64,000 nt of DNA from Martelella lutilitoris. GTDB taxonomy: Bacteria > Pseudomonadota > Alphaproteobacteria > Rhizobiales > Rhizobiaceae. Below are positions 1 through 64,000 of this stretch, in pieces; within the stretch, counting starts at the first letter, position 1; every line of letters begins with the position of its first letter. The stretch is from positions 767,501 through 831,500 of the forward strand of contig NZ_CP066786.1 of the NCBI RefSeq assembly GCF_016598595.1, in the 5' to 3' direction. The notes under the pieces were generated by a model. It was not told the DNA's origin, did not search any database, and saw only the letters and a program-made list of their open reading frames with translations. The position numbers were made by a program, and so were the translations under genes.

Positions 1-938
1 GCGTTACCGGCGATTCCTATCAGCCGCCGCAGATGGTCACTGTTTTTGGCAAGGACGGCGAATTCGTGTTTCCGCCGCGCGTCTACCCGCTCGGTGATAC
101 CGGCGAACTGGACCCGATCACGTTCCAGCCGCTTGTCGGCAAGGATTACGACAACCCGCAGATCATCGGTCTGTTCGTGAAGGGCGCGCCCTACAAGCTG
201 TTCGGCTTTATTCCGGCCAACCGCCATTTCATCGGCGCGACCGATGGCTCGGTGATCCATTTTCTCGGCACCGACAAGCTGGGTCGCGACGTGCTGTCGC
301 GTATTCTCTACGGCTCGCGGATTTCGCTTCTGATCGCGCTCACCGTGGTCACCGTCGTCACCATTGTCGGAACATCCGTCGGCATGACGTCCGGTTATTT
401 CGGCGGGCCGGTGGATTCGTGGATTCAGCGCTTCGTCGAGCTGGTGCTCGCCTTTCCGCAACTGCCCTTCTATCTGGCGCTGGCCTCGCTCATTCCCGTC
501 ACCGCCCCGACCAAGGTGTTTCTCGGCTTCGTCATCGCGGTGATGTCGGCGCTTGGCTGGGCGCAGATGTCGCGCGAGGTGCGCGGCAAGACGATGGGAC
601 TGGTGCGCATGGATTATGTGCGCGCGGCCATCGCCGTCGGCGCCACCGACAAACGCATCATCTTCCGCCACATCCTGCCCAACGTGATGAGCCATGTGAT
701 CGTCGCGGTCACGCTTGCCATCCCCACGGTCGTGCTGCTCGAGGCTTTCCTTGGCTTTCTCGGCTTTGCGGTCAAACCGCCGATGATTTCCTGGGGGCTG
801 ATGCTGCGCGACACCTCCAATTATGCGGTGATCGGCGCCTATCCCTGGCTTTTGTCGCCCGTTGCCTTCGTGCTTCTGACCGTCTTCGCCTTCAACGCGT
901 TCGGCGACGGGTTGCGCGACGCCATCGACCCCTATTGA
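1..938 (+). CDS. Peptide/oligosaccharide-type ABC transporter permease (DppC/OppC family), 5' truncated by window edge
   Basis: The reading frame is open from base 3, so the gene begins upstream of the window; the ATG at 33 is internal. It encodes an inner-membrane permease of the DppC/OppC type. After a long extracytoplasmic stretch (to about residue 80) comes the family signature HFLGTDKLGRDVLSR, then several hydrophobic helices and an EAA-type cytoplasmic loop (RAAIAVGATDKRIIFRHILP) that would contact the ATPase. It is followed 16 bases later by the fused ATPase and then a MelA-type galactosidase. That order resembles rhizobial alpha-galactoside (agp/melA) importers, so the substrate may be an oligosaccharide rather than a peptide. 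The partner permease and binding protein are presumably upstream, outside the window. Confidence 0.9.
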   Translation, partial: VTGDSYQPPQMVTVFGKDGEFVFPPRVYPLGDTGELDPITFQPLVGKDYDNPQIIGLFVKGAPYKLFGFIPANRHFIGATDGSVIHFLGTDKLGRDVLSRILYGSRISLLIALTVVTVVTIVGTSVGMTSGYFGGPVDSWIQRFVELVLAFPQLPFYLALASLIPVTAPTKVFLGFVIAVMSALGWAQMSREVRGKTMGLVRMDYVRAAIAVGATDKRIIFRHILPNVMSHVIVAVTLAIPTVVLLEAFLGFLGFAVKPPMISWGLMLRDTSNYAVIGAYPWLLSPVAFVLLTVFAFNAFGDGLRDAIDPY

Positions 939-954
939 GAAGGAGACGCTTTCA

Positions 955-2625
<1,671 letters not shown>

Positions 2626-2642
2626 ATTTGAGGAATTTTAAC

Positions 2643-4016
2643 ATGGCAAGACAACCCAAGATCACCTTCATCGGCGCCGGCTCCACGGTTTTCATGAAAA
2701 ACATCATCGGCGACGCGTTGCAGCGTCCCGCATTGAAAGATGCCTCCATCGCCCTGATGGACATCAATCCGGAGCGACTGGCGGAAAGCGAGATCGTTGC
2801 CGGCAAGCTCGCCCGCACGCTTGGCTCGAAATCCGAGATTACCACGCATACCAACCAGCGCGCGGCGTTGGAGGGTGCCGATTTCGTCGTCGTCGCCTTC
2901 CAGATCGGCGGTTATGAGCCGGCCACCGTCACCGATTTCGAGGTGCCAAAAAAATACGGACTGCGCCAGACGATCGCCGATACGCTCGGCGTCGGCGGCA
3001 TCATGCGGGGTTTGCGCACCGTGCCGCATCTCTGGTCGATCTGCGAGGACATGATGCAGGTCTGCCCGGAGGCCATTCTGCTGCAATATGTGAACCCGAT
3101 GGCGATCAACACCTGGGCGATTGCGGAAAAATATCCGAAGATCAGACAGGTCGGCCTCTGCCATTCGGTGCAGGGCACCGCCGGCGAACTCGCGCGCGAC
3201 CTCGATATCCCTTACGAGGAAATCCGCTATCGCTCGGCCGGCATCAACCATATGGCCTTCTTCCTGAAATTCGAACATCGCCAGAAAGACGGCAGCTACC
3301 GCGACCTCTACCCCGATCTGGTGCGCGGTTACCGTGAGGGCCGGTTCCCGAAACCGTCAAGCTGGAACCCGCGCTGCCCCAACAAGGTGCGCTATGAAAT
3401 GCTGACGCGGCTCGGCTATTTCGTCACCGAAAGCTCGGAACATTTTGCCGAATACACGCCCTATTTCATCAAGGAAGGCCGCGAGGACCTGATCGAGAAA
3501 TTCGGCATTCCGCTGGACGAATACCCCGTCCGCTGCGTCGAACAGATCGCAAGGTGGAAGGATCAGGCGGAGGAATACAGAAAGGCCGATGAAATCAAGG
3601 TCGAGCAGAGCAAGGAATATGCCTCCTCGATCATGAATTCGGTCTGGACTGGCGAGCCTTCCGTCATCTACGGCAATGTCCGCAACAATGGCTGCATCAC
3701 CTCGCTGCCGGAAAACTGCGCGGCGGAAGTGCCGTGCCTCGTCGATGCCTCCGGCATTCAGCCGACCTATATCGGCGACCTGCCGCCGCAGCTGACGGCG
3801 CTGATCCGCACCAATATCAACGTGCAGGAACTGACGGTGGCAGCGCTGGTCAACGAAAACCGCGAACATCTCTATCACGCCGCGATGATGGACCCGCATA
3901 CGGCCGCCGAACTCGACCTCGACCAGATCTGGTCGCTGGTCGACGACCTGCTGATTGCCCATCATGACTGGATCCCGGAATGGGCGCGGGTTGCGCGCCA
4001 GGCCCGTTCGGCCTGA
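2643..4016 (+). CDS. melA: Alpha-galactosidase, glycoside hydrolase family 4 (MelA-like)
   Basis: This is a 457-residue GH4 enzyme, which works by an NAD+- and Mn2+-dependent oxidation-elimination mechanism. Visible landmarks are the N-terminal Rossmann motif FIGAGST, the metal-binding Cys-His in GLCHSVQGT, the GINHMAF segment and the YVTESSEHFAEY-like block (GYFVTESSEHFAEY). The sequence is very close to E. coli MelA as I remember it along its whole length, including MDPHTAA near the C-terminus, so alpha-galactosidase is preferred over alpha-glucosidase. The ATG at 2643 has GAGG at a good distance; an in-frame TTG at 2628 is the alternative. It is last in the ABC importer operon and would hydrolyse imported alpha-galactosides in the cytoplasm. 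Confidence 0.93.
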   Translation: MARQPKITFIGAGSTVFMKNIIGDALQRPALKDASIALMDINPERLAESEIVAGKLARTLGSKSEITTHTNQRAALEGADFVVVAFQIGGYEPATVTDFEVPKKYGLRQTIADTLGVGGIMRGLRTVPHLWSICEDMMQVCPEAILLQYVNPMAINTWAIAEKYPKIRQVGLCHSVQGTAGELARDLDIPYEEIRYRSAGINHMAFFLKFEHRQKDGSYRDLYPDLVRGYREGRFPKPSSWNPRCPNKVRYEMLTRLGYFVTESSEHFAEYTPYFIKEGREDLIEKFGIPLDEYPVRCVEQIARWKDQAEEYRKADEIKVEQSKEYASSIMNSVWTGEPSVIYGNVRNNGCITSLPENCAAEVPCLVDASGIQPTYIGDLPPQLTALIRTNINVQELTVAALVNENREHLYHAAMMDPHTAAELDLDQIWSLVDDLLIAHHDWIPEWARVARQARSA

Positions 4017-4131
4017 GCCGGACAGGGAGTCAAGGCTTAAGGCTCGCACCCGGCAGGCATTGCAGGTCCTGCATTCGTATCCAAACCGGCGGCGGCGCCG
4101 TTTTCCGCGGCGTCGCCATCGTCTTTTTGCA

Positions 4132-4195
4132 CGATGCGTAGATTCAATAGGTTAGAGCGTCCTTTGTGCGTCCGAATGGACGCACGGCGCTCTAG
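4132..4195. repeat. Dispersed palindromic repeat, copy 1
   Basis: A 64-base element whose reverse complement recurs almost unchanged at 22198-22261. Its core is an inverted repeat, GTGCGTCC-GAAT-GGACGCAC, inside longer arms GAGCGTC and GGCGCTC. The outer TAG of the element is also the stop codon of ktrB on the minus strand. It lies between the convergent ends of melA and ktrB and may act as a transcript-end hairpin. Confidence 0.85.
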
Positions 4196-5526
4196 CCGAG
4201 ATAGACCGTGCCCGCCGGGTAGCCGATCCGGCTTGGCTTGCGGGTGGCGAGCAGGAAGCCCAGTGTCATGGGGCCGACGCGACCGATGAACATGACCGCC
4301 ATGATGACTGCCCTTCCGGCAGTGTCGAAATCGCCGGTGATGCCGCGCGACATGCCGACCGTGCCGAATGCCGAAACCGTTTCGAAGGCTATGGCGAGAA
4401 AGTCGCCTTCGTGAAACAGAAGCAGCACGAAGGTCGCGCAAAGGATGAGCAGGACGCTGATCGTCGTCAGGGCGAGGACCTTCATCACCTGTTCCAGCCC
4501 GAGTTCGCGGTTGAAGACATGGATATTGGCCCGGCTCCGGAAGAACGCGACTGTGGCCAGCAACAGGACGATGAAGGTTGTGACCTTGATGCCGCCGCCG
4601 GTCGATGTGCTGCCCGCACCGACGAACATCAGGGTCATGAACATGAGCGCGGTGCCGTCGGAAAGATTGCCGATCTCGACGGTGTTGAACCCGGCCGTGC
4701 GCGTCGTGGCGGCCTGAAACCAACTGGCCCACAGGCGATCGGACAAGGGAAGCGCTCCAAGCGTCCCCGGGTTGGTCCACTCCATCGTCGCGAATGAGAC
4801 CGTCGACCACACGAGCAGCGCCGCCGTGCCGGCCAGCATCAGCTTGGTGTGCAGCGAGAAGCGACGCCAGTTGCGCGTGCGCCAGATGTCGGAAGCGACC
4901 GTGAAGCCGAGCCCGCCCATGATGAAAAGGGCAGGGATCGTCAGGTTGATGACAGGGTTTCCGACCCAGCGGCTCAGGCTGTCGGGGAACAGGGCAAAGC
5001 CGGCATTGTTGAAGGCTGAAACCGCGTGAAAGACGGCTTGCCAGAGGCCCTCGCGCCAGCCCGCCTCCGGCACGAACACCGTGGCCAGAAGTCCTGCGCC
5101 GATCAGTTCGCACAAGAGGACGACCTTGAGGATGATGCGCGTCAGCGCCAGAAGATCGGTCGCGGAGGTCTGGTTGAGGTCCTCCCTGAGGTAAAGACGA
5201 TGGGTAAAGCCGACCGGCAGGCCGAGCATCGACAGGATCAGGACAGCGAAGGTCATCAGGCCAAGCCCGCCGATCTGGATCAGCAGCATGACCACCGCCT
5301 GGCCAAAAAGTGTGTATTGGCTGCCCGTGTCGACGACGACGAGCCCCGTCACCGTCACCGCCGATGTTGCCGTGAAGGCGGCATCCCACCAGGTGATCGG
5401 GCTGGCCGTCGCAAGCGGAAGCTTCAGCGCGAACGTGCCGAAAACGATGAAGCCGGCATAGATGAGGATCAGGAGGAGCGGCGGAGCCAGATGTGGCTTT
5501 TGGCGTTTCGCGTAGATGCGAGCCAT
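4192..5526 (-). CDS. ktrB: KtrB/TrkH-family potassium uptake membrane subunit
   Basis: A 444-residue integral membrane protein that forms the K+ (Na+-coupled) translocation pore. It shows the four pore-loop repeats of the TrkH/KtrB superfamily with conserved glycines: TSAVTVTGLVV, SAFNNAGFAL, TTRTAGFNTV and TVSAFGTVGMS. Its length fits KtrB rather than the longer TrkH. The start at 5526 is 3 bases after the stop of ktrA, so the two form a pore plus gating-ring operon. The stop codon lies inside a dispersed repeat. Confidence 0.93.
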   Translation of the reverse strand: MARIYAKRQKPHLAPPLLLILIYAGFIVFGTFALKLPLATASPITWWDAAFTATSAVTVTGLVVVDTGSQYTLFGQAVVMLLIQIGGLGLMTFAVLILSMLGLPVGFTHRLYLREDLNQTSATDLLALTRIILKVVLLCELIGAGLLATVFVPEAGWREGLWQAVFHAVSAFNNAGFALFPDSLSRWVGNPVINLTIPALFIMGGLGFTVASDIWRTRNWRRFSLHTKLMLAGTAALLVWSTVSFATMEWTNPGTLGALPLSDRLWASWFQAATTRTAGFNTVEIGNLSDGTALMFMTLMFVGAGSTSTGGGIKVTTFIVLLLATVAFFRSRANIHVFNRELGLEQVMKVLALTTISVLLILCATFVLLLFHEGDFLAIAFETVSAFGTVGMSRGITGDFDTAGRAVIMAVMFIGRVGPMTLGFLLATRKPSRIGYPAGTVYLG

Positions 5527-5529
5527 GCG

Positions 5530-6198
5530 TCAGTTCCCGTCACGCAGATCGTCTCCGAAGTGGCGCAGGTCCGCGCGCTTGCCGAGGAGCAGCAGCTTGT
5601 CGTCCTCCCTGAGCCTGAGGTCGCCGTCATCGCAGGACAGATAGTGATTGTCCCGCATCGCGCCCAGGGCCCTGACATTGTACTTTTCGAAGATGGCGGC
5701 CTTTCCGACCATCTTGCCATCGAGCTCGGCGGGAACCTTGAAATCGACCACATGATAGCCGTTGCCGAGGCTGACATAGTCGCGCACCAGCGGATTGTGC
5801 AGCATCTGGGCGATGTGCTGTCCGATTTCCTGCTCGGGCAGGATCACGCGATCGGCGCCGAGCTTGGTCAGGATGCGGTGGTGCGTCCGGTTGAGGGCCT
5901 TGACCCAGATCGTCTCGACGCCGAGCATCTTGACGTTCATGGTGCACAGCACATTCGCCTCCAGATCTTCCCCGATCGCGACAACGGCGACGTCATAGCC
6001 GCCGACGCCTGCTTCCTTGAGCGCGACCTCGTCCTTTCCGTCTGCAATGACTACTTCGGTCAGTGTTTCGGCCAGTCGCGAGACATATTGCCCGTCGATA
6101 TCGATGCCGAGCACCGGATTGCCGAACCGGGCGAGTTCGCTGGCAACCGTGCTGCCAAATGTTCCAAGACCGATGACGGCGAAGCTGCGGGTTTTCAT
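5530..6198 (-). CDS. ktrA: KtrA/TrkA-family potassium uptake regulatory (RCK) subunit
   Basis: A 222-residue cytoplasmic gating subunit. The N-terminal RCK_N Rossmann fold has the nucleotide-binding glycine motif GLGTFGSTVA and the acidic residue of IDIDGQ; a TrkA_C domain follows in the second half. The start at 6198 (MKTRSF) is chosen because the Rossmann strand begins immediately after it and a GAAGGG site lies upstream; the frame is open to 6243. It is expected to form a nucleotide-responsive ring on KtrB. Confidence 0.93.
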   Translation of the reverse strand: MKTRSFAVIGLGTFGSTVASELARFGNPVLGIDIDGQYVSRLAETLTEVVIADGKDEVALKEAGVGGYDVAVVAIGEDLEANVLCTMNVKMLGVETIWVKALNRTHHRILTKLGADRVILPEQEIGQHIAQMLHNPLVRDYVSLGNGYHVVDFKVPAELDGKMVGKAAIFEKYNVRALGAMRDNHYLSCDDGDLRLREDDKLLLLGKRADLRHFGDDLRDGN

Positions 6199-6334
6199 GG
6201 TTCCGGCCCTTCGGCTGTTGCAGGTGACGGCAGAAAGCGTCATCTACACGAAGAACGCAAGTTTTGCATCCCGTTGCTTCTGTTCTGTCACATGCGCGCC
6301 GGAGCCGGCTGTCAAGACCGGCTCCGGCGTACTC

Positions 6335-7546
6335 TCAGGCGGAAACCGCGCCTTCGAGACCGGTGGAGCCGTAGAGCCAGGAAACGATATCATACCAGTC
6401 ATCCGGCGACTTGGAGCGCATGACCGCGTTGCGGAGTGCCGCATGCGCGCCGCCGGGGTGATAGACGTGCTGGCCGATTTCGCGCGACTGCAACTGAACG
6501 CGGGCGGTGCGCAAAGCGCGCAGTTCCTGGTAGCGGGCCAGGGCCGCATCAAGCGGACCCTCTTCCTCGCCGAGCACATGGGAAATCGCCACGGCATCTT
6601 CCATGGCCATGCACGCGCCCTGGGCAAAATATTGCATCATCGGATGGGCTGCATCGCCCAGCAGGACGACGCGGCCATCGATCCAGTTCTCCACCGGGTC
6701 GCGGTCGCACAGCACCCAGCGCTTCCAGTCCTGACCGCGTTCGATGATCTGGCGGGCGACCGGCGCCACATGTTCGAAGCCCTTGCGGACCTCTTCATGG
6801 GAAACCGGCACGCCGGCTTCCGGCGAAGGCGCGTGATTGTGATAGGTCACGACGAGATTGAAGAGCTTCCAGCCTCTGAGCGGATAATGGACAATGTGAC
6901 ATTTCGGCCCGGCCCAGAGCGTGGCCGCGTTCCAGCGCAGGTCTTCCGGCATGTCTTCCGTCGGGATGACAGAACGATAGGTGGTGTGGCCGGAAACGCG
7001 CGGCGCGCCGTCGCCGACGACCTTCTGGCGGACATTGGACCACAGCCCGTCTGCGCCGATCAGAAGAGACCCTTTCAGCCGTTCGCCGTTCTTCAGGATC
7101 GCAGTCACGCCGCTTCCGTCCTGATCGTAGTCGACCACTTCGGCATTGGTGCGCAGGCTCACAAGCGGATGCTCCTCGCAGGCCTTCAGGAACACGCTGT
7201 GAAGGTCGCCGCGATGGATCACGGCATAGGGGTTCTTGAAGCGGGCGCGGAAGGCATCGTCCAGCGGAATGCGGGTGATCTCCTCACCGTCAATGGCGTC
7301 CATCAGGCGCAGATTGTCGATATAGACGGCAATCGCCCGGGCGGCGTCTCCGACGCCCAGATAGTCGAAGGCATGAAACGCGTTCGGGCCGAGCTGAATG
7401 CCAGCGCCGATCTCTCCGAGCTTCGGCGCGCGCTCCAGCACCAGCGATTTCAGCCCGTTGTTGGCCAGACCGATGGCGGCGGCAAGACCGCCGATGCCGC
7501 CGCCTGCAATCAGGATGGGGCCGGCTTCATTTGCGACATTTGACAT
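6335..7546 (-). CDS. 3-hydroxybenzoate 6-hydroxylase (FAD-dependent aromatic monooxygenase)
   Basis: This 403-residue class A flavoprotein monooxygenase would use NAD(P)H and O2 to convert 3-hydroxybenzoate into gentisate. It has the FAD GxGxxG motif (AGGGIGGLAAA, about residues 14-24), the DG motif GADGLWS (about 165) and the GD motif LLGDAAHPMMQYFAQGA (about 290). Salicylate hydroxylases look similar, but its place at the end of a gentisate-cleavage operon favours 3-hydroxybenzoate as substrate and gentisate as product. GAGGAG precedes the ATG. It is 160 bases downstream of dctM; that gap contains GC-rich inverted repeats that could modulate expression. Confidence 0.88.
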   Translation of the reverse strand: MSNVANEAGPILIAGGGIGGLAAAIGLANNGLKSLVLERAPKLGEIGAGIQLGPNAFHAFDYLGVGDAARAIAVYIDNLRLMDAIDGEEITRIPLDDAFRARFKNPYAVIHRGDLHSVFLKACEEHPLVSLRTNAEVVDYDQDGSGVTAILKNGERLKGSLLIGADGLWSNVRQKVVGDGAPRVSGHTTYRSVIPTEDMPEDLRWNAATLWAGPKCHIVHYPLRGWKLFNLVVTYHNHAPSPEAGVPVSHEEVRKGFEHVAPVARQIIERGQDWKRWVLCDRDPVENWIDGRVVLLGDAAHPMMQYFAQGACMAMEDAVAISHVLGEEEGPLDAALARYQELRALRTARVQLQSREIGQHVYHPGGAHAALRNAVMRSKSPDDWYDIVSWLYGSTGLEGAVSA

Positions 7547-7706
7547 GACAAATCTCCTCTGTTTGCCCGCAAGTCAGACCTGGGGCATTGAACTCGGTTT
7601 CAGTTATCGGCTGCCGGCACCGGCGCCCCTTGCGGGGTCGTTTCCGCGAACCGGCGTTCTTCACGCGTTCGGCGCGCCCTCATCGGGGCGCCGGTGAACC
7701 CGTCCG

Positions 7707-8969
7707 TCAGAACGGGTGCACCATCCAGGGTATGAAGACCACTGCGAGGATGACGGCGAGCGTCGCCGCCACATAGGGCAGCACCAGTTTCGACAGTCGC
7801 ATGACCGAGACCTTCGACAGTGCCGCCGCGATATAGAGCCCGGTGCCGACCGGAGGCGTCAGAAGGCCGAGGACCAGCGTCATGGCAAGGATCAGCCCGA
7901 ACTGGATCGGATCGATGCCGTACTGGCTGATGGCCACCGGCAGAAGGATCGGCGTCAGGATGATCAGTGCCGCGATGCCGTCGAGGAACATCCCGACCAT
8001 GAACAGGAAGACCACGATCAACAGGAGGAAGATCGTCGGATCGTCCGTCAGCGAGACGATGAAGGCGGCGACATGTTGTGGCACCTGATTGAAGGTAAGT
8101 ACCCAGCCGAAGATTTTCGCGGCAATGATCAGGAACAGCACGATCGCCGAGTTGGCGACGGTCCGGTCGATGATCGGGACAATGCGCCTAAATGTCTGGC
8201 CCTTGAATTCGAGAACGGCGAAGGCGAGCGCGATGACGATCGCGGCGGCTGCCGATTCCGTCGGGGTGAAAACGCCGAAGGAAATGCCGCCGACGATGAC
8301 AAGCGGGATCAGCATCGCGGCGAGACCGGGGATCGTTGCGGCGATCTTCTGCGAGAAGTTCAGACGCTCGGTGCCGCCCTGCTGCTTGTGGTTGCACGTG
8401 GCCTGCCAGAAGGCCAGCACCAGAATCAGCACAAAGAGCGCAATACCCGGAACGATGCCGGCCATGAACATCTCGGCGATCGAAACCTGGGCGATCACGC
8501 CGTAGATGATCAGCAGCATGGACGGCGGGATGATCGGCCCGAGAAGACCGGCCGAGGCCGTCAGGCTGGCGGCATAGCCGCGATCATAGCCGTCGCGCTC
8601 CATCTCCGGAACGACGACCCGGCTCATCACCGCCATCTGGGCGGTTGCCGAGCCCATGATCGCGGCAAGCGCCAGGTTGGAGATCAGGTTGACGATGACG
8701 AGATTGTGCGGCAGGCGCGCTATCCACACCCGAACGGATGTGATGATGCGCCGCGTCAGGCCGCTTTCATTCATGATCTCGCCCAGCAGGATGAACAGAG
8801 GAATGGCCAGTAGGTCGAAATTTTCCACGGACCCGAAGGAGATCTGCGGAATAGCGGCGATCAGCTGTTCGCGACCCGACAGGAACACGAAGACGAGGGT
8901 GGCGCCGATCAGCACGAAGGCGACGGGCATTCCGGTCAGAAGCAGAACGAGAAACGAAAGTCCGGTCAT
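7707..8969 (-). CDS. dctM: TRAP transporter large permease (DctM family)
   Basis: A 420-residue membrane protein of about twelve helices, the secondary-transport subunit of a tripartite ATP-independent periplasmic transporter. Typical DctM segments are visible: IPLFILLGEIMNESG, GLLGPIIPPSM and LGLLTPPVGTGLY. The start at 8969 overlaps the dctQ stop by four bases (ATGA). Position inside the gentisate operon suggests it imports an aromatic acid such as 3-hydroxybenzoate or gentisate. Confidence 0.93.
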   Translation of the reverse strand: MTGLSFLVLLLTGMPVAFVLIGATLVFVFLSGREQLIAAIPQISFGSVENFDLLAIPLFILLGEIMNESGLTRRIITSVRVWIARLPHNLVIVNLISNLALAAIMGSATAQMAVMSRVVVPEMERDGYDRGYAASLTASAGLLGPIIPPSMLLIIYGVIAQVSIAEMFMAGIVPGIALFVLILVLAFWQATCNHKQQGGTERLNFSQKIAATIPGLAAMLIPLVIVGGISFGVFTPTESAAAAIVIALAFAVLEFKGQTFRRIVPIIDRTVANSAIVLFLIIAAKIFGWVLTFNQVPQHVAAFIVSLTDDPTIFLLLIVVFLFMVGMFLDGIAALIILTPILLPVAISQYGIDPIQFGLILAMTLVLGLLTPPVGTGLYIAAALSKVSVMRLSKLVLPYVAATLAVILAVVFIPWMVHPF

Positions 8970-9460
8970 GCTCTTTTCCCCCTGATTTCGCCCGCGGCGC
9001 GCGCCACATGGGCCAGCGAATGGACGAGCGCTGAGGCGCAGAAGATCGGGAAGATGGTGAAGAACGGGGCCTTCGCCCATCCGGTGGTGATCACCTGTTC
9101 GAATTCGACCACGGGCGAACGGACCCAGGCGATGCCGGCCTTCAGCAGGATGGCGAGCATGATCGTGATCAGCAGCCAGACCAGAAGGTCGATGATCCTG
9201 CGCCAGGGCTCCGAGAAGTTATCGACCAGCAAGGTGACGCCGATCTGGGCGCGGGTGTGAATGGAAATCGATGTCGCGATGAAGGCGAGCCAGACCAGCA
9301 TGATGGCTGCCAGTTCCTCGGCGAAGATGATCGGCCGGCCGGCAAGGTATCGCATGCCGACATTGGCGACGATCAGCCCGACAAACCCGACCACGAGAAA
9401 CCTGCTGGCCCAGCGTTCAAGCTGGACCAGCCCGGCAGATATCTTGCCCAAAGGGTTCAC
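8966..9460 (-). CDS. dctQ: TRAP transporter small permease (DctQ family)
   Basis: A 164-residue, four-helix small membrane subunit typical of DctQ, with the characteristic GMRYLAGRPIIFAEELA segment and a conserved Trp-rich region. It overlaps dctP and dctM by four bases at each end, so the three genes are translationally coupled. It pairs with DctM in the inner membrane. Confidence 0.92.
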   Translation of the reverse strand: MNPLGKISAGLVQLERWASRFLVVGFVGLIVANVGMRYLAGRPIIFAEELAAIMLVWLAFIATSISIHTRAQIGVTLLVDNFSEPWRRIIDLLVWLLITIMLAILLKAGIAWVRSPVVEFEQVITTGWAKAPFFTIFPIFCASALVHSLAHVARAAGEIRGKRA

Positions 9461-10443
9461 TGCGCCTGCTCCGCGACCTGGGCCTGGAATTCACCGATCA
9501 ACGGATAGGCGGCAAAGCTTGCATCCACGGCTTCGTTGGCGGTGGCAAAGGCTTCCTTTCCGTTCGTCAGCCTTGTGACGTCCATCTCACCTTCCAGCGT
9601 TGCCAGGTTGGTGGCCTCAGCTTCGATCTGCTGCTGCGAACCCCAGGCGAGGGCCTCGTCCACGACCGCCTGAAAGGCGTCCTGCTCCTCGTCCGTCAGG
9701 GTGGCCCAGGTCATGTCCGAGACCACCATCACGGCCGGAAAGGGCATGTGGCTGGTGAGCGTCAGGTTGTTGGCAACCTCCTGGAACTTCAATCCGACCA
9801 GCGCGTCGAGATCGATGTCGACGCCATCGAGAAGGCCGGTCTGAAGCGCCTGGTAGACCTCGGTGAGGTTGACCGGCGTGGGAACGGCGCCCACGGCCTG
9901 CCACCAGACCTTCATGGCGGGAAAGGGGACGATCCGGATCTTCTTGTTCTGAAGTGCTGCGACATCCGTGGCCGGCTCATCGCGCATCAGGATGTGGCGC
10001 ATGCCGGCAAAGGTGTAGCCCATGCCGTGAAGGCCGGCGCGGTTGAGCTCATCGAGCATCTGTTCTGCCGCGGGCGTATCGGCAGCATCGATCGCGGCGG
10101 AGACGTCGGGGAAAAGATAGGGCGTGAACCAGCCCTGGAGCGAAGGCGCGCGCAGCGACGTGATGGCTGCCGTCATCAGCCCGGCGTCAAGCAGCCCGGC
10201 CGACATCTGCTGGAACATTTCCTGTTCCGTGCCCAGCTGGCCGGCGGGAAAGATTGCCAGCGTCAGCTCGCCCTCGGTGGCCTCGGGCAGCCTTTCGGCC
10301 ATACGTTCGGCAACCTTGGTCCAGACATGGCTCGGCGGGGTGATGAGGCCCATGCGCAGTTCGCGCGCATCGGCGGCGAAGGGCAGGGCGATGATGGTTG
10401 CGGAAGCAAGCAGGGCCTTCAGCCCGAATTTTTGAAACGACAT
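9457..10443 (-). CDS. dctP: TRAP transporter periplasmic solute-binding protein (DctP family)
   Basis: A 328-residue secreted binding protein. A signal peptide is clear (residues 1-26, cleavage near ADA-RE). The mature part has the DctP-type helix with GQLGTEQEMFQQMSAG and a carboxylate-binding Arg in the KIRIVPFP segment. It should deliver an organic acid to DctQM. It starts 67 bases after the isomerase gene and shares its direction, so it belongs to the same operon. Substrate is inferred from context only. Confidence 0.92.
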   Translation of the reverse strand: MSFQKFGLKALLASATIIALPFAADARELRMGLITPPSHVWTKVAERMAERLPEATEGELTLAIFPAGQLGTEQEMFQQMSAGLLDAGLMTAAITSLRAPSLQGWFTPYLFPDVSAAIDAADTPAAEQMLDELNRAGLHGMGYTFAGMRHILMRDEPATDVAALQNKKIRIVPFPAMKVWWQAVGAVPTPVNLTEVYQALQTGLLDGVDIDLDALVGLKFQEVANNLTLTSHMPFPAVMVVSDMTWATLTDEEQDAFQAVVDEALAWGSQQQIEAEATNLATLEGEMDVTRLTNGKEAFATANEAVDASFAAYPLIGEFQAQVAEQAQ

Positions 10444-10510
10444 GTTTTCTCCTCCAGTTGAAATTGGCTGTCACAGGCGGCCCTCCTCGGTGCGGCCTGA
10501 TCGATTTTGA

Positions 10511-11158
10511 TCACTCCGCGTCCGGTTGATTGCGCGGATGGGCGTTGGCAAAGGCGGGAAGCGCGTTGGCTGCCTCGGCGATCGCGACAAGGCGCGGCAT
10601 GGCGGAAAGGTCGACGCCGAAGCGTTCTGCGGAAAAGACCTGCGGGATGAGGCAGATATCGGCCAGCCCCGGCGTTTCTCCAAAGCAGAATGTGGAGGCC
10701 GGCTCCTTTTCCAGGAGCGCCTCGCAGGCGGCGAGACCATCGCCGATCCAGCGGCCGCACCAGCGGTCGAGCGCTGCCTGGTCGGCGCCGAATTCGGCTT
10801 TCAGATAGTCGAGGACGCGCAGGTTCTGCAGCGGATGGGTGTCGCACGCGATCGCCTGGGCAAAGGCGCGGACCTTCGCCCTTGTGTCCTTGTCCTCGGG
10901 CAGAAAGCGCGCCTTCTCGGGAAAGGACTCGTCCAGCCACTCGATGATCGCGAGCGACTGGGTCAGGGTTAAGTCGCCATCCTCGAGCGCCGGGACCAGC
11001 GCCTGCGGGTTCTTCGCGCGATAGTCAGGCCTCTTCTGCTGCCCGCCATCTTTTCGCAGATGCACCGAAACGAAATCGTAGTCGACGTCCTTCAGGTTGA
11101 AGGCGATGCGGCAGCGATAGGCCGAGGACGAGCGGAAATAGCCGTAGAAGCGGATCAT
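10511..11158 (-). CDS. maiA: Maleylpyruvate isomerase, zeta-class glutathione S-transferase type
   Basis: A 215-residue glutathione-dependent cis-trans isomerase. The zeta-class signature SSSAYRCRIAFNLK at about residues 10-23 supplies the active-site Ser-Ser, followed by a thioredoxin-like N-domain (QALVPALEDG, TQSLAIIEWLDE) and a helical C-domain (GLADICLIPQVF). In this operon it would convert maleylpyruvate from gentisate cleavage into fumarylpyruvate. Maleylacetoacetate isomerases are the close alternative. Its ATG overlaps the stop of the hydrolase gene (ATGA). Confidence 0.9.
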   Translation of the reverse strand: MIRFYGYFRSSSAYRCRIAFNLKDVDYDFVSVHLRKDGGQQKRPDYRAKNPQALVPALEDGDLTLTQSLAIIEWLDESFPEKARFLPEDKDTRAKVRAFAQAIACDTHPLQNLRVLDYLKAEFGADQAALDRWCGRWIGDGLAACEALLEKEPASTFCFGETPGLADICLIPQVFSAERFGVDLSAMPRLVAIAEAANALPAFANAHPRNQPDAE

Positions 11159-11856
11159 TCCGCCGCTCCGATCGAAAGCTTGACGGGCTGAAGACCGTCG
11201 ATGCCGCCGGTGATGACATCGCCGGCAACCACGGGACCAACGCCGGCCGGCGTGCCGGTCATGATCACGTCACCGGGAGCGAGGTGGTAGAATTTCGACA
11301 GGTCGCTGACGATCTCATTGACCTTCCAGATCAGGTCCGACAGATGGGCGTCCTGTTTGACCTCCCCGTTGACTTCGAGATGGATGCGCTGCGGGCCGAG
11401 CGCGCCGAAAGCATCCGCCTTGGTGATGCCGGCGATGACGGCCGATTGCTCGACGTCCTTGCCGAGATCCCAGGGGCGCTGCTTGGCGCGGGCGGCAAGC
11501 TGCAGGTCGCGGCGGGTCATATCGAGGCCGCAGGCATAGCCGTAGATCGCTGCCTGAGCTGCCGTCCTGTCCGCGCGAAAGACCGGGCTGCCGATGACGA
11601 TGACGAGTTCCATCTCATAGTGAAAATTCTCCGTGCCGGGCGGATAGGCGATCGTCGTGTCGCTTGGCTGGGCCATCAACGCCGACTTGGTGAAGTAGAA
11701 CGGAGCCTCGCGGTCCACTTCGACGCCCATCTCGGCTGCATGGGCCGCGTAGTTCCGACCGACGCAGAAAATCCGATGGACCGGATATCCGGCGGATTCG
11801 CCTTCAACCGGAATGGTTGGCCATGCGGGGGAGGGGAAAAGAGCCTCTTTGGTCAT
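11155..11856 (-). CDS. Fumarylpyruvate hydrolase (FAH superfamily)
   Basis: A 233-residue FAH-fold hydrolase predicted to split fumarylpyruvate into fumarate and pyruvate, the last step of the gentisate route. The core starts at FCVGRNYAAHAAEMG; metal-coordinating acidic residues are in NFHYEMELVIVIG, and the GYACGLDMTRRDLQ and GDVIMTGTPAGVGPV blocks are typical. The start at 11856 (MTKEAL) is chosen because AAAGGA precedes it and the upstream extension overlaps the previous gene. It follows that gene by 16 bases. Confidence 0.9.
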   Translation of the reverse strand: MTKEALFPSPAWPTIPVEGESAGYPVHRIFCVGRNYAAHAAEMGVEVDREAPFYFTKSALMAQPSDTTIAYPPGTENFHYEMELVIVIGSPVFRADRTAAQAAIYGYACGLDMTRRDLQLAARAKQRPWDLGKDVEQSAVIAGITKADAFGALGPQRIHLEVNGEVKQDAHLSDLIWKVNEIVSDLSKFYHLAPGDVIMTGTPAGVGPVVAGDVITGGIDGLQPVKLSIGAAE

Positions 11857-11872
11857 CGGTAAAGTCCTTTCA

Positions 11873-12475
11873 TCATGTCGGTATGCCGTGTGAAATGGCA
11901 AATTCACTGCATTTCGCGGCGGCGAGCGCGGCCGGGATGTCGCGTTTGCGCGCGCCGTTGTTGAGATCGAACGCGGCCGCCCAGATGGAGCAGGCCCGCA
12001 TCCGGGCACTGTCTGAAAAGGGGCGCCATAGGCCGTCTTCGCCGGGCGCTTCCGTCCGCCAGCCGTCGCCGGTGAGGTCCCGCCAGACCACGTTCAGGTG
12101 CACGGCGGTGTGGTCGAACAGGTGGCGAAGCGCGCGGGCCGGCAATGTGGCGCCGAGTTCGATCTTCGTCCTGAGTTCGGCTTCGCTGTCATAGAGCGGC
12201 GGAACCGTGTCTCCCGCGGCGATCGCCTCGCCCTGACGGGCAATGCCGCGGGCCTGGTAGGACACCGCGCAGATCACGTGAGCGGCCGTCTGGTTGTCCG
12301 CGCCCATCGGCGCATAGAGTTCCTGTTCCGCCAGCCGGTTCAGAAAGCGGGCGAAATAGGCCGTGCCGGTGCGCGCGAGATGCAGCATTTCGGCGGGGGC
12401 CTCCGGCGCGTCATATCGTGCGCCGGGACCCTGGCGCGCCATCAGCGCGCGGCGGGCTTCCTCAAGGCTCATCAT
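11873..12475 (-). CDS. DinB/MDMPI-domain protein, putative second maleylpyruvate isomerase
   Basis: A 200-residue protein resembling the N-terminal domain of mycothiol-dependent maleylpyruvate isomerase (DinB-like four-helix fold). Candidate metal ligands are His66 (TAAHVICA) and the pair His122/His126 (DHTAVHL). The characterised actinobacterial enzyme uses a Glu-x3-His in place of the second pair, so the metal site may differ. Proteobacteria are not known to make mycothiol, so the cofactor is unclear. The start (MMSLEE) overlaps the dioxygenase stop by four bases (ATGA), so it is tightly built into the gentisate operon, although a glutathione-type isomerase is also encoded. Confidence 0.75.
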   Translation of the reverse strand: MMSLEEARRALMARQGPGARYDAPEAPAEMLHLARTGTAYFARFLNRLAEQELYAPMGADNQTAAHVICAVSYQARGIARQGEAIAAGDTVPPLYDSEAELRTKIELGATLPARALRHLFDHTAVHLNVVWRDLTGDGWRTEAPGEDGLWRPFSDSARMRACSIWAAAFDLNNGARKRDIPAALAAAKCSEFAISHGIPT

Positions 12476-13548
12476 GCGTCCGCGTCTTCGACCAGCGTGC
12501 GGTTGAAGTGCAGGCGTTCCATGATCGGCGCGTCGGAGAAGCGGAAGAGGTCGAACTGCGTTTCGGCTTCGAGCGACCACGCAACCCATGACGGGATAAC
12601 GAAAATGTCGCCTTTTTCCAGCGTCTTGCGCTCGCCATTCATGACGACGGCGCCGCGGCCTTCGAAGACCTGGAAGACGGTCGAGCCGACCTCGCGGCGC
12701 GTTGCCGTTTCAACGCCTTCACGCAGGCGGTGGAACTCCGCCCGGATCGTGGGCATGACATCGCCGCCCGTGGTCGGGTTGATGTAGCGGACGCCAGCAT
12801 GACCCTGCCCGAAAGTGGCGGGCTGGCCTTCCTCCTCAAGCAGCAGCTGCTCGGTGAGCGCCCGGTCGGTATATTCCCAGCGATAGGCGCCGATCGGCGA
12901 ACTCACGGTGTTCTGAAGTCCGGAAAGCGGACGCAGGCCCGGATGACACCAGAGCCGTTCGCCGCGCGAATAGTCCGGCGTGGCATAATCGGTGACGCGG
13001 TCGGAGCCGAATTCGAAGAAGCCGACGTCGTTCTGATAGGAAAAGGGGATATCGAGGCCGTCGATCCAGGCCATGGGCTGGTCGGTCTCGTTGTGGTGGC
13101 CGTGAAAGTTCCAGCCGGGCGTCAACAGGAAGTCGCCGCGGCTCATGCGCACCGGATCGCCGTTGACGACGGTCCAGACGCCTTCTCCCTCGACGACGAA
13201 ACGGAAGGCGTTCTGGGAGTGACGGTGTTCTGGCGCCGTTTCCTTCGGTCCAAGATACTGGATCGCGCACCACAGCGTCGGCGAGACATAGGCCTCTCCG
13301 CCGAGCCCGGGATTGGCAAGGCCGATGGCGCGGCGCTCTCCGCCGCGGCCGACGGGAACCAGTTCACCGGATTGCTGCGCCAGCGGATAGAGCTCAGACC
13401 ATTTCCAGACATGGGCCTTTGCCCTGGGCTTGGGGTGCGCCGGCATCAGGTCGCCGATCTGGGTCCAGAGCGGATTGAGGTGATTTTTCTTGAAGGCCGC
13501 GTAAAGCGCGCGCAGTTCGGCGCTGTCTTCAGGCATCATCATGTTCAT
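12472..13548 (-). CDS. gtdA: Gentisate 1,2-dioxygenase
   Basis: A 358-residue bicupin Fe(II) ring-cleaving dioxygenase that opens gentisate to maleylpyruvate. The N-terminal cupin carries the iron-binding histidines in ETAPEHRHSQNAFRFVVEG (about residues 100-118) and WNFHGHHNE (about 145-153). A second, degenerate cupin lies near the C-terminus (STVFQVFEGRGAVVMNG). AAGGAGG precedes the ATG. It is the first gene of the operon, divergent from marR, with candidate operators in between. Confidence 0.93.
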   Translation of the reverse strand: MNMMMPEDSAELRALYAAFKKNHLNPLWTQIGDLMPAHPKPRAKAHVWKWSELYPLAQQSGELVPVGRGGERRAIGLANPGLGGEAYVSPTLWCAIQYLGPKETAPEHRHSQNAFRFVVEGEGVWTVVNGDPVRMSRGDFLLTPGWNFHGHHNETDQPMAWIDGLDIPFSYQNDVGFFEFGSDRVTDYATPDYSRGERLWCHPGLRPLSGLQNTVSSPIGAYRWEYTDRALTEQLLLEEEGQPATFGQGHAGVRYINPTTGGDVMPTIRAEFHRLREGVETATRREVGSTVFQVFEGRGAVVMNGERKTLEKGDIFVIPSWVAWSLEAETQFDLFRFSDAPIMERLHFNRTLVEDADA

Positions 13549-13570
13549 CGAACGGCTCCTCCTTGGCTCG

Positions 13571-13636
13571 ATTTAATAGGACGTGTACTTATTAAATTGA
13601 CCGGCGTCAAGAAATAATGTGTATGCTTATTATATT
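13571..13636. promoter_or_regulatory. Candidate MarR operators in the gtdA-marR divergent region
   Basis: A perfect inverted repeat ATTTAATA-N11-TATTAAAT lies at 13571-13597, about 25 bases upstream of gtdA. Its right half, GTGTACTTATTAAATT, is repeated about 36 bases on as GTGTATGCTTATTATATT (13619-13636). Paired AT-rich half-sites in a divergent promoter region are typical of MarR repression relieved by an aromatic ligand. Binding by the adjacent MarR protein is inferred. Confidence 0.6.
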
Positions 13637-13746
13637 CGGGGCGCATGCGCTGCCGTTCCCGTGCCAGGAGAGCAGAGGGCGGAGGTAAGGGCCAGTTGCC
13701 ACGGCGACGATATTCTGTTTTGACAATGGATAGGTTTGGGGGAGAC

Positions 13747-14226
13747 ATGACGAATCTCGACGACTTGCCGGGGCACCTGATCCGCCGGCTTCAGCAAATT
13801 GCCGTATCGGCCTTCATGGCCGAGACCGGCGCGGCCGGCTTTGAGCTGACGCCGGTGCAATTCGCCGTTCTGGCGCAGCTTTCAAACCATCCCGGAATTG
13901 ACCAGGCGACGCTTGCCGGGCTGATTGCCTATGACCGCGTGACAATCGGCGGCGTCATTTCGCGTCTGGAGGCGCGCGGCCTAGTCGCGCGGCGCGTCAG
14001 TCCGTCGGACCGACGCGCCCGCATACTCAAGCTGACTGATGAGGGCGCCCGATATCTCGATTCCGTCCGGCCGTCCGTGTTTGAGACGCAGGACGTCATC
14101 CTGAAGGAACTCTCGCCGGAAGAGCGGGAGACGTTTCTCGTGCTTTTGCGCAAGCTGACCGACGCGAACAATGAATTGTCGCGAGCGCCGCTGCGCCGGA
14201 TCGTTGACGATACGGCAAGCGATTAG
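13747..14226 (+). CDS. MarR-family transcriptional regulator of the gentisate operon
   Basis: A 159-residue winged-helix regulator. Residues about 30-110 match MarR: TPVQFAVLAQL, recognition helix AYDRVTIGGVISRLEARGLV and wing RRVSPSDRRARILKLTDEG. The ATG at 13747 follows GGGGGAG closely; an in-frame ATG at 13726 lacks a ribosome site. Divergent orientation from gtdA with shared AT-rich operators suggests autoregulation and control of the gentisate operon, with 3-hydroxybenzoate or gentisate as likely effector. Confidence 0.88.
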   Translation: MTNLDDLPGHLIRRLQQIAVSAFMAETGAAGFELTPVQFAVLAQLSNHPGIDQATLAGLIAYDRVTIGGVISRLEARGLVARRVSPSDRRARILKLTDEGARYLDSVRPSVFETQDVILKELSPEERETFLVLLRKLTDANNELSRAPLRRIVDDTASD

Positions 14227-14710
14227 CGCGCGTGTCTCCGGTCCGAGGGCTCGCTCACGCTCGCCGGAACAGCGACGTCGCCAAAGCTGTTGTGACGTCG
14301 GTAACGCCCTGCGGTGCTGACATGCAATCCCTTCAGGCTAGCCTGATTTCGACTGCGAAGGTCGGCCGCGCCTCGCGGTTTGGTTGCGTTTCCGCTCAAT
14401 TTGCGGAAATATGGTTAAGGCGCTGCAAAAATATCACGCCTGTTCGGGCCTGAGCCCTGCAAATTGGGGGTTCCGGCAGCAGCTTCCTGCCTTCAGGCTG
14501 TGGAAAGACGACCAAGCTCAGAATATATGTTTTCTTGAAATCGCCTAAAGCGAGCGTTGCGCGCCTGATTTGCCATGTTTTTTCTACCCTCAGTTTATCG
14601 GTTGCTCTTGCATGGCGTGCGGTTGCGGACCTCCGCTTGTTTAGGATTTGTTAATGGGCTATCGTCTCCTCGATTTTTTAGGATGTTTTACGATCGGGAA
14701 GCGGCGGTTT
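14227..14710. other. Intergenic region without a recognised gene
   Basis: About 480 bases between marR and the next gene. I see no convincing coding frame, RNA gene or mobile element. The second half is AT-richer than its surroundings and probably holds the promoter of the following gene. Confidence 0.5.
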
Positions 14711-16363
14711 ATGTCCAGAGTATCGAGCCTGGCCGGTCTCTTTCTTTTGCCTGTTTTTTGCGGAGGCTTTTTGAGTCTGACGGCCGCGCGCTCCGCCGAC
14801 GCTCAGGTGCTTGAAGGACCCGGTGCCCTGTTCCTCGACCAGACGCCGATCGAAATGATGGCGTCCAACTATTCCAGTTTCGAAACTGGCTATCTTCTGC
14901 CCAAGGGCGCGGTCTACCTTCAGTTCGGTTCCGACCAGACGCTGGGCGGCGAAGCGACGGGCACGCAGGTCTACGAGGGGCGGGCGGACTGGGCGATCAG
15001 CGATCGCTTTCAGGTCAGCGCCTTCGGCCATGTCTTCGACGACCCGCCGCAATGCGGCACGGCGGCTTGTGAGGAAAATCTCACCTTCCTGGCCGGCGGC
15101 GGCGGCATCAAATACGGTCTGATCGACAGCTACGGCCTGAACATGGCGGTCGCAGGCTCGCTCGAGGGCGTCTTCCTGTCGGGCGATCTCTATCAGAATG
15201 ACGGCAACGGAGAATGGGACCTTGCCGGAAGCCTTCAACTGCCGATCAGCCTGACGGTGACCGATTCCCTGCGGTTCCACGTGACGCCGGGCGTTTCCTT
15301 TCTTCCCGACAGCATCAACGGCCAGCCCTATTTCGGGACCGTGCCCTATGTCGGCGCCGGGTTGACATGGCAGCCGATCACCGGGCTTCAGTCCTATGCG
15401 ACGGTGACGTTGCCCTACGCGACCGACGGCAACACGATTTCAGGCAACGGCGGCCTGGAGACGACGCCGGTCTGGATGGCCGGCATGAAGCTTGCCGTGA
15501 CGCCGAAGGCCGCCGTGGACCTCTTCGCGACAAATGGCTGGGGCATGACGCCGGCGACCAGCATCATCGCCTTTCCTCCGAAATCGGATGACATCGCCTA
15601 TGGCATCCGGCTGAGTTACACGCCCTTTGTCGGCGAGGCGACGCGCGATGTCTATTTCGACAGCTACAGGGCGGATATGCTGAGTCCGGTCACAGAGCTG
15701 GAACTGCAGCAGCAGATCGGCGGGATCACGCTAGGAGCCGCCGATACGCTGACCCCCGGCCGCATTCTGATCGAGGCCGGGATGGGCAACAGGAACTTCA
15801 GCGACTTTCATCTCGCCTTCAGTCCGGATCAGGATCTGCAGCTGGACGCCTTCTTCACGCAATATCCCGCAGGCGGGACGGTCGGAGATGCGCAAAGCCC
15901 GTGGAACGATGAATGGTCCTACATGTTTGGCGGCAAGTTGCGCCTGATGGACCAGAAATATGGCGATCTGTTTTCGCTTTCCGGGCAGGTTCTGGCCGGG
16001 CGCGACGTCAGCAAGCCGACCGTGGGCGTTCTTTATGGCGCGCTTCCGGCAAGCCTTGCACTTTCGGAAAAGGCCAGCGTGACGCTGGAATCGAAGTTTG
16101 CCGCCTACCACACCGAGCGGATATGGGGGGTCGGCGGCGGTGTCTCCGTCCGTCCGTTCCGCGATCTTGAATTGTTGGGCGAGGTCACGGCTGTCTCGGA
16201 CGGCGGCGATACCATCTGGTCGGCCGGCGCCCGGTATGACCTCCATGGCACGCCGTTCAGCGCCGATGTCTATGCCACAAATGCAACAGGTCTCCACGGA
16301 CTGGGCACGATGCTTGCGCAGGACGAGCCGCGGTATGGACTCACGTTGAGATTCGCTTATTAA
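14711..16363 (+). CDS. Predicted outer-membrane beta-barrel protein, function unknown
   Basis: A 550-residue secreted protein. The signal peptide is residues 1-32 (MSRVSSLAGL...SADAQ). The rest is rich in alternating amphipathic strands with Gly and aromatic residues (AGGGGIKYGLIDSYGLNMAVAG, AGLTWQPITGLQSYATVTLPY) and ends in TLRFAY, a terminal aromatic typical of barrels inserted by the BAM complex. I do not recognise the family. ATG 14654, with AGGA upstream, is an alternative start, but the downstream one gives a cleaner signal peptide. The next gene, in the same direction, is a Wza-type exporter, so a role in polysaccharide export or the envelope is possible. Confidence 0.7.
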   Translation: MSRVSSLAGLFLLPVFCGGFLSLTAARSADAQVLEGPGALFLDQTPIEMMASNYSSFETGYLLPKGAVYLQFGSDQTLGGEATGTQVYEGRADWAISDRFQVSAFGHVFDDPPQCGTAACEENLTFLAGGGGIKYGLIDSYGLNMAVAGSLEGVFLSGDLYQNDGNGEWDLAGSLQLPISLTVTDSLRFHVTPGVSFLPDSINGQPYFGTVPYVGAGLTWQPITGLQSYATVTLPYATDGNTISGNGGLETTPVWMAGMKLAVTPKAAVDLFATNGWGMTPATSIIAFPPKSDDIAYGIRLSYTPFVGEATRDVYFDSYRADMLSPVTELELQQQIGGITLGAADTLTPGRILIEAGMGNRNFSDFHLAFSPDQDLQLDAFFTQYPAGGTVGDAQSPWNDEWSYMFGGKLRLMDQKYGDLFSLSGQVLAGRDVSKPTVGVLYGALPASLALSEKASVTLESKFAAYHTERIWGVGGGVSVRPFRDLELLGEVTAVSDGGDTIWSAGARYDLHGTPFSADVYATNATGLHGLGTMLAQDEPRYGLTLRFAY

Positions 16364-16602
16364 GGAAGTGCAAATTGATCCGGCGTCCGTATTCGAGCCC
16401 GTGTCGCCGATCAGTCACAGGACGAAGAAAAAAAGCGTATGTTTCGGTCGAATTGCCGACTGCCAAGGAGCAGAACCAATTTCTGTTTAATCGTTTTCGA
16501 GTATCCATGTATTCTTGCCAGGCGCTTTGCTTGTCTCCTGCGGGGTGATACGTTTTGGGCTTATGTTTAAGGGGCAAGTGACAGCAATTCGGAGAGTTTC
16601 AA

Positions 16603-17907
16603 TTGCGTGCCATTACCGTCATTCTCACCGCGATCATCATGACCGGGTGCAGCGCGTTGTACAACGTTTCGGAGGTTCGCCCGGTCGTGGGCGAAACGTC
16701 CGTGGTCAAGGTTGTGCCGGTAACGAGCCAGAATGTCATGATGGCGAATGCCATGACGCCCTATACGCCGCGCTCCCTGCCGCCTGTCTTTGACCAGACG
16801 GCAACATTGCAGGGGTCCGCGGTGCCGCGGATATCCGCCTACAGGCCGCAGGCGAGACCGGGAGCCGTGCCGACCAGATTGCCGCCGGTGCAGCAGCCCA
16901 GGCCCTACCGGATCGGCGTCGGCGACGTGGTGCTTCTGGCAACGCCCACGGCCGAGACGTCGACGCTGAACCAGATCAATGGCCTTCTTGCCGCGCAGAA
17001 CGCACGTCAGGGCTACACCGTTCAGGACGACGGGGCGATCGCGATCCCGACCGTTGGCCGGGTCACCATTGGCGGCATGACGCTGGAGGAGGCCCAGTCC
17101 GTTCTGTTCCAGAGACTTGTTGAAAGCCAGATCGATCCGAACTTCAATCTGGAGATCACGGACTTCAATTCCCAGCGCGTCGCCGTGGGCGGGGCCGTGG
17201 CGCAGCCGCAGCTTGAGCCGATCACGCTGACGCCGCTTTATCTCGATGAGGCGGTGACTGCCGCAGGCGGCGTCGTTGCCACCGATCCGGAATATGCGAC
17301 GGTGCGCCTTTATCGCGACGACCAGACCTACCAGATCCCGGCGACGAAGCTCTTTGCCAAGAACGATATCCCAAAGGTCCTGCTGCAGAACGGGGACCGC
17401 GTGTTCGTCGACACCGAATACTCGGTCGAACTGGCCGAAGGCTATCTGCGTCAGGAGCTGGATCTCGCGAAGTTCCAGCGCGACGTGCTGGAAGAGCAGC
17501 GGGACATCTTCGAAACACGCGTTCAGATGGATGCGATCGACAGGGACTACGTCTATGTCTTCGGCGAGGTCAAGCAGCAGGGCCGTTGGCCGCTTCCCTT
17601 CGACCGTTACGCCACGCTTGCCGATGCGATGTTCGAGCAGGGGGGCATCCAGCCCGTCACCGGCAACCCGCGGCGCATCTATGTTCTGCGCAAGAACCGG
17701 ATTGCGGCAGGCGAGCCTCTCGGGATCACGGCTTGGGCGCTTGATGCGCAGAATACCGCGAACCTCCTTCTGGCAACCGAGCTGCAGCTTCGGCCGAACG
17801 ATATCGTCTTCGTCGCCAGCCAGCCGATCACCAACTGGAACCGCCTGATCTCGCAGATCACGCCGTCGATCTCGATCCTCGGCACGGCCAACGGCATCCT
17901 CGACTGA
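16603..17907 (+). CDS. Wza-type polysaccharide export lipoprotein
   Basis: A 434-residue outer-membrane auxiliary (OPX) lipoprotein. Translation from TTG at 16603, with GGAGAG 7 bases upstream, gives a lipoprotein signal ending in the lipobox IMTGC (Cys15). A Pro-rich spacer is followed by the Poly_export domain (PYRIGVGDVVLLATP, about residue 100), an SLBB domain (RVAVGGAVAQP) and a second SLBB-like domain (DYVYVFGEVKQQGRWPLP, about 305-380). These proteins form the periplasmic and outer-membrane conduit for capsule or exopolysaccharide. No Wzc-like kinase or Wzx/Wzy is nearby, so it may serve a system encoded elsewhere. Confidence 0.88.
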   Translation: MRAITVILTAIIMTGCSALYNVSEVRPVVGETSVVKVVPVTSQNVMMANAMTPYTPRSLPPVFDQTATLQGSAVPRISAYRPQARPGAVPTRLPPVQQPRPYRIGVGDVVLLATPTAETSTLNQINGLLAAQNARQGYTVQDDGAIAIPTVGRVTIGGMTLEEAQSVLFQRLVESQIDPNFNLEITDFNSQRVAVGGAVAQPQLEPITLTPLYLDEAVTAAGGVVATDPEYATVRLYRDDQTYQIPATKLFAKNDIPKVLLQNGDRVFVDTEYSVELAEGYLRQELDLAKFQRDVLEEQRDIFETRVQMDAIDRDYVYVFGEVKQQGRWPLPFDRYATLADAMFEQGGIQPVTGNPRRIYVLRKNRIAAGEPLGITAWALDAQNTANLLLATELQLRPNDIVFVASQPITNWNRLISQITPSISILGTANGILD

Positions 17908-17914
17908 GGTGCAA

Positions 17915-18000
17915 GAGCCGCGCTCTGACCTATCGAATCAGCGCATCGGCCCGAAAATCGATTCCGGTTTTCGGGCCGATGCGCTCGTTGAGCGCGGCTC
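17915..18000. repeat. Large nested palindrome with dispersed repeat core
   Basis: Outer arms GAGCCGCGCTC (17915-17925) and GAGCGCGGCTC (17990-18000) enclose perfect 17-base inner arms GCGCATCGGCCCGAAAA (17941-17957) and its complement (17968-17984) around a 10-base loop. The inner core matches the elements at about 22267-22303 and 55838-55887. It lies just after the exporter gene and could terminate or protect its transcript. Confidence 0.85.
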
Positions 18001-18073
18001 CGTTACTGCCCGCCCTTGATTCGGCGCGAAGCTCCGGGACGCCGTTTTGGGAGGCCTCGAAAGAGTGAGAAAC

Positions 18074-18103
18074 AAAAGTGGCCGGTCGCGGATGCGGCCG
18101 GCC
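18074..18103 (-). terminator. Rho-independent terminator of the small lipoprotein gene
   Basis: Read on the minus strand, a GGCCGG...CCGGCC stem is followed by a short T-run. It lies about 40 bases downstream of the lipoprotein stop. Confidence 0.6.
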
Positions 18104-18144
18104 TTCTCATATGCAGTCAGATGTTCGGGGAGCCCCGGCGCCGA

Positions 18145-18483
18145 TCAATAGCCCGGCGGCAGGATCGACAACTCGTCACAGGTCGCCTCGTTGCCGATCA
18201 GCGTATCCCTGATCCCGGCCTGCTGGCGGGCCCGCAGGCGGGCGGCATCGATATCGGACTGATCGGCGCCCATTTCCCGCGCTTTCGCGTAGATCGTCTC
18301 GGAGGCGTTCTTGAGTTTTCTGTCGCCGCGCAGGCTCGTGTAGCTTTCGCAGCGCTGGGCGGCGAGTTCCGCGCGCGCGCCCTGGTCCAGCAATTCCTCA
18401 AGCGGCGTTTCGGGCGGAGCCGTCTGGCAACCGGCGACCGTTACCAAGGCCGCAAAGGCGGCGGCTTTGATCAGTTTGACCAT
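18145..18483 (-). CDS. Small lipoprotein of unknown function
   Basis: A 112-residue predicted lipoprotein. The N-terminus is a lipoprotein signal with lipobox TVAGC (Cys19), followed by a mainly helical mature part with two further cysteines (QRCESY; ATCDEL) that could pair in the periplasm. GGGAGA precedes the ATG. I recognise no family. It is downstream of, and co-directional with, the iron-binding protein, but a terminator separates them. Confidence 0.75.
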   Translation of the reverse strand: MVKLIKAAAFAALVTVAGCQTAPPETPLEELLDQGARAELAAQRCESYTSLRGDRKLKNASETIYAKAREMGADQSDIDAARLRARQQAGIRDTLIGNEATCDELSILPPGY

Positions 18484-18587
18484 TGTCTTTTCTCCCAACT
18501 GGTTCTGCCGCGCATCATAGCGAAAATCCGGCCGTTGTCTGCCGTGTTGCTCGACCCGTCGAGAGAATGGCGTGGATGCTGCGGAAA

Positions 18588-18615
18588 CGAAAAGGCCCGG
18601 CTCTTGAGCCGGGCC
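18588..18615 (-). terminator. Terminator downstream of the iron-binding protein gene
   Basis: A perfect 10-base stem GGCCCGGCTC / GAGCCGGGCC (18594-18615), followed on the minus strand by T residues, about 30 bases after the fbpA-like stop. Confidence 0.75.
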
Positions 18616-18647
18616 GGGAAACGTGCCGTGCGTGAGAGGATTGAAGA

Positions 18648-19664
18648 TCAGGGGCCGTCGTTGAAGCCGACCTTGTCCACGATTTCCGACGCCTCGGTGC
18701 GATGAGCGGCAATCTCTGCCAGCGACAGGTCGTCGGGATGGATCTCGCCGAAGGACCGGACGATTTCCGAGGCTTCCGCGCCGGGCATCACCGGATACTC
18801 GAAAACCTGTTCGGCATAGATTTCCTGTGCTTCCGGCGAGGCGAGATACTCCATCAGCTTCAGCGCATTCTCCGGATGCGGCGCGTGTTTGGCCATAGCC
18901 ATGCCGGAGACATTGACGTGGGTTCCGCGCCCGTCGGCATTGGGAAACAGGATGTCGATCGCTGCTGCCCACTCTTTCTGCTCGGGTTCCTTGTCGTTGG
19001 TCATCATCAGACCGACATAATAGGTGTTGCCGAGCGCGATGTCGCATTCGCCTGACATGATGGCCTTGGCCTGACCCCGGTCGTTGCCGTTCGGGCGGCG
19101 GGCAAGGTTCGCCTTCAGGCCCTTCAGCCATTCCTCGGTGTACTCGGCGCCGTGGTGGGCGATCATCGAGGCGATCAGGGCGATATTGTAGGGATGCTGG
19201 CCGTCGCGGATGCAGATTGCGCCCTTCCACTTGGGGTCCGCCAGTTCTTCATAGGTGATCGGCACCTGGCCGACGCGGTCCTTCGAGGCGTAGACGACGC
19301 GTCCGCGCTTGGTCAGCGCAAACCAGTCGCCGTCGGGGTCACGGAACTGCGCGGGGATATCCGCATTGATGACCGCGCTTTCGACGGGCTGGGTGACGCC
19401 GGCCTCCTTGGCCTCTGTCAGACGGCCGATGTCTACGGTCAGGATGACGTCGACGGGCGAGTTGGCACCTTCCGCCTTCACCCGCTCGACAAGGCCCGTG
19501 TCGAGAAACAGCACATTGGTGTTGATGCCGGTCTCGGCCTCGAAGGCTTCAAGCAGGGGGGCGATCAGTTCCGGCTGGCGGTAAGAATAGATGTTGACGT
19601 CCTCCGCCGCAGCCGCCGTCGCCAATGCCAGAAATGAACCGGCAAGCGCCTTGAGCCTTGTCAT
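18648..19664 (-). CDS. fbpA: Periplasmic Fe(III)-binding protein (FbpA/FutA type)
   Basis: A 338-residue ferric-binding protein with a signal peptide ending near AAAA-ED (about residue 20). The fold begins NIYSYRQPELIAPLLEAFEAETG. The tandem tyrosines that ligate iron in this family are Tyr215-Tyr216 (GNTYYVGL). It would hand ferric iron to an FbpBC-type permease, but no permease or ATPase is adjacent, so it is an orphan here. An IRO-type sequence 27 bases upstream and the divergent rirA gene imply iron-responsive repression. Confidence 0.9.
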   Translation of the reverse strand: MTRLKALAGSFLALATAAAAEDVNIYSYRQPELIAPLLEAFEAETGINTNVLFLDTGLVERVKAEGANSPVDVILTVDIGRLTEAKEAGVTQPVESAVINADIPAQFRDPDGDWFALTKRGRVVYASKDRVGQVPITYEELADPKWKGAICIRDGQHPYNIALIASMIAHHGAEYTEEWLKGLKANLARRPNGNDRGQAKAIMSGECDIALGNTYYVGLMMTNDKEPEQKEWAAAIDILFPNADGRGTHVNVSGMAMAKHAPHPENALKLMEYLASPEAQEIYAEQVFEYPVMPGAEASEIVRSFGEIHPDDLSLAEIAAHRTEASEIVDKVGFNDGP

Positions 19665-19690
19665 TGTATCCTCCTTGTGATCTTTTAAGT

Positions 19691-19705
19691 TGATTTAATT
19701 CATCA
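19691..19705 (-). promoter_or_regulatory. IRO box (predicted RirA-binding site)
   Basis: The sequence TGA-TTTAATTCA-TCA matches the rhizobial iron-responsive operator TGA-N9-TCA. It lies 27 bases upstream of the iron-binding protein start. RirA, the known reader of this box, is encoded divergently next door. Confidence 0.7.
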
Positions 19706-19766
19706 GGTATCCTGCGCGCGGTGTCAACCGATCGGACTCCTAGACTTGAGTAAAAATTTCTTCTTT

Positions 19767-19781
19767 TTGGAATTGTTCCAA
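19767..19781. promoter_or_regulatory. Inverted repeat upstream of rirA
   Basis: TTGGAA-TTG-TTCCAA (7-base arms if one further base pair is counted) lies about 50 bases upstream of the rirA ATG in an AT-rich region. It is a candidate operator for rirA autoregulation or for another dimeric regulator. It does not match the IRO consensus. Confidence 0.4.
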
Positions 19782-19830
19782 ATTGAGAAATGCGTTATAA
19801 AACTGGAAAGATTCTAAAAAGGAAACCGGT

Positions 19831-20298
19831 ATGCGCCTGACCAAGCAGACGAATTATGCAGTGCGGATGCTCATGTATTGCGCCGCCAACGACGGCAAGC
19901 TGAGCCGCGTGCCCGAGATTGCCAAGGCTTACGGCGTGTCCGAGCTCTTCCTGTTCAAGATCATCCAGCCGCTGCACAAGGCCGGCATCATGGAAACGGT
20001 GCGGGGCCGCAATGGCGGCGTGCGCCTCGGACGTCCGGCCTCGGAAATCACGCTTTTCGATGTGGTCAGCGTCACGGAAGAGAACTTCTCCATGGCAGAA
20101 TGTTTCGACGACGCCAACGAGACGGATTGCCCGCTGGTCGACAGCTGCGGCTTCAACGAGGCGCTGCGCAAGGCGCTGAACGCGTTCTTCTCCGTGCTCG
20201 CCGAATACACGATCAACGATCTGGTGCGCCGCCGCGTCGACATTTTCAAGCTGCTCAGCATCGAGGAAAACAGGAAGGTCGAAACCTCGGCCGCGTGA
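19831..20298 (+). CDS. rirA: RirA, Rrf2-family iron-responsive regulator
   Basis: A 155-residue Rrf2 regulator almost superimposable on rhizobial RirA from memory: MRLTKQTNYAVRMLMYCAAN at the start, helix-turn-helix around EIAKAYGVSELFLFKI, and the GRNGGVRLGRPA wing. The three Fe-S cluster cysteines are Cys91, Cys100 and Cys106 (ECF...CPLVDSC). RirA represses iron-uptake genes when iron is sufficient by binding IRO boxes. It is divergent from fbpA, whose promoter carries such a box. AAAGGA lies upstream of the start. Confidence 0.95.
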   Translation: MRLTKQTNYAVRMLMYCAANDGKLSRVPEIAKAYGVSELFLFKIIQPLHKAGIMETVRGRNGGVRLGRPASEITLFDVVSVTEENFSMAECFDDANETDCPLVDSCGFNEALRKALNAFFSVLAEYTINDLVRRRVDIFKLLSIEENRKVETSAA

Positions 20299-20327
20299 GC
20301 GCCGGCTCATTCCAGTCCGTGTTTGAA

Positions 20328-20360
20328 GGCGCCGGGGCATCTCCGGCGCCTTCTTCGTTT
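20328..20360 (+). terminator. Terminator downstream of rirA
   Basis: A perfect 8-base stem GGCGCCGG / CCGGCGCC with a 7-base loop, followed by the T-rich sequence TTCTTCGTTT, 30 bases after the rirA stop. Confidence 0.8.
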
Positions 20361-20535
20361 CTAAAGCGGTTCGATCCGGACAGGATGGTGGCGACTTGGC
20401 GCTTGAGCTTGCCGGGAGAAAGATGTAGCAAGGAATGGCTAACTCGTAACAGCAAGGCCGCAACCGCGGTGAATGTCCGTTGCGAAGGTTGGGCGGGCGG
20501 CAGGCGGTCACCCTGTCCGGACAAGAAAACGGAGT

Positions 20536-20558
20536 TGCTCCGCCTGTCTGACGGAGCA
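20536..20558 (+). promoter_or_regulatory. Hairpin abutting the ribosome site of the FGGY kinase gene
   Basis: TGCTCCG (20536-20542) and CGGAGCA (20552-20558) form a 7-base stem that ends one base before the AGGGAGAG ribosome-binding site. A further palindrome, TGTCCGGACA, lies about 15 bases upstream. It may influence translation; evidence is structural only. Confidence 0.3.
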
Positions 20559-20569
20559 GGGAGAGAAGC

Positions 20570-22201
20570 ATGAGCAGTCATTTCATCGGTATCGATGTCG
20601 GAACCGGCAGCGCCCGCGCGGGCGTTTTCAACGAAGAAGGACGTCTTCTCGGCGTCGGCAAGAAGGATCTCGCGCTGTGGCGGGAGGCGGGCGACATTGT
20701 CGAGCAGTCGTCGAACGACATCTGGAGCGCCATCTGCTTTTCGACGAAGACGGCGATCGCCGAAGCCGGCATTGCCCCCGAAAGCGTCAAGGGGATCGGC
20801 TTTGACGCGACCTGCTCGCTCGTCGTGCTGGATAGCGATGGCAAACCGCTTGCCGTCGGTCCGTCGGAAGATGCCGAGCGCAACGTTATCGTGTGGATGG
20901 ACCACCGGGCCATCGATCAGACGGATCGCATCAATGCCGGCGGTCATGACGTGCTGCGCTATGTCGGCGGCCGGATTTCGCCGGAAATGGAAACCCCGAA
21001 ACTGCTCTGGCTGAAGGAGAACCGGCCCGAAACCTTCGCCGCCGCGGCGCATTTCTTTGACCTCGCCGATTTCCTCTCCTTTCGGGCGACGGGATCGACA
21101 GAGCGCTCTGTCTGCACGGTGACCTGCAAATGGACCTATCTCGCCCATGAGGGGCGTTGGGACGCCGGCTATTTCAGGGCGATCGGCCTTGAGGAACTCG
21201 CCGAGAACGACTTCGCCCGCATCGGTTCAAATGTGGTCGATATCGCGACGCCGCTCGGCGACGGGCTCACGGAAGCCGCGGCCGCCGAACTCGGCCTTGT
21301 CGCCGGAACGCCGGTCGGCGCGTCGCTGATCGATGCCCATTGCGGCGGCGTCGGCACCTTTGCCTGCGCGGGGCCGAACGGCGAAAACCTGCCGCCGGAA
21401 ACGCAGATGGCCCTGATCATGGGAACCTCGGCCTGCGCCATGACGCTGGCGAAGGACGCGAATTTCGTCGATGGTGTCTGGGGCCCCTATTTCGGCGCCA
21501 TGGTGCCGGGCTTCTGGCTTCTTGAAGGCGGCCAGTCAGCCTATGGCGCGGCGCTCGATCATCTGGTCACGCTCCATCCCGCCTATTCCGCCATGCGCGA
21601 GAAGGCGGCGGCGGCGGGCTTGCCGCTTCCCGTCTATCTGGAAAAGCGCGCGGTGGAAAAAGCGGGTTCAGCCGAGCAGGCGGCCTTTCTTGGCCGCGAT
21701 ATCCAGGTGGTGCCGGAGTTCCTCGGCAACCGTGCGCCCTATGCCGACCCGCAGGCAACCGGCGTCGTCAGCGGCCTCAAGCTCGAGACGAGCGAGGACG
21801 GTCTCGTGTCGCTCTACGTCGCCGGCCTTTGCGGACTTTGCTACGGCACCCGCCAGATCATCGAGGCGGAAAAGGAAAAGGGCCTGCCGCTCGAAACCAT
21901 CGTGGTCAGCGGCGGCGCTGCCCAGAGCGCGCTATTGCGGCGCATCTTGGCGGACGCGACGGGGCTGAAGGTCGCGTTGCCCGATACGGCAGAGCCCGTC
22001 CTGCTCGGCGGTGCGATCATCGGCGCAGTCGCGTCCGGCCATCACCGAGATCTGGAACAGGGCGCGCGGCAGATGTCCTCCATCAGGGAGATCATCGAAC
22101 CTGCCGGCGGCGCCGTTGCGGCTCTCCACGCAGCAAAGTTCGCGGCCTTTGCGCTGTTGCAGGAGACAGACCGCAAGATCAGGGCGGCGATGAAGCGTTA
22201 G
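20570..22201 (+). CDS. FGGY-family pentulose/sugar kinase (ribulokinase-like)
   Basis: A 543-residue FGGY carbohydrate kinase that phosphorylates a sugar or polyol with ATP. Domain I begins FIGIDVGTGSARAGVF, with substrate-binding WMDHRA at about residue 110. The hinge is at ASLIDAHCGGVGT, and ATP-binding segments include IMGTSACAM and VVSGGAAQSALLRRI (about 445). Length and motifs fit the ribulokinase-like pentulose kinase group rather than xylulokinase or glycerol kinase. The exact sugar is not determinable. It is followed by a LacI regulator that may control it. Its stop codon TAG is the first part of a dispersed repeat. Confidence 0.87.
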   Translation: MSSHFIGIDVGTGSARAGVFNEEGRLLGVGKKDLALWREAGDIVEQSSNDIWSAICFSTKTAIAEAGIAPESVKGIGFDATCSLVVLDSDGKPLAVGPSEDAERNVIVWMDHRAIDQTDRINAGGHDVLRYVGGRISPEMETPKLLWLKENRPETFAAAAHFFDLADFLSFRATGSTERSVCTVTCKWTYLAHEGRWDAGYFRAIGLEELAENDFARIGSNVVDIATPLGDGLTEAAAAELGLVAGTPVGASLIDAHCGGVGTFACAGPNGENLPPETQMALIMGTSACAMTLAKDANFVDGVWGPYFGAMVPGFWLLEGGQSAYGAALDHLVTLHPAYSAMREKAAAAGLPLPVYLEKRAVEKAGSAEQAAFLGRDIQVVPEFLGNRAPYADPQATGVVSGLKLETSEDGLVSLYVAGLCGLCYGTRQIIEAEKEKGLPLETIVVSGGAAQSALLRRILADATGLKVALPDTAEPVLLGGAIIGAVASGHHRDLEQGARQMSSIREIIEPAGGAVAALHAAKFAAFALLQETDRKIRAAMKR

Positions 22202-22303
22202 AGCGCCGTGCGTCCATTCGGACGCACAAAGGACGCTCTAACCTATTTTATCTACGCATCGTGCTTTCCGAAAATCGATTCCGATTTTCGGGCCGATGCG
22301 TTA
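22198..22303. repeat. Composite dispersed palindromic repeat, copy 2
   Basis: Bases 22198-22261 are the near-exact reverse complement of the element at 4132-4195. Bases 22266-22303 continue into the second module, CCGAAAATC-GATTCC-GATTTTCGG followed by GCCGATGCG, also seen at about 17950 and 55850. The first TAG is the stop codon of the FGGY kinase. Confidence 0.85.
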
Positions 22304-22426
22304 GGTCTTCCGTTTCCTGCAGTGTCTGGTTCTGCAGAAACATGGCGGCCTTTTCCCGTGCGCTCGCGCCGGGGCCGCGTTATTGTGGCCGCACGCGGCG
22401 TGGGCAGGCAGGACGAAAGACAGGCA

Positions 22427-23428
22427 ATGGCGAAAACCATATCCGAGATTGCGGAGGACACCGGCTATTCGAGGACCACGATCACCATGGTTCTGAGTGG
22501 TCGCGCTTCCGAATACCGGATCAGCGCGCGCACGCAGAAGATCATTCAGGATTATGTGGCCGAGCACGGCTATACGATCAACCAGACGGCGCGCAATCTG
22601 AAGACGCGGCGCAGCCACACCGTGGGGTTTGTCGCGCCGGAGATTGCCAACCCGTTCTTTGCCCGGTTCATGGCGAGCCTTGAAGCCTGTTGCCGGGCGG
22701 AAGGTCTGGTGCTGATCACGACTTCAAGCGGAGAGGATCCGGCGCTCGAGGCCCGCGCCCTGCAGAGCCTCATGGAACGCGGGGTCGATGGACTGGTGCT
22801 CGCGCCCTGCGCGCCGCGTCCCGCGGCGGCGATCCGCAAACGTGGCCGGCGCCCGCCGATGGTCCTGGTCGACCGGCACTATCCGGGCGATAGCGTCGAG
22901 GCGATCACCAGCGACCACAGGGAAAATGCGAGGCTGCTCACAGAGGCGGTGATGGCCTCCGGCGCGGAACGGATGGCGTTCTTTTGCGGCCACCCGGATA
23001 ATCCTGCGATCGTCGAGCGTATCGCGGGTTTCCGCGAGGCGGCCGGTGATGGCGAGAATGCGCGGGTGCTGACGGCGGATGACGACAGCGCGGCAGCCGG
23101 AGAGACCATGATGCAGGCGCTGCTTGCCGGCGGCGGAGAGCTGCCTTCGGCTCTTGTCTGTTCATCGCTGCTGGTGCTCGAGGGGGCGCTGCAATGTCTG
23201 AAACAGGCCCGTTCCGCCGTGCCGCCTGAGATGATCATCGCCACATTCGACTATGACGGCTTCCTCGAGCTTCTGCCCAACACAGTCATCGTCATCCGCC
23301 AGGACGAGGCGGCGCTGGCGCGCACCGCCTTCCGCTCGATCATGGCCCAGATCGGCGGCAAGCCTGTTGCCGAGGGGACGCGCACGATCGTGGATGCCGA
23401 GCTGGTCCATCTCAACGCTAAGGCGTGA
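22427..23428 (+). CDS. LacI-family transcriptional regulator
   Basis: A 333-residue repressor. The N-terminal helix-turn-helix ISEIAEDTGYSRTTITMVLSG and hinge helix are followed by a periplasmic-binding-protein-like effector domain (GFVAPEIANPFFARFMASLE...). The ATG at 22427 fits the HTH; the longer frame upstream runs through repeat DNA. It lies between the FGGY kinase and a sugar importer operon, so either could be its target. Its 3' end converges on the aminotransferase gene. Confidence 0.9.
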   Translation: MAKTISEIAEDTGYSRTTITMVLSGRASEYRISARTQKIIQDYVAEHGYTINQTARNLKTRRSHTVGFVAPEIANPFFARFMASLEACCRAEGLVLITTSSGEDPALEARALQSLMERGVDGLVLAPCAPRPAAAIRKRGRRPPMVLVDRHYPGDSVEAITSDHRENARLLTEAVMASGAERMAFFCGHPDNPAIVERIAGFREAAGDGENARVLTADDDSAAAGETMMQALLAGGGELPSALVCSSLLVLEGALQCLKQARSAVPPEMIIATFDYDGFLELLPNTVIVIRQDEAALARTAFRSIMAQIGGKPVAEGTRTIVDAELVHLNAKA

Positions 23429-23441
23429 AAACCGTCGGGGG

Positions 23442-24809
23442 TCACCCGATCTCGGCGAAGACGGCGGCAAAAGTCTCTTCCAGAAGATCGAACATCGTAT
23501 CGAGCTCTTCCCACGTGATGATGAAGGGCGGGGCGAGCACGACGGAGGCGCCGAGCGGGCGGCAGATGAGGCCCTTTTCCAGCGCCTTGTTGGCGATGCG
23601 CTCGGAAATGCGCAGCTTGCCGTCAAAGGGCGTCTTTCTTTTCTTGTCGGCGACGATCTCGATCGCGCCCATGAAGCCAACGCCGCGCACTTCGCCCGCA
23701 TGGGGATGGTCGCCAAACCGGGACAGCCGCTTGAGGAAGTAAGGCGTCAGCGCCCGGACATTGTCGATCAGCCCCTCGTTCTCGATCACATCCAGCGTCT
23801 TCAGCGCAACGGCGGAACCGAGCGGGCTGCCGGCGGCGGTAAAGCCGTGTGGAAACTCTTCCGCCGCTTCCGAGGCTGCTTGCAGCTCTGTCGCAAGCCG
23901 TTCGCCCAGAATGACCGCGCCCATCGGATAATAGCCGGCGGTGATGCATTTCGAGGCGATGATCGCGTCCGGCTGCATGTCGTAATAGTCGCTGCCCCAC
24001 ATCTGGCCCAATCGTCCGAATCCGCAGATCACTTCGTCGGCGATCAATGGAATGTCATACTCACGGAGCACCGGGCGGATCGCCGCGAAATAGCCCTTTG
24101 ACGGGGGAATGACGCCGCCGGCGCCCTGGACGGGTTCGGCAAACATGCCGGCGATCGTCTCCGGCCCCTCGCGCTCGATCAGGTCCTTCAGATTGCGCGC
24201 CATGCGCTCGGTGAACGCCTCCTGGGTCTCGCCTTCCAGCCCGAAACGCCAGTAATGCGGGCAATCGGCATGAAGGAAGCCCGGCAGCGGCAGGCCGAAT
24301 TCGCTATTATAGGGCTTAGCCGTCATGGATGAGGTGGCAATGGTCACGCCGTGATAGGCATTGATGCGGGTGATGATCTTGCGCCGTTCCGGCTGGCCCT
24401 TGCGGCGGTTGATCATCCACAGCATCTTGACCATGGTGTCGTTCGCTTCCGAACCGGAATTCGTGTAGTAGACCTTGCCGCTCGCAAAGGGCGAGAGTCC
24501 GACCAGACGCTCGGAGAGTTCGACCGTGACATCGGCGATGCGGCCGAAGAACGAGTGATAGCCGGGAAAGCGTTCTGCCTGGGCCGTCAGCGCTTCAATG
24601 ATGCCCTTGTGGTTGAAACCGGCGACGTTGTTCCACAGCCCGGAATTGGCATCGAGATAGCGTTTGCCGTGAACATCGAAGACGTGGATGCCCTCGCCAT
24701 GGGTGAGGATAACGGGTCCGTTTTCCTTCAGCGAGGGAAAATCGGTAAAGCCGTGAAGCACACTGGCCCTGTCTTTCTCTTCCCACGAAATGCCGTCTGC
24801 GTCCGCCAT
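23442..24809 (-). CDS. Class III pyridoxal-phosphate aminotransferase
   Basis: A 455-residue fold-type I aminotransferase of the omega-amino acid:pyruvate/diamine group. Visible are the PLP phosphate-binding YYTNSGSEANDT (about residue 105), INAYHGVT, IADEVICGFGRLG with the conserved Asp, and the Schiff-base Lys in ASKCITAGYYPMGA (about residue 285). The amino donor cannot be told from sequence. The start MADADG at 24809 has GGAGA upstream. It follows the sugar ABC ATPase gene by 64 bases in the same direction and may be cotranscribed. Confidence 0.9.
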   Translation of the reverse strand: MADADGISWEEKDRASVLHGFTDFPSLKENGPVILTHGEGIHVFDVHGKRYLDANSGLWNNVAGFNHKGIIEALTAQAERFPGYHSFFGRIADVTVELSERLVGLSPFASGKVYYTNSGSEANDTMVKMLWMINRRKGQPERRKIITRINAYHGVTIATSSMTAKPYNSEFGLPLPGFLHADCPHYWRFGLEGETQEAFTERMARNLKDLIEREGPETIAGMFAEPVQGAGGVIPPSKGYFAAIRPVLREYDIPLIADEVICGFGRLGQMWGSDYYDMQPDAIIASKCITAGYYPMGAVILGERLATELQAASEAAEEFPHGFTAAGSPLGSAVALKTLDVIENEGLIDNVRALTPYFLKRLSRFGDHPHAGEVRGVGFMGAIEIVADKKRKTPFDGKLRISERIANKALEKGLICRPLGASVVLAPPFIITWEELDTMFDLLEETFAAVFAEIG

Positions 24810-24873
24810 GTCCGGTCTCCCTGTTCGACGGACGGAGGTTTCCCGCGATTGGCGGCCGCCGTCAAGGTGCGGC

Positions 24874-25926
24874 TCAAAGCGAAAGGCCGGCCTCGTTGAA
24901 GACATGGATGTGCCTGTCGCGGAAGGAAAGGCCGATGTCCTGGCCGCGGATGTTGTCCTCGACCTCGTCCGCGCGCACGATCAGCCGTCCGGCTTCGCCG
25001 CAATCGACATAGAGGAAGGTGTCGGAGCCGAGATATTCGACGATCTCCACCGTGCCGGAAATCTGTCCCTCGCCGGGTTTGACGATGTCGATATGTTCCG
25101 GCCGTATGCCAAGCGTCGCCGGTGTTCCCTCGGTGCCTTCCGGCAACGGGCCGCTGCCGTGTCCGGTAATCTCATATCTGCCGTCGGCGCCGGTGCAGGG
25201 CAGGATGTTCATTTTCGGCGAGCCGATGAACTGGGCGACGAAGAGGTTGTCGGGCTTTTCGTAGAGCTCGCGCGGTGAACCGATCTGCATGATCCGGCCA
25301 TCCTTCAGCACCACGATCCGATCTGCCAGCGTCATCGCCTCCACCTGATCGTGGGTCACGTAGATCATCGTTGTGCCAAGGGTTTCATGCAGGCGGGCGA
25401 TCTCGAAACGCATCTCGACCCGGAGCGCCGCATCGAGATTGGACAGCGGCTCGTCAAACAGAAACCCCTTCGGCTCGCGCACGATCGCCCTGCCGATGGC
25501 GACGCGCTGGCGCTGCCCGCCGGAAAGCGCTTTGGGGCGGCGGTCGAGATAGTCCTCGAGCTTCAGGATTTCGGCCGCGCGGCCAACCTTCTCCTCGATT
25601 TCCTTTTTCGGACTGCCGGCGGTCTTCAGCGAAAAGCCCATATTGTCGCGGACATCCATATGCGGATAGAGCGCGTAGGACTGGAACACCATGGAAAGCC
25701 CGCGCTCGGATGGCAGACGGTCGGTTACGTCGTCGCCGTCAAGCAGGATGCGGCCGCGGCTTGTCTCCTCGAGTCCGGAGATCATCCTGAGCAGCGTCGA
25801 TTTTCCGCAGCCGGACGGGCCGACGAAGATGACGAATTCACCGTCCGCGATCTCGAGGTCGATCCCCTTGATGACCTGCAGGTCGCCGAACCATTTTTCC
25901 ACGTTTTCGAGCTTGATCGCGCCCAT
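24874..25926 (-). CDS. Sugar ABC transporter ATP-binding protein (MalK/UgpC type)
   Basis: A 350-residue ATPase of a CUT1 carbohydrate importer. It has Walker [10 protein letters not shown] (residue 36 on), a Q-loop in [11 protein letters not shown], signature LSGGQRQRV, Walker [13 protein letters not shown], a switch His in [10 protein letters not shown], and a C-terminal TOBE domain (residues about 235-350, including [11 protein letters not shown]). It energises the two permeases encoded upstream in this operon. Confidence 0.94.
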
Positions 25927-25938
25927 GTGTCTCTCCCC

Positions 25939-27222
25939 TCAGCCTGCCTGCAACATGTCGTCGCCCATTGCCCAGGCGAGGTGGATGGCGGCTGTCCAGG
26001 TAAACAGCTTGCCGCCCAGACCCTCGCCGGTCAGCGGGTCGAAATATTCAAAGAAGCCGGATGTCTCAACGGCGCGGCGCGTATCATTGCGCAGCCGTTC
26101 GGCAAGGGCGGTTTCGCCTTTTTCCGAAAGCCCGATGCCGATCATGTAGTTGACCACCGACCAGATCGGCCCGCGCCAGTAGCGGCGGCTTTCAAACTGT
26201 TCATGGCGTGGATCCCAGCTCGGAAAGCCGAAGGAACAATGGTCGAGAATGGCTGCGATCTCCGCCGTCAGCCGCTTTTGCTGCTCGGGCGAGCCGGCAT
26301 CGGCATAAAGCGCCATTGCGGATGCGTTGGTGAAGGCCGTTGAAAGTGCGCCGGAGCGCAGATCCTTGGCCACATGACCGTCGACGTCGTCGCTCCAGAA
26401 ACTGTCGCAGCCTGTTTTTGAATGTTTCAGCCAGGCCTCCGCCTCGTTGCGGATGCCGGGTTCGCCAAACTCCGTTGCCAGTTCGGCGAGATCCCGGTCG
26501 CCGCGCATCAGCGCGAACTGAACGCAGGGGTCGACCATGAAGAACGGGCCGTTGCGGGCGATCTCCAGATGGTCCCATTTGCACTCATGGCCGAATTTCA
26601 CGATGGCGAGATAGCGGTTGTACTGTTCCGCCGTCGGCCGTTCGGACGGGTCGACATGGGTGATGTCGCGGCGCGGCAGGTCGCCGAGATCATCGGGGAC
26701 AATGATCTGGTCCATGCCGATATCCCAGTCCGGGCAATTGTCGCGGCCGGATTCCCACGGATGGATAATGCCGACGACGCCTGTGCCGTCGGGGTCGCGA
26801 TAGGTGTGGAACCACCGGTGCCAGGCATAAAGCTTGTGGAACAGCGCCTTTGCCCGCTCTCTGTCCATATCCGTGCCGGTCTGCATCATCGTCAGCATCG
26901 CGCTTGCGGCCACCGGCGGCTGAGAATGGCCCGAGGAGGGCGGTACGGTATTGGATTTCCACATTTCCGGGCCGGGAAAATAGTCCGGGTCTGTCTTGTG
27001 AAAGATGATATGCGGCACCATGCCGTCATCCCACTGGCCGGAAAACAGCGTCTCGATCTCTTCCCAGGCGCGGTTGCGGTCAAAGGTGGCAAAGCCGAGC
27101 GCGGCAAAGACGGAATCCCATTCCCACTGATAGGGGTAAAGCCTGGCCGTCGGCACGGTATAGCCGCCCCGGTCGTTCATGCGCAGAATGTCGATGGCCT
27201 GCTGTTTCAGCGATCGATGCAT
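25939..27222 (-). CDS. GH63-like glucosylglycerate/mannosylglycerate hydrolase
   Basis: A 427-residue (alpha/alpha)6-barrel glycosidase resembling the mannosylglycerate/glucosylglycerate hydrolase group. Both catalytic regions are present: the acid in WESGRDNCPDWD (about residue 155) and the general base in FFEYFDPLTGEG (about residue 400). QWEWDSVF near the N-terminus and RYWRGPIWSVVNY are further family blocks. It would release glucose or mannose from an imported glycoside of glycerate or glycerol, compatible solutes of salt-adapted organisms. ATG 27222 with GAAAGG is preferred over TTG 27228. It starts 2 bases after the permease stop, inside the importer operon. Confidence 0.8.
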   Translation of the reverse strand: MHRSLKQQAIDILRMNDRGGYTVPTARLYPYQWEWDSVFAALGFATFDRNRAWEEIETLFSGQWDDGMVPHIIFHKTDPDYFPGPEMWKSNTVPPSSGHSQPPVAASAMLTMMQTGTDMDRERAKALFHKLYAWHRWFHTYRDPDGTGVVGIIHPWESGRDNCPDWDIGMDQIIVPDDLGDLPRRDITHVDPSERPTAEQYNRYLAIVKFGHECKWDHLEIARNGPFFMVDPCVQFALMRGDRDLAELATEFGEPGIRNEAEAWLKHSKTGCDSFWSDDVDGHVAKDLRSGALSTAFTNASAMALYADAGSPEQQKRLTAEIAAILDHCSFGFPSWDPRHEQFESRRYWRGPIWSVVNYMIGIGLSEKGETALAERLRNDTRRAVETSGFFEYFDPLTGEGLGGKLFTWTAAIHLAWAMGDDMLQAG

Positions 27223-27224
27223 TG

Positions 27225-28475
27225 TCAACCTTTCACGCTGCCGGCGGTCAGACCCGCCACCAGGAAGCGTTCGAACCAGAGGAAGATGAACAGCACCGGC
27301 ACGGTCGCGATCACCGCGCCCGCCATCAGATGCTGTCTCGGCACTTCCGATGAATTGAGCGAGACGACCCCGCGCGAGAGCGTGAACATGCTGACGTCAT
27401 CGAGGAACATGAAGGCGAACAGGAACTCGTTCCAGGCGATCATGAAGACATAGAGCGCGACAGAGGCGAGCGCCGGAAGCGCCAGCGGCAACGTGATCTT
27501 GAGAATCACGCCGGGCCGTTTCAACCCGTCCATCAGGCCGGCTTCCTCCAGTTCGGAGGGCAGGCCGCGGAAATAGCCCTGCAGCATGTAGAGCGCAACG
27601 GGAATGGTGGTGGCCGGATAGACGATCATCAGCCCGACCAGCGAGTTTCTCAAACCCACCTGCGAGAACACAGAGTAAAGCGGGATCACCAGTACGATCG
27701 CCGGCACCATGTAGATCAGCAGGATCGAGCGCGACAGGAAGGCCTGCCCGGGAAAATTGAGCCGCGCCACCGCATAGGCGCCGGGCACGGCGAAGGCGAG
27801 CGTGATGATGACGGTGGCGACAGACACGATCGCCGAATTCATCAGGAAGGTGCCGAAGGAATAGACGGTGAAGAGCTCGATATAGGAACTGAACAGGCCG
27901 GACAGCCCCTGGCTGAGGTCGATCGAGAGGTCGAGCGGATTGGAGATCAGCGATTGCTGGCTCTTGAAGCTGGTCATCACCATGACGTAGAAGGGGAGCG
28001 CAACGACGATGGTGAAGATCGTCAGACCAAGACCCTTCATGAAGCGCAGGAAGATCACTTCCAGGTGGTAACGCGCGAGGTTGCCGGAGGACTGGTCATG
28101 TAGCGCTGCGACGATAGACCACCAGAGGGCCACGAGGAAGACGGCAAGGGCGATCAGTTGCGGCCCGGTCGTATAGGCCAGCGATAGGCCGAAGGGCTCG
28201 CCAAAGGTCAACAGCATCAGGATGGCGAAGATGGCGATCACCATGGTCGCCTGTACGCGCGGGCCCCGGCTTTTCGGCCGGTCGCGCGTCTTGACCGGCG
28301 AAAGCGCATAGATCGCAGCGCCCACGGCCCCGGCAAGCGCGGCAATGGCAAGCGGCGGCGCTGTCGACTGCCCGGAAAACAGGGTGAAGACGAGGCCGAC
28401 CACGATCATCCAGACGATGCCCCAGAAGGCGCCCAGGAGAATGGCGGCGATGAAACCGGTTCCGATGCGCATCAT
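27225..28475 (-). CDS. Sugar ABC transporter permease (MalG type) with N-terminal membrane extension
   Basis: A 416-residue permease, clearly longer than the usual 270-300 for MalG-type subunits. Residues 1 to about 140 hold roughly four extra hydrophobic helices before the normal six-helix core, which starts around TIFTIVVALPFYVMVMTSFK. The EAA loop is EEAGLMDGLKRPGVILKITLP. It overlaps the MalF-type gene by four bases. The extension is the odd feature; its role is unknown. Confidence 0.9.
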   Translation of the reverse strand: MMRIGTGFIAAILLGAFWGIVWMIVVGLVFTLFSGQSTAPPLAIAALAGAVGAAIYALSPVKTRDRPKSRGPRVQATMVIAIFAILMLLTFGEPFGLSLAYTTGPQLIALAVFLVALWWSIVAALHDQSSGNLARYHLEVIFLRFMKGLGLTIFTIVVALPFYVMVMTSFKSQQSLISNPLDLSIDLSQGLSGLFSSYIELFTVYSFGTFLMNSAIVSVATVIITLAFAVPGAYAVARLNFPGQAFLSRSILLIYMVPAIVLVIPLYSVFSQVGLRNSLVGLMIVYPATTIPVALYMLQGYFRGLPSELEEAGLMDGLKRPGVILKITLPLALPALASVALYVFMIAWNEFLFAFMFLDDVSMFTLSRGVVSLNSSEVPRQHLMAGAVIATVPVLFIFLWFERFLVAGLTAGSVKG

Positions 28476-29776
28476 CCATCATCCTGCGGTGAGAATTTGA
28501 AGAAGATCAGCGAGAAGACCAGAAGCACGACGAAGACGACGACGGCGACCGCCGCGCCCGCGCCGAGATTGGAAACGGCAAAGGCCTGTTCATAGACATC
28601 GACCGTCAGCGTGCGCGTGCCCGCCGCGCCGCCGGTCAGAAGGAAGATGTCGTCGAACTTGTTGAAGGTCCAGATGAAGCGCAGCAGGAACAGCACGGCC
28701 AGAATGCCGACAAGCTGCGGCAGCGAGATGTACCAGAACTGCTGCAGCGGCGTCGCACCATCGATCTCGGCTGCCTCGTAGACATCGGTGGAAAGCGCCT
28801 GCATGCGCGCCAGGATGAACAGGAAGGACAGCGGAAAATAGCGCCATGCTTCGAATGCGATCACCGTGGTCAGCGCCACCGGGAACTGGAAGGTCAGGCC
28901 GAAAATCGAGATATCGACATCGCGCTGGCCGAAGAAATCGATCGGCGCGCCGATCATGCCGGAGCGCACCAGAAGCGCATTCAGTGTGCCGGAGTAAGGG
29001 TCGAGCAGGATGATCCAGGTGAAGGCGACGGCAATCACCGGGGCCACATAGGGAAACAGGAAAAGCCCGCGCAGCACCGAGCGGCCCTTGAAGCTCTGGT
29101 TCAAAAGCTGGGCGGCGAACAGCCCGAGCACCAGTGCGCTCGCCGTGCCGAACACCGTGTAATAGAAGGTGACGCGCAGAACTTTCCAGAAGTCGGGCGA
29201 GGAGAAGATGCGCGAGAAATTGTCCAGCGTGAACTGGAAATTGGTGAGGATATTGTCTGATCTTCCGAAGGCCTCGGCCGGGTTGTCGCGCGGCTCGACA
29301 GGCGAGGTCAGGTAGGCGGTATCGGCAATCACCTGCAGGCGGATGCGGTCGCGGAATTTTTCCGGCAGGTCGCCGAGCGTGCAGGTCAGTTCGCGGCCCG
29401 AGAGCGTGCAGCGCTCGTCAAGTCCGGTGACTTCGAGGCCGTCGGGGATGATATCGACAAAGCCCGCCTCGTAGATCGAGGCTTTCTGAGAGGTATTGCG
29501 CAGCCTGTATTCAAGCTCTGCCGTGTCTCCGGCCTCGACGAGATCGCCGCGCAGACGCTCGTTGATGTTCAGTTCCGGCGGCCGCAGGTCTGAAAGCGTG
29601 ACCGGCTTGAACGAGATCCAGAAATTGGCGACCAGCGGCAGGAGCACGATCGCCAGCACGATCAGGAAGGTCGGCGCCAGCATGGAATAGGCAAAGCGCA
29701 TCTCGCGCTTGGCCATGCGGCCATAGGTTCTTGGCGGCGTCGGCGTGGTTTCAGCCTTGTCGGTCATGTCGGACAT
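28472..29776 (-). CDS. Sugar ABC transporter permease (MalF type) with periplasmic beta-domain insert
   Basis: A 434-residue permease. After the first helix (about residues 30-52) comes a periplasmic insert of about 110 residues (AELEYRLRNTSQKASIYEAG..., CTLSGRELTCTLGDLP). It resembles the DUF11/CARDB-type immunoglobulin-like repeats of surface proteins and contains a Cys pair. The remaining helices and EAA loop (EAAEIDGATPLQQFWYISLPQL) are standard. The insert may contact the binding protein, much as the MalF P2 loop does. Confidence 0.9.
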   Translation of the reverse strand: MSDMTDKAETTPTPPRTYGRMAKREMRFAYSMLAPTFLIVLAIVLLPLVANFWISFKPVTLSDLRPPELNINERLRGDLVEAGDTAELEYRLRNTSQKASIYEAGFVDIIPDGLEVTGLDERCTLSGRELTCTLGDLPEKFRDRIRLQVIADTAYLTSPVEPRDNPAEAFGRSDNILTNFQFTLDNFSRIFSSPDFWKVLRVTFYYTVFGTASALVLGLFAAQLLNQSFKGRSVLRGLFLFPYVAPVIAVAFTWIILLDPYSGTLNALLVRSGMIGAPIDFFGQRDVDISIFGLTFQFPVALTTVIAFEAWRYFPLSFLFILARMQALSTDVYEAAEIDGATPLQQFWYISLPQLVGILAVLFLLRFIWTFNKFDDIFLLTGGAAGTRTLTVDVYEQAFAVSNLGAGAAVAVVVFVVLLVFSLIFFKFSPQDDG

Positions 29777-29802
29777 CTGAAAAGCCTTCGGAAATGAACG
29801 GG

Positions 29803-29827
29803 CCGGGCGCTGACGAAGAGCGCCCGG
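29803..29827 (-). promoter_or_regulatory. Intergenic hairpin between binding-protein and permease genes
   Basis: A perfect 9-base stem CCGGGCGCT / AGCGCCCGG with a 7-base loop lies between the binding-protein and MalF-type genes. Such hairpins commonly stabilise the upstream message so that the binding protein is made in excess. Confidence 0.6.
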
Positions 29828-29848
29828 CGGTTTGTCCGGCCTTCGGGA

Positions 29849-31195
29849 TCAATTGATCCCGGAAAGCTCCGAATTCAGCGTCTCGACGGCTTCCTCTCCG
29901 GAGATTTCGCCATCGATATACTCACGCACGACCTGATTGATGATCTGGCTGTTGATCATCTTCGAGGCGAGCGCGAGTTGGCCTTCCTTCACGCCCCAGC
30001 GGTTGGCGGTCTCAAGCCCGGTGACGATCTTCTGCACGGTTTCTTCCGGGTAGAGATCGGCAAGCGGGGCCTTGCGGTCGACGCCGACCGGCAGCGTCGC
30101 CCATTCGTCGACGAACTTGCTCGGCTCGTCCGCCGTGCCGCGACGGACCGGGAACTTGCCTTCCGGCGCCATGGAGAGCGTATTCATATAGCCCTCGTCC
30201 ATGGAGAACTTGATGAAGTCTGCGGCGACATCGAGATTGGTCGCATCCGCCGTCACGCCGAGATAGCGGATATCCGCCCATGCCGCGCCATCCGGATTGG
30301 ACGGGCCGGAGAAGGTGGTGACCACATCGGTCATCTGCGCCAGTTCGGTGGAGGTCGGGTCGTCGTTGATCGTCGGCGGCGCGCTGTCGCGCAGACCGGC
30401 AAGCTCATCGAGGATGAAGGGTGACCAGATGATCATCGCCGCCTTTCCGTCGAAATAGAGCGCGCGCGACTGCTGCCAGTAGAGCTCGCCTTCCGGAGAG
30501 GCATCGGCGAGCGTCTTGTAGAAGTCGAGAACCTCGATCGTCTTGGCTTCATCCAGCGGCTTGAAGCCGTTTTCATCGACGGGCGTCACGCCATTGGCGA
30601 GGAAGACGTGCTCCAGAACCTGGCTCATGAAGTTCTCGTCGATCTTTGTCGCGGCAACGAAACCGTACATCTCCGGCGGATTGTGCAGCGCCTCGATGGC
30701 GGCGGCGATGTTTGCGTAGGAATCCGGTGGGGCAAGGCCTGCCTCGTCGAACAGGTCCTTGCGGTAGATGATCATCTGCGTCCAGCCGTCGACCGGAACG
30801 GCAGCCGTCATGCCCTCGAACTGCGCCATCTCGATAGCGCCGGGGGCAAAGGTATCGATGCCGAGATCGTTGACGATCTCGTCGTTGATTTCAGCGTCCA
30901 GAATGCCGGCCTCGGCCCAGGGCAGAACATACTGAACAGTGAGGTAGATGACGTCGGGCAGGTCGCCCGCGGCAAAGGCGGCGGTGGCGCGCGTGCCAAG
31001 TTCGGACTCGGTCACCGGAATGACCTGAACCTCGTTGCCGGTCTGTTCCTTGAAGGCGTCGGCGATTTCCTGCTGCTTGGCCAGCCGCTCCGGCTGTTCT
31101 TCCGTCGTCCAGAAGCGGATCGTGTCGGCCTGCGCCATGGATGCCGCGCTCGCCGAAAGCAGGAGCGCCGCCGTCAGTGTCTTCAGTGTTTTCAT
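29849..31195 (-). CDS. Sugar ABC transporter extracellular substrate-binding protein
   Basis: A 448-residue family 1 solute-binding protein with a signal peptide (residues 1 to about 23, cleavage near AQA-DT). The mature sequence opens IRFWTTEEQPERLAKQQEIADAFKEQTG, with later WSPFILDELAG and ATNLDVAADFIKFSMD blocks typical of CUT1 binding proteins. Two consecutive ATGs exist (31198 and 31195); the second is better spaced from GGAGG. It heads the operon containing two permeases, a glucosylglycerate-hydrolase-like enzyme and the ATPase. The ligand is therefore inferred to be a glycoside such as glucosylglycerate or glucosylglycerol. Confidence 0.92.
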   Translation of the reverse strand: MKTLKTLTAALLLSASAASMAQADTIRFWTTEEQPERLAKQQEIADAFKEQTGNEVQVIPVTESELGTRATAAFAAGDLPDVIYLTVQYVLPWAEAGILDAEINDEIVNDLGIDTFAPGAIEMAQFEGMTAAVPVDGWTQMIIYRKDLFDEAGLAPPDSYANIAAAIEALHNPPEMYGFVAATKIDENFMSQVLEHVFLANGVTPVDENGFKPLDEAKTIEVLDFYKTLADASPEGELYWQQSRALYFDGKAAMIIWSPFILDELAGLRDSAPPTINDDPTSTELAQMTDVVTTFSGPSNPDGAAWADIRYLGVTADATNLDVAADFIKFSMDEGYMNTLSMAPEGKFPVRRGTADEPSKFVDEWATLPVGVDRKAPLADLYPEETVQKIVTGLETANRWGVKEGQLALASKMINSQIINQVVREYIDGEISGEEAVETLNSELSGIN

Positions 31196-31211
31196 CATGT
31201 CCTCCAAAAGC

Positions 31212-31237
31212 TTTCCATGGAAAACCGTAAATCGGTT
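31212..31237. promoter_or_regulatory. Palindromes upstream of the sugar importer operon
   Basis: TTTCCATGGAAA (31212-31223) is a perfect palindrome 17 bases upstream of the binding-protein start. It is followed by AACCG-TAAAT-CGGTT. They are candidate repressor sites (for example for the nearby LacI protein). The rest of the 410-base divergent intergenic region shows only the stress promoter of the next gene. Confidence 0.35.
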
Positions 31238-31550
31238 CTCCTCCAAAGCCCTGCAGCAGGGCCAGTCCCCGTGATTTCCCGTCCGCCAGATGGCGAGACA
31301 AGCAGGTCGACAATGCGGCCCGCCGCGCGTTCCCGGCGCATGGCGCCGAAAGCATCTGAAACCGATGGATCTCCTCCCATCAGCCTCCCGAAGCGGTTTG
31401 AAAAGGCACAAGGACTGCGCCGCCGCCTGTCAGAACTTTAGCGCTTTCAGAGGACCGGTCAAGGCAAGGGGGTGCGTTTGCGCCTGCACACTGTTCCACT
31501 TTCGTAGAATAGAGCTTACGAAATTGCCGCCGCGGCGCGCCGTTGCGGCA

Positions 31551-31575
31551 GGAACAATGGCCTAAACCGCACGTT
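31551..31575 (+). promoter_or_regulatory. EcfG-type general stress promoter of the DUF1206 gene
   Basis: GGAAC (31551-31555), a 16-base spacer and CGTT (31572-31575) match the alphaproteobacterial EcfG/RpoE2 consensus GGAAC-N16/17-CGTT. The -10 element is 33 bases upstream of the ATG at 31609. Confidence 0.7.
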
Positions 31576-31608
31576 GCCTTGGAGAACCTGAACAAAAGGG
31601 AACCTTCA

Positions 31609-32403
31609 ATGGCTACAGGCTCAAGATGGATCAAACACCTGGCCCGCACGGGCTATTTCGCCCGCGGCCTCGTTTATACGATCATCGGCCTGTTCGCAGT
31701 GCTGGCGGCGATCGGCGCTGCCGAAAGCAAGGACACCAAGGGCGCGTTGCAGACCCTTCTCGGGCAGCCCTTCGGCTCTGTCCTGATCGCAATCCTCATC
31801 ATCGGCCTGATCAGTTACGGTCTCTGGCGCGTGTTTCAGTCGGTCATGGATCCGGATGATCATGGCACCAGCGCGAAGGGGCTTGCCGTTCGCGCCGGCC
31901 TTTTCTCCAGCGCCGTCACCTATGGCCTGCTCGCATTCTATGCGTTGTCGCTTGTCGGCATCTCCAATGGCGGCGGAAGCGGCGGCGGCTCGTCGCCGGC
32001 AGAGATGCTTGCTGCCTTCGTTGGTTCGCGCCCGGTTTCGCTTGGGCTTGCCGCCATCTTCCTGGGCGTGGCGATCGCCCACTGGGTCAAGGCCTGCAAG
32101 CGCAAATATGCCGATCATCTGAAGGCGTCGGAAACGGTCATGGAATGGTTGCACCCTATCTCGATCACGGGCCTCACAGCGCGCAGCTGCGTCTTTGCCA
32201 CCCTTGCGGTGATGCTGGTCCTGCGCGGACTTTCGAGCGGTGAGGGCGGCGATACGCCGGGGCTCAAGGACGCGCTCGAATATATCCAGGACTTGCCGTT
32301 CGGCGCATTCCTGCTGGCAGCGCTCGGCATCGGCGTCATGCTCTTCGCTGTCTATTCCTTTGCCGAGGCCATCTGGCGCGAAATCAATATCGAAGATGCC
32401 TAG
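31609..32403 (+). CDS. DUF1206 integral membrane protein, predicted stress-induced
   Basis: A 264-residue membrane protein of six hydrophobic helices in three similar two-helix units, beginning at about residues 10, 95 and 185. Each opens with an aromatic-Arg-Gly type motif (TGYFARGLVYTIIG), as in DUF1206. A Gly/Ser-rich loop lies between units (about residues 120-130). Function is unknown. AAGGGAA precedes the ATG at 31609. The EcfG-type promoter upstream suggests general stress control. The stop codon TAG is the first triplet of a dispersed repeat. Confidence 0.85.
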   Translation: MATGSRWIKHLARTGYFARGLVYTIIGLFAVLAAIGAAESKDTKGALQTLLGQPFGSVLIAILIIGLISYGLWRVFQSVMDPDDHGTSAKGLAVRAGLFSSAVTYGLLAFYALSLVGISNGGGSGGGSSPAEMLAAFVGSRPVSLGLAAIFLGVAIAHWVKACKRKYADHLKASETVMEWLHPISITGLTARSCVFATLAVMLVLRGLSSGEGGDTPGLKDALEYIQDLPFGAFLLAALGIGVMLFAVYSFAEAIWREINIEDA

Positions 32404-32474
32404 AGCATCGGGTGAAAAAGTGGCGTCCGGTGTTCGACAAGCCGATGCCTAAAACAAAGAGCTTGATCTTCGGC
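32401..32474. repeat. Rhizobial dispersed repeat (TAGAGCATCGG type)
   Basis: A degenerate copy of a widespread rhizobial intergenic motif: TAGAGCATC, then GAAAAAGTGG, CCGGTGTTCG and AAAACAAAGAGC in that order. Its first TAG is the stop codon of the DUF1206 gene. Confidence 0.55.
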
Positions 32475-32506
32475 CCGTTCAGATCAACCGCCCCGTGATC
32501 CAGCGT

Positions 32507-33862
32507 TCAGGACTTGCCGAATTCGTTCGGCGCGTTTTCATCCAGCAGGTCTCCGCGTCCCTTCTGATGGCGCTCCTCGGCTATCCGTCTCTGCAGTTCG
32601 CTATCAATCGCCGTGTCCTGCGCCGTTTCGGGTTCGCTTGAAACCGGCGCCGCTTTGCGCTCCTCGCCGGTTGAAAGGCTCGCTGCGGGGAGTGAAAGCG
32701 CACTCTGAATGTCGTCGTCAAGGCGCAGACGATAGGTCGGTTCTGGCAGCGAGAAACCGTTGGTCTCCAGCGCCCGTTTGACCAGCCGCATGGCCTCGGA
32801 CCGCGCCTTCAGCAGATTGGTTGCCGCCTGGTCGACCCAGCCGACGAAGACGAGAACCACATTGGAATCGCCAAGCTCCCGGATCCAGGCGTCGGCTGCC
32901 GGCTCGTCGAGGATGAAGTTCTGGCGCGACACCGTCTCGAGTCCGATCTTCAGCGCCCGGTCGAGATCGCTGTTGGCGTCGACGCCGACCTCGAAGGTGA
33001 AGCGGCGCTGCGGATTGACGGTGTAGTTGATGATCACGCTCTTGAACACGGTGGCATTCGGAATGCGGATATGGTTGCCGTCGATCTCCATCAGAATGGT
33101 GGCGCGCGCCGTCAGGCTGATGACGAAACCCTCGTAATTGTCGATCCTGACGAAATCCTGGGGGCGGAAGGGCTGGCGAACGGAAAGAAGGATACTGGCG
33201 ATATAGTTTTCCACCGTGTCGCGCACGGCAAAACCGACGGCGAGACCGACAATGCCGGCGGCACCCAGAAGCGTGCCGAGAAGCGCGGTGGCGCCGAGGA
33301 TATCGAGCGCCAGCACGCCGCCGATGATCATGAAGGCGATCCTGACCACCTGTCTGAGAAGATCGGCGATGAAGGTGTTTGGCGCGACCTGGCGGAAGGG
33401 CCACCGACGCTTTGCCAGAAAGGCGCCGAAAAGCGCGACAAGCACCCAGGAGAGAAGTGCAACCAGGATCAGCGGGACATAACTCAAGGTCTGCAGGGCG
33501 CGCGCCTCAAGGCGTTCGAAGACCGGCACCAATCGCTCGCCGACCGAGGTTTCCTCGGCAATCTCGTTGTTGACGGCAACGACGCCGTTGACCCGTTCGG
33601 CAAGCTCGCCCGCACGCGCTGCAAAGCGGGCCTCCTGCACCTTGCCGCGCAGCGTCACCACGCCCGATCGGACGGTCGCATCGACATTCTCCAGTCCCTC
33701 GATCTGGTCGAAAATGCCTGAGAGTCGCGCCTCGATCGCGGCATCGGAGGAGGCCGCGATATCCGTCTCGATGCCGGCATTCGTTGTCTGGGCAAAGGCA
33801 GAATCCGCCAGTCCCGCCGGAAGGGCGAGAAGGCAGAAGATCAGGGCGAGTATCGTTTTCAT
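32507..33862 (-). CDS. MscS-family mechanosensitive channel with N-terminal BON domain
   Basis: A 451-residue inner-membrane channel. Signal peptide (residues 1 to about 23), then a periplasmic BON domain (about 40-105: LSGIFDQIEGLENVDATVRSG...GVVAVNNEI). Transmembrane helices follow, then the MscS pore helix and beta domain (GLLGAAGIVGLAVGFAVRDTVENYIASI; RQPFRPQDFVRI; IPNATVFKSVIINYT). The C-terminal 60 residues are charged and disordered-looking. It would release solutes under osmotic downshock. The start MKTILAL has GGAGGGG upstream. Confidence 0.9.
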   Translation of the reverse strand: MKTILALIFCLLALPAGLADSAFAQTTNAGIETDIAASSDAAIEARLSGIFDQIEGLENVDATVRSGVVTLRGKVQEARFAARAGELAERVNGVVAVNNEIAEETSVGERLVPVFERLEARALQTLSYVPLILVALLSWVLVALFGAFLAKRRWPFRQVAPNTFIADLLRQVVRIAFMIIGGVLALDILGATALLGTLLGAAGIVGLAVGFAVRDTVENYIASILLSVRQPFRPQDFVRIDNYEGFVISLTARATILMEIDGNHIRIPNATVFKSVIINYTVNPQRRFTFEVGVDANSDLDRALKIGLETVSRQNFILDEPAADAWIRELGDSNVVLVFVGWVDQAATNLLKARSEAMRLVKRALETNGFSLPEPTYRLRLDDDIQSALSLPAASLSTGEERKAAPVSSEPETAQDTAIDSELQRRIAEERHQKGRGDLLDENAPNEFGKS

Positions 33863-33997
33863 GTCCGGCTGTCCCCTCCATCCATCCCTCTTGTAGCGCA
33901 AAGCGCGCGTCTGATGACACGCGCATTGTTCCGTCGGAATGGCAAAAGCGGGCCGCGTCAGGAGGCCCGCTTGAAATTTCGCATTGCCGCGATTTCG

Positions 33998-34603
33998 TCA
34001 CGCCTTGCGACGAAGCGCCGCCGGCACGAAACTGTGGACCGAAAGTCCCTCATCGCGGTGCTTGCCGCCGGCAACGCCGGCAAACCACGCACCGGCCGCG
34101 CCGAGGATAGCACCGGCGGCCGAACCGAATGCGGTGATGACCGAGGCATTCTGCGCCATGCGCATCATTTCATCCGTCATCTCGCCGCTCGCCGATGAGG
34201 CGCCAAGGCTGGAAATGGCGGAGATGAGGGCGGCGCCCGCGCCGAGCGCAAGCGTCGACAGCGCCCAGACGACGATGCCGTGGATGCCGTCGCGGAACTC
34301 GCTCTCGTCTGCGGTCCCGTCACCGAAATGCGAGCGCATGCGACCGGCGACATAGCCGCCGGCGGAGGCGCTGGCGAAGGCGACGAGAATGAGCCAGAGA
34401 CCGATCAGAAAGAGCGCCCAGCTGAGGCCGTCCTGCGTGGGTTGCGCGTCGCTCGCGGCAAGGCCGATGCCCGCGCCGAACTGGGAGAGAACCGTGGCCA
34501 GCGCGCCGGCAACGGCCGCGCCGCCGAAGATCGCGCCCCATTCGAGGTAGGAGACGCCCGGCCTGGGCGCGGCGGTTTTGGGAATATGTTCCTGTTCTGC
34601 CAT
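33998..34603 (-). CDS. Integral membrane protein of unknown function
   Basis: A 201-residue protein with about four Gly/Ala-rich hydrophobic helices (residues about 18-45, 58-85, 108-132, 145-172), short charged ends and no recognised family. The start at 34603 (MAEQEH) is 10 bases downstream of a 24-residue peptide gene and carries AAGGG. Both lie behind an EcfG-type promoter, which suggests a stress-induced envelope protein. Confidence 0.75.
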   Translation of the reverse strand: MAEQEHIPKTAAPRPGVSYLEWGAIFGGAAVAGALATVLSQFGAGIGLAASDAQPTQDGLSWALFLIGLWLILVAFASASAGGYVAGRMRSHFGDGTADESEFRDGIHGIVVWALSTLALGAGAALISAISSLGASSASGEMTDEMMRMAQNASVITAFGSAAGAILGAAGAWFAGVAGGKHRDEGLSVHSFVPAALRRKA

Positions 34604-34613
34604 GACCGGACCC

Positions 34614-34688
34614 TTATGCCAGGCCCAGGACGGACAGGATAAACATGACGATGACGACAAGGCCGACCAGATAGATGATACCGTTCAT
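34614..34688 (-). CDS. 24-residue single-helix membrane peptide
   Basis: A short reading frame whose product is essentially one transmembrane helix (starts MNGIIYLVGLVV, ends LSVLGLA). It has a plausible GGAGC ribosome site 8 bases upstream. An EcfG-type promoter -10 element lies 34 bases upstream of the ATG, and the gene is followed after 10 bases by a larger membrane protein gene. Similar tiny IIYLVGLVVIV-type peptides are, as I recall, common in rhizobial genomes. Function unknown. Confidence 0.65.
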   Translation of the reverse strand: MNGIIYLVGLVVIVMFILSVLGLA

Positions 34689-34721
34689 AATTGCTGCTCC
34701 GTTTGAATTCGATGCCTGTTA

Positions 34722-34746
34722 AACGGGCGCTAAGGGGGATCGTTCC
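34722..34746 (-). promoter_or_regulatory. EcfG-type general stress promoter of the small-peptide operon
   Basis: On the minus strand GGAAC (34746-34742), a 16-base spacer and CGTT (34725-34722) match the EcfG consensus. It points at the 24-residue peptide and its downstream membrane gene. Confidence 0.7.
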
Positions 34747-34878
34747 GAGGGATCGCCTTTTTTCCGCTGGCGTGCTCTCTTCCAAAGGCCGTGCATCGCC
34801 CGTCGATTTCTGATCATATGCGGCCGGGCTTCCGGCGGTCGGCCGGGTTGCGGGCCCGAAAGGAATGGGAGAAGACAC

Positions 34879-36648
34879 ATGTCGCAACGTCGCCTCAGGT
34901 CTCAGGACTGGTTCGACAATCCGGATCATGCGGATATGACGGCGCTCTATCTGGAGCGTTTCATGAATTACGGCACCACGCCGGAGGAATTGCGCTCCGG
35001 CAAGCCGATCATCGGCATTGCCCAGAGCGGCAGCGATATCAATCCCTGTAACCGGCACCATCTCGAGCTCGCCCGTCGGCTGCGCGACGGCATTCGCGAT
35101 GCCGGCGGCATTCCGATCGAGTTCCCCTCCCATCCGCTTTTTGAAAACTGCAAGCGCCCCACGGCGGCGCTCGACCGCAACCTCGCCTATCTTGGCCTCG
35201 TCGAGTTGCTCTACGGCTATCCCTTCGACGGCGTGGTGCTGACGACGGGCTGCGACAAGACCACGCCGTCGGCGCTGATGGCGGCCGCCACCGTCAACAT
35301 TCCGGCGATCGTCTATTCCGGCGGCCCCATGCTCGACGGCTGGCACGAGGGCGAGCTGGTCGGTTCCGGCACGGTGATCTGGCGCTCGCGCCGCAAGCTC
35401 GCCGCAGGCGAGATCACCCGCGAGGAATTTCTTGAGGCCGCGCTCGATTCCGCACCTTCGGTCGGTCACTGCAACACCATGGGAACCGCCTCGACCATGA
35501 ATGCCATGGCCGAGGCGCTGGGCATGTCGCTGACGGGCTGCGCGGCCATTCCCGCTGCCTACCGCGAGCGCGGACAGATGGGCTATCGCACCGGGCGGCG
35601 CGCCGTGGAGTTGGTCAACGAGAACATCCGCCCGCTCGATATCTTGACCCGCGAGGCCTTCATCAATGCGATCCGTGTCAACTCGGCGATCGGCGGCTCG
35701 ACCAACGCCCAGCCGCATCTGTCCGCCATTGCCCGCCATGCCGGGGTCGCGTTGAAGCCGTCCGACTGGCAGGAGCATGGCTTTGACATTCCGCTGCTCG
35801 CCAACGTCCAGCCGGCGGGCGAGTTCCTCGGCGAGCGCTTCCATCGCGCCGGCGGCGTGCCGGCCATCATGTGGGAACTCCTGCAGGCGGGGCGGCTTGA
35901 CGGCGGCTGTCCGACAGTCACCGGCAGGACCATGGCCGAAAACCTCGAAGGCAGGCAGGCAAGCGACCGGGCCGTCATCCGCCCCTTTGCCGAACCGCTG
36001 CAGGAGCGCGCCGGCTTCCTGGTGCTGAAGGGAAACCTGTTCGATTTCGCCATCATGAAGATGAGCGTCGTGTCCGAGGATTTCCGCAAGCGCTATCTCT
36101 CGGTTCCCGGCCGGGAAGGCATTTTCGAGGGCAGGGCGGTCGTCTTTGACGGATCGGAGGATTATCACGCCCGGATCAACGACCCGGCGCTCGATCTCGA
36201 CGAGAACACCATCCTTGCCATTCGCGGGGCAGGGCCGCTGGGCTGGCCAGGCTCGGCCGAGGTGGTCAACATGCAGCCGCCGGACCGCCTCATCCAGAAG
36301 GGGATCACCAGCCTGCCGACGATCGGCGATGGCCGACAGTCCGGCACGGCGGACAGCCCTTCTATTCTCCACGCCTCGCCGGAAAGTGCCGCCGGCGGCG
36401 GTCTTGCCTATCTTCGCACAGGCGATATCATCCGCATCGATTTCAATGCTGGCCGCTGCGACATGCTGGTTGACGATGCCGAGATTGCGCGCCGAAAGGC
36501 GGAAGGCATTCCCGAAGTGCCGCCGGATGCGACACCATGGCAGCGCATCTATCGCAATTCTGTCACGCAGATCGACGAAGGTGCGACGCTTTCGGGGGCC
36601 GATACGTTTCGCGACATCGCTTCGCGGCCGCCCCGGCATAACCATTAG
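34879..36648 (+). CDS. xylD: Xylonate dehydratase (IlvD/Edd family)
   Basis: A 589-residue Fe-S dehydratase that would convert D-xylonate into 2-keto-3-deoxyxylonate in non-phosphorylative pentose catabolism. It strongly resembles Caulobacter XylD in memory (RSQDWFDNPDHADMTALYLERF, TTGCDKTTPSALMAA, ending PRHNH). Cluster cysteines are in DINPCNRHH, GCDKTTP and GHCNTMGTAS; the GDGRQSGTADSPSI block near residue 490 is a family active-site loop. It stands alone here; the other pathway genes are not in the window. The FGGY kinase at 20.6 kb is not part of this route. Confidence 0.9.
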   Translation: MSQRRLRSQDWFDNPDHADMTALYLERFMNYGTTPEELRSGKPIIGIAQSGSDINPCNRHHLELARRLRDGIRDAGGIPIEFPSHPLFENCKRPTAALDRNLAYLGLVELLYGYPFDGVVLTTGCDKTTPSALMAAATVNIPAIVYSGGPMLDGWHEGELVGSGTVIWRSRRKLAAGEITREEFLEAALDSAPSVGHCNTMGTASTMNAMAEALGMSLTGCAAIPAAYRERGQMGYRTGRRAVELVNENIRPLDILTREAFINAIRVNSAIGGSTNAQPHLSAIARHAGVALKPSDWQEHGFDIPLLANVQPAGEFLGERFHRAGGVPAIMWELLQAGRLDGGCPTVTGRTMAENLEGRQASDRAVIRPFAEPLQERAGFLVLKGNLFDFAIMKMSVVSEDFRKRYLSVPGREGIFEGRAVVFDGSEDYHARINDPALDLDENTILAIRGAGPLGWPGSAEVVNMQPPDRLIQKGITSLPTIGDGRQSGTADSPSILHASPESAAGGGLAYLRTGDIIRIDFNAGRCDMLVDDAEIARRKAEGIPEVPPDATPWQRIYRNSVTQIDEGATLSGADTFRDIASRPPRHNH

Positions 36649-36918
36649 GCAAGCGGCCGGCGGGCGGACTTTCCCGCCTTGCGCCGGCCGGGTTGCCCCG
36701 AAATGCCCGCTGAATACGATATGTTTAGGATTTCAGGCGATGTTCATAATCGATGGCGGCAAATGGACCGCATGGGCACGCCGCGGCCGGCAGTTGCGTC
36801 TGCTTCCTCTGAGCGTGGTGCAACCTGCGGCCATTCAGGCGGCGAGGAATGATAGCGCTCTCTTCGGAGGGTTTCTGAAGGCCCGGTGCGCGCGCCCGGG
36901 CGCAAGGGGGTAGATGTG

Positions 36919-38235
36919 GTGAGAGTAAGTGTGTTCGGCATCGGCTATACGGGAACCGTATCCGCCGCCTGCCTGGCCGAACAGGGCCATGAGGTGATTG
37001 CCGTCGATATCGATCCGGCCAAGGTCGAGGCGATCAACGAGGGCAAGAGCCCGATCGTCGAGGAAGGGCTCGCCGAACTCGTCGCCTCCAACCAGAAGGC
37101 CGGCCGGCTTTCGGCAACGACGGATATCGCCGCGGCCGTCGCCTCCAGCGACGTTTCGATCGTCTGCGTCGGCACCCCGAGCGAGCCGAACGGCGCTATC
37201 GGCCTTTCCCAGGTCAAGGCCCTCTGCACTGCGATCGGTCAGGCGATCGCTGAAAAGCCTGAGTTCCACAGCATCGTCATGCGTTCCACGCTGGTGCCGG
37301 GCACGATGGAAACCGTCTGCGTGCCGGAGCTTGAGCGTGCGTCCGGTCTTGTCGCCGGCAAGACCTTCGGCGTCGGCTATTTTCCCGAATTCCTCAGGGA
37401 AGGCTCGGCGATCAAGGATTATTTCGAGCCCTGCCTCGTCGTCTACGGTTCGATGGACGAGAAGACGCAGACCATGCTCGCCGGCTTCAATGCCTCCTTC
37501 GCGGTGGAGCATCACGCCGTCGACATGAAGACGGCCGAGATGATCAAATATACCAGCAACAGCTGGCGCGCGGCCAAGATCACCTTCGCCAACGAGATCG
37601 GCAATATCGCCAAGAGCGTCGGCGTTGACGGCCAGAAGGTGATGAAGATCCTCTGCTCCGATGACAAGATTTCGATGTCGCCCTATTTCCTGCGGCCGGG
37701 CTTCGCCTTCGGCGGGTCCTGTCTGCCCAAGGATGTGCGTGCCCTCAGGTTTCTGGCGGATGAAAAGGGCGTCGGCGCACCGCTCCTCGACGGCATCATG
37801 GCGGCAAACGAAAACCAGGTGGCCCGCGCCGAGGCTCTGGTCAGGAAGTTTGACGGAAAGACAGTGGGCATGGTCGGGGTCAGCTTCAAGCCGGCGACCG
37901 ACGACCTCAGGGAGAGCCCGCTTGCCGCCCTTGCCAGAAGGCTGATCGACGCCGGATACGGCATCAGGATCTATGACCCCTTTGTGAAATCGGCATTTGA
38001 TGACAGAATGGCCGGCGCCGGCCGAGGCAATGACAAGATCGAAGACCTCTCGGAAAAGCTCGTCGGGGATATGTCAGACCTGATAGCGCTGTCAGATATC
38101 ATCGTCGTCGGTCATCGCTATGAAGAGGCGGTCGGACCGCTTTCCGCCATCCTGGGGCAGAAGCCGATGGTGGATCTGACGCGCGTCGAGCCGGGCAAGG
38201 TCTCGGGCCCGGCCTATGAAGGAATCTGCTGGTAG
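36919..38235 (+). CDS. algD: GDP-mannose 6-dehydrogenase (AlgD)
   Basis: A 438-residue NAD-dependent dehydrogenase making GDP-mannuronate, the alginate precursor. It has the N-terminal Rossmann motif FGIGYTG, central VRSTLVPGT-like and EFLREGSAIKDY blocks, and the catalytic Cys in GFAFGGSCLPKDVRAL. A C-terminal domain begins VGMVGVSFKPATDDLRESPL, and the sequence ends EGICW exactly as in Pseudomonas AlgD, which separates it from UDP-glucose dehydrogenases. GTG at 36919 follows AAGGGGGT; GTG 36916 is equally close. It is the first gene of the alginate-type operon; the catalytic residues look intact. Confidence 0.92.
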   Translation: MRVSVFGIGYTGTVSAACLAEQGHEVIAVDIDPAKVEAINEGKSPIVEEGLAELVASNQKAGRLSATTDIAAAVASSDVSIVCVGTPSEPNGAIGLSQVKALCTAIGQAIAEKPEFHSIVMRSTLVPGTMETVCVPELERASGLVAGKTFGVGYFPEFLREGSAIKDYFEPCLVVYGSMDEKTQTMLAGFNASFAVEHHAVDMKTAEMIKYTSNSWRAAKITFANEIGNIAKSVGVDGQKVMKILCSDDKISMSPYFLRPGFAFGGSCLPKDVRALRFLADEKGVGAPLLDGIMAANENQVARAEALVRKFDGKTVGMVGVSFKPATDDLRESPLAALARRLIDAGYGIRIYDPFVKSAFDDRMAGAGRGNDKIEDLSEKLVGDMSDLIALSDIIVVGHRYEEAVGPLSAILGQKPMVDLTRVEPGKVSGPAYEGICW

Positions 38236-38243
38236 GAAAGACT

Positions 38244-39710
38244 GTGTATCATCTTCTGTACCTGCTTGTGTGTTTGAATATCGGGCTGTTCGCGGCGCCT
38301 GAAGTCGTGGGCCAGTCAACGGGGCTGGCGCTCACCATCGGCACGCTCGGCATCTGGCGCTATTCCTGGGCGATCATCAACTTCATCAGGGCGAAGATTT
38401 ATCTCCATCTTGTCTTTCCGCGCCGGCGCAAGGCCGCGGAGAAGCGCTACCGGGAGCAGAAATGGCGCGCGCACGCGTTTTTCCTGGTCACCACCTACAA
38501 GATCGACCCGTCGATCACGGGGCCGGTCTACCGCTCGATCTTCGACGCGGCAGCGCGTTCGGAAGGGGGCGCGACAATCGTCTCCTCTGTCGTCGATGCC
38601 AGCGACGTCCGGCTGATCAAGGCGATCTTCGCCTTGTCTGAGGCGAGCAGGTCCGGCCTCGTCAGCCTGAAGTTCGACCGGATCCCCGGCACAGGCAAGC
38701 GGGATGCGCTTGCCACATCGATGCGCACCATCGCGCGGCTCAATCCCGGCTGGCAGGACGTCATCTTCCTCGTGGACGGCGACACCCGCGTTCCGCTGGA
38801 CGTGGTGGCGCAGGCGGCTCCCTTCTTCACCGATCCGATCATGGGCGCGGTGACGACGGACGAAGTTTCCGAGGCCTCCGGCGGCAGACTGTTCAAGGAC
38901 TGGTTCGCGCTGCGTTTCTCCCAGCGGCAGATGATGATGTCCTCCATGGGCCTGAGCGAGCGCGTGCTGACGCTGACCGGGCGCATGTCCGCCTTTCGCG
39001 GCGACCTTGCCAGCGACCCGACCTTCATCGAAAGCGTCCAGCATGACTTCATCGACCACTGGCGCTTCGGGCGCATCGATTTTCTGACCGGCGACGATAA
39101 GTCGACCTGGTACTGGCTTTTGCAGCGCGGCTACAAGATGGGCTATCTGCCGGACGTCAAGACGGTCTCCGTCGAAACCCAGCCGCGCGACGGCTTCATC
39201 GATTCCGCCATCGTGCTGATGCGGCGCTGGTTCGGCAATACGCTGCGCACCAGCAACCGCGCGCTCGCGCTGCCGGCAAGCCGGATCGGCTATTTCACCT
39301 GGTGGTCGATCCTCGACCAGCGCATGTCGATGTGGACGTCGCTTGCCGGACCCTGCGGCATGCTGATCGCCACTTTGGTATACAATCCCTTCGTTTTGCT
39401 GTTCTATCTTTCCTGGGTGATGCTGTCGCGCTACGTGACATGCGCGTTGATCTCGACGTTCCGGGCGAGCCGCTTTCCCATCACCTATCCGTTTCTGCTG
39501 TATTTCGGCCAGCTTGTGGGCGCCATGGTCAAGACCTATGTGCTTTTCCGCCTTGACCGGCAGAAATGGACCCGCCAGACCGCCGCCACCAAGACCGATA
39601 CCAAGAGAGGTATTCTGGCGTCCGATCGATTTTCTTTTTATATGCATGCCCTTGCTGTAGGATGGCTGGTGCTGGGCATGGTTTGGCTCGTTGATATTTC
39701 GGGCGCTTAG
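38244..39710 (+). CDS. alg8: Alginate synthase glycosyltransferase (Alg8, GT2)
   Basis: A 488-residue processive inner-membrane GT2 polymerase that would join mannuronate units from GDP-mannuronate. It begins with two hydrophobic helices (IGTLGIWRYSWAIINF matches Alg8). It has the catalytic aspartates in LVDGDTRV and the GDDKS block, RVLTLTGRMSAFR, and MRRWFGNTLR corresponding to the Q/RxxRW site, then C-terminal helices (FDQR-like LDQRMSMWTSL, KTYVLFRLDRQKWTRQ). All expected catalytic motifs are present. It starts 8 bases after algD. Confidence 0.92.
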   Translation: MYHLLYLLVCLNIGLFAAPEVVGQSTGLALTIGTLGIWRYSWAIINFIRAKIYLHLVFPRRRKAAEKRYREQKWRAHAFFLVTTYKIDPSITGPVYRSIFDAAARSEGGATIVSSVVDASDVRLIKAIFALSEASRSGLVSLKFDRIPGTGKRDALATSMRTIARLNPGWQDVIFLVDGDTRVPLDVVAQAAPFFTDPIMGAVTTDEVSEASGGRLFKDWFALRFSQRQMMMSSMGLSERVLTLTGRMSAFRGDLASDPTFIESVQHDFIDHWRFGRIDFLTGDDKSTWYWLLQRGYKMGYLPDVKTVSVETQPRDGFIDSAIVLMRRWFGNTLRTSNRALALPASRIGYFTWWSILDQRMSMWTSLAGPCGMLIATLVYNPFVLLFYLSWVMLSRYVTCALISTFRASRFPITYPFLLYFGQLVGAMVKTYVLFRLDRQKWTRQTAATKTDTKRGILASDRFSFYMHALAVGWLVLGMVWLVDISGA

Positions 39711-39720
39711 GAGCTTGGCA

Positions 39721-40917
39721 ATGCTTGAGGAAAACCGCACCGACGACGCCGGCAACGAGCAGGAAATCCGTCTGCCGCCCGACCTGCCCGACAACGGCCA
39801 TGACAGCGACCACCCCTCGATCTGGATGCCGTTTTCGGTCTTCATCGACGGTCGGGAACTGGAGGGCGTCGGCATATCGCTTGTTGCCGCCTATGTCGGC
39901 GGCTGGGGCGGCGCCGATCTTGCCGGCCGCGATCTGATTGCCCGTTTCAGCTTCCAGTTCGACGGCTATTCGATCGTATTGCCGATCGAGGTCCGCGCCG
40001 GTCTCGAGGATCGCCGCAGCGGCGCCTACAAGCTCGTGTTTCTTGATCCGACCGGCCCGCATCTGGCGCATCTGCGCTATCTCATGAATGCCTATCTCGC
40101 GGGCGATCTCGTCCAGATCAACGAAGTGCTGCGCATCCCGCCCGAATACAAGAAGAAGCCGAAGCAACTGGAGCCGCCGAGACCGCCGACTGTCCGGGAG
40201 CGGTTTCGCAAGGTCTTCGGCCTGCTCTGGGTCGGCGCGCTCACCGTGGCCCTCATTGCGCTGACTGTCTGGACGATCCACTACCATATCTTCGTCCACA
40301 AGGTGCCCGGGCTTGCGACCGTGACGCCTGCCGGCCTGCCGCTGACGGCGCCGGAGGCGGGGCAGATCGCCTATGTCGACGGCCAGGCGCCGGAGGGCGG
40401 GGTGGTGTTCTCGCTGCAATCGGCGCGCGGCGGCGTGCTGAATTTCTCCAACCCCTGCAATTGCGACATCATGCTGACGTCGAACGGAACCGTCGGAGCG
40501 ACCGTGCTTCCGGGCACCCCGATCGCCTATGTGAAAACCGGCGACGCCGGCCCGACGATCAAGGTGGTGATGCCGGACGATCTGTCGAAAATGCTGCTCT
40601 TCGGTGCCGAGGCGGAGGCCAGGTTGCCGGACGGACAGACGCTGCCCTTGACCGTTGTCGACGTGAAGGCGGAAGAGGGCGGCTCCGGCTCGCGCAGCAT
40701 CGTCAGCCTTTCGGCGCCGAGCGGCGCGCTGGGTGCCAGCGACATCGGCAAGACGGTGGCGCTCACCGTTACCAGCAAACCCTACGCCAATCTGCTGACA
40801 AGGATTCGCGCCATGCTGCCTTTCTCGGGTCGGGCGCAATCGCTCTCGCAACGGGCCAATGACTGGCCGCTGATCGGCAATGCCTTTGCCGGAACGGTCG
40901 AGGAGCACGGGCAATGA
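39721..40917 (+). CDS. alg44: Alginate copolymerase Alg44 with degenerate PilZ domain
   Basis: A 398-residue single-pass protein: N-terminal cytoplasmic PilZ-like domain (residues about 30-125), a helix (about 165-190), and a periplasmic membrane-fusion-like beta domain with the CNCDIMLTSNGTVG segment matching Alg44's CDCVVA block. In Pseudomonas, Alg44 binds c-di-GMP through an RxxxR motif (Arg17/Arg21) and a DxSxxG motif. Here the equivalent stretch reads SIWMPFSVFIDG and contains neither. Control by c-di-GMP is therefore doubtful. AGGAG precedes the ATG, 10 bases after alg8. Confidence 0.88.
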   Translation: MLEENRTDDAGNEQEIRLPPDLPDNGHDSDHPSIWMPFSVFIDGRELEGVGISLVAAYVGGWGGADLAGRDLIARFSFQFDGYSIVLPIEVRAGLEDRRSGAYKLVFLDPTGPHLAHLRYLMNAYLAGDLVQINEVLRIPPEYKKKPKQLEPPRPPTVRERFRKVFGLLWVGALTVALIALTVWTIHYHIFVHKVPGLATVTPAGLPLTAPEAGQIAYVDGQAPEGGVVFSLQSARGGVLNFSNPCNCDIMLTSNGTVGATVLPGTPIAYVKTGDAGPTIKVVMPDDLSKMLLFGAEAEARLPDGQTLPLTVVDVKAEEGGSGSRSIVSLSAPSGALGASDIGKTVALTVTSKPYANLLTRIRAMLPFSGRAQSLSQRANDWPLIGNAFAGTVEEHGQ

Positions 40918-42332
40918 GTGCGATCTATCCTCTCGTCATGTGCGGCGGCGTTGGCATGCGCCTCTGGCCGCTTTCGCGTCTCAACACGCCGAAGCAGTTT
41001 CACAGGATCGGCCCCGACAGTTCGCTCACCTTCTTCCAGGCGACGGTGGAGCGCCATGGCGGGGAAGGCTTTCATGCTCCCTATGTCAGCGTTGGCATGC
41101 GCTATGAGGATGTGGTGCGCGACCAGCTTGCGGCGATCGGCCGCTCGGCCGAGCTGATGATCGAGCCGACCGCCAGGCGGACGGGGCCCGCCGTGCTGGC
41201 GAGCGCCATCGCGATCAATGAGCGCGATCCCGGCGCGCTGATGGCCGTGCTGCCGTCCGATCACCTGATCGAGGGGGATTTCAGCGGCGTGCTGTTGAAG
41301 ATGCGCCCGCCCGCCGCCGACGGCCGGATCGTGCTTTTCGGCATCGAGCCGGCCTACCCGGAGGTCGGTTACGGCTATATCGTCGACAGCGGGCCAAGCG
41401 CGCTTTATCCTGGCGCGCGGGATGTCTCGCACTTCATCGAGAAGCCGGCGCGGCCGATCGCCGAAAGACTGATTGCCGAGGGGCATGCCTACTGGGCTTC
41501 GGGCGTCAGCCTGTTTCGCGTCGATGTGCTGATGGCGGAATATCAGCGGCTTGATCCGGACACATTCGCGGCGGTCAGCGAGGCGGTCCGCAATGCCGGC
41601 CGCAAGCCCGGCCGCACCGAGCTTTGCGAGGCACATTTCCGCCGCGCCCATGGTGAAGCGACGGAAAGCGTGGTGTTCGAACACAGCGACAAGGTGCTTC
41701 TGGCGCCGGCCGCCATTTCCTGGAGCGACGTCGGAAGCTGGCGATCGCTCTACGAGATCGGCGACAAGGACGGGGACGGCAATGTGCTTTCCGGCCATGT
41801 CGTGCCTGTCGATACCAGCAATTCCTATGTGCGGGCGTCCTCCGGACGTCTGGTCGCGACCGTCGGCGTCGACAATCTCGCCATCGTCGATACCGAGGAT
41901 GCTCTGCTCGTGACCTCGCTGGATCGCACTCAGGACGTCCGTATGGTGCTTGAAGCGCTGAAGTCGCGTGGGACCGCGGCCGGTGAAGTGGCTGAGCCGC
42001 TTGAACGGCCGGTTCGCTCCGGCGACGGCTACGGCGTCTACGCGCTCGACATTCGCCCCGGCGAAGTCGTTGCGCTCGCCCCGCTCAAGGACGAACATCG
42101 CGTGCTGACGGTCTGCGCCGGGGCCGTTGAACTGGAAGGCGGCAGCGAGATCGGCCGGAAATGGCCGGGCGAGACCGTCAGGGTCGCTGCGGGCAGCGCC
42201 TGCAGGCTGCGGAATGGCGGCGGGGAGCCGGCCCGGCTGGTCGAGGTGCGCCACGCGGTCACGCCGGTTGTGCCGCTTGGCGTTCCGGTTCAGGCGCGCC
42301 CGCGCATGGTCTCGGGCGGAGAGGCAAAATGA
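40914..42332 (+). CDS. algA: Mannose-1-phosphate guanylyltransferase (AlgA type) with degenerate isomerase domain
   Basis: A 472-residue protein. The N-terminal GDP-mannose pyrophosphorylase half is well kept: GGVGMRLWPLSRLNTPKQF (residues about 11-29), LPSDHLI, EVGYGYI, FIEKP and SDVGSWRSL. The C-terminal cupin half, phosphomannose isomerase in bifunctional AlgA, lacks the metal-binding QxHxHRxEHW motif. The aligned stretch (residues about 387-397) reads LAPLKDEHRVL. It therefore probably makes GDP-mannose but not mannose-6-phosphate. It overlaps alg44 by four bases (ATGA). Confidence 0.88.
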   Translation: MSAIYPLVMCGGVGMRLWPLSRLNTPKQFHRIGPDSSLTFFQATVERHGGEGFHAPYVSVGMRYEDVVRDQLAAIGRSAELMIEPTARRTGPAVLASAIAINERDPGALMAVLPSDHLIEGDFSGVLLKMRPPAADGRIVLFGIEPAYPEVGYGYIVDSGPSALYPGARDVSHFIEKPARPIAERLIAEGHAYWASGVSLFRVDVLMAEYQRLDPDTFAAVSEAVRNAGRKPGRTELCEAHFRRAHGEATESVVFEHSDKVLLAPAAISWSDVGSWRSLYEIGDKDGDGNVLSGHVVPVDTSNSYVRASSGRLVATVGVDNLAIVDTEDALLVTSLDRTQDVRMVLEALKSRGTAAGEVAEPLERPVRSGDGYGVYALDIRPGEVVALAPLKDEHRVLTVCAGAVELEGGSEIGRKWPGETVRVAAGSACRLRNGGGEPARLVEVRHAVTPVVPLGVPVQARPRMVSGGEAK

Positions 42333-43921
42333 GCGTGGTCGGCGGCCTTTGGAAGCGCAGTGCCCTGGCGCTGCTGCTGGTGCCGGCGCTTGCCGGCGCC
42401 GCAAGGGCCTTCGACCGCGAGGGTATCGAGGTAATCAACCGCAACTACACCGCAATGATGGAGGCGCTGGAGGCCGATCCGGCGGACGGCGTCGACGCGC
42501 CGCTTGATGCCGCCTATCGGTTGCTGAACCATGGAGAGGACCGTCCCAAAGCGAACGAAGACGGACCGGCAGGCTCGGCCGCAGCGCCTGCGGGCAGCAC
42601 AAGACAGGGCGTGGTCGGCAAGGCGCTTGTCGCGCCGATCCTGCAGCAGGTCGCGCTCGAGGTCGGCAGCATGGGGCACCGCGAACTGATGGAAGCGGCC
42701 GCGCCGTCGGGCGGCGAGGTGCTGGTGGTCAAGGCCGGGTCGCTGACGCTCTCTGCCTTGCCTGATGCGCTCGAAAGCAGCGGCTGGCAGGATTTCCTCA
42801 CTGGCGCTGACGGAAATTATAGCCTCAACATTCCGCTGGTGATCATGGAAGACGGAACGCTCGTGATCGGACCCGGCGATAGGCTGGAGATGGCTACCGA
42901 CCGGGGGGCGTTTATCCTCAATCTTGGAACCTTGACGGTGACCGACGCGACCGTCACGGGCTCCGATGCGCGTCCTCGGCTGTCTGATTTCCACCCCTTC
43001 ATCCTGACCGCGCGCGGCGGCCGCGCAGCGATCACGGGAAGCCGGTTTTCAAATCTCGGTTTCGACACGCGGCCGCTGATGAGCGGCCTTGCTTTCGGTT
43101 CCAGCCCGTTTGCGTCGCTCAAGAGCCAGGGCACGGTCAGCGACACGGTTTTCGACAATGTCCGCTCGGTGGAGGTCACCGGCATCGAGGATTTCGTCTT
43201 TTCCCGCAACCGCATCCAGAAGGCGCGCGGGATCGGTCTCAGGCTGGATAAGCTGAAGGGCGGCGCGATCCGGGACAATGTCATTATCAAGAGCGGCATG
43301 CATGGCATGCTGGCGCTCGGAAGCACCGGCCTGGAGGTGGCGGGCAATATCTCCGCGGAAAACGGGGGGCGCGGTTTTTTTGGTCGCGACGGCGTCGGCC
43401 ATCTTGTCGTCGCGGATAACGTCTTCGTTGCCAATGAGGATGAGGGCGTCGCGGTCGCCGGCGGATCCTGCGTCGATATCCGCGGCAACGCCGTGCTGCG
43501 CAACCGCCGGGACGGGATAAACGTTTCCCAAAGCCTCGGCGTCCGCCTTGCCGGCAATCTTCTGGTGCGCAATCAGGGGGCGGGGATTTCCATCAATGAC
43601 AGCATCTCGCCCGCAGACAGCGTCGAGGTCACGCAGAACCGGTTCGTCGCCAACAATGTCGGCATCACGGCCGAGCGCTTCTCCGCGATCCGGCTGAGCG
43701 GCAACAATCTCTCCGACCAACTGCCGGTCCTTTTCGGCGGCGCGCTTCAGTACGATACGCCGCGTTACCTTGGCTGGGTCCGCGCGCATGAGGATGATCC
43801 GGAGGCCGTCTTCGAGATCTCGTCGGCGCGGGGCGGATCGCCGCTGATCTTCCAGGGCGACAGCAACGGCATGTTCCGCCTGTCCGACATGACCGGCTGC
43901 CATTTCGAGGAGCTGAAGTGA
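42329..43921 (+). CDS. AlgG-like right-handed beta-helix protein lacking the epimerase motif
   Basis: A 530-residue secreted protein with a signal peptide (about residues 1-28) and a C-terminal right-handed parallel beta-helix. It aligns with Pseudomonas AlgG (mannuronan C5-epimerase) through IPLVIMEDGTLVIG, RGAFILNLGTLTV and FHPFILTARGG. At the catalytic DPHDRS position (bases about 43229-43252) it reads GLRLDK. Epimerase activity is thus unlikely; it may be a structural part of the periplasmic secretion complex, as AlgG also is. It overlaps algA by four bases. Confidence 0.75.
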   Translation: MSVVGGLWKRSALALLLVPALAGAARAFDREGIEVINRNYTAMMEALEADPADGVDAPLDAAYRLLNHGEDRPKANEDGPAGSAAAPAGSTRQGVVGKALVAPILQQVALEVGSMGHRELMEAAAPSGGEVLVVKAGSLTLSALPDALESSGWQDFLTGADGNYSLNIPLVIMEDGTLVIGPGDRLEMATDRGAFILNLGTLTVTDATVTGSDARPRLSDFHPFILTARGGRAAITGSRFSNLGFDTRPLMSGLAFGSSPFASLKSQGTVSDTVFDNVRSVEVTGIEDFVFSRNRIQKARGIGLRLDKLKGGAIRDNVIIKSGMHGMLALGSTGLEVAGNISAENGGRGFFGRDGVGHLVVADNVFVANEDEGVAVAGGSCVDIRGNAVLRNRRDGINVSQSLGVRLAGNLLVRNQGAGISINDSISPADSVEVTQNRFVANNVGITAERFSAIRLSGNNLSDQLPVLFGGALQYDTPRYLGWVRAHEDDPEAVFEISSARGGSPLIFQGDSNGMFRLSDMTGCHFEELK

Positions 43922-43922
43922 G

Positions 43923-44714
43923 ATGGCGAGGCGTCGCACAAGCATCGGCCATTCGGCTGCCGTTCTGTTTTTCACGTTCTCCGTATGCGCAGCCTTTGTC
44001 CCGCCGGCGCAGGCGGGAATCTCAATACCGGCATTCGCCTCCGCGCGCGTGCTGGAGGGCCAACGACACGTCACGACCGTTGACACGCGCTATGACCGGC
44101 AGCCGGGCCTGAAAGCGATCCGCGACAAGCTCGTCAGTGACCAGCCGGTGACCACGGTGGAGCTTCGGGTGCTGGCCAATGCCGGAGACGGACTTGCCGC
44201 CTATGCGCTGGCGGAGCGCTACATCGACAGCGGCCGGCCGGAACTGAGGGCGGATGCGGCGTTCTATTACGCGGTGGCCGTTGCCAGGGGACGCAGCTAT
44301 GCGATCAATCCGCTCGTCGACATCCTGAAGGACGGACAGACCGTCATTCCGCAGGCCCGCCTCGACAATATCGAAAGGGCGCTGCTGCTGCAGGCAAGCC
44401 AGGGCGACAGGGACGCGGTTGATGTCCTGTCGAAATTCTATCTCCAGGGACAGCCTTTCGGCTATCGTCCCGATATGGCCGAAGAACTTATGAAGGCTGG
44501 CGCTTCAGGTTCCAATGACAGCGTTCTCGCCCTGCGGACGGCGCTCTGGCTTGCTTCAAAGGAGCCCAGCGATCCGGCGGAGATCATGGAAATCCGGCGA
44601 TTTCTCGCGATCGCGCTTGAAAGCCCGGATCTGAGCGTGCGGACGGCTGCCGAAAATCTGATGCGTTCCTATCCGGACCCGGGGACGGCCATAGTGGAGG
44701 ACGACGATGAATAA
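43923..44714 (+). CDS. Sel1-like repeat periplasmic protein
   Basis: A 263-residue exported protein with a signal peptide (cleavage near AQA-GI, about residue 31) and helical Sel1/TPR-like repeats (ELRVLANAGDGLAAYALAERYIDSG; LLLQASQGDRDAVDVLSKFYLQG). Such solenoids, like AlgK, scaffold exopolysaccharide export complexes. It starts one base after the AlgG-like stop and overlaps the AlgX-like gene by 8 bases. Confidence 0.75.
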   Translation: MARRRTSIGHSAAVLFFTFSVCAAFVPPAQAGISIPAFASARVLEGQRHVTTVDTRYDRQPGLKAIRDKLVSDQPVTTVELRVLANAGDGLAAYALAERYIDSGRPELRADAAFYYAVAVARGRSYAINPLVDILKDGQTVIPQARLDNIERALLLQASQGDRDAVDVLSKFYLQGQPFGYRPDMAEELMKAGASGSNDSVLALRTALWLASKEPSDPAEIMEIRRFLAIALESPDLSVRTAAENLMRSYPDPGTAIVEDDDE

Positions 44715-45951
44715 GGCCGGTTCGACGATGGCAGGTCTGATCGCGGCCATTGCGGTGGCAGGCGGCGCAATGGCGCAGGAGGAGACAAGCCAGGCCGCGC
44801 CGAAGCCGCCGTTCCAGATGACCGAGGCTCAGACTGCGCCCGCCGCGCAAGCCGCGCAGCAACCGCCCGCGCAGCAGCCGGCAGCGCAGGAGCCGGTCGC
44901 CGACGAACAGATCGCACAGGACGAGCAAGCGCCATCCACGCAACAGCAGCCGGCAGAGGAGACATCCTTGTCTGAGGCCGCATCGGGTTCGCTTTATGGC
45001 TGCACCGGTCTCGAAAGCCTTGACCCGGCCGTGCTCGAAGGCCCGAACGGGACCTTCTTCACGGTGATCGACGATATCGCCATGCAGCAGGTCGCCGATC
45101 CCGCTCTCGTCGAGAGCATCAGCGACCTGGCCAAGCGTCTGCGCCAACGCGGCACGGTGCTTGTCTATGTCCCCATCCCCAGCAAGAGCCAGGCCATGCC
45201 CGATGATGTGCCGGATGCTGCCTGGGTTTATGGATACAACGAGACGGTCAATGAGGAGATCTATGTGCAGGCCTTGTCGCGGCTGAAGGCGGCGAATGTC
45301 GTCGCGGTTGATCTGCAGTCGGCGCTCAGAAAGGCCGATCCGGCGACGCCGCCGTTTCAGAAGGTCGATCCCCTGTGGACGCCGGAGGGCGCGCGGCTCG
45401 CGGCGGAGGCGATGGCAGCGGAGATCAAGGCGCTCCCGGCCTACCACAAGGCGAACCTGATGACGTTCAAGACCACCGAACAGGACGAGATCTCGCGCCC
45501 CTCCGACCTGCGCACGGCGCTGCAGACCCATTGCAGCGCGCCGCTGCCGGCGGTCCGCGAGAAACGGTTCGAGACGACGGGCCAGGAGGCCTATGCCGCA
45601 GACAGACCGTTCAACGTGCTGGGCTCCGACGCGCCCGCGCCTGCGGTTCTCGTCGGGTCGCGCTTTTCCGCCGGCGGCCAGAGTCATTTCGACGGCTTCC
45701 TGAAGCAGGCGACCGGCCTTGACGTGGCCAATCGCGCAAGCGCGGATGCCTATCCGTTCCAGTCGATCGACGCCTATCTGAAGTCGCAGGAATTCCAGGG
45801 CCATCCACCGCTGTTCCTGATCTGGGAAGTGCCGGCCGGCGCCAACCTGGCCCGTTTCGGCCCGCTGCCCTGGCTGACGCTCTCCGCCAACGCGGCCGGT
45901 GACTGCTCGGCCGAACACGCGACCTGCGGCAAAAGCGGAGCGGACGAATGA
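44707..45951 (+). CDS. AlgX/AlgJ-like SGNH-fold protein lacking the acetyltransferase triad
   Basis: A 414-residue exported protein with a signal peptide (cleavage near AMA-QE). A Gln/Ala/Pro-rich linker (about residues 28-85) precedes an SGNH-like domain aligned with alginate O-acetyltransferase AlgX. The blocks correspond (KVDPLWTPEGARLAAE against KGDHHWTPHGA; FLIWEV against ILIWEF). The catalytic His is Leu223, and the catalytic Ser of GTSNS is Arg319 in GSRFS; only Asp221 remains. The C-terminal carbohydrate-binding module of AlgX is absent. It is probably a non-catalytic member of the polymer machinery. Confidence 0.75.
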   Translation: MNKAGSTMAGLIAAIAVAGGAMAQEETSQAAPKPPFQMTEAQTAPAAQAAQQPPAQQPAAQEPVADEQIAQDEQAPSTQQQPAEETSLSEAASGSLYGCTGLESLDPAVLEGPNGTFFTVIDDIAMQQVADPALVESISDLAKRLRQRGTVLVYVPIPSKSQAMPDDVPDAAWVYGYNETVNEEIYVQALSRLKAANVVAVDLQSALRKADPATPPFQKVDPLWTPEGARLAAEAMAAEIKALPAYHKANLMTFKTTEQDEISRPSDLRTALQTHCSAPLPAVREKRFETTGQEAYAADRPFNVLGSDAPAPAVLVGSRFSAGGQSHFDGFLKQATGLDVANRASADAYPFQSIDAYLKSQEFQGHPPLFLIWEVPAGANLARFGPLPWLTLSANAAGDCSAEHATCGKSGADE

Positions 45952-48716
45952 CGGAGCATGCCAACACCGCCGGCAGCAGGCTTTCCCGCATCGCCATCGC
46001 CAGCCTCCTGAGCGCCGTGATCTTCGCTGCAGGCCTCTCGACAGCCTATGCCGAAAAGCCGGCGATCGATTTTAGGCCGCCGGATATCCAGCCGGCCAAG
46101 GTCTGCGCGCAGCGCAAATCCGACGACATGCTGAAACTGCAATGGTCCTCCTGGGACGGGGAGCGCCTGCCCCCGGGCATCGAATATCGCGATCTCGACG
46201 CTGAACTGGCGCGGCTGCGCAATATCGACGCGAACAAGTATTTCGACACCATCAAGAAGGCCTATAACCTCCGGGCCAAGGTTGATCCCTACTACAACCG
46301 CACGGCTTATCTGCTCGACATGATCTCCCTCTATGTGAAGGCCGAGCGTTTCGCCGACCTGCGCGAGACCGGTTTCGTGGCCGAACTGGAAGCGACTGGA
46401 CCGGCTGCCTCGGCGGCGACTGTCAACTTTCTCGGCGATCTCTATCTCGAAGGCCGCGCCGTGCCGCAAAACGAGCAGCGCGGCCTGCAGCGCAAGCTCC
46501 AGGCCGCCTATAACGGCAATCCGAACGCCGTTCTCGACCTTGCCGAGCGGACGGCCATGGGGCAGAGCGTGCCGGGTTGGGACATGCCGCCCAAGCTTGC
46601 CTTCACCCTCGGCTTTTCCTCGCTCCTCGGCAATCTCGACAGCGGCATATGCGAGCGCGTGCGCCGTATCGCCCGGGCTTTCGAAACGGGCGAGGTCATT
46701 GCCCAGGATCATGCGCTGGCGGAGGAGTGGTATCGTTTCGCCGCCGAGCTCGGCGATCCGGAGGCGGCCTGGAAGGCCGCGCGCTATCAGCTTTCCGGCG
46801 ACGGGCTCGCGCAGGACGATACGCTTTTGATGCGATACCTGACCCAGGCCTACGAGGCCGGCATCGTTCCGGCGCGCCTTGCCATGGGATCGCTTTACGA
46901 ACAGGGACGGCTGCTGACGCAGGATCCGGTTGCGGCGATGCGCATCTATGACGCGCTTGCCGCCGACGGCAGTGAGGACGGGCTGATCGCCGCGATCAGG
47001 CTGCAGGAAAGGCAGGGCATTGTCACGGAAGAGGACAAGCAGAAATATCGCGAGCGGTTGGTGAAGCTGGCGCGCTTTCCCGATGCCCCCGGCTGGCCCT
47101 TCTCCCGGCTCGGGACGATGCTGCAGGACGAATCCGGGCTGTTTGCCCAGGAAAGCGCGCGCGAGAACCTGTTTCAGGAGGCGGCAAAACGAGACGACCC
47201 GGAGGGTAAGCTGCAGCTCGGCCGCCTTTACCTTCAACGCGGCGATGAGGCCGACCGGCAGAAGGCGATCGCCCTTTTCGAGGATCTGGTGGCCGAGGAC
47301 GGCAAGTCGCTCGCCATCGATGATCTGAGAAACGCGCTTCTGTGCCGTGCGCCGGACGGTCCCGACACGGACCGGTGGGCGCCCTGGCAGGCGCTCGACC
47401 CCGACAATCTTCCCGAACTGCCCGACCATATCGAAGCCGAGGACCTGGCAAAACCCGAGATCGCGGACGCTCTGGCGCGCCTGCAGGCGGCGGCGCTCGG
47501 CGGCAGCGGCCAGGCGGCGGGCCGGCTGACGACGATCCTCTCCGAACTCAAGCCCGCGCAGTTCCAGAATATCGTTGCCCACTGGCGCGCGATGATGACC
47601 GTCAGCGCGGGCGGCGAGGCTTCCGTGCTTCAGGCGGCCTATACGGCCGCACCGGACGATGCCAGCCGCACGGCTATCTTCGATGCGCTGAAGGCCCTTG
47701 CCGATGGCGGCGAACCCTACGCCAAGACCGCGCTTGCGGAAATCTATCTGGCCGATGTCCCGGCCGACGAAGTTATTGATGACGAGACGCTCGAGAAGGC
47801 GACCGCCCTGATCGAGGCGGTCGGCGGCAGCGTCAAGGGCTCAAGCCTCTGGCGGCTGGACGATGCCTATCGTGCGGCGGGCAAGAAGCAGTTCCAGCCT
47901 TCCGACGCCATGCTGGCCGAGATCGCCAGGGTCGGCGACTTCGAGGCGATGCTGTTTGCCGCCGCGCGTTCGGCGGATGAGGAAACGGCGAATTTCTACT
48001 ATGACCGCGCGCTTTCCATCATGCCATGCGACCTCAATGCGCTGGCGCGCAAGGCGCGCTACGCGCTCGATGCCGGAAGGCCGGACGACGCGCTCAATGC
48101 GCTCGACGCGGCGCTGGCGCTGTCGCCGGAACAGGCATGGCAGCAGGTCAAGCTTGCCGACATCTATCTGGCGCTCGGGTCGATCGATGACCGAAAAGAA
48201 GCCTACGATCTTTATGTTGCCGCCTTCCGCCAGGGGTACGAACCGGCGGTCTGGCGTCTGCTCGACTGGTTCTCGAGCGGCGACGGGCCGTTTTACGACG
48301 AGGCGCTGCATGAGGAAGTGCTGCTTCACCAGCTGAGAAATGCCGGGCCGGCAGAGCTTTACAGCGTGGTGGCAAAGCTGAAGAGCGCACCGAAGAGCGT
48401 GTTCGACAATGTGCTCGCCAAATTCGATCTCAAGGACGCCTATCGGGGCGCGGCAATCGCCGGAGAGCCGGTCGCCATGCGCGAGCTCTCCAAGCTCCTT
48501 ATGCAGGACGGCTCGGCGCCGGACGAGGCCGCAAAGTGGCTCACCGGCGCGGCGACCGCCGGCGACCCCGAGGCGATGCTGATGCTGGCGCAATCCTATG
48601 CCTTCGGCCTCGGCGTGGAGCCCTCGGCGGAAAAGGCGCGGCAATGGCTGCAGGCCGCCGCAAGCGCGGGAGACGAGACGGCGGTGACCTTGCTCTCGAT
48701 CATGCGCGTACAGTAG
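45948..48716 (+). CDS. Large Sel1/TPR-repeat exported protein (AlgK-like scaffold)
   Basis: A 922-residue exported protein with a signal peptide (cleavage near AYA-EK, about residue 35) and no lipobox. Nearly the whole length is Sel1/TPR-type helical repeats (EEWYRFAAELGDPEAAWKAARYQLSGDG; KWLTGAATAGDPEAMLMLAQSYAFG; KARQWLQAAASAGDETA). It is about twice the size of Pseudomonas AlgK, the lipoprotein that links AlgE, AlgX and Alg44. Its place between the AlgX-like and AlgL-like genes suggests the same scaffolding role. It overlaps its upstream neighbour by four bases. Confidence 0.75.
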   Translation: MTEHANTAGSRLSRIAIASLLSAVIFAAGLSTAYAEKPAIDFRPPDIQPAKVCAQRKSDDMLKLQWSSWDGERLPPGIEYRDLDAELARLRNIDANKYFDTIKKAYNLRAKVDPYYNRTAYLLDMISLYVKAERFADLRETGFVAELEATGPAASAATVNFLGDLYLEGRAVPQNEQRGLQRKLQAAYNGNPNAVLDLAERTAMGQSVPGWDMPPKLAFTLGFSSLLGNLDSGICERVRRIARAFETGEVIAQDHALAEEWYRFAAELGDPEAAWKAARYQLSGDGLAQDDTLLMRYLTQAYEAGIVPARLAMGSLYEQGRLLTQDPVAAMRIYDALAADGSEDGLIAAIRLQERQGIVTEEDKQKYRERLVKLARFPDAPGWPFSRLGTMLQDESGLFAQESARENLFQEAAKRDDPEGKLQLGRLYLQRGDEADRQKAIALFEDLVAEDGKSLAIDDLRNALLCRAPDGPDTDRWAPWQALDPDNLPELPDHIEAEDLAKPEIADALARLQAAALGGSGQAAGRLTTILSELKPAQFQNIVAHWRAMMTVSAGGEASVLQAAYTAAPDDASRTAIFDALKALADGGEPYAKTALAEIYLADVPADEVIDDETLEKATALIEAVGGSVKGSSLWRLDDAYRAAGKKQFQPSDAMLAEIARVGDFEAMLFAAARSADEETANFYYDRALSIMPCDLNALARKARYALDAGRPDDALNALDAALALSPEQAWQQVKLADIYLALGSIDDRKEAYDLYVAAFRQGYEPAVWRLLDWFSSGDGPFYDEALHEEVLLHQLRNAGPAELYSVVAKLKSAPKSVFDNVLAKFDLKDAYRGAAIAGEPVAMRELSKLLMQDGSAPDEAAKWLTGAATAGDPEAMLMLAQSYAFGLGVEPSAEKARQWLQAAASAGDETAVTLLSIMRVQ

Positions 48717-48756
48717 ATATCATTGACCAATGGCACCGACCGAAGGGGAGCTCGAT

Positions 48757-49923
48757 TTGGCCGAATTCAGCAGCGAGCGAGAGCAGTCCGGCTTTGGACG
48801 CCTCTCGAACCGGATATTTTCCAGCCCTCGCAGGTTTCGTCGCAGCCTCTTTCTCGCAGGCGCCGCTATGATCCTTGCCGCCGCCGCCGAGCCGCCCGCG
48901 CCCGATGCCGACAGCGAGGCCTGTCCCGTATTTCCCGCCCCGACCGTGACGCTCGATTATGGCAGCCGTTACGAGGAAAGCAGCAGCGACCGTTCCGAGC
49001 TCGATTCGGCGGGCAACGAGGAAGTGGATCTGGCGCTCAAGGATGCCGATGAATTCATCCGGCAGCTGGACGGGCTCGCCAATGACGCGCTGGTCAATCC
49101 GGTGCTGGCCAAGTCAAGGGCGGATTGCGTCATCTCGGGCATCGCCGTCTGGGCCAATGCCGGCGCCTTCAGCGCGCTTGAGACGGAAAACGCCAGAATG
49201 ACCTATGCCTCGCGGGTGGGCGGCATTGCCAGCGCCTACCGGCAGGTGCGCGACAAGACCGAGGACCTTTCCGAGGAGAAGACGGCGATCGAGGCCTGGT
49301 TGCGGAAGAATGCCGATTTCCTGACCGAATACTGGAGCAATGACGCGCCGCCCAAGGCGAAGATGGGCAACCTCAGGCTCTGGGCCGCCTTTGCCGTGAC
49401 GGAAGCGGCGCTGATCCTGCGGGAGCCCGACTATATCAACTGGGCGCTCGACAGCCAGCGCACCATTCTCGCGACCGTGGATGAAAACGGCAGCATGCCC
49501 TACGAGATGCGGCGCGGCGCCTATGCGCTCCACTACCAGCTTCACGCGCTGGCCCCGCTGACGGCTTCGGCCGCGCTGATCTGCCATAGCGACTACGCCT
49601 ATTCCGAAGACGAGCAGGCGGCGATCGAAAGGGCCGTCGCCTTCGCGCTTGAGGGAATTGCCGATCCGGGCGCGGTCGCGCTGGTTGCCGGCAAGCCGCA
49701 GACGGTCAGGCAGGGGCTGAACAACCAGGAGCCATTCTCGATCGCCTTCCTTGAGGCCTATCTCAGTCTGGAAAGCGATGCGGCCCTTGATCGCAAGCTC
49801 GCGCCGCTCAGGCCCTTGTCCAATTCCAAACTTGGCGGTGACCTGACCTTGCTCTATCGCAACAACCCGGCCATGCAGCCGGGCTGCTTTGCGCCGAAAA
49901 CAGCAAGGAGCGGTGAGCAATAG
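48757..49923 (+). CDS. Alginate lyase (AlgL, PL5)-like protein lacking the catalytic His
   Basis: A protein of about 388 residues with an N-terminal hydrophobic segment (FLAGAAMILAAAA). It aligns with AlgL over most of its length (ACPVFPAPTVTLDYGSRYE; ISGIAVWANAGAFSA; MRRGAYALHYQLHALAPL). In AlgL the catalytic NNH precedes SYW; here the site (bases 49366-49383) is GNLRLW, so the essential His is Leu, while the Arg and Tyr of RxxxxALxY remain. Lyase activity is therefore doubtful. TTG 48757 is preferred because AAGGGGAG sits 6 bases upstream; ATG 48730 is an alternative without a ribosome site. Confidence 0.75.
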   Translation: MAEFSSEREQSGFGRLSNRIFSSPRRFRRSLFLAGAAMILAAAAEPPAPDADSEACPVFPAPTVTLDYGSRYEESSSDRSELDSAGNEEVDLALKDADEFIRQLDGLANDALVNPVLAKSRADCVISGIAVWANAGAFSALETENARMTYASRVGGIASAYRQVRDKTEDLSEEKTAIEAWLRKNADFLTEYWSNDAPPKAKMGNLRLWAAFAVTEAALILREPDYINWALDSQRTILATVDENGSMPYEMRRGAYALHYQLHALAPLTASAALICHSDYAYSEDEQAAIERAVAFALEGIADPGAVALVAGKPQTVRQGLNNQEPFSIAFLEAYLSLESDAALDRKLAPLRPLSNSKLGGDLTLLYRNNPAMQPGCFAPKTARSGEQ

Positions 49924-49940
49924 AGGGCCGTTCGGCGCCG

Positions 49941-50531
49941 TCAGCGGCAGCGTTGCAACTGCGCCTCGTAGATCTGCGTCATCTTCTGGGCGCGGGCGGC
50001 GGCGCTTTTTGCCACCGGCCGGCTTTTCCACACGCCGCGGCTGTAGCCGGCATGGCCGGAGTGATAGGCGAGGTAGAGATTGTACGGGTCGTTGAGGGCG
50101 ATGCCATTCCGGAGATGGCTCTGGTGGTGGTACCAAGCGATGAAGTAGATCGCATCGCCGAAATCCGTTCGGGAGACACCGCGCTGGCCGGTGCGGGCCT
50201 TGTATTCCGCCCAGGTGCCGTCAAGCGCCTGAGAGTAGCCGAGTGCGCTCGAGGCGCGGGGACCTGGAATGAAGCCGAGGATTTTCTTGCGCGGCGGACG
50301 GGCATGACTGTCGAAGGAGGACTCGACATAGATCGTCGCCATCAGCACGGAAACGGGAACGCCGTAGTCGCGCGAAGCCCGTTCCGCATCGCGACGCCAG
50401 TTCTCGAATATTCCGTTCTTCTGCGCGAATATCGCGCAGCTGTTGCCAACATTGCTGACGGTCGTCGAGCAACCCGCCAGAGCGGCCAGGCAGAGCACTG
50501 CTAAGACAATCTTCAAGCGCGAAATAGACAT
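49941..50531 (-). CDS. Lytic transglycosylase lipoprotein (SLT domain)
   Basis: A 196-residue lipoprotein with lipobox LAGC (Cys21). Its SLT-type domain has the catalytic Glu in ATIYVESSFDSHARP and the following ASSALGYSQALDGTWAEY and YHSGHAGYSRG blocks. It would cleave peptidoglycan glycan strands, perhaps to make room for envelope complexes. It is convergent with the AlgL-like gene, with only 17 bases between the stops. Confidence 0.9.
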   Translation of the reverse strand: MSISRLKIVLAVLCLAALAGCSTTVSNVGNSCAIFAQKNGIFENWRRDAERASRDYGVPVSVLMATIYVESSFDSHARPPRKKILGFIPGPRASSALGYSQALDGTWAEYKARTGQRGVSRTDFGDAIYFIAWYHHQSHLRNGIALNDPYNLYLAYHSGHAGYSRGVWKSRPVAKSAAARAQKMTQIYEAQLQRCR

Positions 50532-50781
50532 GGGGCATGATCTACGCGCCGGACCTTAAGGAAGGGTTTTTAAAAATGGTTAACGGTGAGAATGTTTCTC
50601 GCCGCCGCTCCCCGCAAGACCCGCAGGGCAGGCATTTCCGGGAATGCGAAGTTCCTTGAACTTAGTCTTTGACAGACGGGCGGCATGACGATAAGGGGAC
50701 CGCCTGAAGACGAAGCGCAAAGATCTGCGCATTTCGATCGGCGAAAGCCAGCCTTCAACCGCAACATGAGAGGGTTTGAAC

Positions 50782-51171
50782 GTGGCGAAAGCGGAACTTG
50801 GCACGAAAAGAACATGCCCGGACACGGGCAAGAAATTCTACGACCTCAACAAGGATCCGGTGGTTTCGCCCTATTCGGGCAATTCCTGGCCACTGAGCTA
50901 TTTTGAGGATGAGGCTTCCATCGCCGTTGTCGAAAGCGAGGAAGAGGAAAACGAGGTTGCGGAAGTCGACGCGGAAAACGGCGACGGCGAAATGGGCACG
51001 ATCGCGGCATCCGACGATGACAGCCCTTCCGACAACATTCCCAATGTGGACGGCGACGACGATGATGACGTGGATGTCGATGACGACGACACATTCCTCG
51101 AAGCTGATGATGACGATGATGACGATGTCTCCGACATCATCGGCGTTTCGGATGATGACGACGACAACTGA
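50782..51171 (+). CDS. FYDLN-acid domain protein (TIGR02300 family)
   Basis: A 129-residue protein beginning AKAELGTKRTCPDTGKKFYDLN, the signature of the alphaproteobacterial FYDLN-acid family, with PVVSPYSG next. The remaining two thirds are extremely acidic, with runs of Asp, and presumably disordered. GTG 50782 has GAGAGGG 7 bases upstream. The two-Cys N-terminus (only one Cys kept here) resembles a small metal-binding knuckle in other members. Function unknown; often encoded next to a tRNA-Ala gene, as here. Confidence 0.88.
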   Translation: MAKAELGTKRTCPDTGKKFYDLNKDPVVSPYSGNSWPLSYFEDEASIAVVESEEEENEVAEVDAENGDGEMGTIAASDDDSPSDNIPNVDGDDDDDVDVDDDDTFLEADDDDDDDVSDIIGVSDDDDDN

Positions 51172-51211
51172 CCCTCTCTGTCGATAGCGTTGTCGCGACC
51201 GATATCTAAAG

Positions 51212-51240
51212 CCGCGGGTTCGAACGAACCGGCGGTTTTT
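51212..51240 (+). terminator. Terminator downstream of the FYDLN gene
   Basis: CCGCGGGTTCG and CGAACCGGCGG form a GC-rich stem with one mismatch, followed by TTTTT, 41 bases after the stop. The rest of the 303-base gap before the tRNA shows no gene. Confidence 0.75.
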
Positions 51241-51474
51241 CCTTTTATGGGCGTATCTTGCCCGCCCGCAACAGGCGATGGCCCGTAGCTTGATATATCT
51301 TCGGTTTTCGTCAGGCATGCGGTTCGACGCGGCTCCGCGTGTCTGCGCGGGAGACGGTTCAAGTTTTTTTCAGACAATGTTTTTTAAGGCTTGCATCCGT
51401 CGAAAATCGACAGTAATAAGCCGCCACCCGACGCGAACAACGTCGCTTCGCACCGCTCAGGCGGTCTGGAGAAT

Positions 51475-51550
51475 GGGGCTATAGCTCAGCTGGGAGAGCG
51501 CCTGCATGGCATGCAGGAGGTCAGCGGTTCGATCCCGCTTAGCTCCACCA
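51475..51550 (+). tRNA. tRNA-Ala (anticodon GGC)
   Basis: A 76-base cloverleaf with encoded CCA. Acceptor stem GGGGCTA / TAGCTCC, D-arm GCTC...GAGC, anticodon stem CCTGC / GCAGG around loop ATGGCAT (anticodon GGC), and T-arm AGCGG-TTCGATC-CCGCT. The sequence is nearly identical to E. coli tRNA-Ala(GGC). The IS and integrase remnants start just downstream. Confidence 0.97.
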
Positions 51551-51637
51551 ATTTCCTGTTCTTGTAAAATGTCACATAGATTGACCTTTTTGTGCAGGCT
51601 TTGACCTTTTCGGTCACTTGGCTTGAGCTTTTGGGCG

Positions 51638-52155
51638 TTAAGAGCATCGGTGTTGATCAAGCCTTTGTGACCATTTTCGATCATCGCGGATGAGCGCGTT
51701 TGCCAGTTCGATAAACTCTCGTATGATCGCTGTGAGGGCAACTTTGGCGGGTTTTCCGGCGCTTTTCAGCGCCTCGTATTTTTCCTGCATCTGCTTGTTG
51801 AGGCGCATGGCGACGAGGGCAGGCATATAGAGGGCGTCGCGCAGGAACCGCCCTTTCTGGCCTTGCCGTCATCCCCGCGCAGGCGTGTTTCAATCTCGGT
51901 CTGGATTGCCGCGAGCTGGCGCTCGATCTGGGCGAGGCGCGCCTTTGAGTGCCGCTCCGTCAGTGAAAGCGCTTGCGTCTTGATGCGGTTGAGCAGCCGA
52001 GTCCGGTCCTTGACGAGAGCGGTGCGCGCGATCTGCAACTCCTTGAGTTCGTGAATGGTCTCGTTCGCAGGCCGGTCTGGCTGAAGGGCAAAGGCCTGCC
52101 CCATCTGCGCCAGCATAATGGTTATGATGTGACCGCGATCGAGGTTCTGCCGCAT
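51638..52155 (-). pseudogene. IS110-family transposase remnant
   Basis: Two reading frames on the minus strand match pieces of an IS110 transposase. One has ELKELQIARTALVKDRTRLLNRIKTQ with a following RQLAAIQTEIE helix. The other is the C-terminal end, MPALVAMRLNKQ...AGKPAKVALTAIIREFIELANALIRDDRKW. The catalytic C-terminal Ser region between them is deleted and the frames are shifted. The N-terminal RuvC-like part is missing here. It is a decayed element just downstream of the tRNA. Confidence 0.8.
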
Positions 52156-52175
52156 GCGCTGAGAAAGGAGACATC

Positions 52176-52580
52176 ATGAGCCGGAGTGCAGCCCGCAATA
52201 CCGGAAAGGCCAACAGTATCGTCTGTCTTTCGCCCTGCGTTTGCCTGACGCCTCGCGGTCCGAAAATGGTGCCGGTGCCCTATATGATCGTCTCGAAACT
52301 GGAATGGAGCACGAAGACGATCTCCAGTACCGGCTTCGGCGGCGATCAGGCCTTCACCATGGAAAGCCGCACGCAGAAAGTGACTGGCAACGAGCCGGGC
52401 ACCGGCGGCGGGGTGTCGTCCGGCGTCAACGTCGGCTGGTGCCGGCCGCAATCAAACAAGTCCAGTTTTCTGGTCGAGGGCCATCAGGTGCTGCAGGACA
52501 ATTGCATCTACGAGATGAACTGCGCCGGCCCCGACGGGCCGTCGAACACGCTCGGCAAGCTGAATTATGACGATGCGTGA
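52176..52580 (+). CDS. PAAR-like (DUF4150) type VI secretion protein, orphan
   Basis: A 134-residue protein of the DUF4150/PAAR-like group: CVCLTPRGPKMVPVPYMIVSKL, the GDQAFTMESRTQKVTGNEPGTGGGVSSG block and a C-terminal FLVEGHQVLQD strand. PAAR proteins cap the VgrG spike of type VI secretion systems and carry effectors. No VgrG, toxin or immunity gene is recognisable nearby, and there is no C-terminal toxin extension. GAAAGGAG precedes the ATG. The gene is intact although its surroundings are decayed. Confidence 0.82.
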   Translation: MSRSAARNTGKANSIVCLSPCVCLTPRGPKMVPVPYMIVSKLEWSTKTISSTGFGGDQAFTMESRTQKVTGNEPGTGGGVSSGVNVGWCRPQSNKSSFLVEGHQVLQDNCIYEMNCAGPDGPSNTLGKLNYDDA

Positions 52581-53367
52581 GCGCGATGGCTCGATCCTGC
52601 TGTCCATCAAAGGTTCGTTTGACGGTTCACGCTGATCTTATGCGCAAAGATTGTGACTTCACGGAAAGCCGGACATTGTCCGTAATTAACAGGAAAGCCG
52701 ACATCGGCACATGACAGTGGTCGACTACGCAAGAGTCCTCTGGAGCGGAACGAAACCAGTGAAATCGTGTTTGATAGATTGCAGGATCGAAGGAGAGCGA
52801 ACCATCCAGAGTTTCAAGCTATTCGGGAGAAAGGCCAGCAATTAAGGCAGCTTCGGCGCGCGATTGCTCGCGCTGCTGCCAGTCCGATGTGTTCAATCAA
52901 GTTCGTCGCCGGCGATATTGCCCGGCTCTATGTTGCTCACATGGACAGCTTCATTTGCCATTGCAATGAACCCGCGTCGCATCTATGTTGCATGAAGCTG
53001 TAGCACAGCAGATTGATGTTCGTTTTTGCTCTTTTATTTCAAAGGCTTGGATTTCGATCCAGTTTGGCTGAGAATCCAGGTTCCCCAGCCAAACAAAATC
53101 AAAAACTTAGTGAAAAATCACCCGATGGTTGTGTTGCGTCGTGTTGCGACTGAATTTCCCTGCTTTTTAAGCATTTTCCGCGCTTTTCCGGTTATGCGTG
53201 CTCAATATCTCGCTCGCTTGTGTGTTTTCCCGGGCAAATAAACCCTGGAAGGCTGTCGGCGCGAAAGCGCTCGTTTGCGTTCGCTTCGGTGCTGGAATTT
53301 CAGGCAGGCGGCGAGGCTGCTTTGGTGTTACGGTTGTCGGACAGCTCGGCAAAGCGGGGGAGCGACG
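52581..53367. other. Region without a confident gene, lower GC
   Basis: About 790 bases between the PAAR-like gene and the next coding sequence. It is AT-richer than its surroundings. A 78-codon frame from GTG 52767 has no ribosome site or recognised similarity. It may contain degraded mobile DNA; I can assign nothing. Confidence 0.5.
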
Positions 53368-53832
53368 ATGTTGAGGAATCGAAAGTTGGCCGGCTGCGCA
53401 ATCGTTGTCGGTTTTCTGATGTCAGGACAAGCCTGGTCTGAACCGTTATCGGAGATGAACTCAGTTCCCGAGGAGGTTCAGGGCATATGGGCCATCAGCG
53501 ATGGCAGGTCATGCACCGACAGATCATCGGATTTCATCGTCATCGGCCCATACGCCACTGTCAGCTTCAGCGACAATGCCGAGAGCATGCCGCTTTTTTA
53601 TCCGTATGTCCTGGACTGGATCAAGCCTTCCGAGGACGGCATCGTGTTGCTGCGCGAGCAGGACGACGCCGGCTTCGTCTATGTGATCAAGCCCGATCCT
53701 AATGGTCTGAAAGCGCAGTTCAGAACGGTATCGAAGCCTGATGAGGCGCCTGTCGGAGCAAGCCCCCAGGAACTTCTTGGTGGCGCAGACAGCCTTCAAG
53801 CAAAGAAATGTGCTTCTCTGCCGCAATCATGA
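53368..53832 (+). CDS. Small exported protein of unknown function
   Basis: A 154-residue protein with a signal peptide (MLRNRKLAGCAIVVGFLMSGQAWS), then a short beta-rich domain opening VPEEVQGIWAISDGRSC with a second Cys near the C-terminus (AKKCASL). GGGGGAG lies just upstream of the ATG. No family recognised, although the WAISDGRSC opening resembles small periplasmic lipocalin-like proteins. Its stop overlaps the integrase start by four bases (ATGA). Confidence 0.65.
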   Translation: MLRNRKLAGCAIVVGFLMSGQAWSEPLSEMNSVPEEVQGIWAISDGRSCTDRSSDFIVIGPYATVSFSDNAESMPLFYPYVLDWIKPSEDGIVLLREQDDAGFVYVIKPDPNGLKAQFRTVSKPDEAPVGASPQELLGGADSLQAKKCASLPQS

Positions 53833-54836
53833 AGAACCCGTTCTACGTCGCGCGGGGTACGATTAACGGCAAGCGGATCGAGCGCAGTACCGGTCAGAAA
53901 ACCTATGCCGCAGCAAAGCGGCAATGCGAAAGGATCGCCGCGGAAATTATCGCAGGAGACGCCCATTCGGTTCCTGAGGGAGAACTGACCGTCCAGCAGG
54001 TGATCAGCCTTTTCCGCCAGGCCGGGCGAGATGCGGGCTTCCTCGATCGGATCGAAAAGCACTTTCAGTACACGCCGGTTGCGGAGATCCGAAACGCCGA
54101 GATGCGGGCGGCGGCCAACGCCATCTATCCCAAAGCCGCGCCGGCGACCATCCGGCGCCGGCTCTACACCCCTATGAAGGCCGTCCTGAACTTCGCTGCC
54201 AACGAAGAGCTTTGCGCTCCACCGCGGTTGGTGTCCCCGTCGGGTGGAAAGCGCAAGATTCAGTTTTTCACCCCTGAGGAGGCTGACGCGGTCCTTGTTG
54301 CGCTCGCCGCCGAGCAAAACCAGTTCCTTGTAACCCTGGTGACAGGGCTTTTCGGTCAAAGCATGCGCATGGGAGAGGCCATCACGCTTGACAGCCGTGA
54401 TGTCTCCCTGAGCCATCGTTATGCCATTCTCCGGAACACGAAGAACGGCGAGGAGCGCATTATCTCGCTCACGTCCAGGACCGTCGCAGCATGGTCTCGG
54501 TTGCCGACTATCGGCGTACCGGGCAGCCTTTTTCGATGTGCTGACGGTCATTCGTTCGATCACGGTAATAACCGGGGAGGGCAGATATCGAAGCCTTTCT
54601 CGCGAGCGGTCGAGACCGCCGGGCTCGACCCGGCCCGCTACACGCCGCATATCTGCCGGCATAGTTGGGCGACGTGGTTCTACGACCAGACCAAAGATGT
54701 TCTCCGGCTGAAGACGGAAGGGGGATGGAAATCGACCGAGTATGAGCGCTATGTGAAAATGGTCGCTCCCGGCATCGGCAGGGTGGCAGGGAAGCGCGGG
54801 TGGTCTTTTACGGCTTTGGATCCCGGCGGCACTTGA
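53829..54836 (+). CDS. Tyrosine recombinase/integrase
   Basis: A 335-residue site-specific recombinase. The N-terminal part is an arm-binding/SAM-like region (VARGTINGKRIERSTGQKTYAAAK). The catalytic domain has Arg in GQSMRMGEA (about residue 180), Lys in the beta-hairpin TKNGEERIISL, HICRH with the His-x-x-Arg pair (about 275), a Trp in GGWKS and the nucleophile Tyr in YERYVKM (about 308). It appears intact. ATG 53829 overlaps the preceding stop; an in-frame ATG at 53808 is possible. It probably mobilised the surrounding island. Confidence 0.88.
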   Translation: MKNPFYVARGTINGKRIERSTGQKTYAAAKRQCERIAAEIIAGDAHSVPEGELTVQQVISLFRQAGRDAGFLDRIEKHFQYTPVAEIRNAEMRAAANAIYPKAAPATIRRRLYTPMKAVLNFAANEELCAPPRLVSPSGGKRKIQFFTPEEADAVLVALAAEQNQFLVTLVTGLFGQSMRMGEAITLDSRDVSLSHRYAILRNTKNGEERIISLTSRTVAAWSRLPTIGVPGSLFRCADGHSFDHGNNRGGQISKPFSRAVETAGLDPARYTPHICRHSWATWFYDQTKDVLRLKTEGGWKSTEYERYVKMVAPGIGRVAGKRGWSFTALDPGGT

Positions 54837-54845
54837 GGTCGCGCG

Positions 54846-55103
54846 CTACGGCGCAACCCCATGGTCAGAGAAGTTTCGGTTCATCTCGCGCGAGAGCTTG
54901 GTGTCGGCCTTCCGCGCAATTTCGCCGATGGCGACATCGATCGCAGAGAGGGCAGACCGAAGAGCGTTGGCGAGGGCGAGCGTGCTGCGTAGCGAACTGT
55001 CGTCGATCTCTGGCTTGGCGGTGATCGAGAGCGAGGACTGAACGCTCTCGCCTGTCTCGCCCGCCTCAACGAGTGAGCGCAGGTTCATCATGTCGTTGGT
55101 CAT
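54846..55103 (-). CDS. Hypothetical 85-residue protein fused to an IS256-like start
   Basis: The frame starts MTNDMMNLRSLVE, which matches the N-terminus of rhizobial IS256-type transposases. It then departs into an unrelated helical, Ala/Ser-rich sequence (LRSTLALANALRSALSAIDVAIGEIA). It is either a small protein that captured an insertion-sequence start or a junction product without function. Confidence 0.35.
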   Translation of the reverse strand: MTNDMMNLRSLVEAGETGESVQSSLSITAKPEIDDSSLRSTLALANALRSALSAIDVAIGEIARKADTKLSREMNRNFSDHGVAP

Positions 55104-55205
55104 CGGTGGTCTTTCCATCAGGTTGAGCTTCAACAACCCGACCTTACCGGAAAAACACTGGTGACCACCCGTCAGCTACACCACGCGGCGGGACACGATC
55201 CAGGG
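55062..55205 (-). mobile_element. IS256-family 5'-end remnant
   Basis: About 140 bases on the minus strand that look like the end of an IS256-type element: a leader with GATGGAAAGACCACCG ahead of the transposase start codons for MTNDMMNLRSLVE. The rest of the transposase is missing. Assignment rests on memory of the family N-terminus. Confidence 0.45.
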
Positions 55206-55587
55206 CCCGCTTTCCCAAAAGCTTGCCGCTGAAGGAGTGCTGCCGGCATTTCGTTGGGAAAAGGGGACCAGATTCTATAGGCGATCTGACGTCATTTGAG
55301 ATCAATCACACGGCTGCACTAATCAAAAGGCTCGTTTCGACGGGCCCATTTTTACCGTTTCGGATCAATCTGGGTGACGAAAAAGGCCAAAGTCGTGGAC
55401 GTTTCACTTTCTCATGCTAGTTATTTCAATATGTTACAGGGATCGCAAAGTTCAAACCTAATGACCCGGCACAGTTCTTATGGGTGTAAAGCGCGACCAA
55501 GATTGACCTTTTCGGCTCGCTGTCAGCCAGCAGGCGGAAGCACGGCGCTTGTCTTATGATTTTTCCCGGCTTTTCTGCGAAGAAGAG

Positions 55588-55622
55588 CCACTGACTGCCG
55601 CCTTCCACGCGGCGGTCAGTGG
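55588..55622. repeat. Long hairpin in island DNA
   Basis: CCACTGAC-TGCCGC and GCGGCG-GTCAGTGG pair over 14 bases with one G-T pair and a 7-base loop. No T-run follows. It lies upstream of the second IS110 fragment and may be an element-end structure. The rest of 55206-55768 shows no gene. Confidence 0.5.
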
Positions 55623-55768
55623 CGGTGGTCGGATCGGTAGGGGCTTGGTCGTGAACCGCAAGGAACATGGACCGTGTTAGAGTGTGATCGGCCACCGTCT
55701 TCGCATGAGGCCTGAACGGATACGCAGCAGCTTTTGGGCTCTGCATGACAAGCATAGGACACGCGAAG

Positions 55769-55838
55769 ATGATGAATGATAGCATCGGCATCGATATTTC
55801 AAAAGACCGTCTCGACGCCTTTCGCCTGAGTGACAGGG
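55769..55838 (+). mobile_element. IS110-family N-terminal fragment
   Basis: About 24 codons (MMNDSIGIDISKDRLDAFRL) match the start of the IS110 RuvC-like DEDD domain, including its first catalytic Asp in GIDISKD. The frame then runs directly into a dispersed palindrome. It is the N-terminal piece missing from the remnant at 51.6-52.2 kb, but in the opposite orientation. Confidence 0.7.
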
Positions 55839-55887
55839 CGCATCGGGCTTTCCGAAAATCGATTCCGATTTTCGGGCCGATGCGCTA
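55838..55887. repeat. Dispersed palindromic repeat, copy 3 of the CCGAAAATC module
   Basis: GCGCATCGG...CCGAAAATC-GATTCC-GATTTTCGGGCCGATGCGC, essentially the second module of the element at 22266-22303. It interrupts the IS110 fragment, and its outer CTA is the stop codon (TAG) of the histidine kinase on the minus strand. Confidence 0.8.
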
Positions 55888-57600
55888 GCGGTCGGCGGAC
55901 TTTCTCGCACGGCGGCGGCGCCAGCGCGGGCGGCGCCCGCCGGTCTCCGTCGGGTTGGGAAAGGCGATTTCGACGGTAAGCCCATCCTCGCGATAGTGCC
56001 GCTCGATCGTACCCTGCAGTTCGCCGATGATGTTGGCATCGATCAATCGGGTGCCGAAACCCTTGCGCTCGGGCTTGGCAACGGGCGCGCCGCCTTCCTG
56101 CCAGAGGAGCCTCAACTTGCGCCCCGCGCCGGTTCCTTCATAGGTCCAGGTGACGTTCAGGCTGCCGCCGTCATTCGCCATTCCGCCATATTTGAGCGCG
56201 TTGGTCGCCAGTTCGTGGAAGGTCAGGCTGAAGGCCTGTGTGGCCTTCTCGTCAAGCTCGGCAGCCGGGCCGGAAACCTCGTAATGGGCATCCGCGTCGC
56301 CGAAGACCTGCTCGAGTTCCTTTGAGAGGAGCTCCCTGAGGTCGGCCCTCTGCCAGCGCGAGCGGGTGAGCACATCCTGCGCCGTGGACATGGCCTGAAG
56401 CCGTGCGGCGTAGGATTCCATGAACTGGTCGAGGCTTTCTGCATGATAGGCAGTCTGGCGGGCAATGGCGAGCATGCGGGCGATCGAGTTCTTGATCCGG
56501 TGCTTCATCTCCTGAAGCATCAGCTCCCGTTCCTGCAGCGATTTCTGGGTGACCCGCTGGACTTCCCGCGCCGCAGCCAGCGCCTTGATCTGCCATTGGG
56601 CGGCGAGGGCAAGCGCCACTGCCAGCAGCAGGGCGACGGAACCGACGACAAAGGGCGTGATGTCGAACTCGGCCTTCTCGAAGGCGGCGCTCGGCGCCAT
56701 TTCCAGCACCCAGGTCCGCCCGGCGATATCGACTTCGCGTGTGACCTCGAGATCGCTGCGCTCCAGGGCGGCGTCGAAGGTCGATGACCTGAACAGCGGG
56801 GTTCCGGGCGCCTCCTTGTCGTAGGCCTCGATCGCGACCGGCACGGTCGGGCCGTCGTCCATCACCGCCTGGTAGAGATCGCCGGCGCGGAACGGTGCGT
56901 AGATGAAGCCCGAGAGCGGCAGGTTGCCGTCGGCGGAGTTCGGCCCCTCATCCATCTTGAAGGGCAGGTAGAGCAGGAAGCCCGCCTGCTTCTGCGCGGT
57001 GATCTCCTGGACGAGCTCGACCGGGCCGCTGGCGCGCGGCGTGTCCGTGGCAAAGGAATCTGCCATCGCCTCCCGTCGCACCGGTTCGCTGTACATGTCG
57101 AAGCCGATCGCCGCACGGTTGCGCTCGTCTTCCGGCTCGAGCAGGACGATGGCGGCACGGTAATCCTGATCGGTCTCCGGCCAGATTGCGATGTCATCGC
57201 TGTAAAAACGCGCGATCATGTCCTCGGCCTTGGCCTCGTTGCCGGCGTAGACCATGCGGGCAAACCCGATGCCCTGGATGCCGTCATAGCGGCCTTCTGT
57301 ATCAAGGCCCTCGACATAGGTCCGGAAAGCCTCCCGGTCGACCATCCCGTCGGTCGCCTCGAAAAAGGCCTTGGTCGCCTCCAGGAGCGACATGTGCTGG
57401 TAGAAGCGCGAGACGATGCGGTCGACGGCATCGCCGGCGACCATCTCGAACTTGGCGCGCCGTTCGACCTCGGAGGCCCGGTAGATCGAAAACGACATGC
57501 CAAGACCGATCGCGGCAACGACGACGAATACCAGCGCCGGCAAAAGCCGGTTCGGCGAAGGAAACCCGACCGCTCCAACTCTATCGAAAATCTTTCGCAT
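55885..57600 (-). CDS. CHASE-domain HWE-family sensor histidine kinase
   Basis: A 571-residue membrane sensor. First helix about residues 18-40, periplasmic CHASE domain about 65-290 (GIQGIGFARMVYA, GFDMYSEPVRREAM, ATDTPRASGPVELVQE), second helix about 312-335. The phosphoacceptor block is MKHRIKNSIARMLAIARQTA, and the HWE-type ATPase has FHELATNALKYGG and LRLLWQEGGAP. HWE kinases often feed PhyR, which activates the EcfG stress response. Its neighbours csbD and DUF1328 carry EcfG-type promoters. No response regulator is adjacent. The C-terminus is unusually Arg-rich. Confidence 0.9.
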   Translation of the reverse strand: MRKIFDRVGAVGFPSPNRLLPALVFVVVAAIGLGMSFSIYRASEVERRAKFEMVAGDAVDRIVSRFYQHMSLLEATKAFFEATDGMVDREAFRTYVEGLDTEGRYDGIQGIGFARMVYAGNEAKAEDMIARFYSDDIAIWPETDQDYRAAIVLLEPEDERNRAAIGFDMYSEPVRREAMADSFATDTPRASGPVELVQEITAQKQAGFLLYLPFKMDEGPNSADGNLPLSGFIYAPFRAGDLYQAVMDDGPTVPVAIEAYDKEAPGTPLFRSSTFDAALERSDLEVTREVDIAGRTWVLEMAPSAAFEKAEFDITPFVVGSVALLLAVALALAAQWQIKALAAAREVQRVTQKSLQERELMLQEMKHRIKNSIARMLAIARQTAYHAESLDQFMESYAARLQAMSTAQDVLTRSRWQRADLRELLSKELEQVFGDADAHYEVSGPAAELDEKATQAFSLTFHELATNALKYGGMANDGGSLNVTWTYEGTGAGRKLRLLWQEGGAPVAKPERKGFGTRLIDANIIGELQGTIERHYREDGLTVEIAFPNPTETGGRRPRWRRRRARKSADR

Positions 57601-57854
57601 GCTTTTTCGCGGCTGACCTAGATTTCAGGTTTGAACGCCGTTCCCGTTCCATTTCGCCCGGCCGGCGAAAATGTCTCTTTTCAATGATGTTTCGCCGATA
57701 AAACGCTTTGCTGGCAAACGTCCGGCCAAGGTGGCGGGTAAGCGCCTGCCGAAATAAAAAAACGAAGCGCTTTGATTTACATCCCCTGTTTTTCAGATGT
57801 TGTCAATCAACCTGCCGCCGCCTTCGGAGGTCCGCCTAAACCTCTCGTCGTCAC

Positions 57855-57880
57855 GGAACCGCAGCGATCCGTCGCGCGTT
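57855..57880 (+). promoter_or_regulatory. EcfG-type general stress promoter of csbD
   Basis: GGAAC (57855-57859), a 17-base spacer and CGTT (57877-57880) match the EcfG consensus, 41 bases upstream of the CsbD start. Nothing else is evident in the 321-base divergent region between the kinase and csbD. Confidence 0.7.
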
Positions 57881-57921
57881 TACCCAACCGAACGACAAAG
57901 CAAGCTGAAAGGAGCAGGCTT

Positions 57922-58122
57922 ATGAACTGGGATCGTATCGAAGGCAACTGGAAGCAGTTTACGGGTGAGGCACAGGCCCAGTGGGGCAAGCTGACCAATG
58001 ACGACCTGGACGTCGTCGCGGGCAATCGCGAGAAGCTCGTCGGCAAGATTCAGGAGCGTTACGGCAAGGAACGTGACGAGGCCGAACGCGACGTCGACAC
58101 GTGGATGTCGCGCATGAACTGA
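57922..58122 (+). CDS. CsbD-family stress protein
   Basis: A 66-residue, highly charged hydrophilic protein beginning MNWDRIEGNWKQFTGEAQAQWGKLTNDDLDVVAG, the CsbD/YjbJ signature. These small abundant proteins are induced by general stress; their biochemical role is unknown. AAAGGAG precedes the ATG. An EcfG-type promoter lies upstream and a terminator downstream, so it is a single-gene unit. Confidence 0.93.
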   Translation: MNWDRIEGNWKQFTGEAQAQWGKLTNDDLDVVAGNREKLVGKIQERYGKERDEAERDVDTWMSRMN

Positions 58123-58140
58123 TCGCGAAAGCGACGGAGC

Positions 58141-58176
58141 GAAAAAAGGCAGTGGCGGAAACGCCGCTGCTTTTTT
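58141..58176 (+). terminator. Terminator of csbD (possibly bidirectional)
   Basis: GCAGTGGC / GCCGCTGC stem (one G-T pair) with a 6-base loop, followed by TTTTTT. An A-run on the other side could serve the converging DUF1328 transcript. Confidence 0.8.
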
Positions 58177-58262
58177 CGTATCCGCTTCCGGACAAGGCGA
58201 CGACAAACGAAAAGCGGACCTTCCGGAGAAGGCCCGCTTCGAGGTCCGCTCGGGAGGCGACC

Positions 58263-58427
58263 TCACCGGCTGCGCGCGAAGTTGACGATCACCGCAACGG
58301 CGAAGAACAGCAGGAAGAGGAAGAAAAGGACCTGGGCGATACCCGCGGATGCGCCGGCGATGCCGCCGAAGCCGAGTGCGGCGGCAACAAGGGCAATGAC
58401 CAGAAAGACAGCGGCATAGTAAAGCAT
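58263..58427 (-). CDS. DUF1328 (YtjA-family) small membrane protein
   Basis: A 54-residue protein: [19 protein letters not shown], then [16 protein letters not shown] and a second hydrophobic helix ending NFARSR. This is the DUF1328/YtjA pattern of two short transmembrane helices. Function unknown; members are typically stress-induced. GGAG lies upstream of the ATG, and an EcfG-type promoter has its -10 element 29 bases upstream of the start. It converges with csbD. Confidence 0.9.
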
Positions 58428-58455
58428 GATACTCTCCTTTGTTTCATGCAGGAAA

Positions 58456-58480
58456 AACGCCTTCTCGCTGCCTCAGTTCC
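58456..58480 (-). promoter_or_regulatory. EcfG-type general stress promoter of the DUF1328 gene
   Basis: On the minus strand GGAAC (58480-58476), a 16-base spacer and CGTT (58459-58456) match the EcfG consensus. Confidence 0.7.
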
Positions 58481-58676
58481 CCCCGAAGCGCAAAAAGGCG
58501 GTCGCCGCCGCCCAAAACTGCCGGCAGCTTCCGGCTTTGACAGGAGGTTTTTGATTCACGGGGACAAGGGGAGGAAGCCGCCCCGACCAGACGGCTCTCC
58601 GCCGGGATGGAGAGCCTCTTTCTTTTGATCGAACGATCATTGGCGCGCCTGCCGAATCCCTGTATCTCTTGCCGTC

Positions 58677-60545
58677 ATGATATTTCAGCGCATTGCAGCA
58701 TTGTTCGAGCGGTGGATCGACCCGCTGGCCGACCGCGCGCCGGAGCAGCCGCCGGAGAAGCTGTTGGCTTTTCTCTGGTTCTTCCTGCGACAGGCGAAAT
58801 GGCCGTTCTTCGCCATGCTTGTCGTCGGCGGGGGCGTGGCGATCATGGAATCGGCTTCCTTCTGGTTCATGGGCGTGCTGATCGACATACTCGACGGCAC
58901 GTCGCGCGAAGCCGGCTGGTCGGGGCTGATGGCCGAACACGGCGCGGCGCTCATCGGCATGGCCTTTGCCATGGTTGTCGTCCGGGTGGGACTTACCGCG
59001 CTGCAGATGCTGATCGAGGAACAGACGATCGTTCCCGGGTTCAATAATCTTGTGCGCTGGCAGTCCTACCGCTATGTCGCACGTCAGTCGCTCGACTTTT
59101 TCCAGAATGATTTTGCCGGCCGGATCGTGACCAAGGTGACGGCGGCCGGCCAGTCGATCGGCGATCTGATGTCGTCGCTCCTGCAGGTCGTCTGGTTCAT
59201 GGCGATTTACGCGATATCGACCATGGCGCTGGTGGCCGCGCTGGACTGGCGGCTGGCGGCGCTGATTGCGCTGTGGATCGCGATCTTCGCGGTGCTGGCG
59301 CGCTTCTTCGTGCCGCGCATCCGGGAGAACGCTCGTGAACTGGCCGAAGCCAATTCGATGATGTCCGGCCGTATGGTCGATTCCTTTTCCAATATCCTGA
59401 CGCTCAAGCTCTTCGGCAGCGACGAGGGCAATGACGTCTATATGCGCGGCGGCTTTGAACGCCTGATCGCGCGCGTTCAGGCCTTTACGCGGCTGATCAC
59501 CGGCGTCAGGGCGTCGCTCAGCCTGCTGTCGGGGGTGATGATCACCGCCATCGCGGCGTTCTCGGTGCATTTGTGGTTCTCGAGCGACATTACCTCGGGC
59601 GACGTCGCCTTCACGCTCGGCCTGTCGCTTCGACTGTCCATGCTGCTCGGGCGGTTGATGATGCAGCTGAACGGCATCATGCGCGCCATCGGCACCATCC
59701 AGAACTCGGCAGAGCTGATTTCGCAGCCGATCGGCCTTGTTGACAAGCCGGATGCCGTGCCGCTCGTTCTGCGCAGCCCAGAAATCCGCTTCGATCACGT
59801 CAGCTTCGGTTATGACGGCGGCAAAGGCGTGATCCGCGATCTTGTCCTTGACATTCGGGCGGGCGAAAAGGTCGGCATCGTCGGCCGGTCGGGCGCGGGC
59901 AAGTCCACGCTCGTCAACCTTCTGCTCCGCTTCTATGACGTTGACAGCGGGCGGATCCTGATCGACGGCCAGAATGTCGCCGAGGTTACCCAGGAGAGCC
60001 TGCGCGCCCAGATCGGCATGGTGACCCAGGATACCGGCCTGCTTCATCGCCCGATCCGCGACAATATCCGTTTCGGCAATGAAAACGCCGATGATGACAT
60101 GCTCTGGGAGGCGGTCGAGCGGGCGGAAGCAGACAGTTTCATTGCCGATCTGGTCGATTTGCGCGGACGCAGGGGGCTTGATGCCTATGTCGGCGAACGC
60201 GGGGTGAAATTGTCCGGCGGCCAGCGCCAGCGCATCGCGATTTCGCGGGTGATGCTGAAGGACGCGCCGATCCTTGTCCTCGACGAGGCGACATCGGCCC
60301 TTGATTCGGAGGTGGAGGCCGCGATCCAGGCCAATCTGATGAAGCTGATGGAGGGCAAGACGGTGCTCGCCATCGCCCACCGCCTGTCGACGATCGCCGC
60401 GCTTGACCGGCTGATCGTCATGGACAAGGGCCGGATCGTGGAGCAGGGCACCCATGAGGCGCTGATCGAAAAGGGCGGGCTCTACGCCTCGCTCTGGGCC
60501 CGACAGTCCGGTGGTTTCCTGCCCGAGCTCGACGACGGGGAGTAG
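58677..60545 (+). CDS. ABC exporter, fused permease-ATPase (MsbA-like)
   Basis: A 622-residue half-transporter that would work as a homodimer in the inner membrane. Six transmembrane helices span about residues 35-330. The ATPase has Walker A GRSGAGKST (about 400), Q-loop VTQDTGLLH, signature LSGGQRQRI, Walker B ILVLDEATSALD and switch His in AIAHRLST. The family exports lipids, drugs, peptides or glucans; the substrate is not clear. No strong ribosome site is visible. It lies upstream of petABC in the same direction, separated by 227 bases. Confidence 0.9.
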   Translation: MIFQRIAALFERWIDPLADRAPEQPPEKLLAFLWFFLRQAKWPFFAMLVVGGGVAIMESASFWFMGVLIDILDGTSREAGWSGLMAEHGAALIGMAFAMVVVRVGLTALQMLIEEQTIVPGFNNLVRWQSYRYVARQSLDFFQNDFAGRIVTKVTAAGQSIGDLMSSLLQVVWFMAIYAISTMALVAALDWRLAALIALWIAIFAVLARFFVPRIRENARELAEANSMMSGRMVDSFSNILTLKLFGSDEGNDVYMRGGFERLIARVQAFTRLITGVRASLSLLSGVMITAIAAFSVHLWFSSDITSGDVAFTLGLSLRLSMLLGRLMMQLNGIMRAIGTIQNSAELISQPIGLVDKPDAVPLVLRSPEIRFDHVSFGYDGGKGVIRDLVLDIRAGEKVGIVGRSGAGKSTLVNLLLRFYDVDSGRILIDGQNVAEVTQESLRAQIGMVTQDTGLLHRPIRDNIRFGNENADDDMLWEAVERAEADSFIADLVDLRGRRGLDAYVGERGVKLSGGQRQRIAISRVMLKDAPILVLDEATSALDSEVEAAIQANLMKLMEGKTVLAIAHRLSTIAALDRLIVMDKGRIVEQGTHEALIEKGGLYASLWARQSGGFLPELDDGE

Positions 60546-60772
60546 GCGTTTTCCGGTTTCGCGGTTGCAGCACGGCAAGGGGGCGGGCCGGCCGTTTCCG
60601 CTCGGTTCATCGGCGATAACCATTGCCTGTGATTGAAATCGGTCAAACACTGGACATCCTGAATAATCATGCATAAAACTTGGCGATCATATGAACGTTG
60701 CCCAGGCGCTTTCGTTACGGCGAAGGAGGGACGTCACCGCAGGCAACGGCATCAGCTGATGGAGGGATAGCG

Positions 60773-61351
60773 GTGCAAGACGAGACTGTTTCGACGGATC
60801 ATTCCGGCGAACCGACCCGGCGCGATTTTTTGTATCTGACAACCGGGGTGGCCGCTGCCGTGGGCGCGGCCGCCGTTGCCTGGCCGTTCATCGACCAGAT
60901 GCGGCCGGATGCCTCGACGCTGGCCCTTTCGACCGTCGAAGTGGACGTATCCAGTCTCGAGCCTGGAATGTCGTTGACGGTGAAATGGCGCGGCAAGCCG
61001 GTTTTCATCCGCAACCGCACGGAACGCGAGATCGAGGAGGCGAAGGAGGTGCCGCTCTCCGAGCTCAAGGACCCGGAGGCGCGCAACGAGAACCTGCCGG
61101 CAGGATCGCCGGCGACAGATGTCGACCGCTCAGCCGGAGAGGCCAAGGAGAACTGGATCGTCATGATCGGGTCCTGCACCCATCTCGGCTGCATTCCGCT
61201 TGGCCAGGCCGGCGATTTCGGCGGGTGGTTCTGTCCCTGTCATGGCTCGCACTACGACACGGCGGGCCGGATCCGCAAAGGCCCCGCGCCGCAGAACCTT
61301 GCCATACCGCTATACGAATTTACGTCCGACACTGTGATCAGGATCGGTTGA
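60773..61351 (+). CDS. petA: Ubiquinol-cytochrome c reductase Rieske iron-sulfur subunit
   Basis: A 192-residue Rieske protein of the bc1 complex. A twin-arginine-type N-terminal anchor ([25 protein letters not shown]) is followed by the soluble domain with cluster ligands in CTHLGCIP and CPCHGSHYD. It passes electrons from ubiquinol to cytochrome c1. GTG at 60773 with GGAGGG 6 bases upstream is the start; the longer upstream frame has no such site. Confidence 0.95.
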
Positions 61352-61368
61352 GGGGGAGAGACTGAATC

Positions 61369-62646
61369 ATGAGTGGACACTCGAGCTATGTGCCCAAGAA
61401 CGGCATGGCGAAATGGATGGATGCGCGCCTGCCGCTGCCCCGGATGCTGTATGACAGCTTCGTTTCCTATCCCGTGCCGCGCAATCTGAACTATGCCTAT
61501 ACATTCGGCGCCATGCTGTCGGTCATGCTGCTGGTACAGATCGCGACCGGCGTCGTCCTGGCCATGCACTACACGTCATCGACTTCCGCCGCCTTCCTGT
61601 CGGTCGAGAAGATCATGCGTGACGTGAACTACGGCTGGATGCTGCGCTACATGCATGCAAACGGCGCGTCCTTCTTCTTCATCGCGGTTTATCTGCATAT
61701 CGCCCGCGGCCTCTATTATGGCTCGTACAAGGCGCCGCGCGAGATACTGTGGATGCTCGGCGTGGTGATCTACCTGCTGATGATGGCGACCGGTTTCATG
61801 GGCTACGTCCTGCCGTGGGGGCAGATGTCGTTCTGGGGCGCGACCGTGATCACCGGCTTCTTCACCGCCTTTCCGTTGATCGGTGACTGGATACAGCAGC
61901 TTCTGCTGGGCGGTTTTGCCGTCGGCGAACCGACGCTTCAGCGCTTTTTCGCCCTCCATTACCTGCTGCCCTTCATGATCGCCGGCGTCGTCGTGCTGCA
62001 TATCTGGGCGCTGCATGTAACCGGCCAGACCAACCCGACGGGCGTCGAGGTCAAGCAGAAGAGCGATACCGTGCCGTTCACGCCCTATGCGACGCTGAAG
62101 GACGCGTTCGGCGTGACGATCTTTCTCATCGCCTATGTCTGGTTCATTTTCTACATGCCGAACTACCTCGGCCATCCGGACAATTACATCCCGGCCGATT
62201 CGATGAAGACGCCGTCCCATATCGTGCCGGAATGGTATTACCTGCCCTTCTACGCGATGCTCCGGGCGATCACCTTCGATGTCGGCCCGATCGATTCGAA
62301 GCTTGGCGGTGTGCTGGTGATGTTCGGTTCGATCATCATCCTGTTCTTCCTGCCCTGGCTCGATACGTCAAAGGTCCGCTCGGCCGCCTACCGGCCTTGG
62401 TTCAAGCTGTTCTTCTGGCTGTTCGTCGCCAATGCGATCATGCTCGGCTGGCTCGGTTCCCAACCGGCGGAAGGCGTGTTCGTGGTCATGTCGCAGCTTG
62501 GAACGCTGTTCTATTTCGCGTTTTTCCTGGTGCTGATGCCGGTGCTCGGCCTGATCGAGAAACCCACCCGGATACCGAATTCGATTACCGAAGCGGTCCT
62601 CGAAAAGGAGGCCGCGCGCAAGAAGCCGGCCGAGAGCAATACGTAA
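61369..62646 (+). CDS. petB: Cytochrome b of the bc1 complex
   Basis: A 425-residue integral membrane protein with eight helices. The two haem b groups are held by paired His in helices B and D ([39 protein letters not shown]). The Qo-site motif is PEWY ([16 protein letters not shown]). It starts 17 bases after petA and its TAATG end touches an alternative petC start. Confidence 0.96.
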
Positions 62647-62669
62647 TGCGTGGCGAGAGGGGAAAAACC

Positions 62670-63527
62670 ATGAAAAAGCTTATCGCCACGGTTCTGTTCT
62701 CGGCGCTTCTTTTGCCGTTCTGTCTCACCACGGCTCTTGCCGCGGAAGACGGGGAGGAAGGCGGCACGCCGCATTATCCGCTGGAACATCCAGAGCAGAT
62801 GGACTGGAGCTTCGCCGGTCCGTTCGGCACCTATGACCGCGGCCAGCTGCAGCGCGGACTGAAGGTTTACAAGGACGTCTGCTCGGCCTGTCACTCGCTC
62901 GACCTGGTGGCCTTCCGCACGCTCTCCGATCTCGGTTATTCCGAAGAGCAGGTGAAGGCCTTTGCCGCCGAATACGAGATCGAGGCCGGACCCGACAATG
63001 ACGGCAACATGTATATGCGGCCGGGCATTCCCTCGGACTATTTCCCGGCGCCGTTCGAAAATCCCGAGCAGGCGGCGGCGTCCAACAACGGCGCCGCGCC
63101 GCCGGACCTGTCGCTGATGGCGAAAGCCCGCGGCATAACGCGCGGTTTCCCGACTTTCGTCTTCGACATCTTCACCCAGTATCAGGAGGGCGGACCGGAC
63201 TACATCCACGCGCTTCTGACCGGTTATGAGGAACCGCCGGAAGGCGCGGAAATTCCAGCCGGCACCTATTACAATCCCTATTTCGCCAACGCTGCCGCGC
63301 TTGCCATGGCGCCGCCGCTTTCAGACGGGATCGTTTCCTATGATGACGGCGCGCCGGAGACGGTGGATCAGTACTCGCGGGACATCGCGGCATTCCTGAT
63401 GTGGACGGCCGAGCCGAAGCTTGAGGAGCGCAAGCAGACGGGGCTCGTGGTTATGGTGTTCCTGGTGATCATGGCGGTTCTGGTGTTCCTCACGAAAAAA
63501 TCGGTCTATGCCCGCAAGCACGATTGA
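62670..63527 (+). CDS. petC: Cytochrome c1
   Basis: A 285-residue haem protein with a signal peptide (MKKLIATVLFSALLLPF..., cleavage near ALA-AE). The haem-binding CSACH is in VYKDVCSACHSLDLVAFRTL, and the axial Met region is in AALAMAPPLSDG. A C-terminal anchor helix (VVMVFLVIMAVLVFL) follows. GAGAGGGG sits 8 bases before the ATG at 62670. It completes the petABC operon. Confidence 0.95.
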   Translation: MKKLIATVLFSALLLPFCLTTALAAEDGEEGGTPHYPLEHPEQMDWSFAGPFGTYDRGQLQRGLKVYKDVCSACHSLDLVAFRTLSDLGYSEEQVKAFAAEYEIEAGPDNDGNMYMRPGIPSDYFPAPFENPEQAAASNNGAAPPDLSLMAKARGITRGFPTFVFDIFTQYQEGGPDYIHALLTGYEEPPEGAEIPAGTYYNPYFANAAALAMAPPLSDGIVSYDDGAPETVDQYSRDIAAFLMWTAEPKLEERKQTGLVVMVFLVIMAVLVFLTKKSVYARKHD

Positions 63528-63556
63528 TTTTTCGCGCCGGGACGTGAACAAGGAAA

Positions 63557-63577
63557 GGCGGCCCAGGCCGCCTTTTT
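63557..63577 (+). terminator. Terminator of the petABC operon
   Basis: GGCGGCC-CA-GGCCGCC stem followed by TTTTT, 30 bases after the petC stop. Confidence 0.85.
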
Positions 63578-63633
63578 GATGCCCGGCCCGAGCGCCATGC
63601 CTGAAAGAAAGATCAATTGAAGGACGTCAGAAG

Positions 63634-64000
63634 ATGAGTGCCAATCCTGAATTGCTCAAAGCCATTCGCTCGATTCCGGATTATCCGAAGCCCGGCATCA
63701 TCTTTCGCGACATCACCACGCTTCTGGGCGACGCCCGCGCCTTTCGTCGCGCCGTCGACGAACTGGTTCAGCCTTATGTGGGCATGAAGATCGACAAGAT
63801 CGCCGGCATCGAGGCGCGCGGCTTCATTCTGGGCGGCGCATTGGCGCACCAGCTTTCCGCGGGCTTCGTGCCGATCCGCAAGAAGGGCAAGCTGCCCGAC
63901 AAGACCGTCTCCATGACCTATTCGCTGGAATATGGCGAGGACGAGATGGAGATGCATGTCGACGCCGTCAAACCCGGCGAAAAGGTCATCCTGGTCGACG
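63634..64000 (+). CDS. apt: Adenine phosphoribosyltransferase, 3' truncated by window edge
   Basis: The first 122 residues of Apt are present: [21 protein letters not shown], the substrate-binding [17 protein letters not shown] and RKKGKLP blocks, and the start of the PRPP-binding region (VILVD). It salvages adenine to AMP. AAGGACG precedes the ATG. The gene runs off the end of the window. apt directly after petABC is a common arrangement in this order. Confidence 0.95.

Follow-up and report, generated by a model that had tools for sequence, protein, structure and literature searches.

The window, a stretch of 64,000 nucleotides from a Martelella-type genome, carries an alginate-type operon in the order algD-8-44-A-G-sel1-X-K-L at positions 36919 to 49923 (Table 1). 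As originally predicted, all nine genes lie on the plus strand, and none of the nine contains an internal stop. They had also been described as mostly overlapping by 1 to 8 bases, which applies to four junctions (alg44/algA, algA/algG, sel1/algX, and algX/algK; 4 to 8 bases); three others are separated by gaps (algD/alg8, 8 bases; algG/sel1, 1 base; algK/algL, 13 bases), and alg8 and alg44 overlap by 20 bases with a TTG start of alg44. Starts at 36919 for algD and 42326 for algG were adopted, where the program-made list of open reading frames gives 36886 and 42161.

TABLE 1 Genes and altered sites of the alginate-type operon, numbered by position in the window
Feature	Position	Strand	Description
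algD	36919..38235	+	GDP-mannose 6-dehydrogenase, Cys in FGGSCLPKD kept
alg8	38244..39710	+	GT2 polymerase; DGDT, TGDDKS, and RRWFGN kept
alg44	39691..40917	+	PilZ-like domain and co-polymerase region; exact start uncertain
Former c-di-GMP RxxxR site in Alg44	39802..39828	+	Reads DSDHPSIWM
algA	40914..42332	+	Mannose-1-phosphate guanylyltransferase, isomerase domain degenerate
algG-like	42326..43921	+	Beta-helix protein without DPHD; start is the analyst's choice
AlgG DPHD-aligned residues	43241..43249	+	Read RL-D, gap at His
sel1	43923..44714	+	Small Sel1-repeat-like all-helical protein, 263 aa
algX-like	44707..45951	+	SGNH protein; match spans the SGNH domain only
AlgX catalytic His to Leu, residue 223	45373..45375	+	
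AlgX catalytic Ser to Arg, residue 319	45661..45663	+	
algK-like	45948..48716	+	Large Sel1/TPR protein, 922 aa, all-helical model without beta-barrel
algL-like	48730..49923	+	PL5 protein; Arg262 and Tyr269 kept
AlgL His to Leu, residue 215	49372..49374	+	Clade-wide

Alignment supports the prediction that precursor synthesis and polymerization are retained: the motifs of Alg8 are canonical, and the polymerizing core and precursor motifs are intact. AlgD aligns along its entire length with the GDP-mannose dehydrogenase 1mfz (436 bits, compared to 227 bits for the best UDP-glucose dehydrogenase), and AlgA matches TIGR01479 with an E value of 1e-91, under the NCBI curated cut-offs. A GDP-mannose dehydrogenase and an Alg8/Alg44 synthase pair are both present, the match of Alg44 being weak (E = 0.002 against the Alg44 PilZ structure 4rt1 and no match in a Pfam search).

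The motifs reported as missing from Alg44, the AlgA isomerase domain, AlgG, AlgX, and AlgL are indeed missing from the alignments, which for the last three included solved structures and the Pseudomonas avellanae operon (L058). The c-di-GMP-binding RxxxR pair of Alg44 is absent from all 40 aligned rows of the alphaproteobacterial clade to which the window belongs, its own row included, and Alg44 may act without direct c-di-GMP binding. Loss of the AlgA isomerase motif need carry no cost, and does not block the pathway, because a separate, intact ManC is encoded elsewhere in the genome. PF01050 (ManC) was found in all 13 genomes of the genus. Three copies were read, including one from the window's own genome, and each has an intact isomerase motif; the type I isomerase families PF01238 and PF20511 were found in none of the 13. 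The algD gene is accompanied by a GDP-mannose pyrophosphorylase gene in 8 of 10 genus operons. Two genomes (G005 and G008) keep 8-44-G-sel1-X-K-L and lack algD and algA, and a mannuronate precursor is not assured in them, since the dehydrogenases elsewhere in these genomes are just 29 to 32% identical.

The AlgG-like protein matches NF038177 (E = 7e-14, under the NCBI curated cut-offs) and lacks the C5-epimerase motif DPHD. All 40 clade rows, that of the window among them, have a gap in place of the His, and the residues at the motif positions vary freely from row to row. The available text of PMC3815931 reports that alginate yield is unchanged in catalytic mutants of AlgG, which belongs to the scaffold. 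The small Sel1-like protein has no match in Pfam.

Two results count against a complete route for the polymer across the outer membrane: no AlgE-type porin was found, and the structure model of the AlgK-like protein (mean pLDDT, 87) leaves no room for a concealed barrel. The AlgE family PF13372 was found in none of 21 genomes (the window's genome, G000, and 20 relatives). A second search recovered AlgE in P. avellanae (E = 3e-114) and, among the other 27 genomes, only partial matches in two (G390 and G408). Four frame families in the operon flanks are common to at least three non-Martelella loci. A Pfam scan of three of them identified a polysaccharide lyase, a LuxR-type regulator, and an RTX protein, and a conserved barrel gene among these three was therefore rejected. 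The fourth overlaps the lyase gene on the opposite strand in the example shown.

The AlgX-like protein (PF16822, E = 6e-45) reads DPL in place of Asp-x-His and GSR in place of Gly-Thr-Ser, with the Asp kept and the His and Ser gone. The acetylation genes algI, algJ, and algF are not in the operon, and no MBOAT protein was found in the nine Martelella-group genomes searched, including that of the window; algI was scored by its presence in the operon region, with the genome-wide MBOAT search covering these nine genomes only. All 18 operons with algI, algJ, and algF have both catalytic residues of AlgX intact, and all 21 operons without these genes have lost both, so that the state of AlgX agrees with that of algI in 39 of 39 cases. 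One genome (G294) has algI in its other operon. The replacements are lineage specific (Ser by Arg, Gln, Glu, or Asp; His by Leu, Tyr, Arg, or Gln). With cut-offs set by the analyst, 74 AlgX columns are conserved in the algI-bearing group, and the five that are lost in both algI-less clades include both catalytic residues.

In a tree built without AlgX, the operons lacking algI form two separate clades, requiring two changes, and a single algI-less clade was rejected by the AU test on a quick tree (p-AU, 4e-50). Acetylation was thus probably lost twice, and AlgX was probably turned into a scaffold each time; the coupling of algI and AlgX is supported by only two independent losses of algI. The available text of PMC9734138 indicates that AlgX activity is required for acetylation and not for secretion. 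It might be supposed instead that the tailoring enzymes are active by means of displaced catalytic residues, as 19 of the 21 rows without algI still have the AlgX Asp, and AlgL retains its Arg and Tyr and has gained a His that is invariant at the position of Y259. This is plausible for AlgL but a poor account of AlgX, whose Ser and His were replaced exactly where the operon lacks algI, algJ, and algF, and of AlgG, whose DPHD positions vary freely; for the tailoring proteins as a set we judge it improbable.

The original description of all tailoring proteins as catalytically degenerate is consistent with AlgX and AlgG but too strong for AlgL (PF05426, E = 1e-26), because the active-site Arg and Tyr of the PL5 family are kept. 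NNH reads GNL in the window, and in all 34 clade rows the catalytic Tyr and Arg are retained while the intermediate-stabilizing His is Leu. In each of these 34 rows, R, L, and H stand at the equivalents of K66, H202, and Y259 of Pseudomonas aeruginosa, and the equivalents of N201, W205, R249, and Y256 are kept. AlgL therefore looks re-tuned rather than dead. According to the available text of PMC8829089, AlgL H202A is inactive in vitro yet behaves like the wild type in cells, whereas R249A and Y256F do not.

The invariant change at the other AlgL positions could reflect a different substrate. The operon might then make another uronan, e.g., a glucuronan-like or mixed polymer, and the changes in AlgL and AlgG would represent a new substrate, not loss. 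The operons of G005 and G008, which persist without algD and algA, fit this view, as does a gene of one family in the flanks of 9 of 11 compact Rhodobacteraceae loci: the two members tested belong to Polysacc_lyase PF14099, and the sole match of one member among PDB sequences is a glucuronan lyase, at a weak E value of 0.007. Nevertheless, the full-length homology of AlgD to GDP-mannose dehydrogenase, its usual pyrophosphorylase neighbor, and the canonical motifs of Alg8 all favor mannuronan, and a different product is rather unlikely.

The altered motifs had been seen as one coherent pattern, which was not sustained. Four of the five losses (Alg44 c-di-GMP, AlgA isomerase, AlgG DPHD, and AlgL His) are common to the clade of Martelella, Roseibium, and Rhodobacteraceae, including relatives retaining algI, algJ, and algF, and the AlgX change is separate. 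The substitutions are shared with related operons, and this recurrence places the pattern beyond chance.

Retention rather than decay, also predicted, is supported by pairwise whole-gene NG86 dN/dS ratios of 0.03 to 0.35 for the former enzymes, which say nothing on selection at any particular residue and for which relatives were read from stop to stop, possibly with some noncoding 5' DNA. The operon is present in 10 of 13 genus genomes, each present gene being one open frame over most of the query. Loss in close relatives, which had been named as counting against retention, was found in part: an internal deletion in G012 left only remnants of algD and algL next to the conserved downstream flank, and no Alg8 match was found in G003 or G009. 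The operon is thus dispensable, but the intact copies are not thereby dead. These losses, together with "Marinicella sp. W31" (L017), where seven of the nine genes are broken, might suggest a decaying relic whose residues disappeared by ordinary pseudogene drift. However, several genes flanking the L017 operon are also broken, and sequence quality is the likelier cause. Given the dN/dS ratios, the open frames, and the selectivity of the losses (few conserved AlgX columns, the active site among them), decay of the intact copies was rejected and is very improbable.

We consider it likely that the operon encodes a working synthase-dependent, alginate-type exporter of unacetylated, nonepimerized mannuronan with pseudoenzyme scaffolds. 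AlgA would make GDP-mannose, with the isomerase step performed by the separate ManC; AlgD would oxidize GDP-mannose, and Alg8 and Alg44 would polymerize the product. The chain is predicted to pass a periplasmic conduit of the AlgG-like, Sel1, AlgX-like, and AlgK-like proteins, with AlgG and AlgX as its noncatalytic scaffold, and the re-tuned AlgL-like protein, probably with a site that still works, may remove stray polymer. Unmodified poly-beta-mannuronate, as first proposed, is the simplest prediction for the product. More tentatively, these operons may form a separate alphaproteobacterial class of synthase-dependent uronan exporters, characterized by the lack of a canonical AlgE, an Alg44 devoid of the c-di-GMP motif, AlgG and AlgX conduits that are pseudoenzymes, a new conserved PL5 active-site signature (R, N-L, R, Y-Q-x-H), a polymer that is not necessarily mannuronan, and convergent conversion of AlgX after each loss of acetylation genes.

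The extent to which AlgX and AlgG belong to the conduit instead of serving as enzymes has been argued from engineered mutants. In these operons the proteins seem to have been retained by evolution while their active sites were removed; for AlgX this apparently happened twice, and the scaffold question can thus be tested in natural systems. The operon would also provide mannuronan that is naturally unacetylated and free of guluronate, together with an unusual PL5 protein, and it raises the question of how, in the absence of AlgE, the polymer gets across the outer membrane.

The operon of Pseudomonas and Azotobacter, given as algD-8-44-K-E-G-X-L-I-J-F-A in the available text of PMC3815931, likewise unites AlgD, Alg8, Alg44, AlgA, AlgG, AlgX, AlgK, and AlgL homologues with intact polymerase and precursor motifs. 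In contrast, the window operon differs in gene order, lacks AlgE, AlgI, AlgJ, and AlgF, has an extra small Sel1 protein and an AlgK-like protein about twice as long, and is without the c-di-GMP, isomerase, epimerase, and acetyltransferase motifs, with an altered AlgL site. The available text of PMC7112194 describes "atypical" operons that, like that of the window, have lost outer-membrane or modification genes (algKE or parts of algGXLIJF) and reports that alg44 and algX diverge in an unusual way from one operon clade to another; that text makes no mention of AlgX active-site loss where algI is missing or of a compact alphaproteobacterial type. The acetylating operons of Roseibium and Rhodobacteraceae examined here (D-8-44-A-G-I-J-sel1-X-F-K-L) keep algI, algJ, and algF and the AlgX Asp-x-His and Gly-Thr-Ser motifs, unlike the window, but otherwise share its gene order, its Alg44, AlgA, and AlgG losses, and its AlgL signature.

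The nine genes of the operon lie in one direction with every frame open, as the original prediction had it, in the order algD, alg8, alg44, algA, algG-like, small Sel1-like, algX-like, large algK-like, and algL-like. Profile and solved-structure searches back these names, although weakly for Alg44 and AlgK. Among the claimed motifs for precursor synthesis and polymerization, those of AlgD (FGGSCLPKD) and Alg8 (DGDT, TGDDKS, and RRWFGN) are intact. In the 4.79-Mb host genome, the operon is flanked upstream by a dihydroxy-acid/6-phosphogluconate dehydratase-type gene and downstream by a transglycosylase gene on the opposite strand, and the closest named loci are from Martelella (Alg8 identity of 98% for L012 and 96% for L013). 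Downstream of the operon, a stretch of lower GC content holds a tRNA-Ala gene and a frame that is recombinase-like in our own reading of its translation; the stretch is possibly an inserted element.

Coordinates of the operon and of features in the window and in related loci
Feature	Location	Strand	Details
Nine-gene alginate-type operon	window 36919-49923	+	all frames open
Low-GC stretch	window 50000-56000		GC 0.55-0.59
tRNA-Ala	window 51475-51550		inside low-GC stretch
Recombinase-like frame	window 53808-54836		inside low-GC stretch
G012 deletion remnant	L126 (G012:C1:2792000-2811000), about 8030-9068		algD residues 2-127, 346-382; algL 174-388
AlgG-like protein, Microvirga	L028:14040-17828		~1250 aa
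AlgG-like protein, Rhizobium	L045:15020-18778		~1250 aa
Flank gene, compact locus	L094:17173-18123
Flank gene, compact locus	L102:17326-18276
Flank gene, acetylating locus	L090:1208-1981

The predicted absence of motifs from five proteins was confirmed by alignment. Against solved structures, the AlgX-like protein has DPL in place of DxH and GSR in place of GTS (the match covers the SGNH domain only, and about 40 residues follow), the AlgG-like protein lacks DPHD, and the AlgL-like protein has Leu for His; RxxxR is missing from Alg44 and the isomerase motif from AlgA. Four of these five changes are not specific to Martelella, since they span alphaproteobacterial operons both with and without algI: a gap at the DPHD His of AlgG and loss of the RxxxR pair of Alg44 occur in all 40 clade rows, Leu replaces His in AlgL in 34/34, and H.HR.EH is found in 0/36 AlgA rows. 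Two further AlgG positions were read: 14/40 rows keep the His of HGI, and 4/40 keep the following Arg. Outside the clade, AlgG of Microvirga and Rhizobium mostly retains D-x-H-D, and Microvirga has both RxxxR and the isomerase motif, which Rhizobium-type AlgA rows lack. Pfam matches in the Microvirga and Rhizobium AlgG-like proteins are confined to near the C-terminal part, and neither locus gave an AlgX match.

Loss of the motif residues in relatives is thus clade-wide for Alg44, AlgA, AlgG, and AlgL, but for AlgX it is limited to operons without algI. The AlgX His and Ser are retained in 18/18 rows with algI, algJ, and algF in the operon and in 0/21 rows without algI (10 genus rows, the window included, and 11 from Rhodobacteraceae). 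The count omits L014 and L015 (copies of L078 and L076), five loci without a readable AlgX (L018, L087, L089, L103, and L105), and the P. avellanae operon, a canonical control with algI and intact AlgX motifs. Both kinds of operon occur together in the genome G294 (L096 and L097); the AlgX of its compact operon was thus not kept intact even though the cell also carries a live acetylation set. When a column counts as conserved if at least 90% of algI-bearing rows agree, AlgX has 74 such columns; both algI-less clades have lost five of them, the His and Ser included. By our arithmetic, the probability that two specified columns would both belong to this set of five is 0.004. Both clades keep three of the four conserved cysteines, along with many columns of Gly, Trp, and Pro. 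The replacements are lineage-specific: the His/Ser pair becomes Leu/Arg or Tyr/Gln in the genus, whereas in Rhodobacteraceae the His becomes Arg (Gln in one case) and the Ser becomes Glu or Asp; as a guess, salt bridges might seal the pocket.

The algI-less state apparently arose twice. In a tree of Alg8, Alg44, AlgG, and AlgL (39 rows; AlgX excluded; quick search; root not inferred), algI-less rows form two clades: one is the Martelella group, adjoining algI-bearing Roseibium operons, and the other belongs to Rhodobacteraceae and neighbors algI-bearing rows. Starred branches force two changes of algI state. A single algI-less clade was rejected (p-AU 4e-50). The direction was probably loss rather than gain, because rows with algI and P. 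avellanae share intact motifs. Rhodobacteraceae is our label for the family to which G102 belongs (the genome with locus L019, from Yoonia maritima); NCBI names split this family. A sample of 295 of its genomes yielded 23 matches, spread over 22 genomes, and every matching locus was retrieved: 11 are compact without algI, 8 have algI, algJ, algF, and a readable AlgX, 3 end at contig ends ahead of AlgX, and 1 (L105) is of another type. One flank gene family occurs in 9 of the 11 compact loci; its two tested members are Polysacc_lyase (PF14099) genes on the opposite strand upstream of algD, one weakly similar to glucuronan lyase. Another occurs in seven acetylating loci, with tested members that are LuxR-type regulators.

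An Alg8 scan of named records found 51 loci. Among 101 whole genomes, AlgX matched 10, all within the 13-genome genus group and none of the 88 outside it; the operon may therefore have been acquired horizontally by Martelella. Alg8 is likewise found in 10/13. Frameshifted or lost orthologues in close relatives, which the original prediction set against a retained machine, were found in part: an internal deletion in G012 left two algD pieces and the algL end, followed by DNA matching the downstream flank of the window, but in the 10 genus operons each gene present is a single open frame spanning most of the query. G005 and G008 (L079 and L082) retain alg8-44-G-sel1-X-K-L without algD and algA in the operon, and no close AlgD was found elsewhere in these genomes (best dehydrogenases 32% and 29% identical). 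The AlgL genome search reported one stop within the matched stretch in 4 of 12 matches; the AlgL alignment rows are single open frames. A Martelella-like locus in a record titled Marinicella sp. W31 (L017) has broken frames that extend to flanking genes. The proposed check for purifying selection gave dN/dS values of 0.03 to 0.35 throughout (pairwise NG86, seven within-genus pairs): 0.03 to 0.12 for AlgD and Alg8, 0.14 to 0.35 for AlgG, 0.18 to 0.25 for AlgX, 0.14 to 0.27 for AlgL, and 0.07 to 0.34 for the remaining genes. Between L076 and L080, AlgK is 73% identical and AlgD and Alg8 are 97 to 99% identical; recombination inside this operon is possible.

The AlgL site is altered but constant. 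In our own alignment to the P. avellanae operon, with residues named in PMC8829089 (P. aeruginosa numbering), N201, W205, R249, and Y256 each have an unchanged equivalent (N, W, R, and Y) in 34/34 rows, and K66, H202, and Y259 correspond to R, L, and H in 34/34; the residue following the Y256 equivalent is Q in 33 rows and H in 1. Such an invariant new pattern points to a site that has been re-tuned and probably still works, and speaks against drift. According to the same source, H202A had undetectable activity in vitro yet supported growth like the wild type, unlike R249A and Y256F.

Judging from sequence, the lost isomerase of AlgA could be covered by a separate PF01050 protein, because PF01050 is present in 13/13 genus genomes and QKHHHRAEHW in all three copies read, including one from the window's genome. 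PGM/PMM-family genes also occur in 13/13. MBOAT was not found in the nine genus genomes searched, the window's included. The AlgE family had no match in the genome of the window or in 20 relatives; three of 28 further genomes match it, with a strong hit in P. avellanae and partial hits above the cutoff in G408 and in G390, which holds a compact operon. The AlgK-like model is an all-helical superhelix (mean pLDDT 87) with Sel1-repeat proteins as best Foldseek matches, and the small Sel1 protein model has helical repeats (mean pLDDT 85; best match E 0.002).

Passages of PMC9734138 state that AlgX activity is required for acetylation but not secretion and that production depends vitally on an AlgK-AlgX complex; AlgI, AlgJ, AlgF, and AlgX are all described as required for acetylation in PMC10641220, and a scaffold role is described for AlgG too in PMC3815931. 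The operon is consistent with a machine that would have lost its chemistry and kept its conduit, with plain mannuronan as the probable product. The prediction of unmodified polymannuronate and structural former enzymes agrees with such a conduit, except that AlgL looks re-tuned rather than dead. No precedent was found in the open-licence papers searched for the compact alphaproteobacterial operon type or for AlgX site loss tied to missing algI. Atypical alginate operons with loss of outer-membrane or modification genes, and strongly divergent alg44 and algX, are described in PMC7112194.
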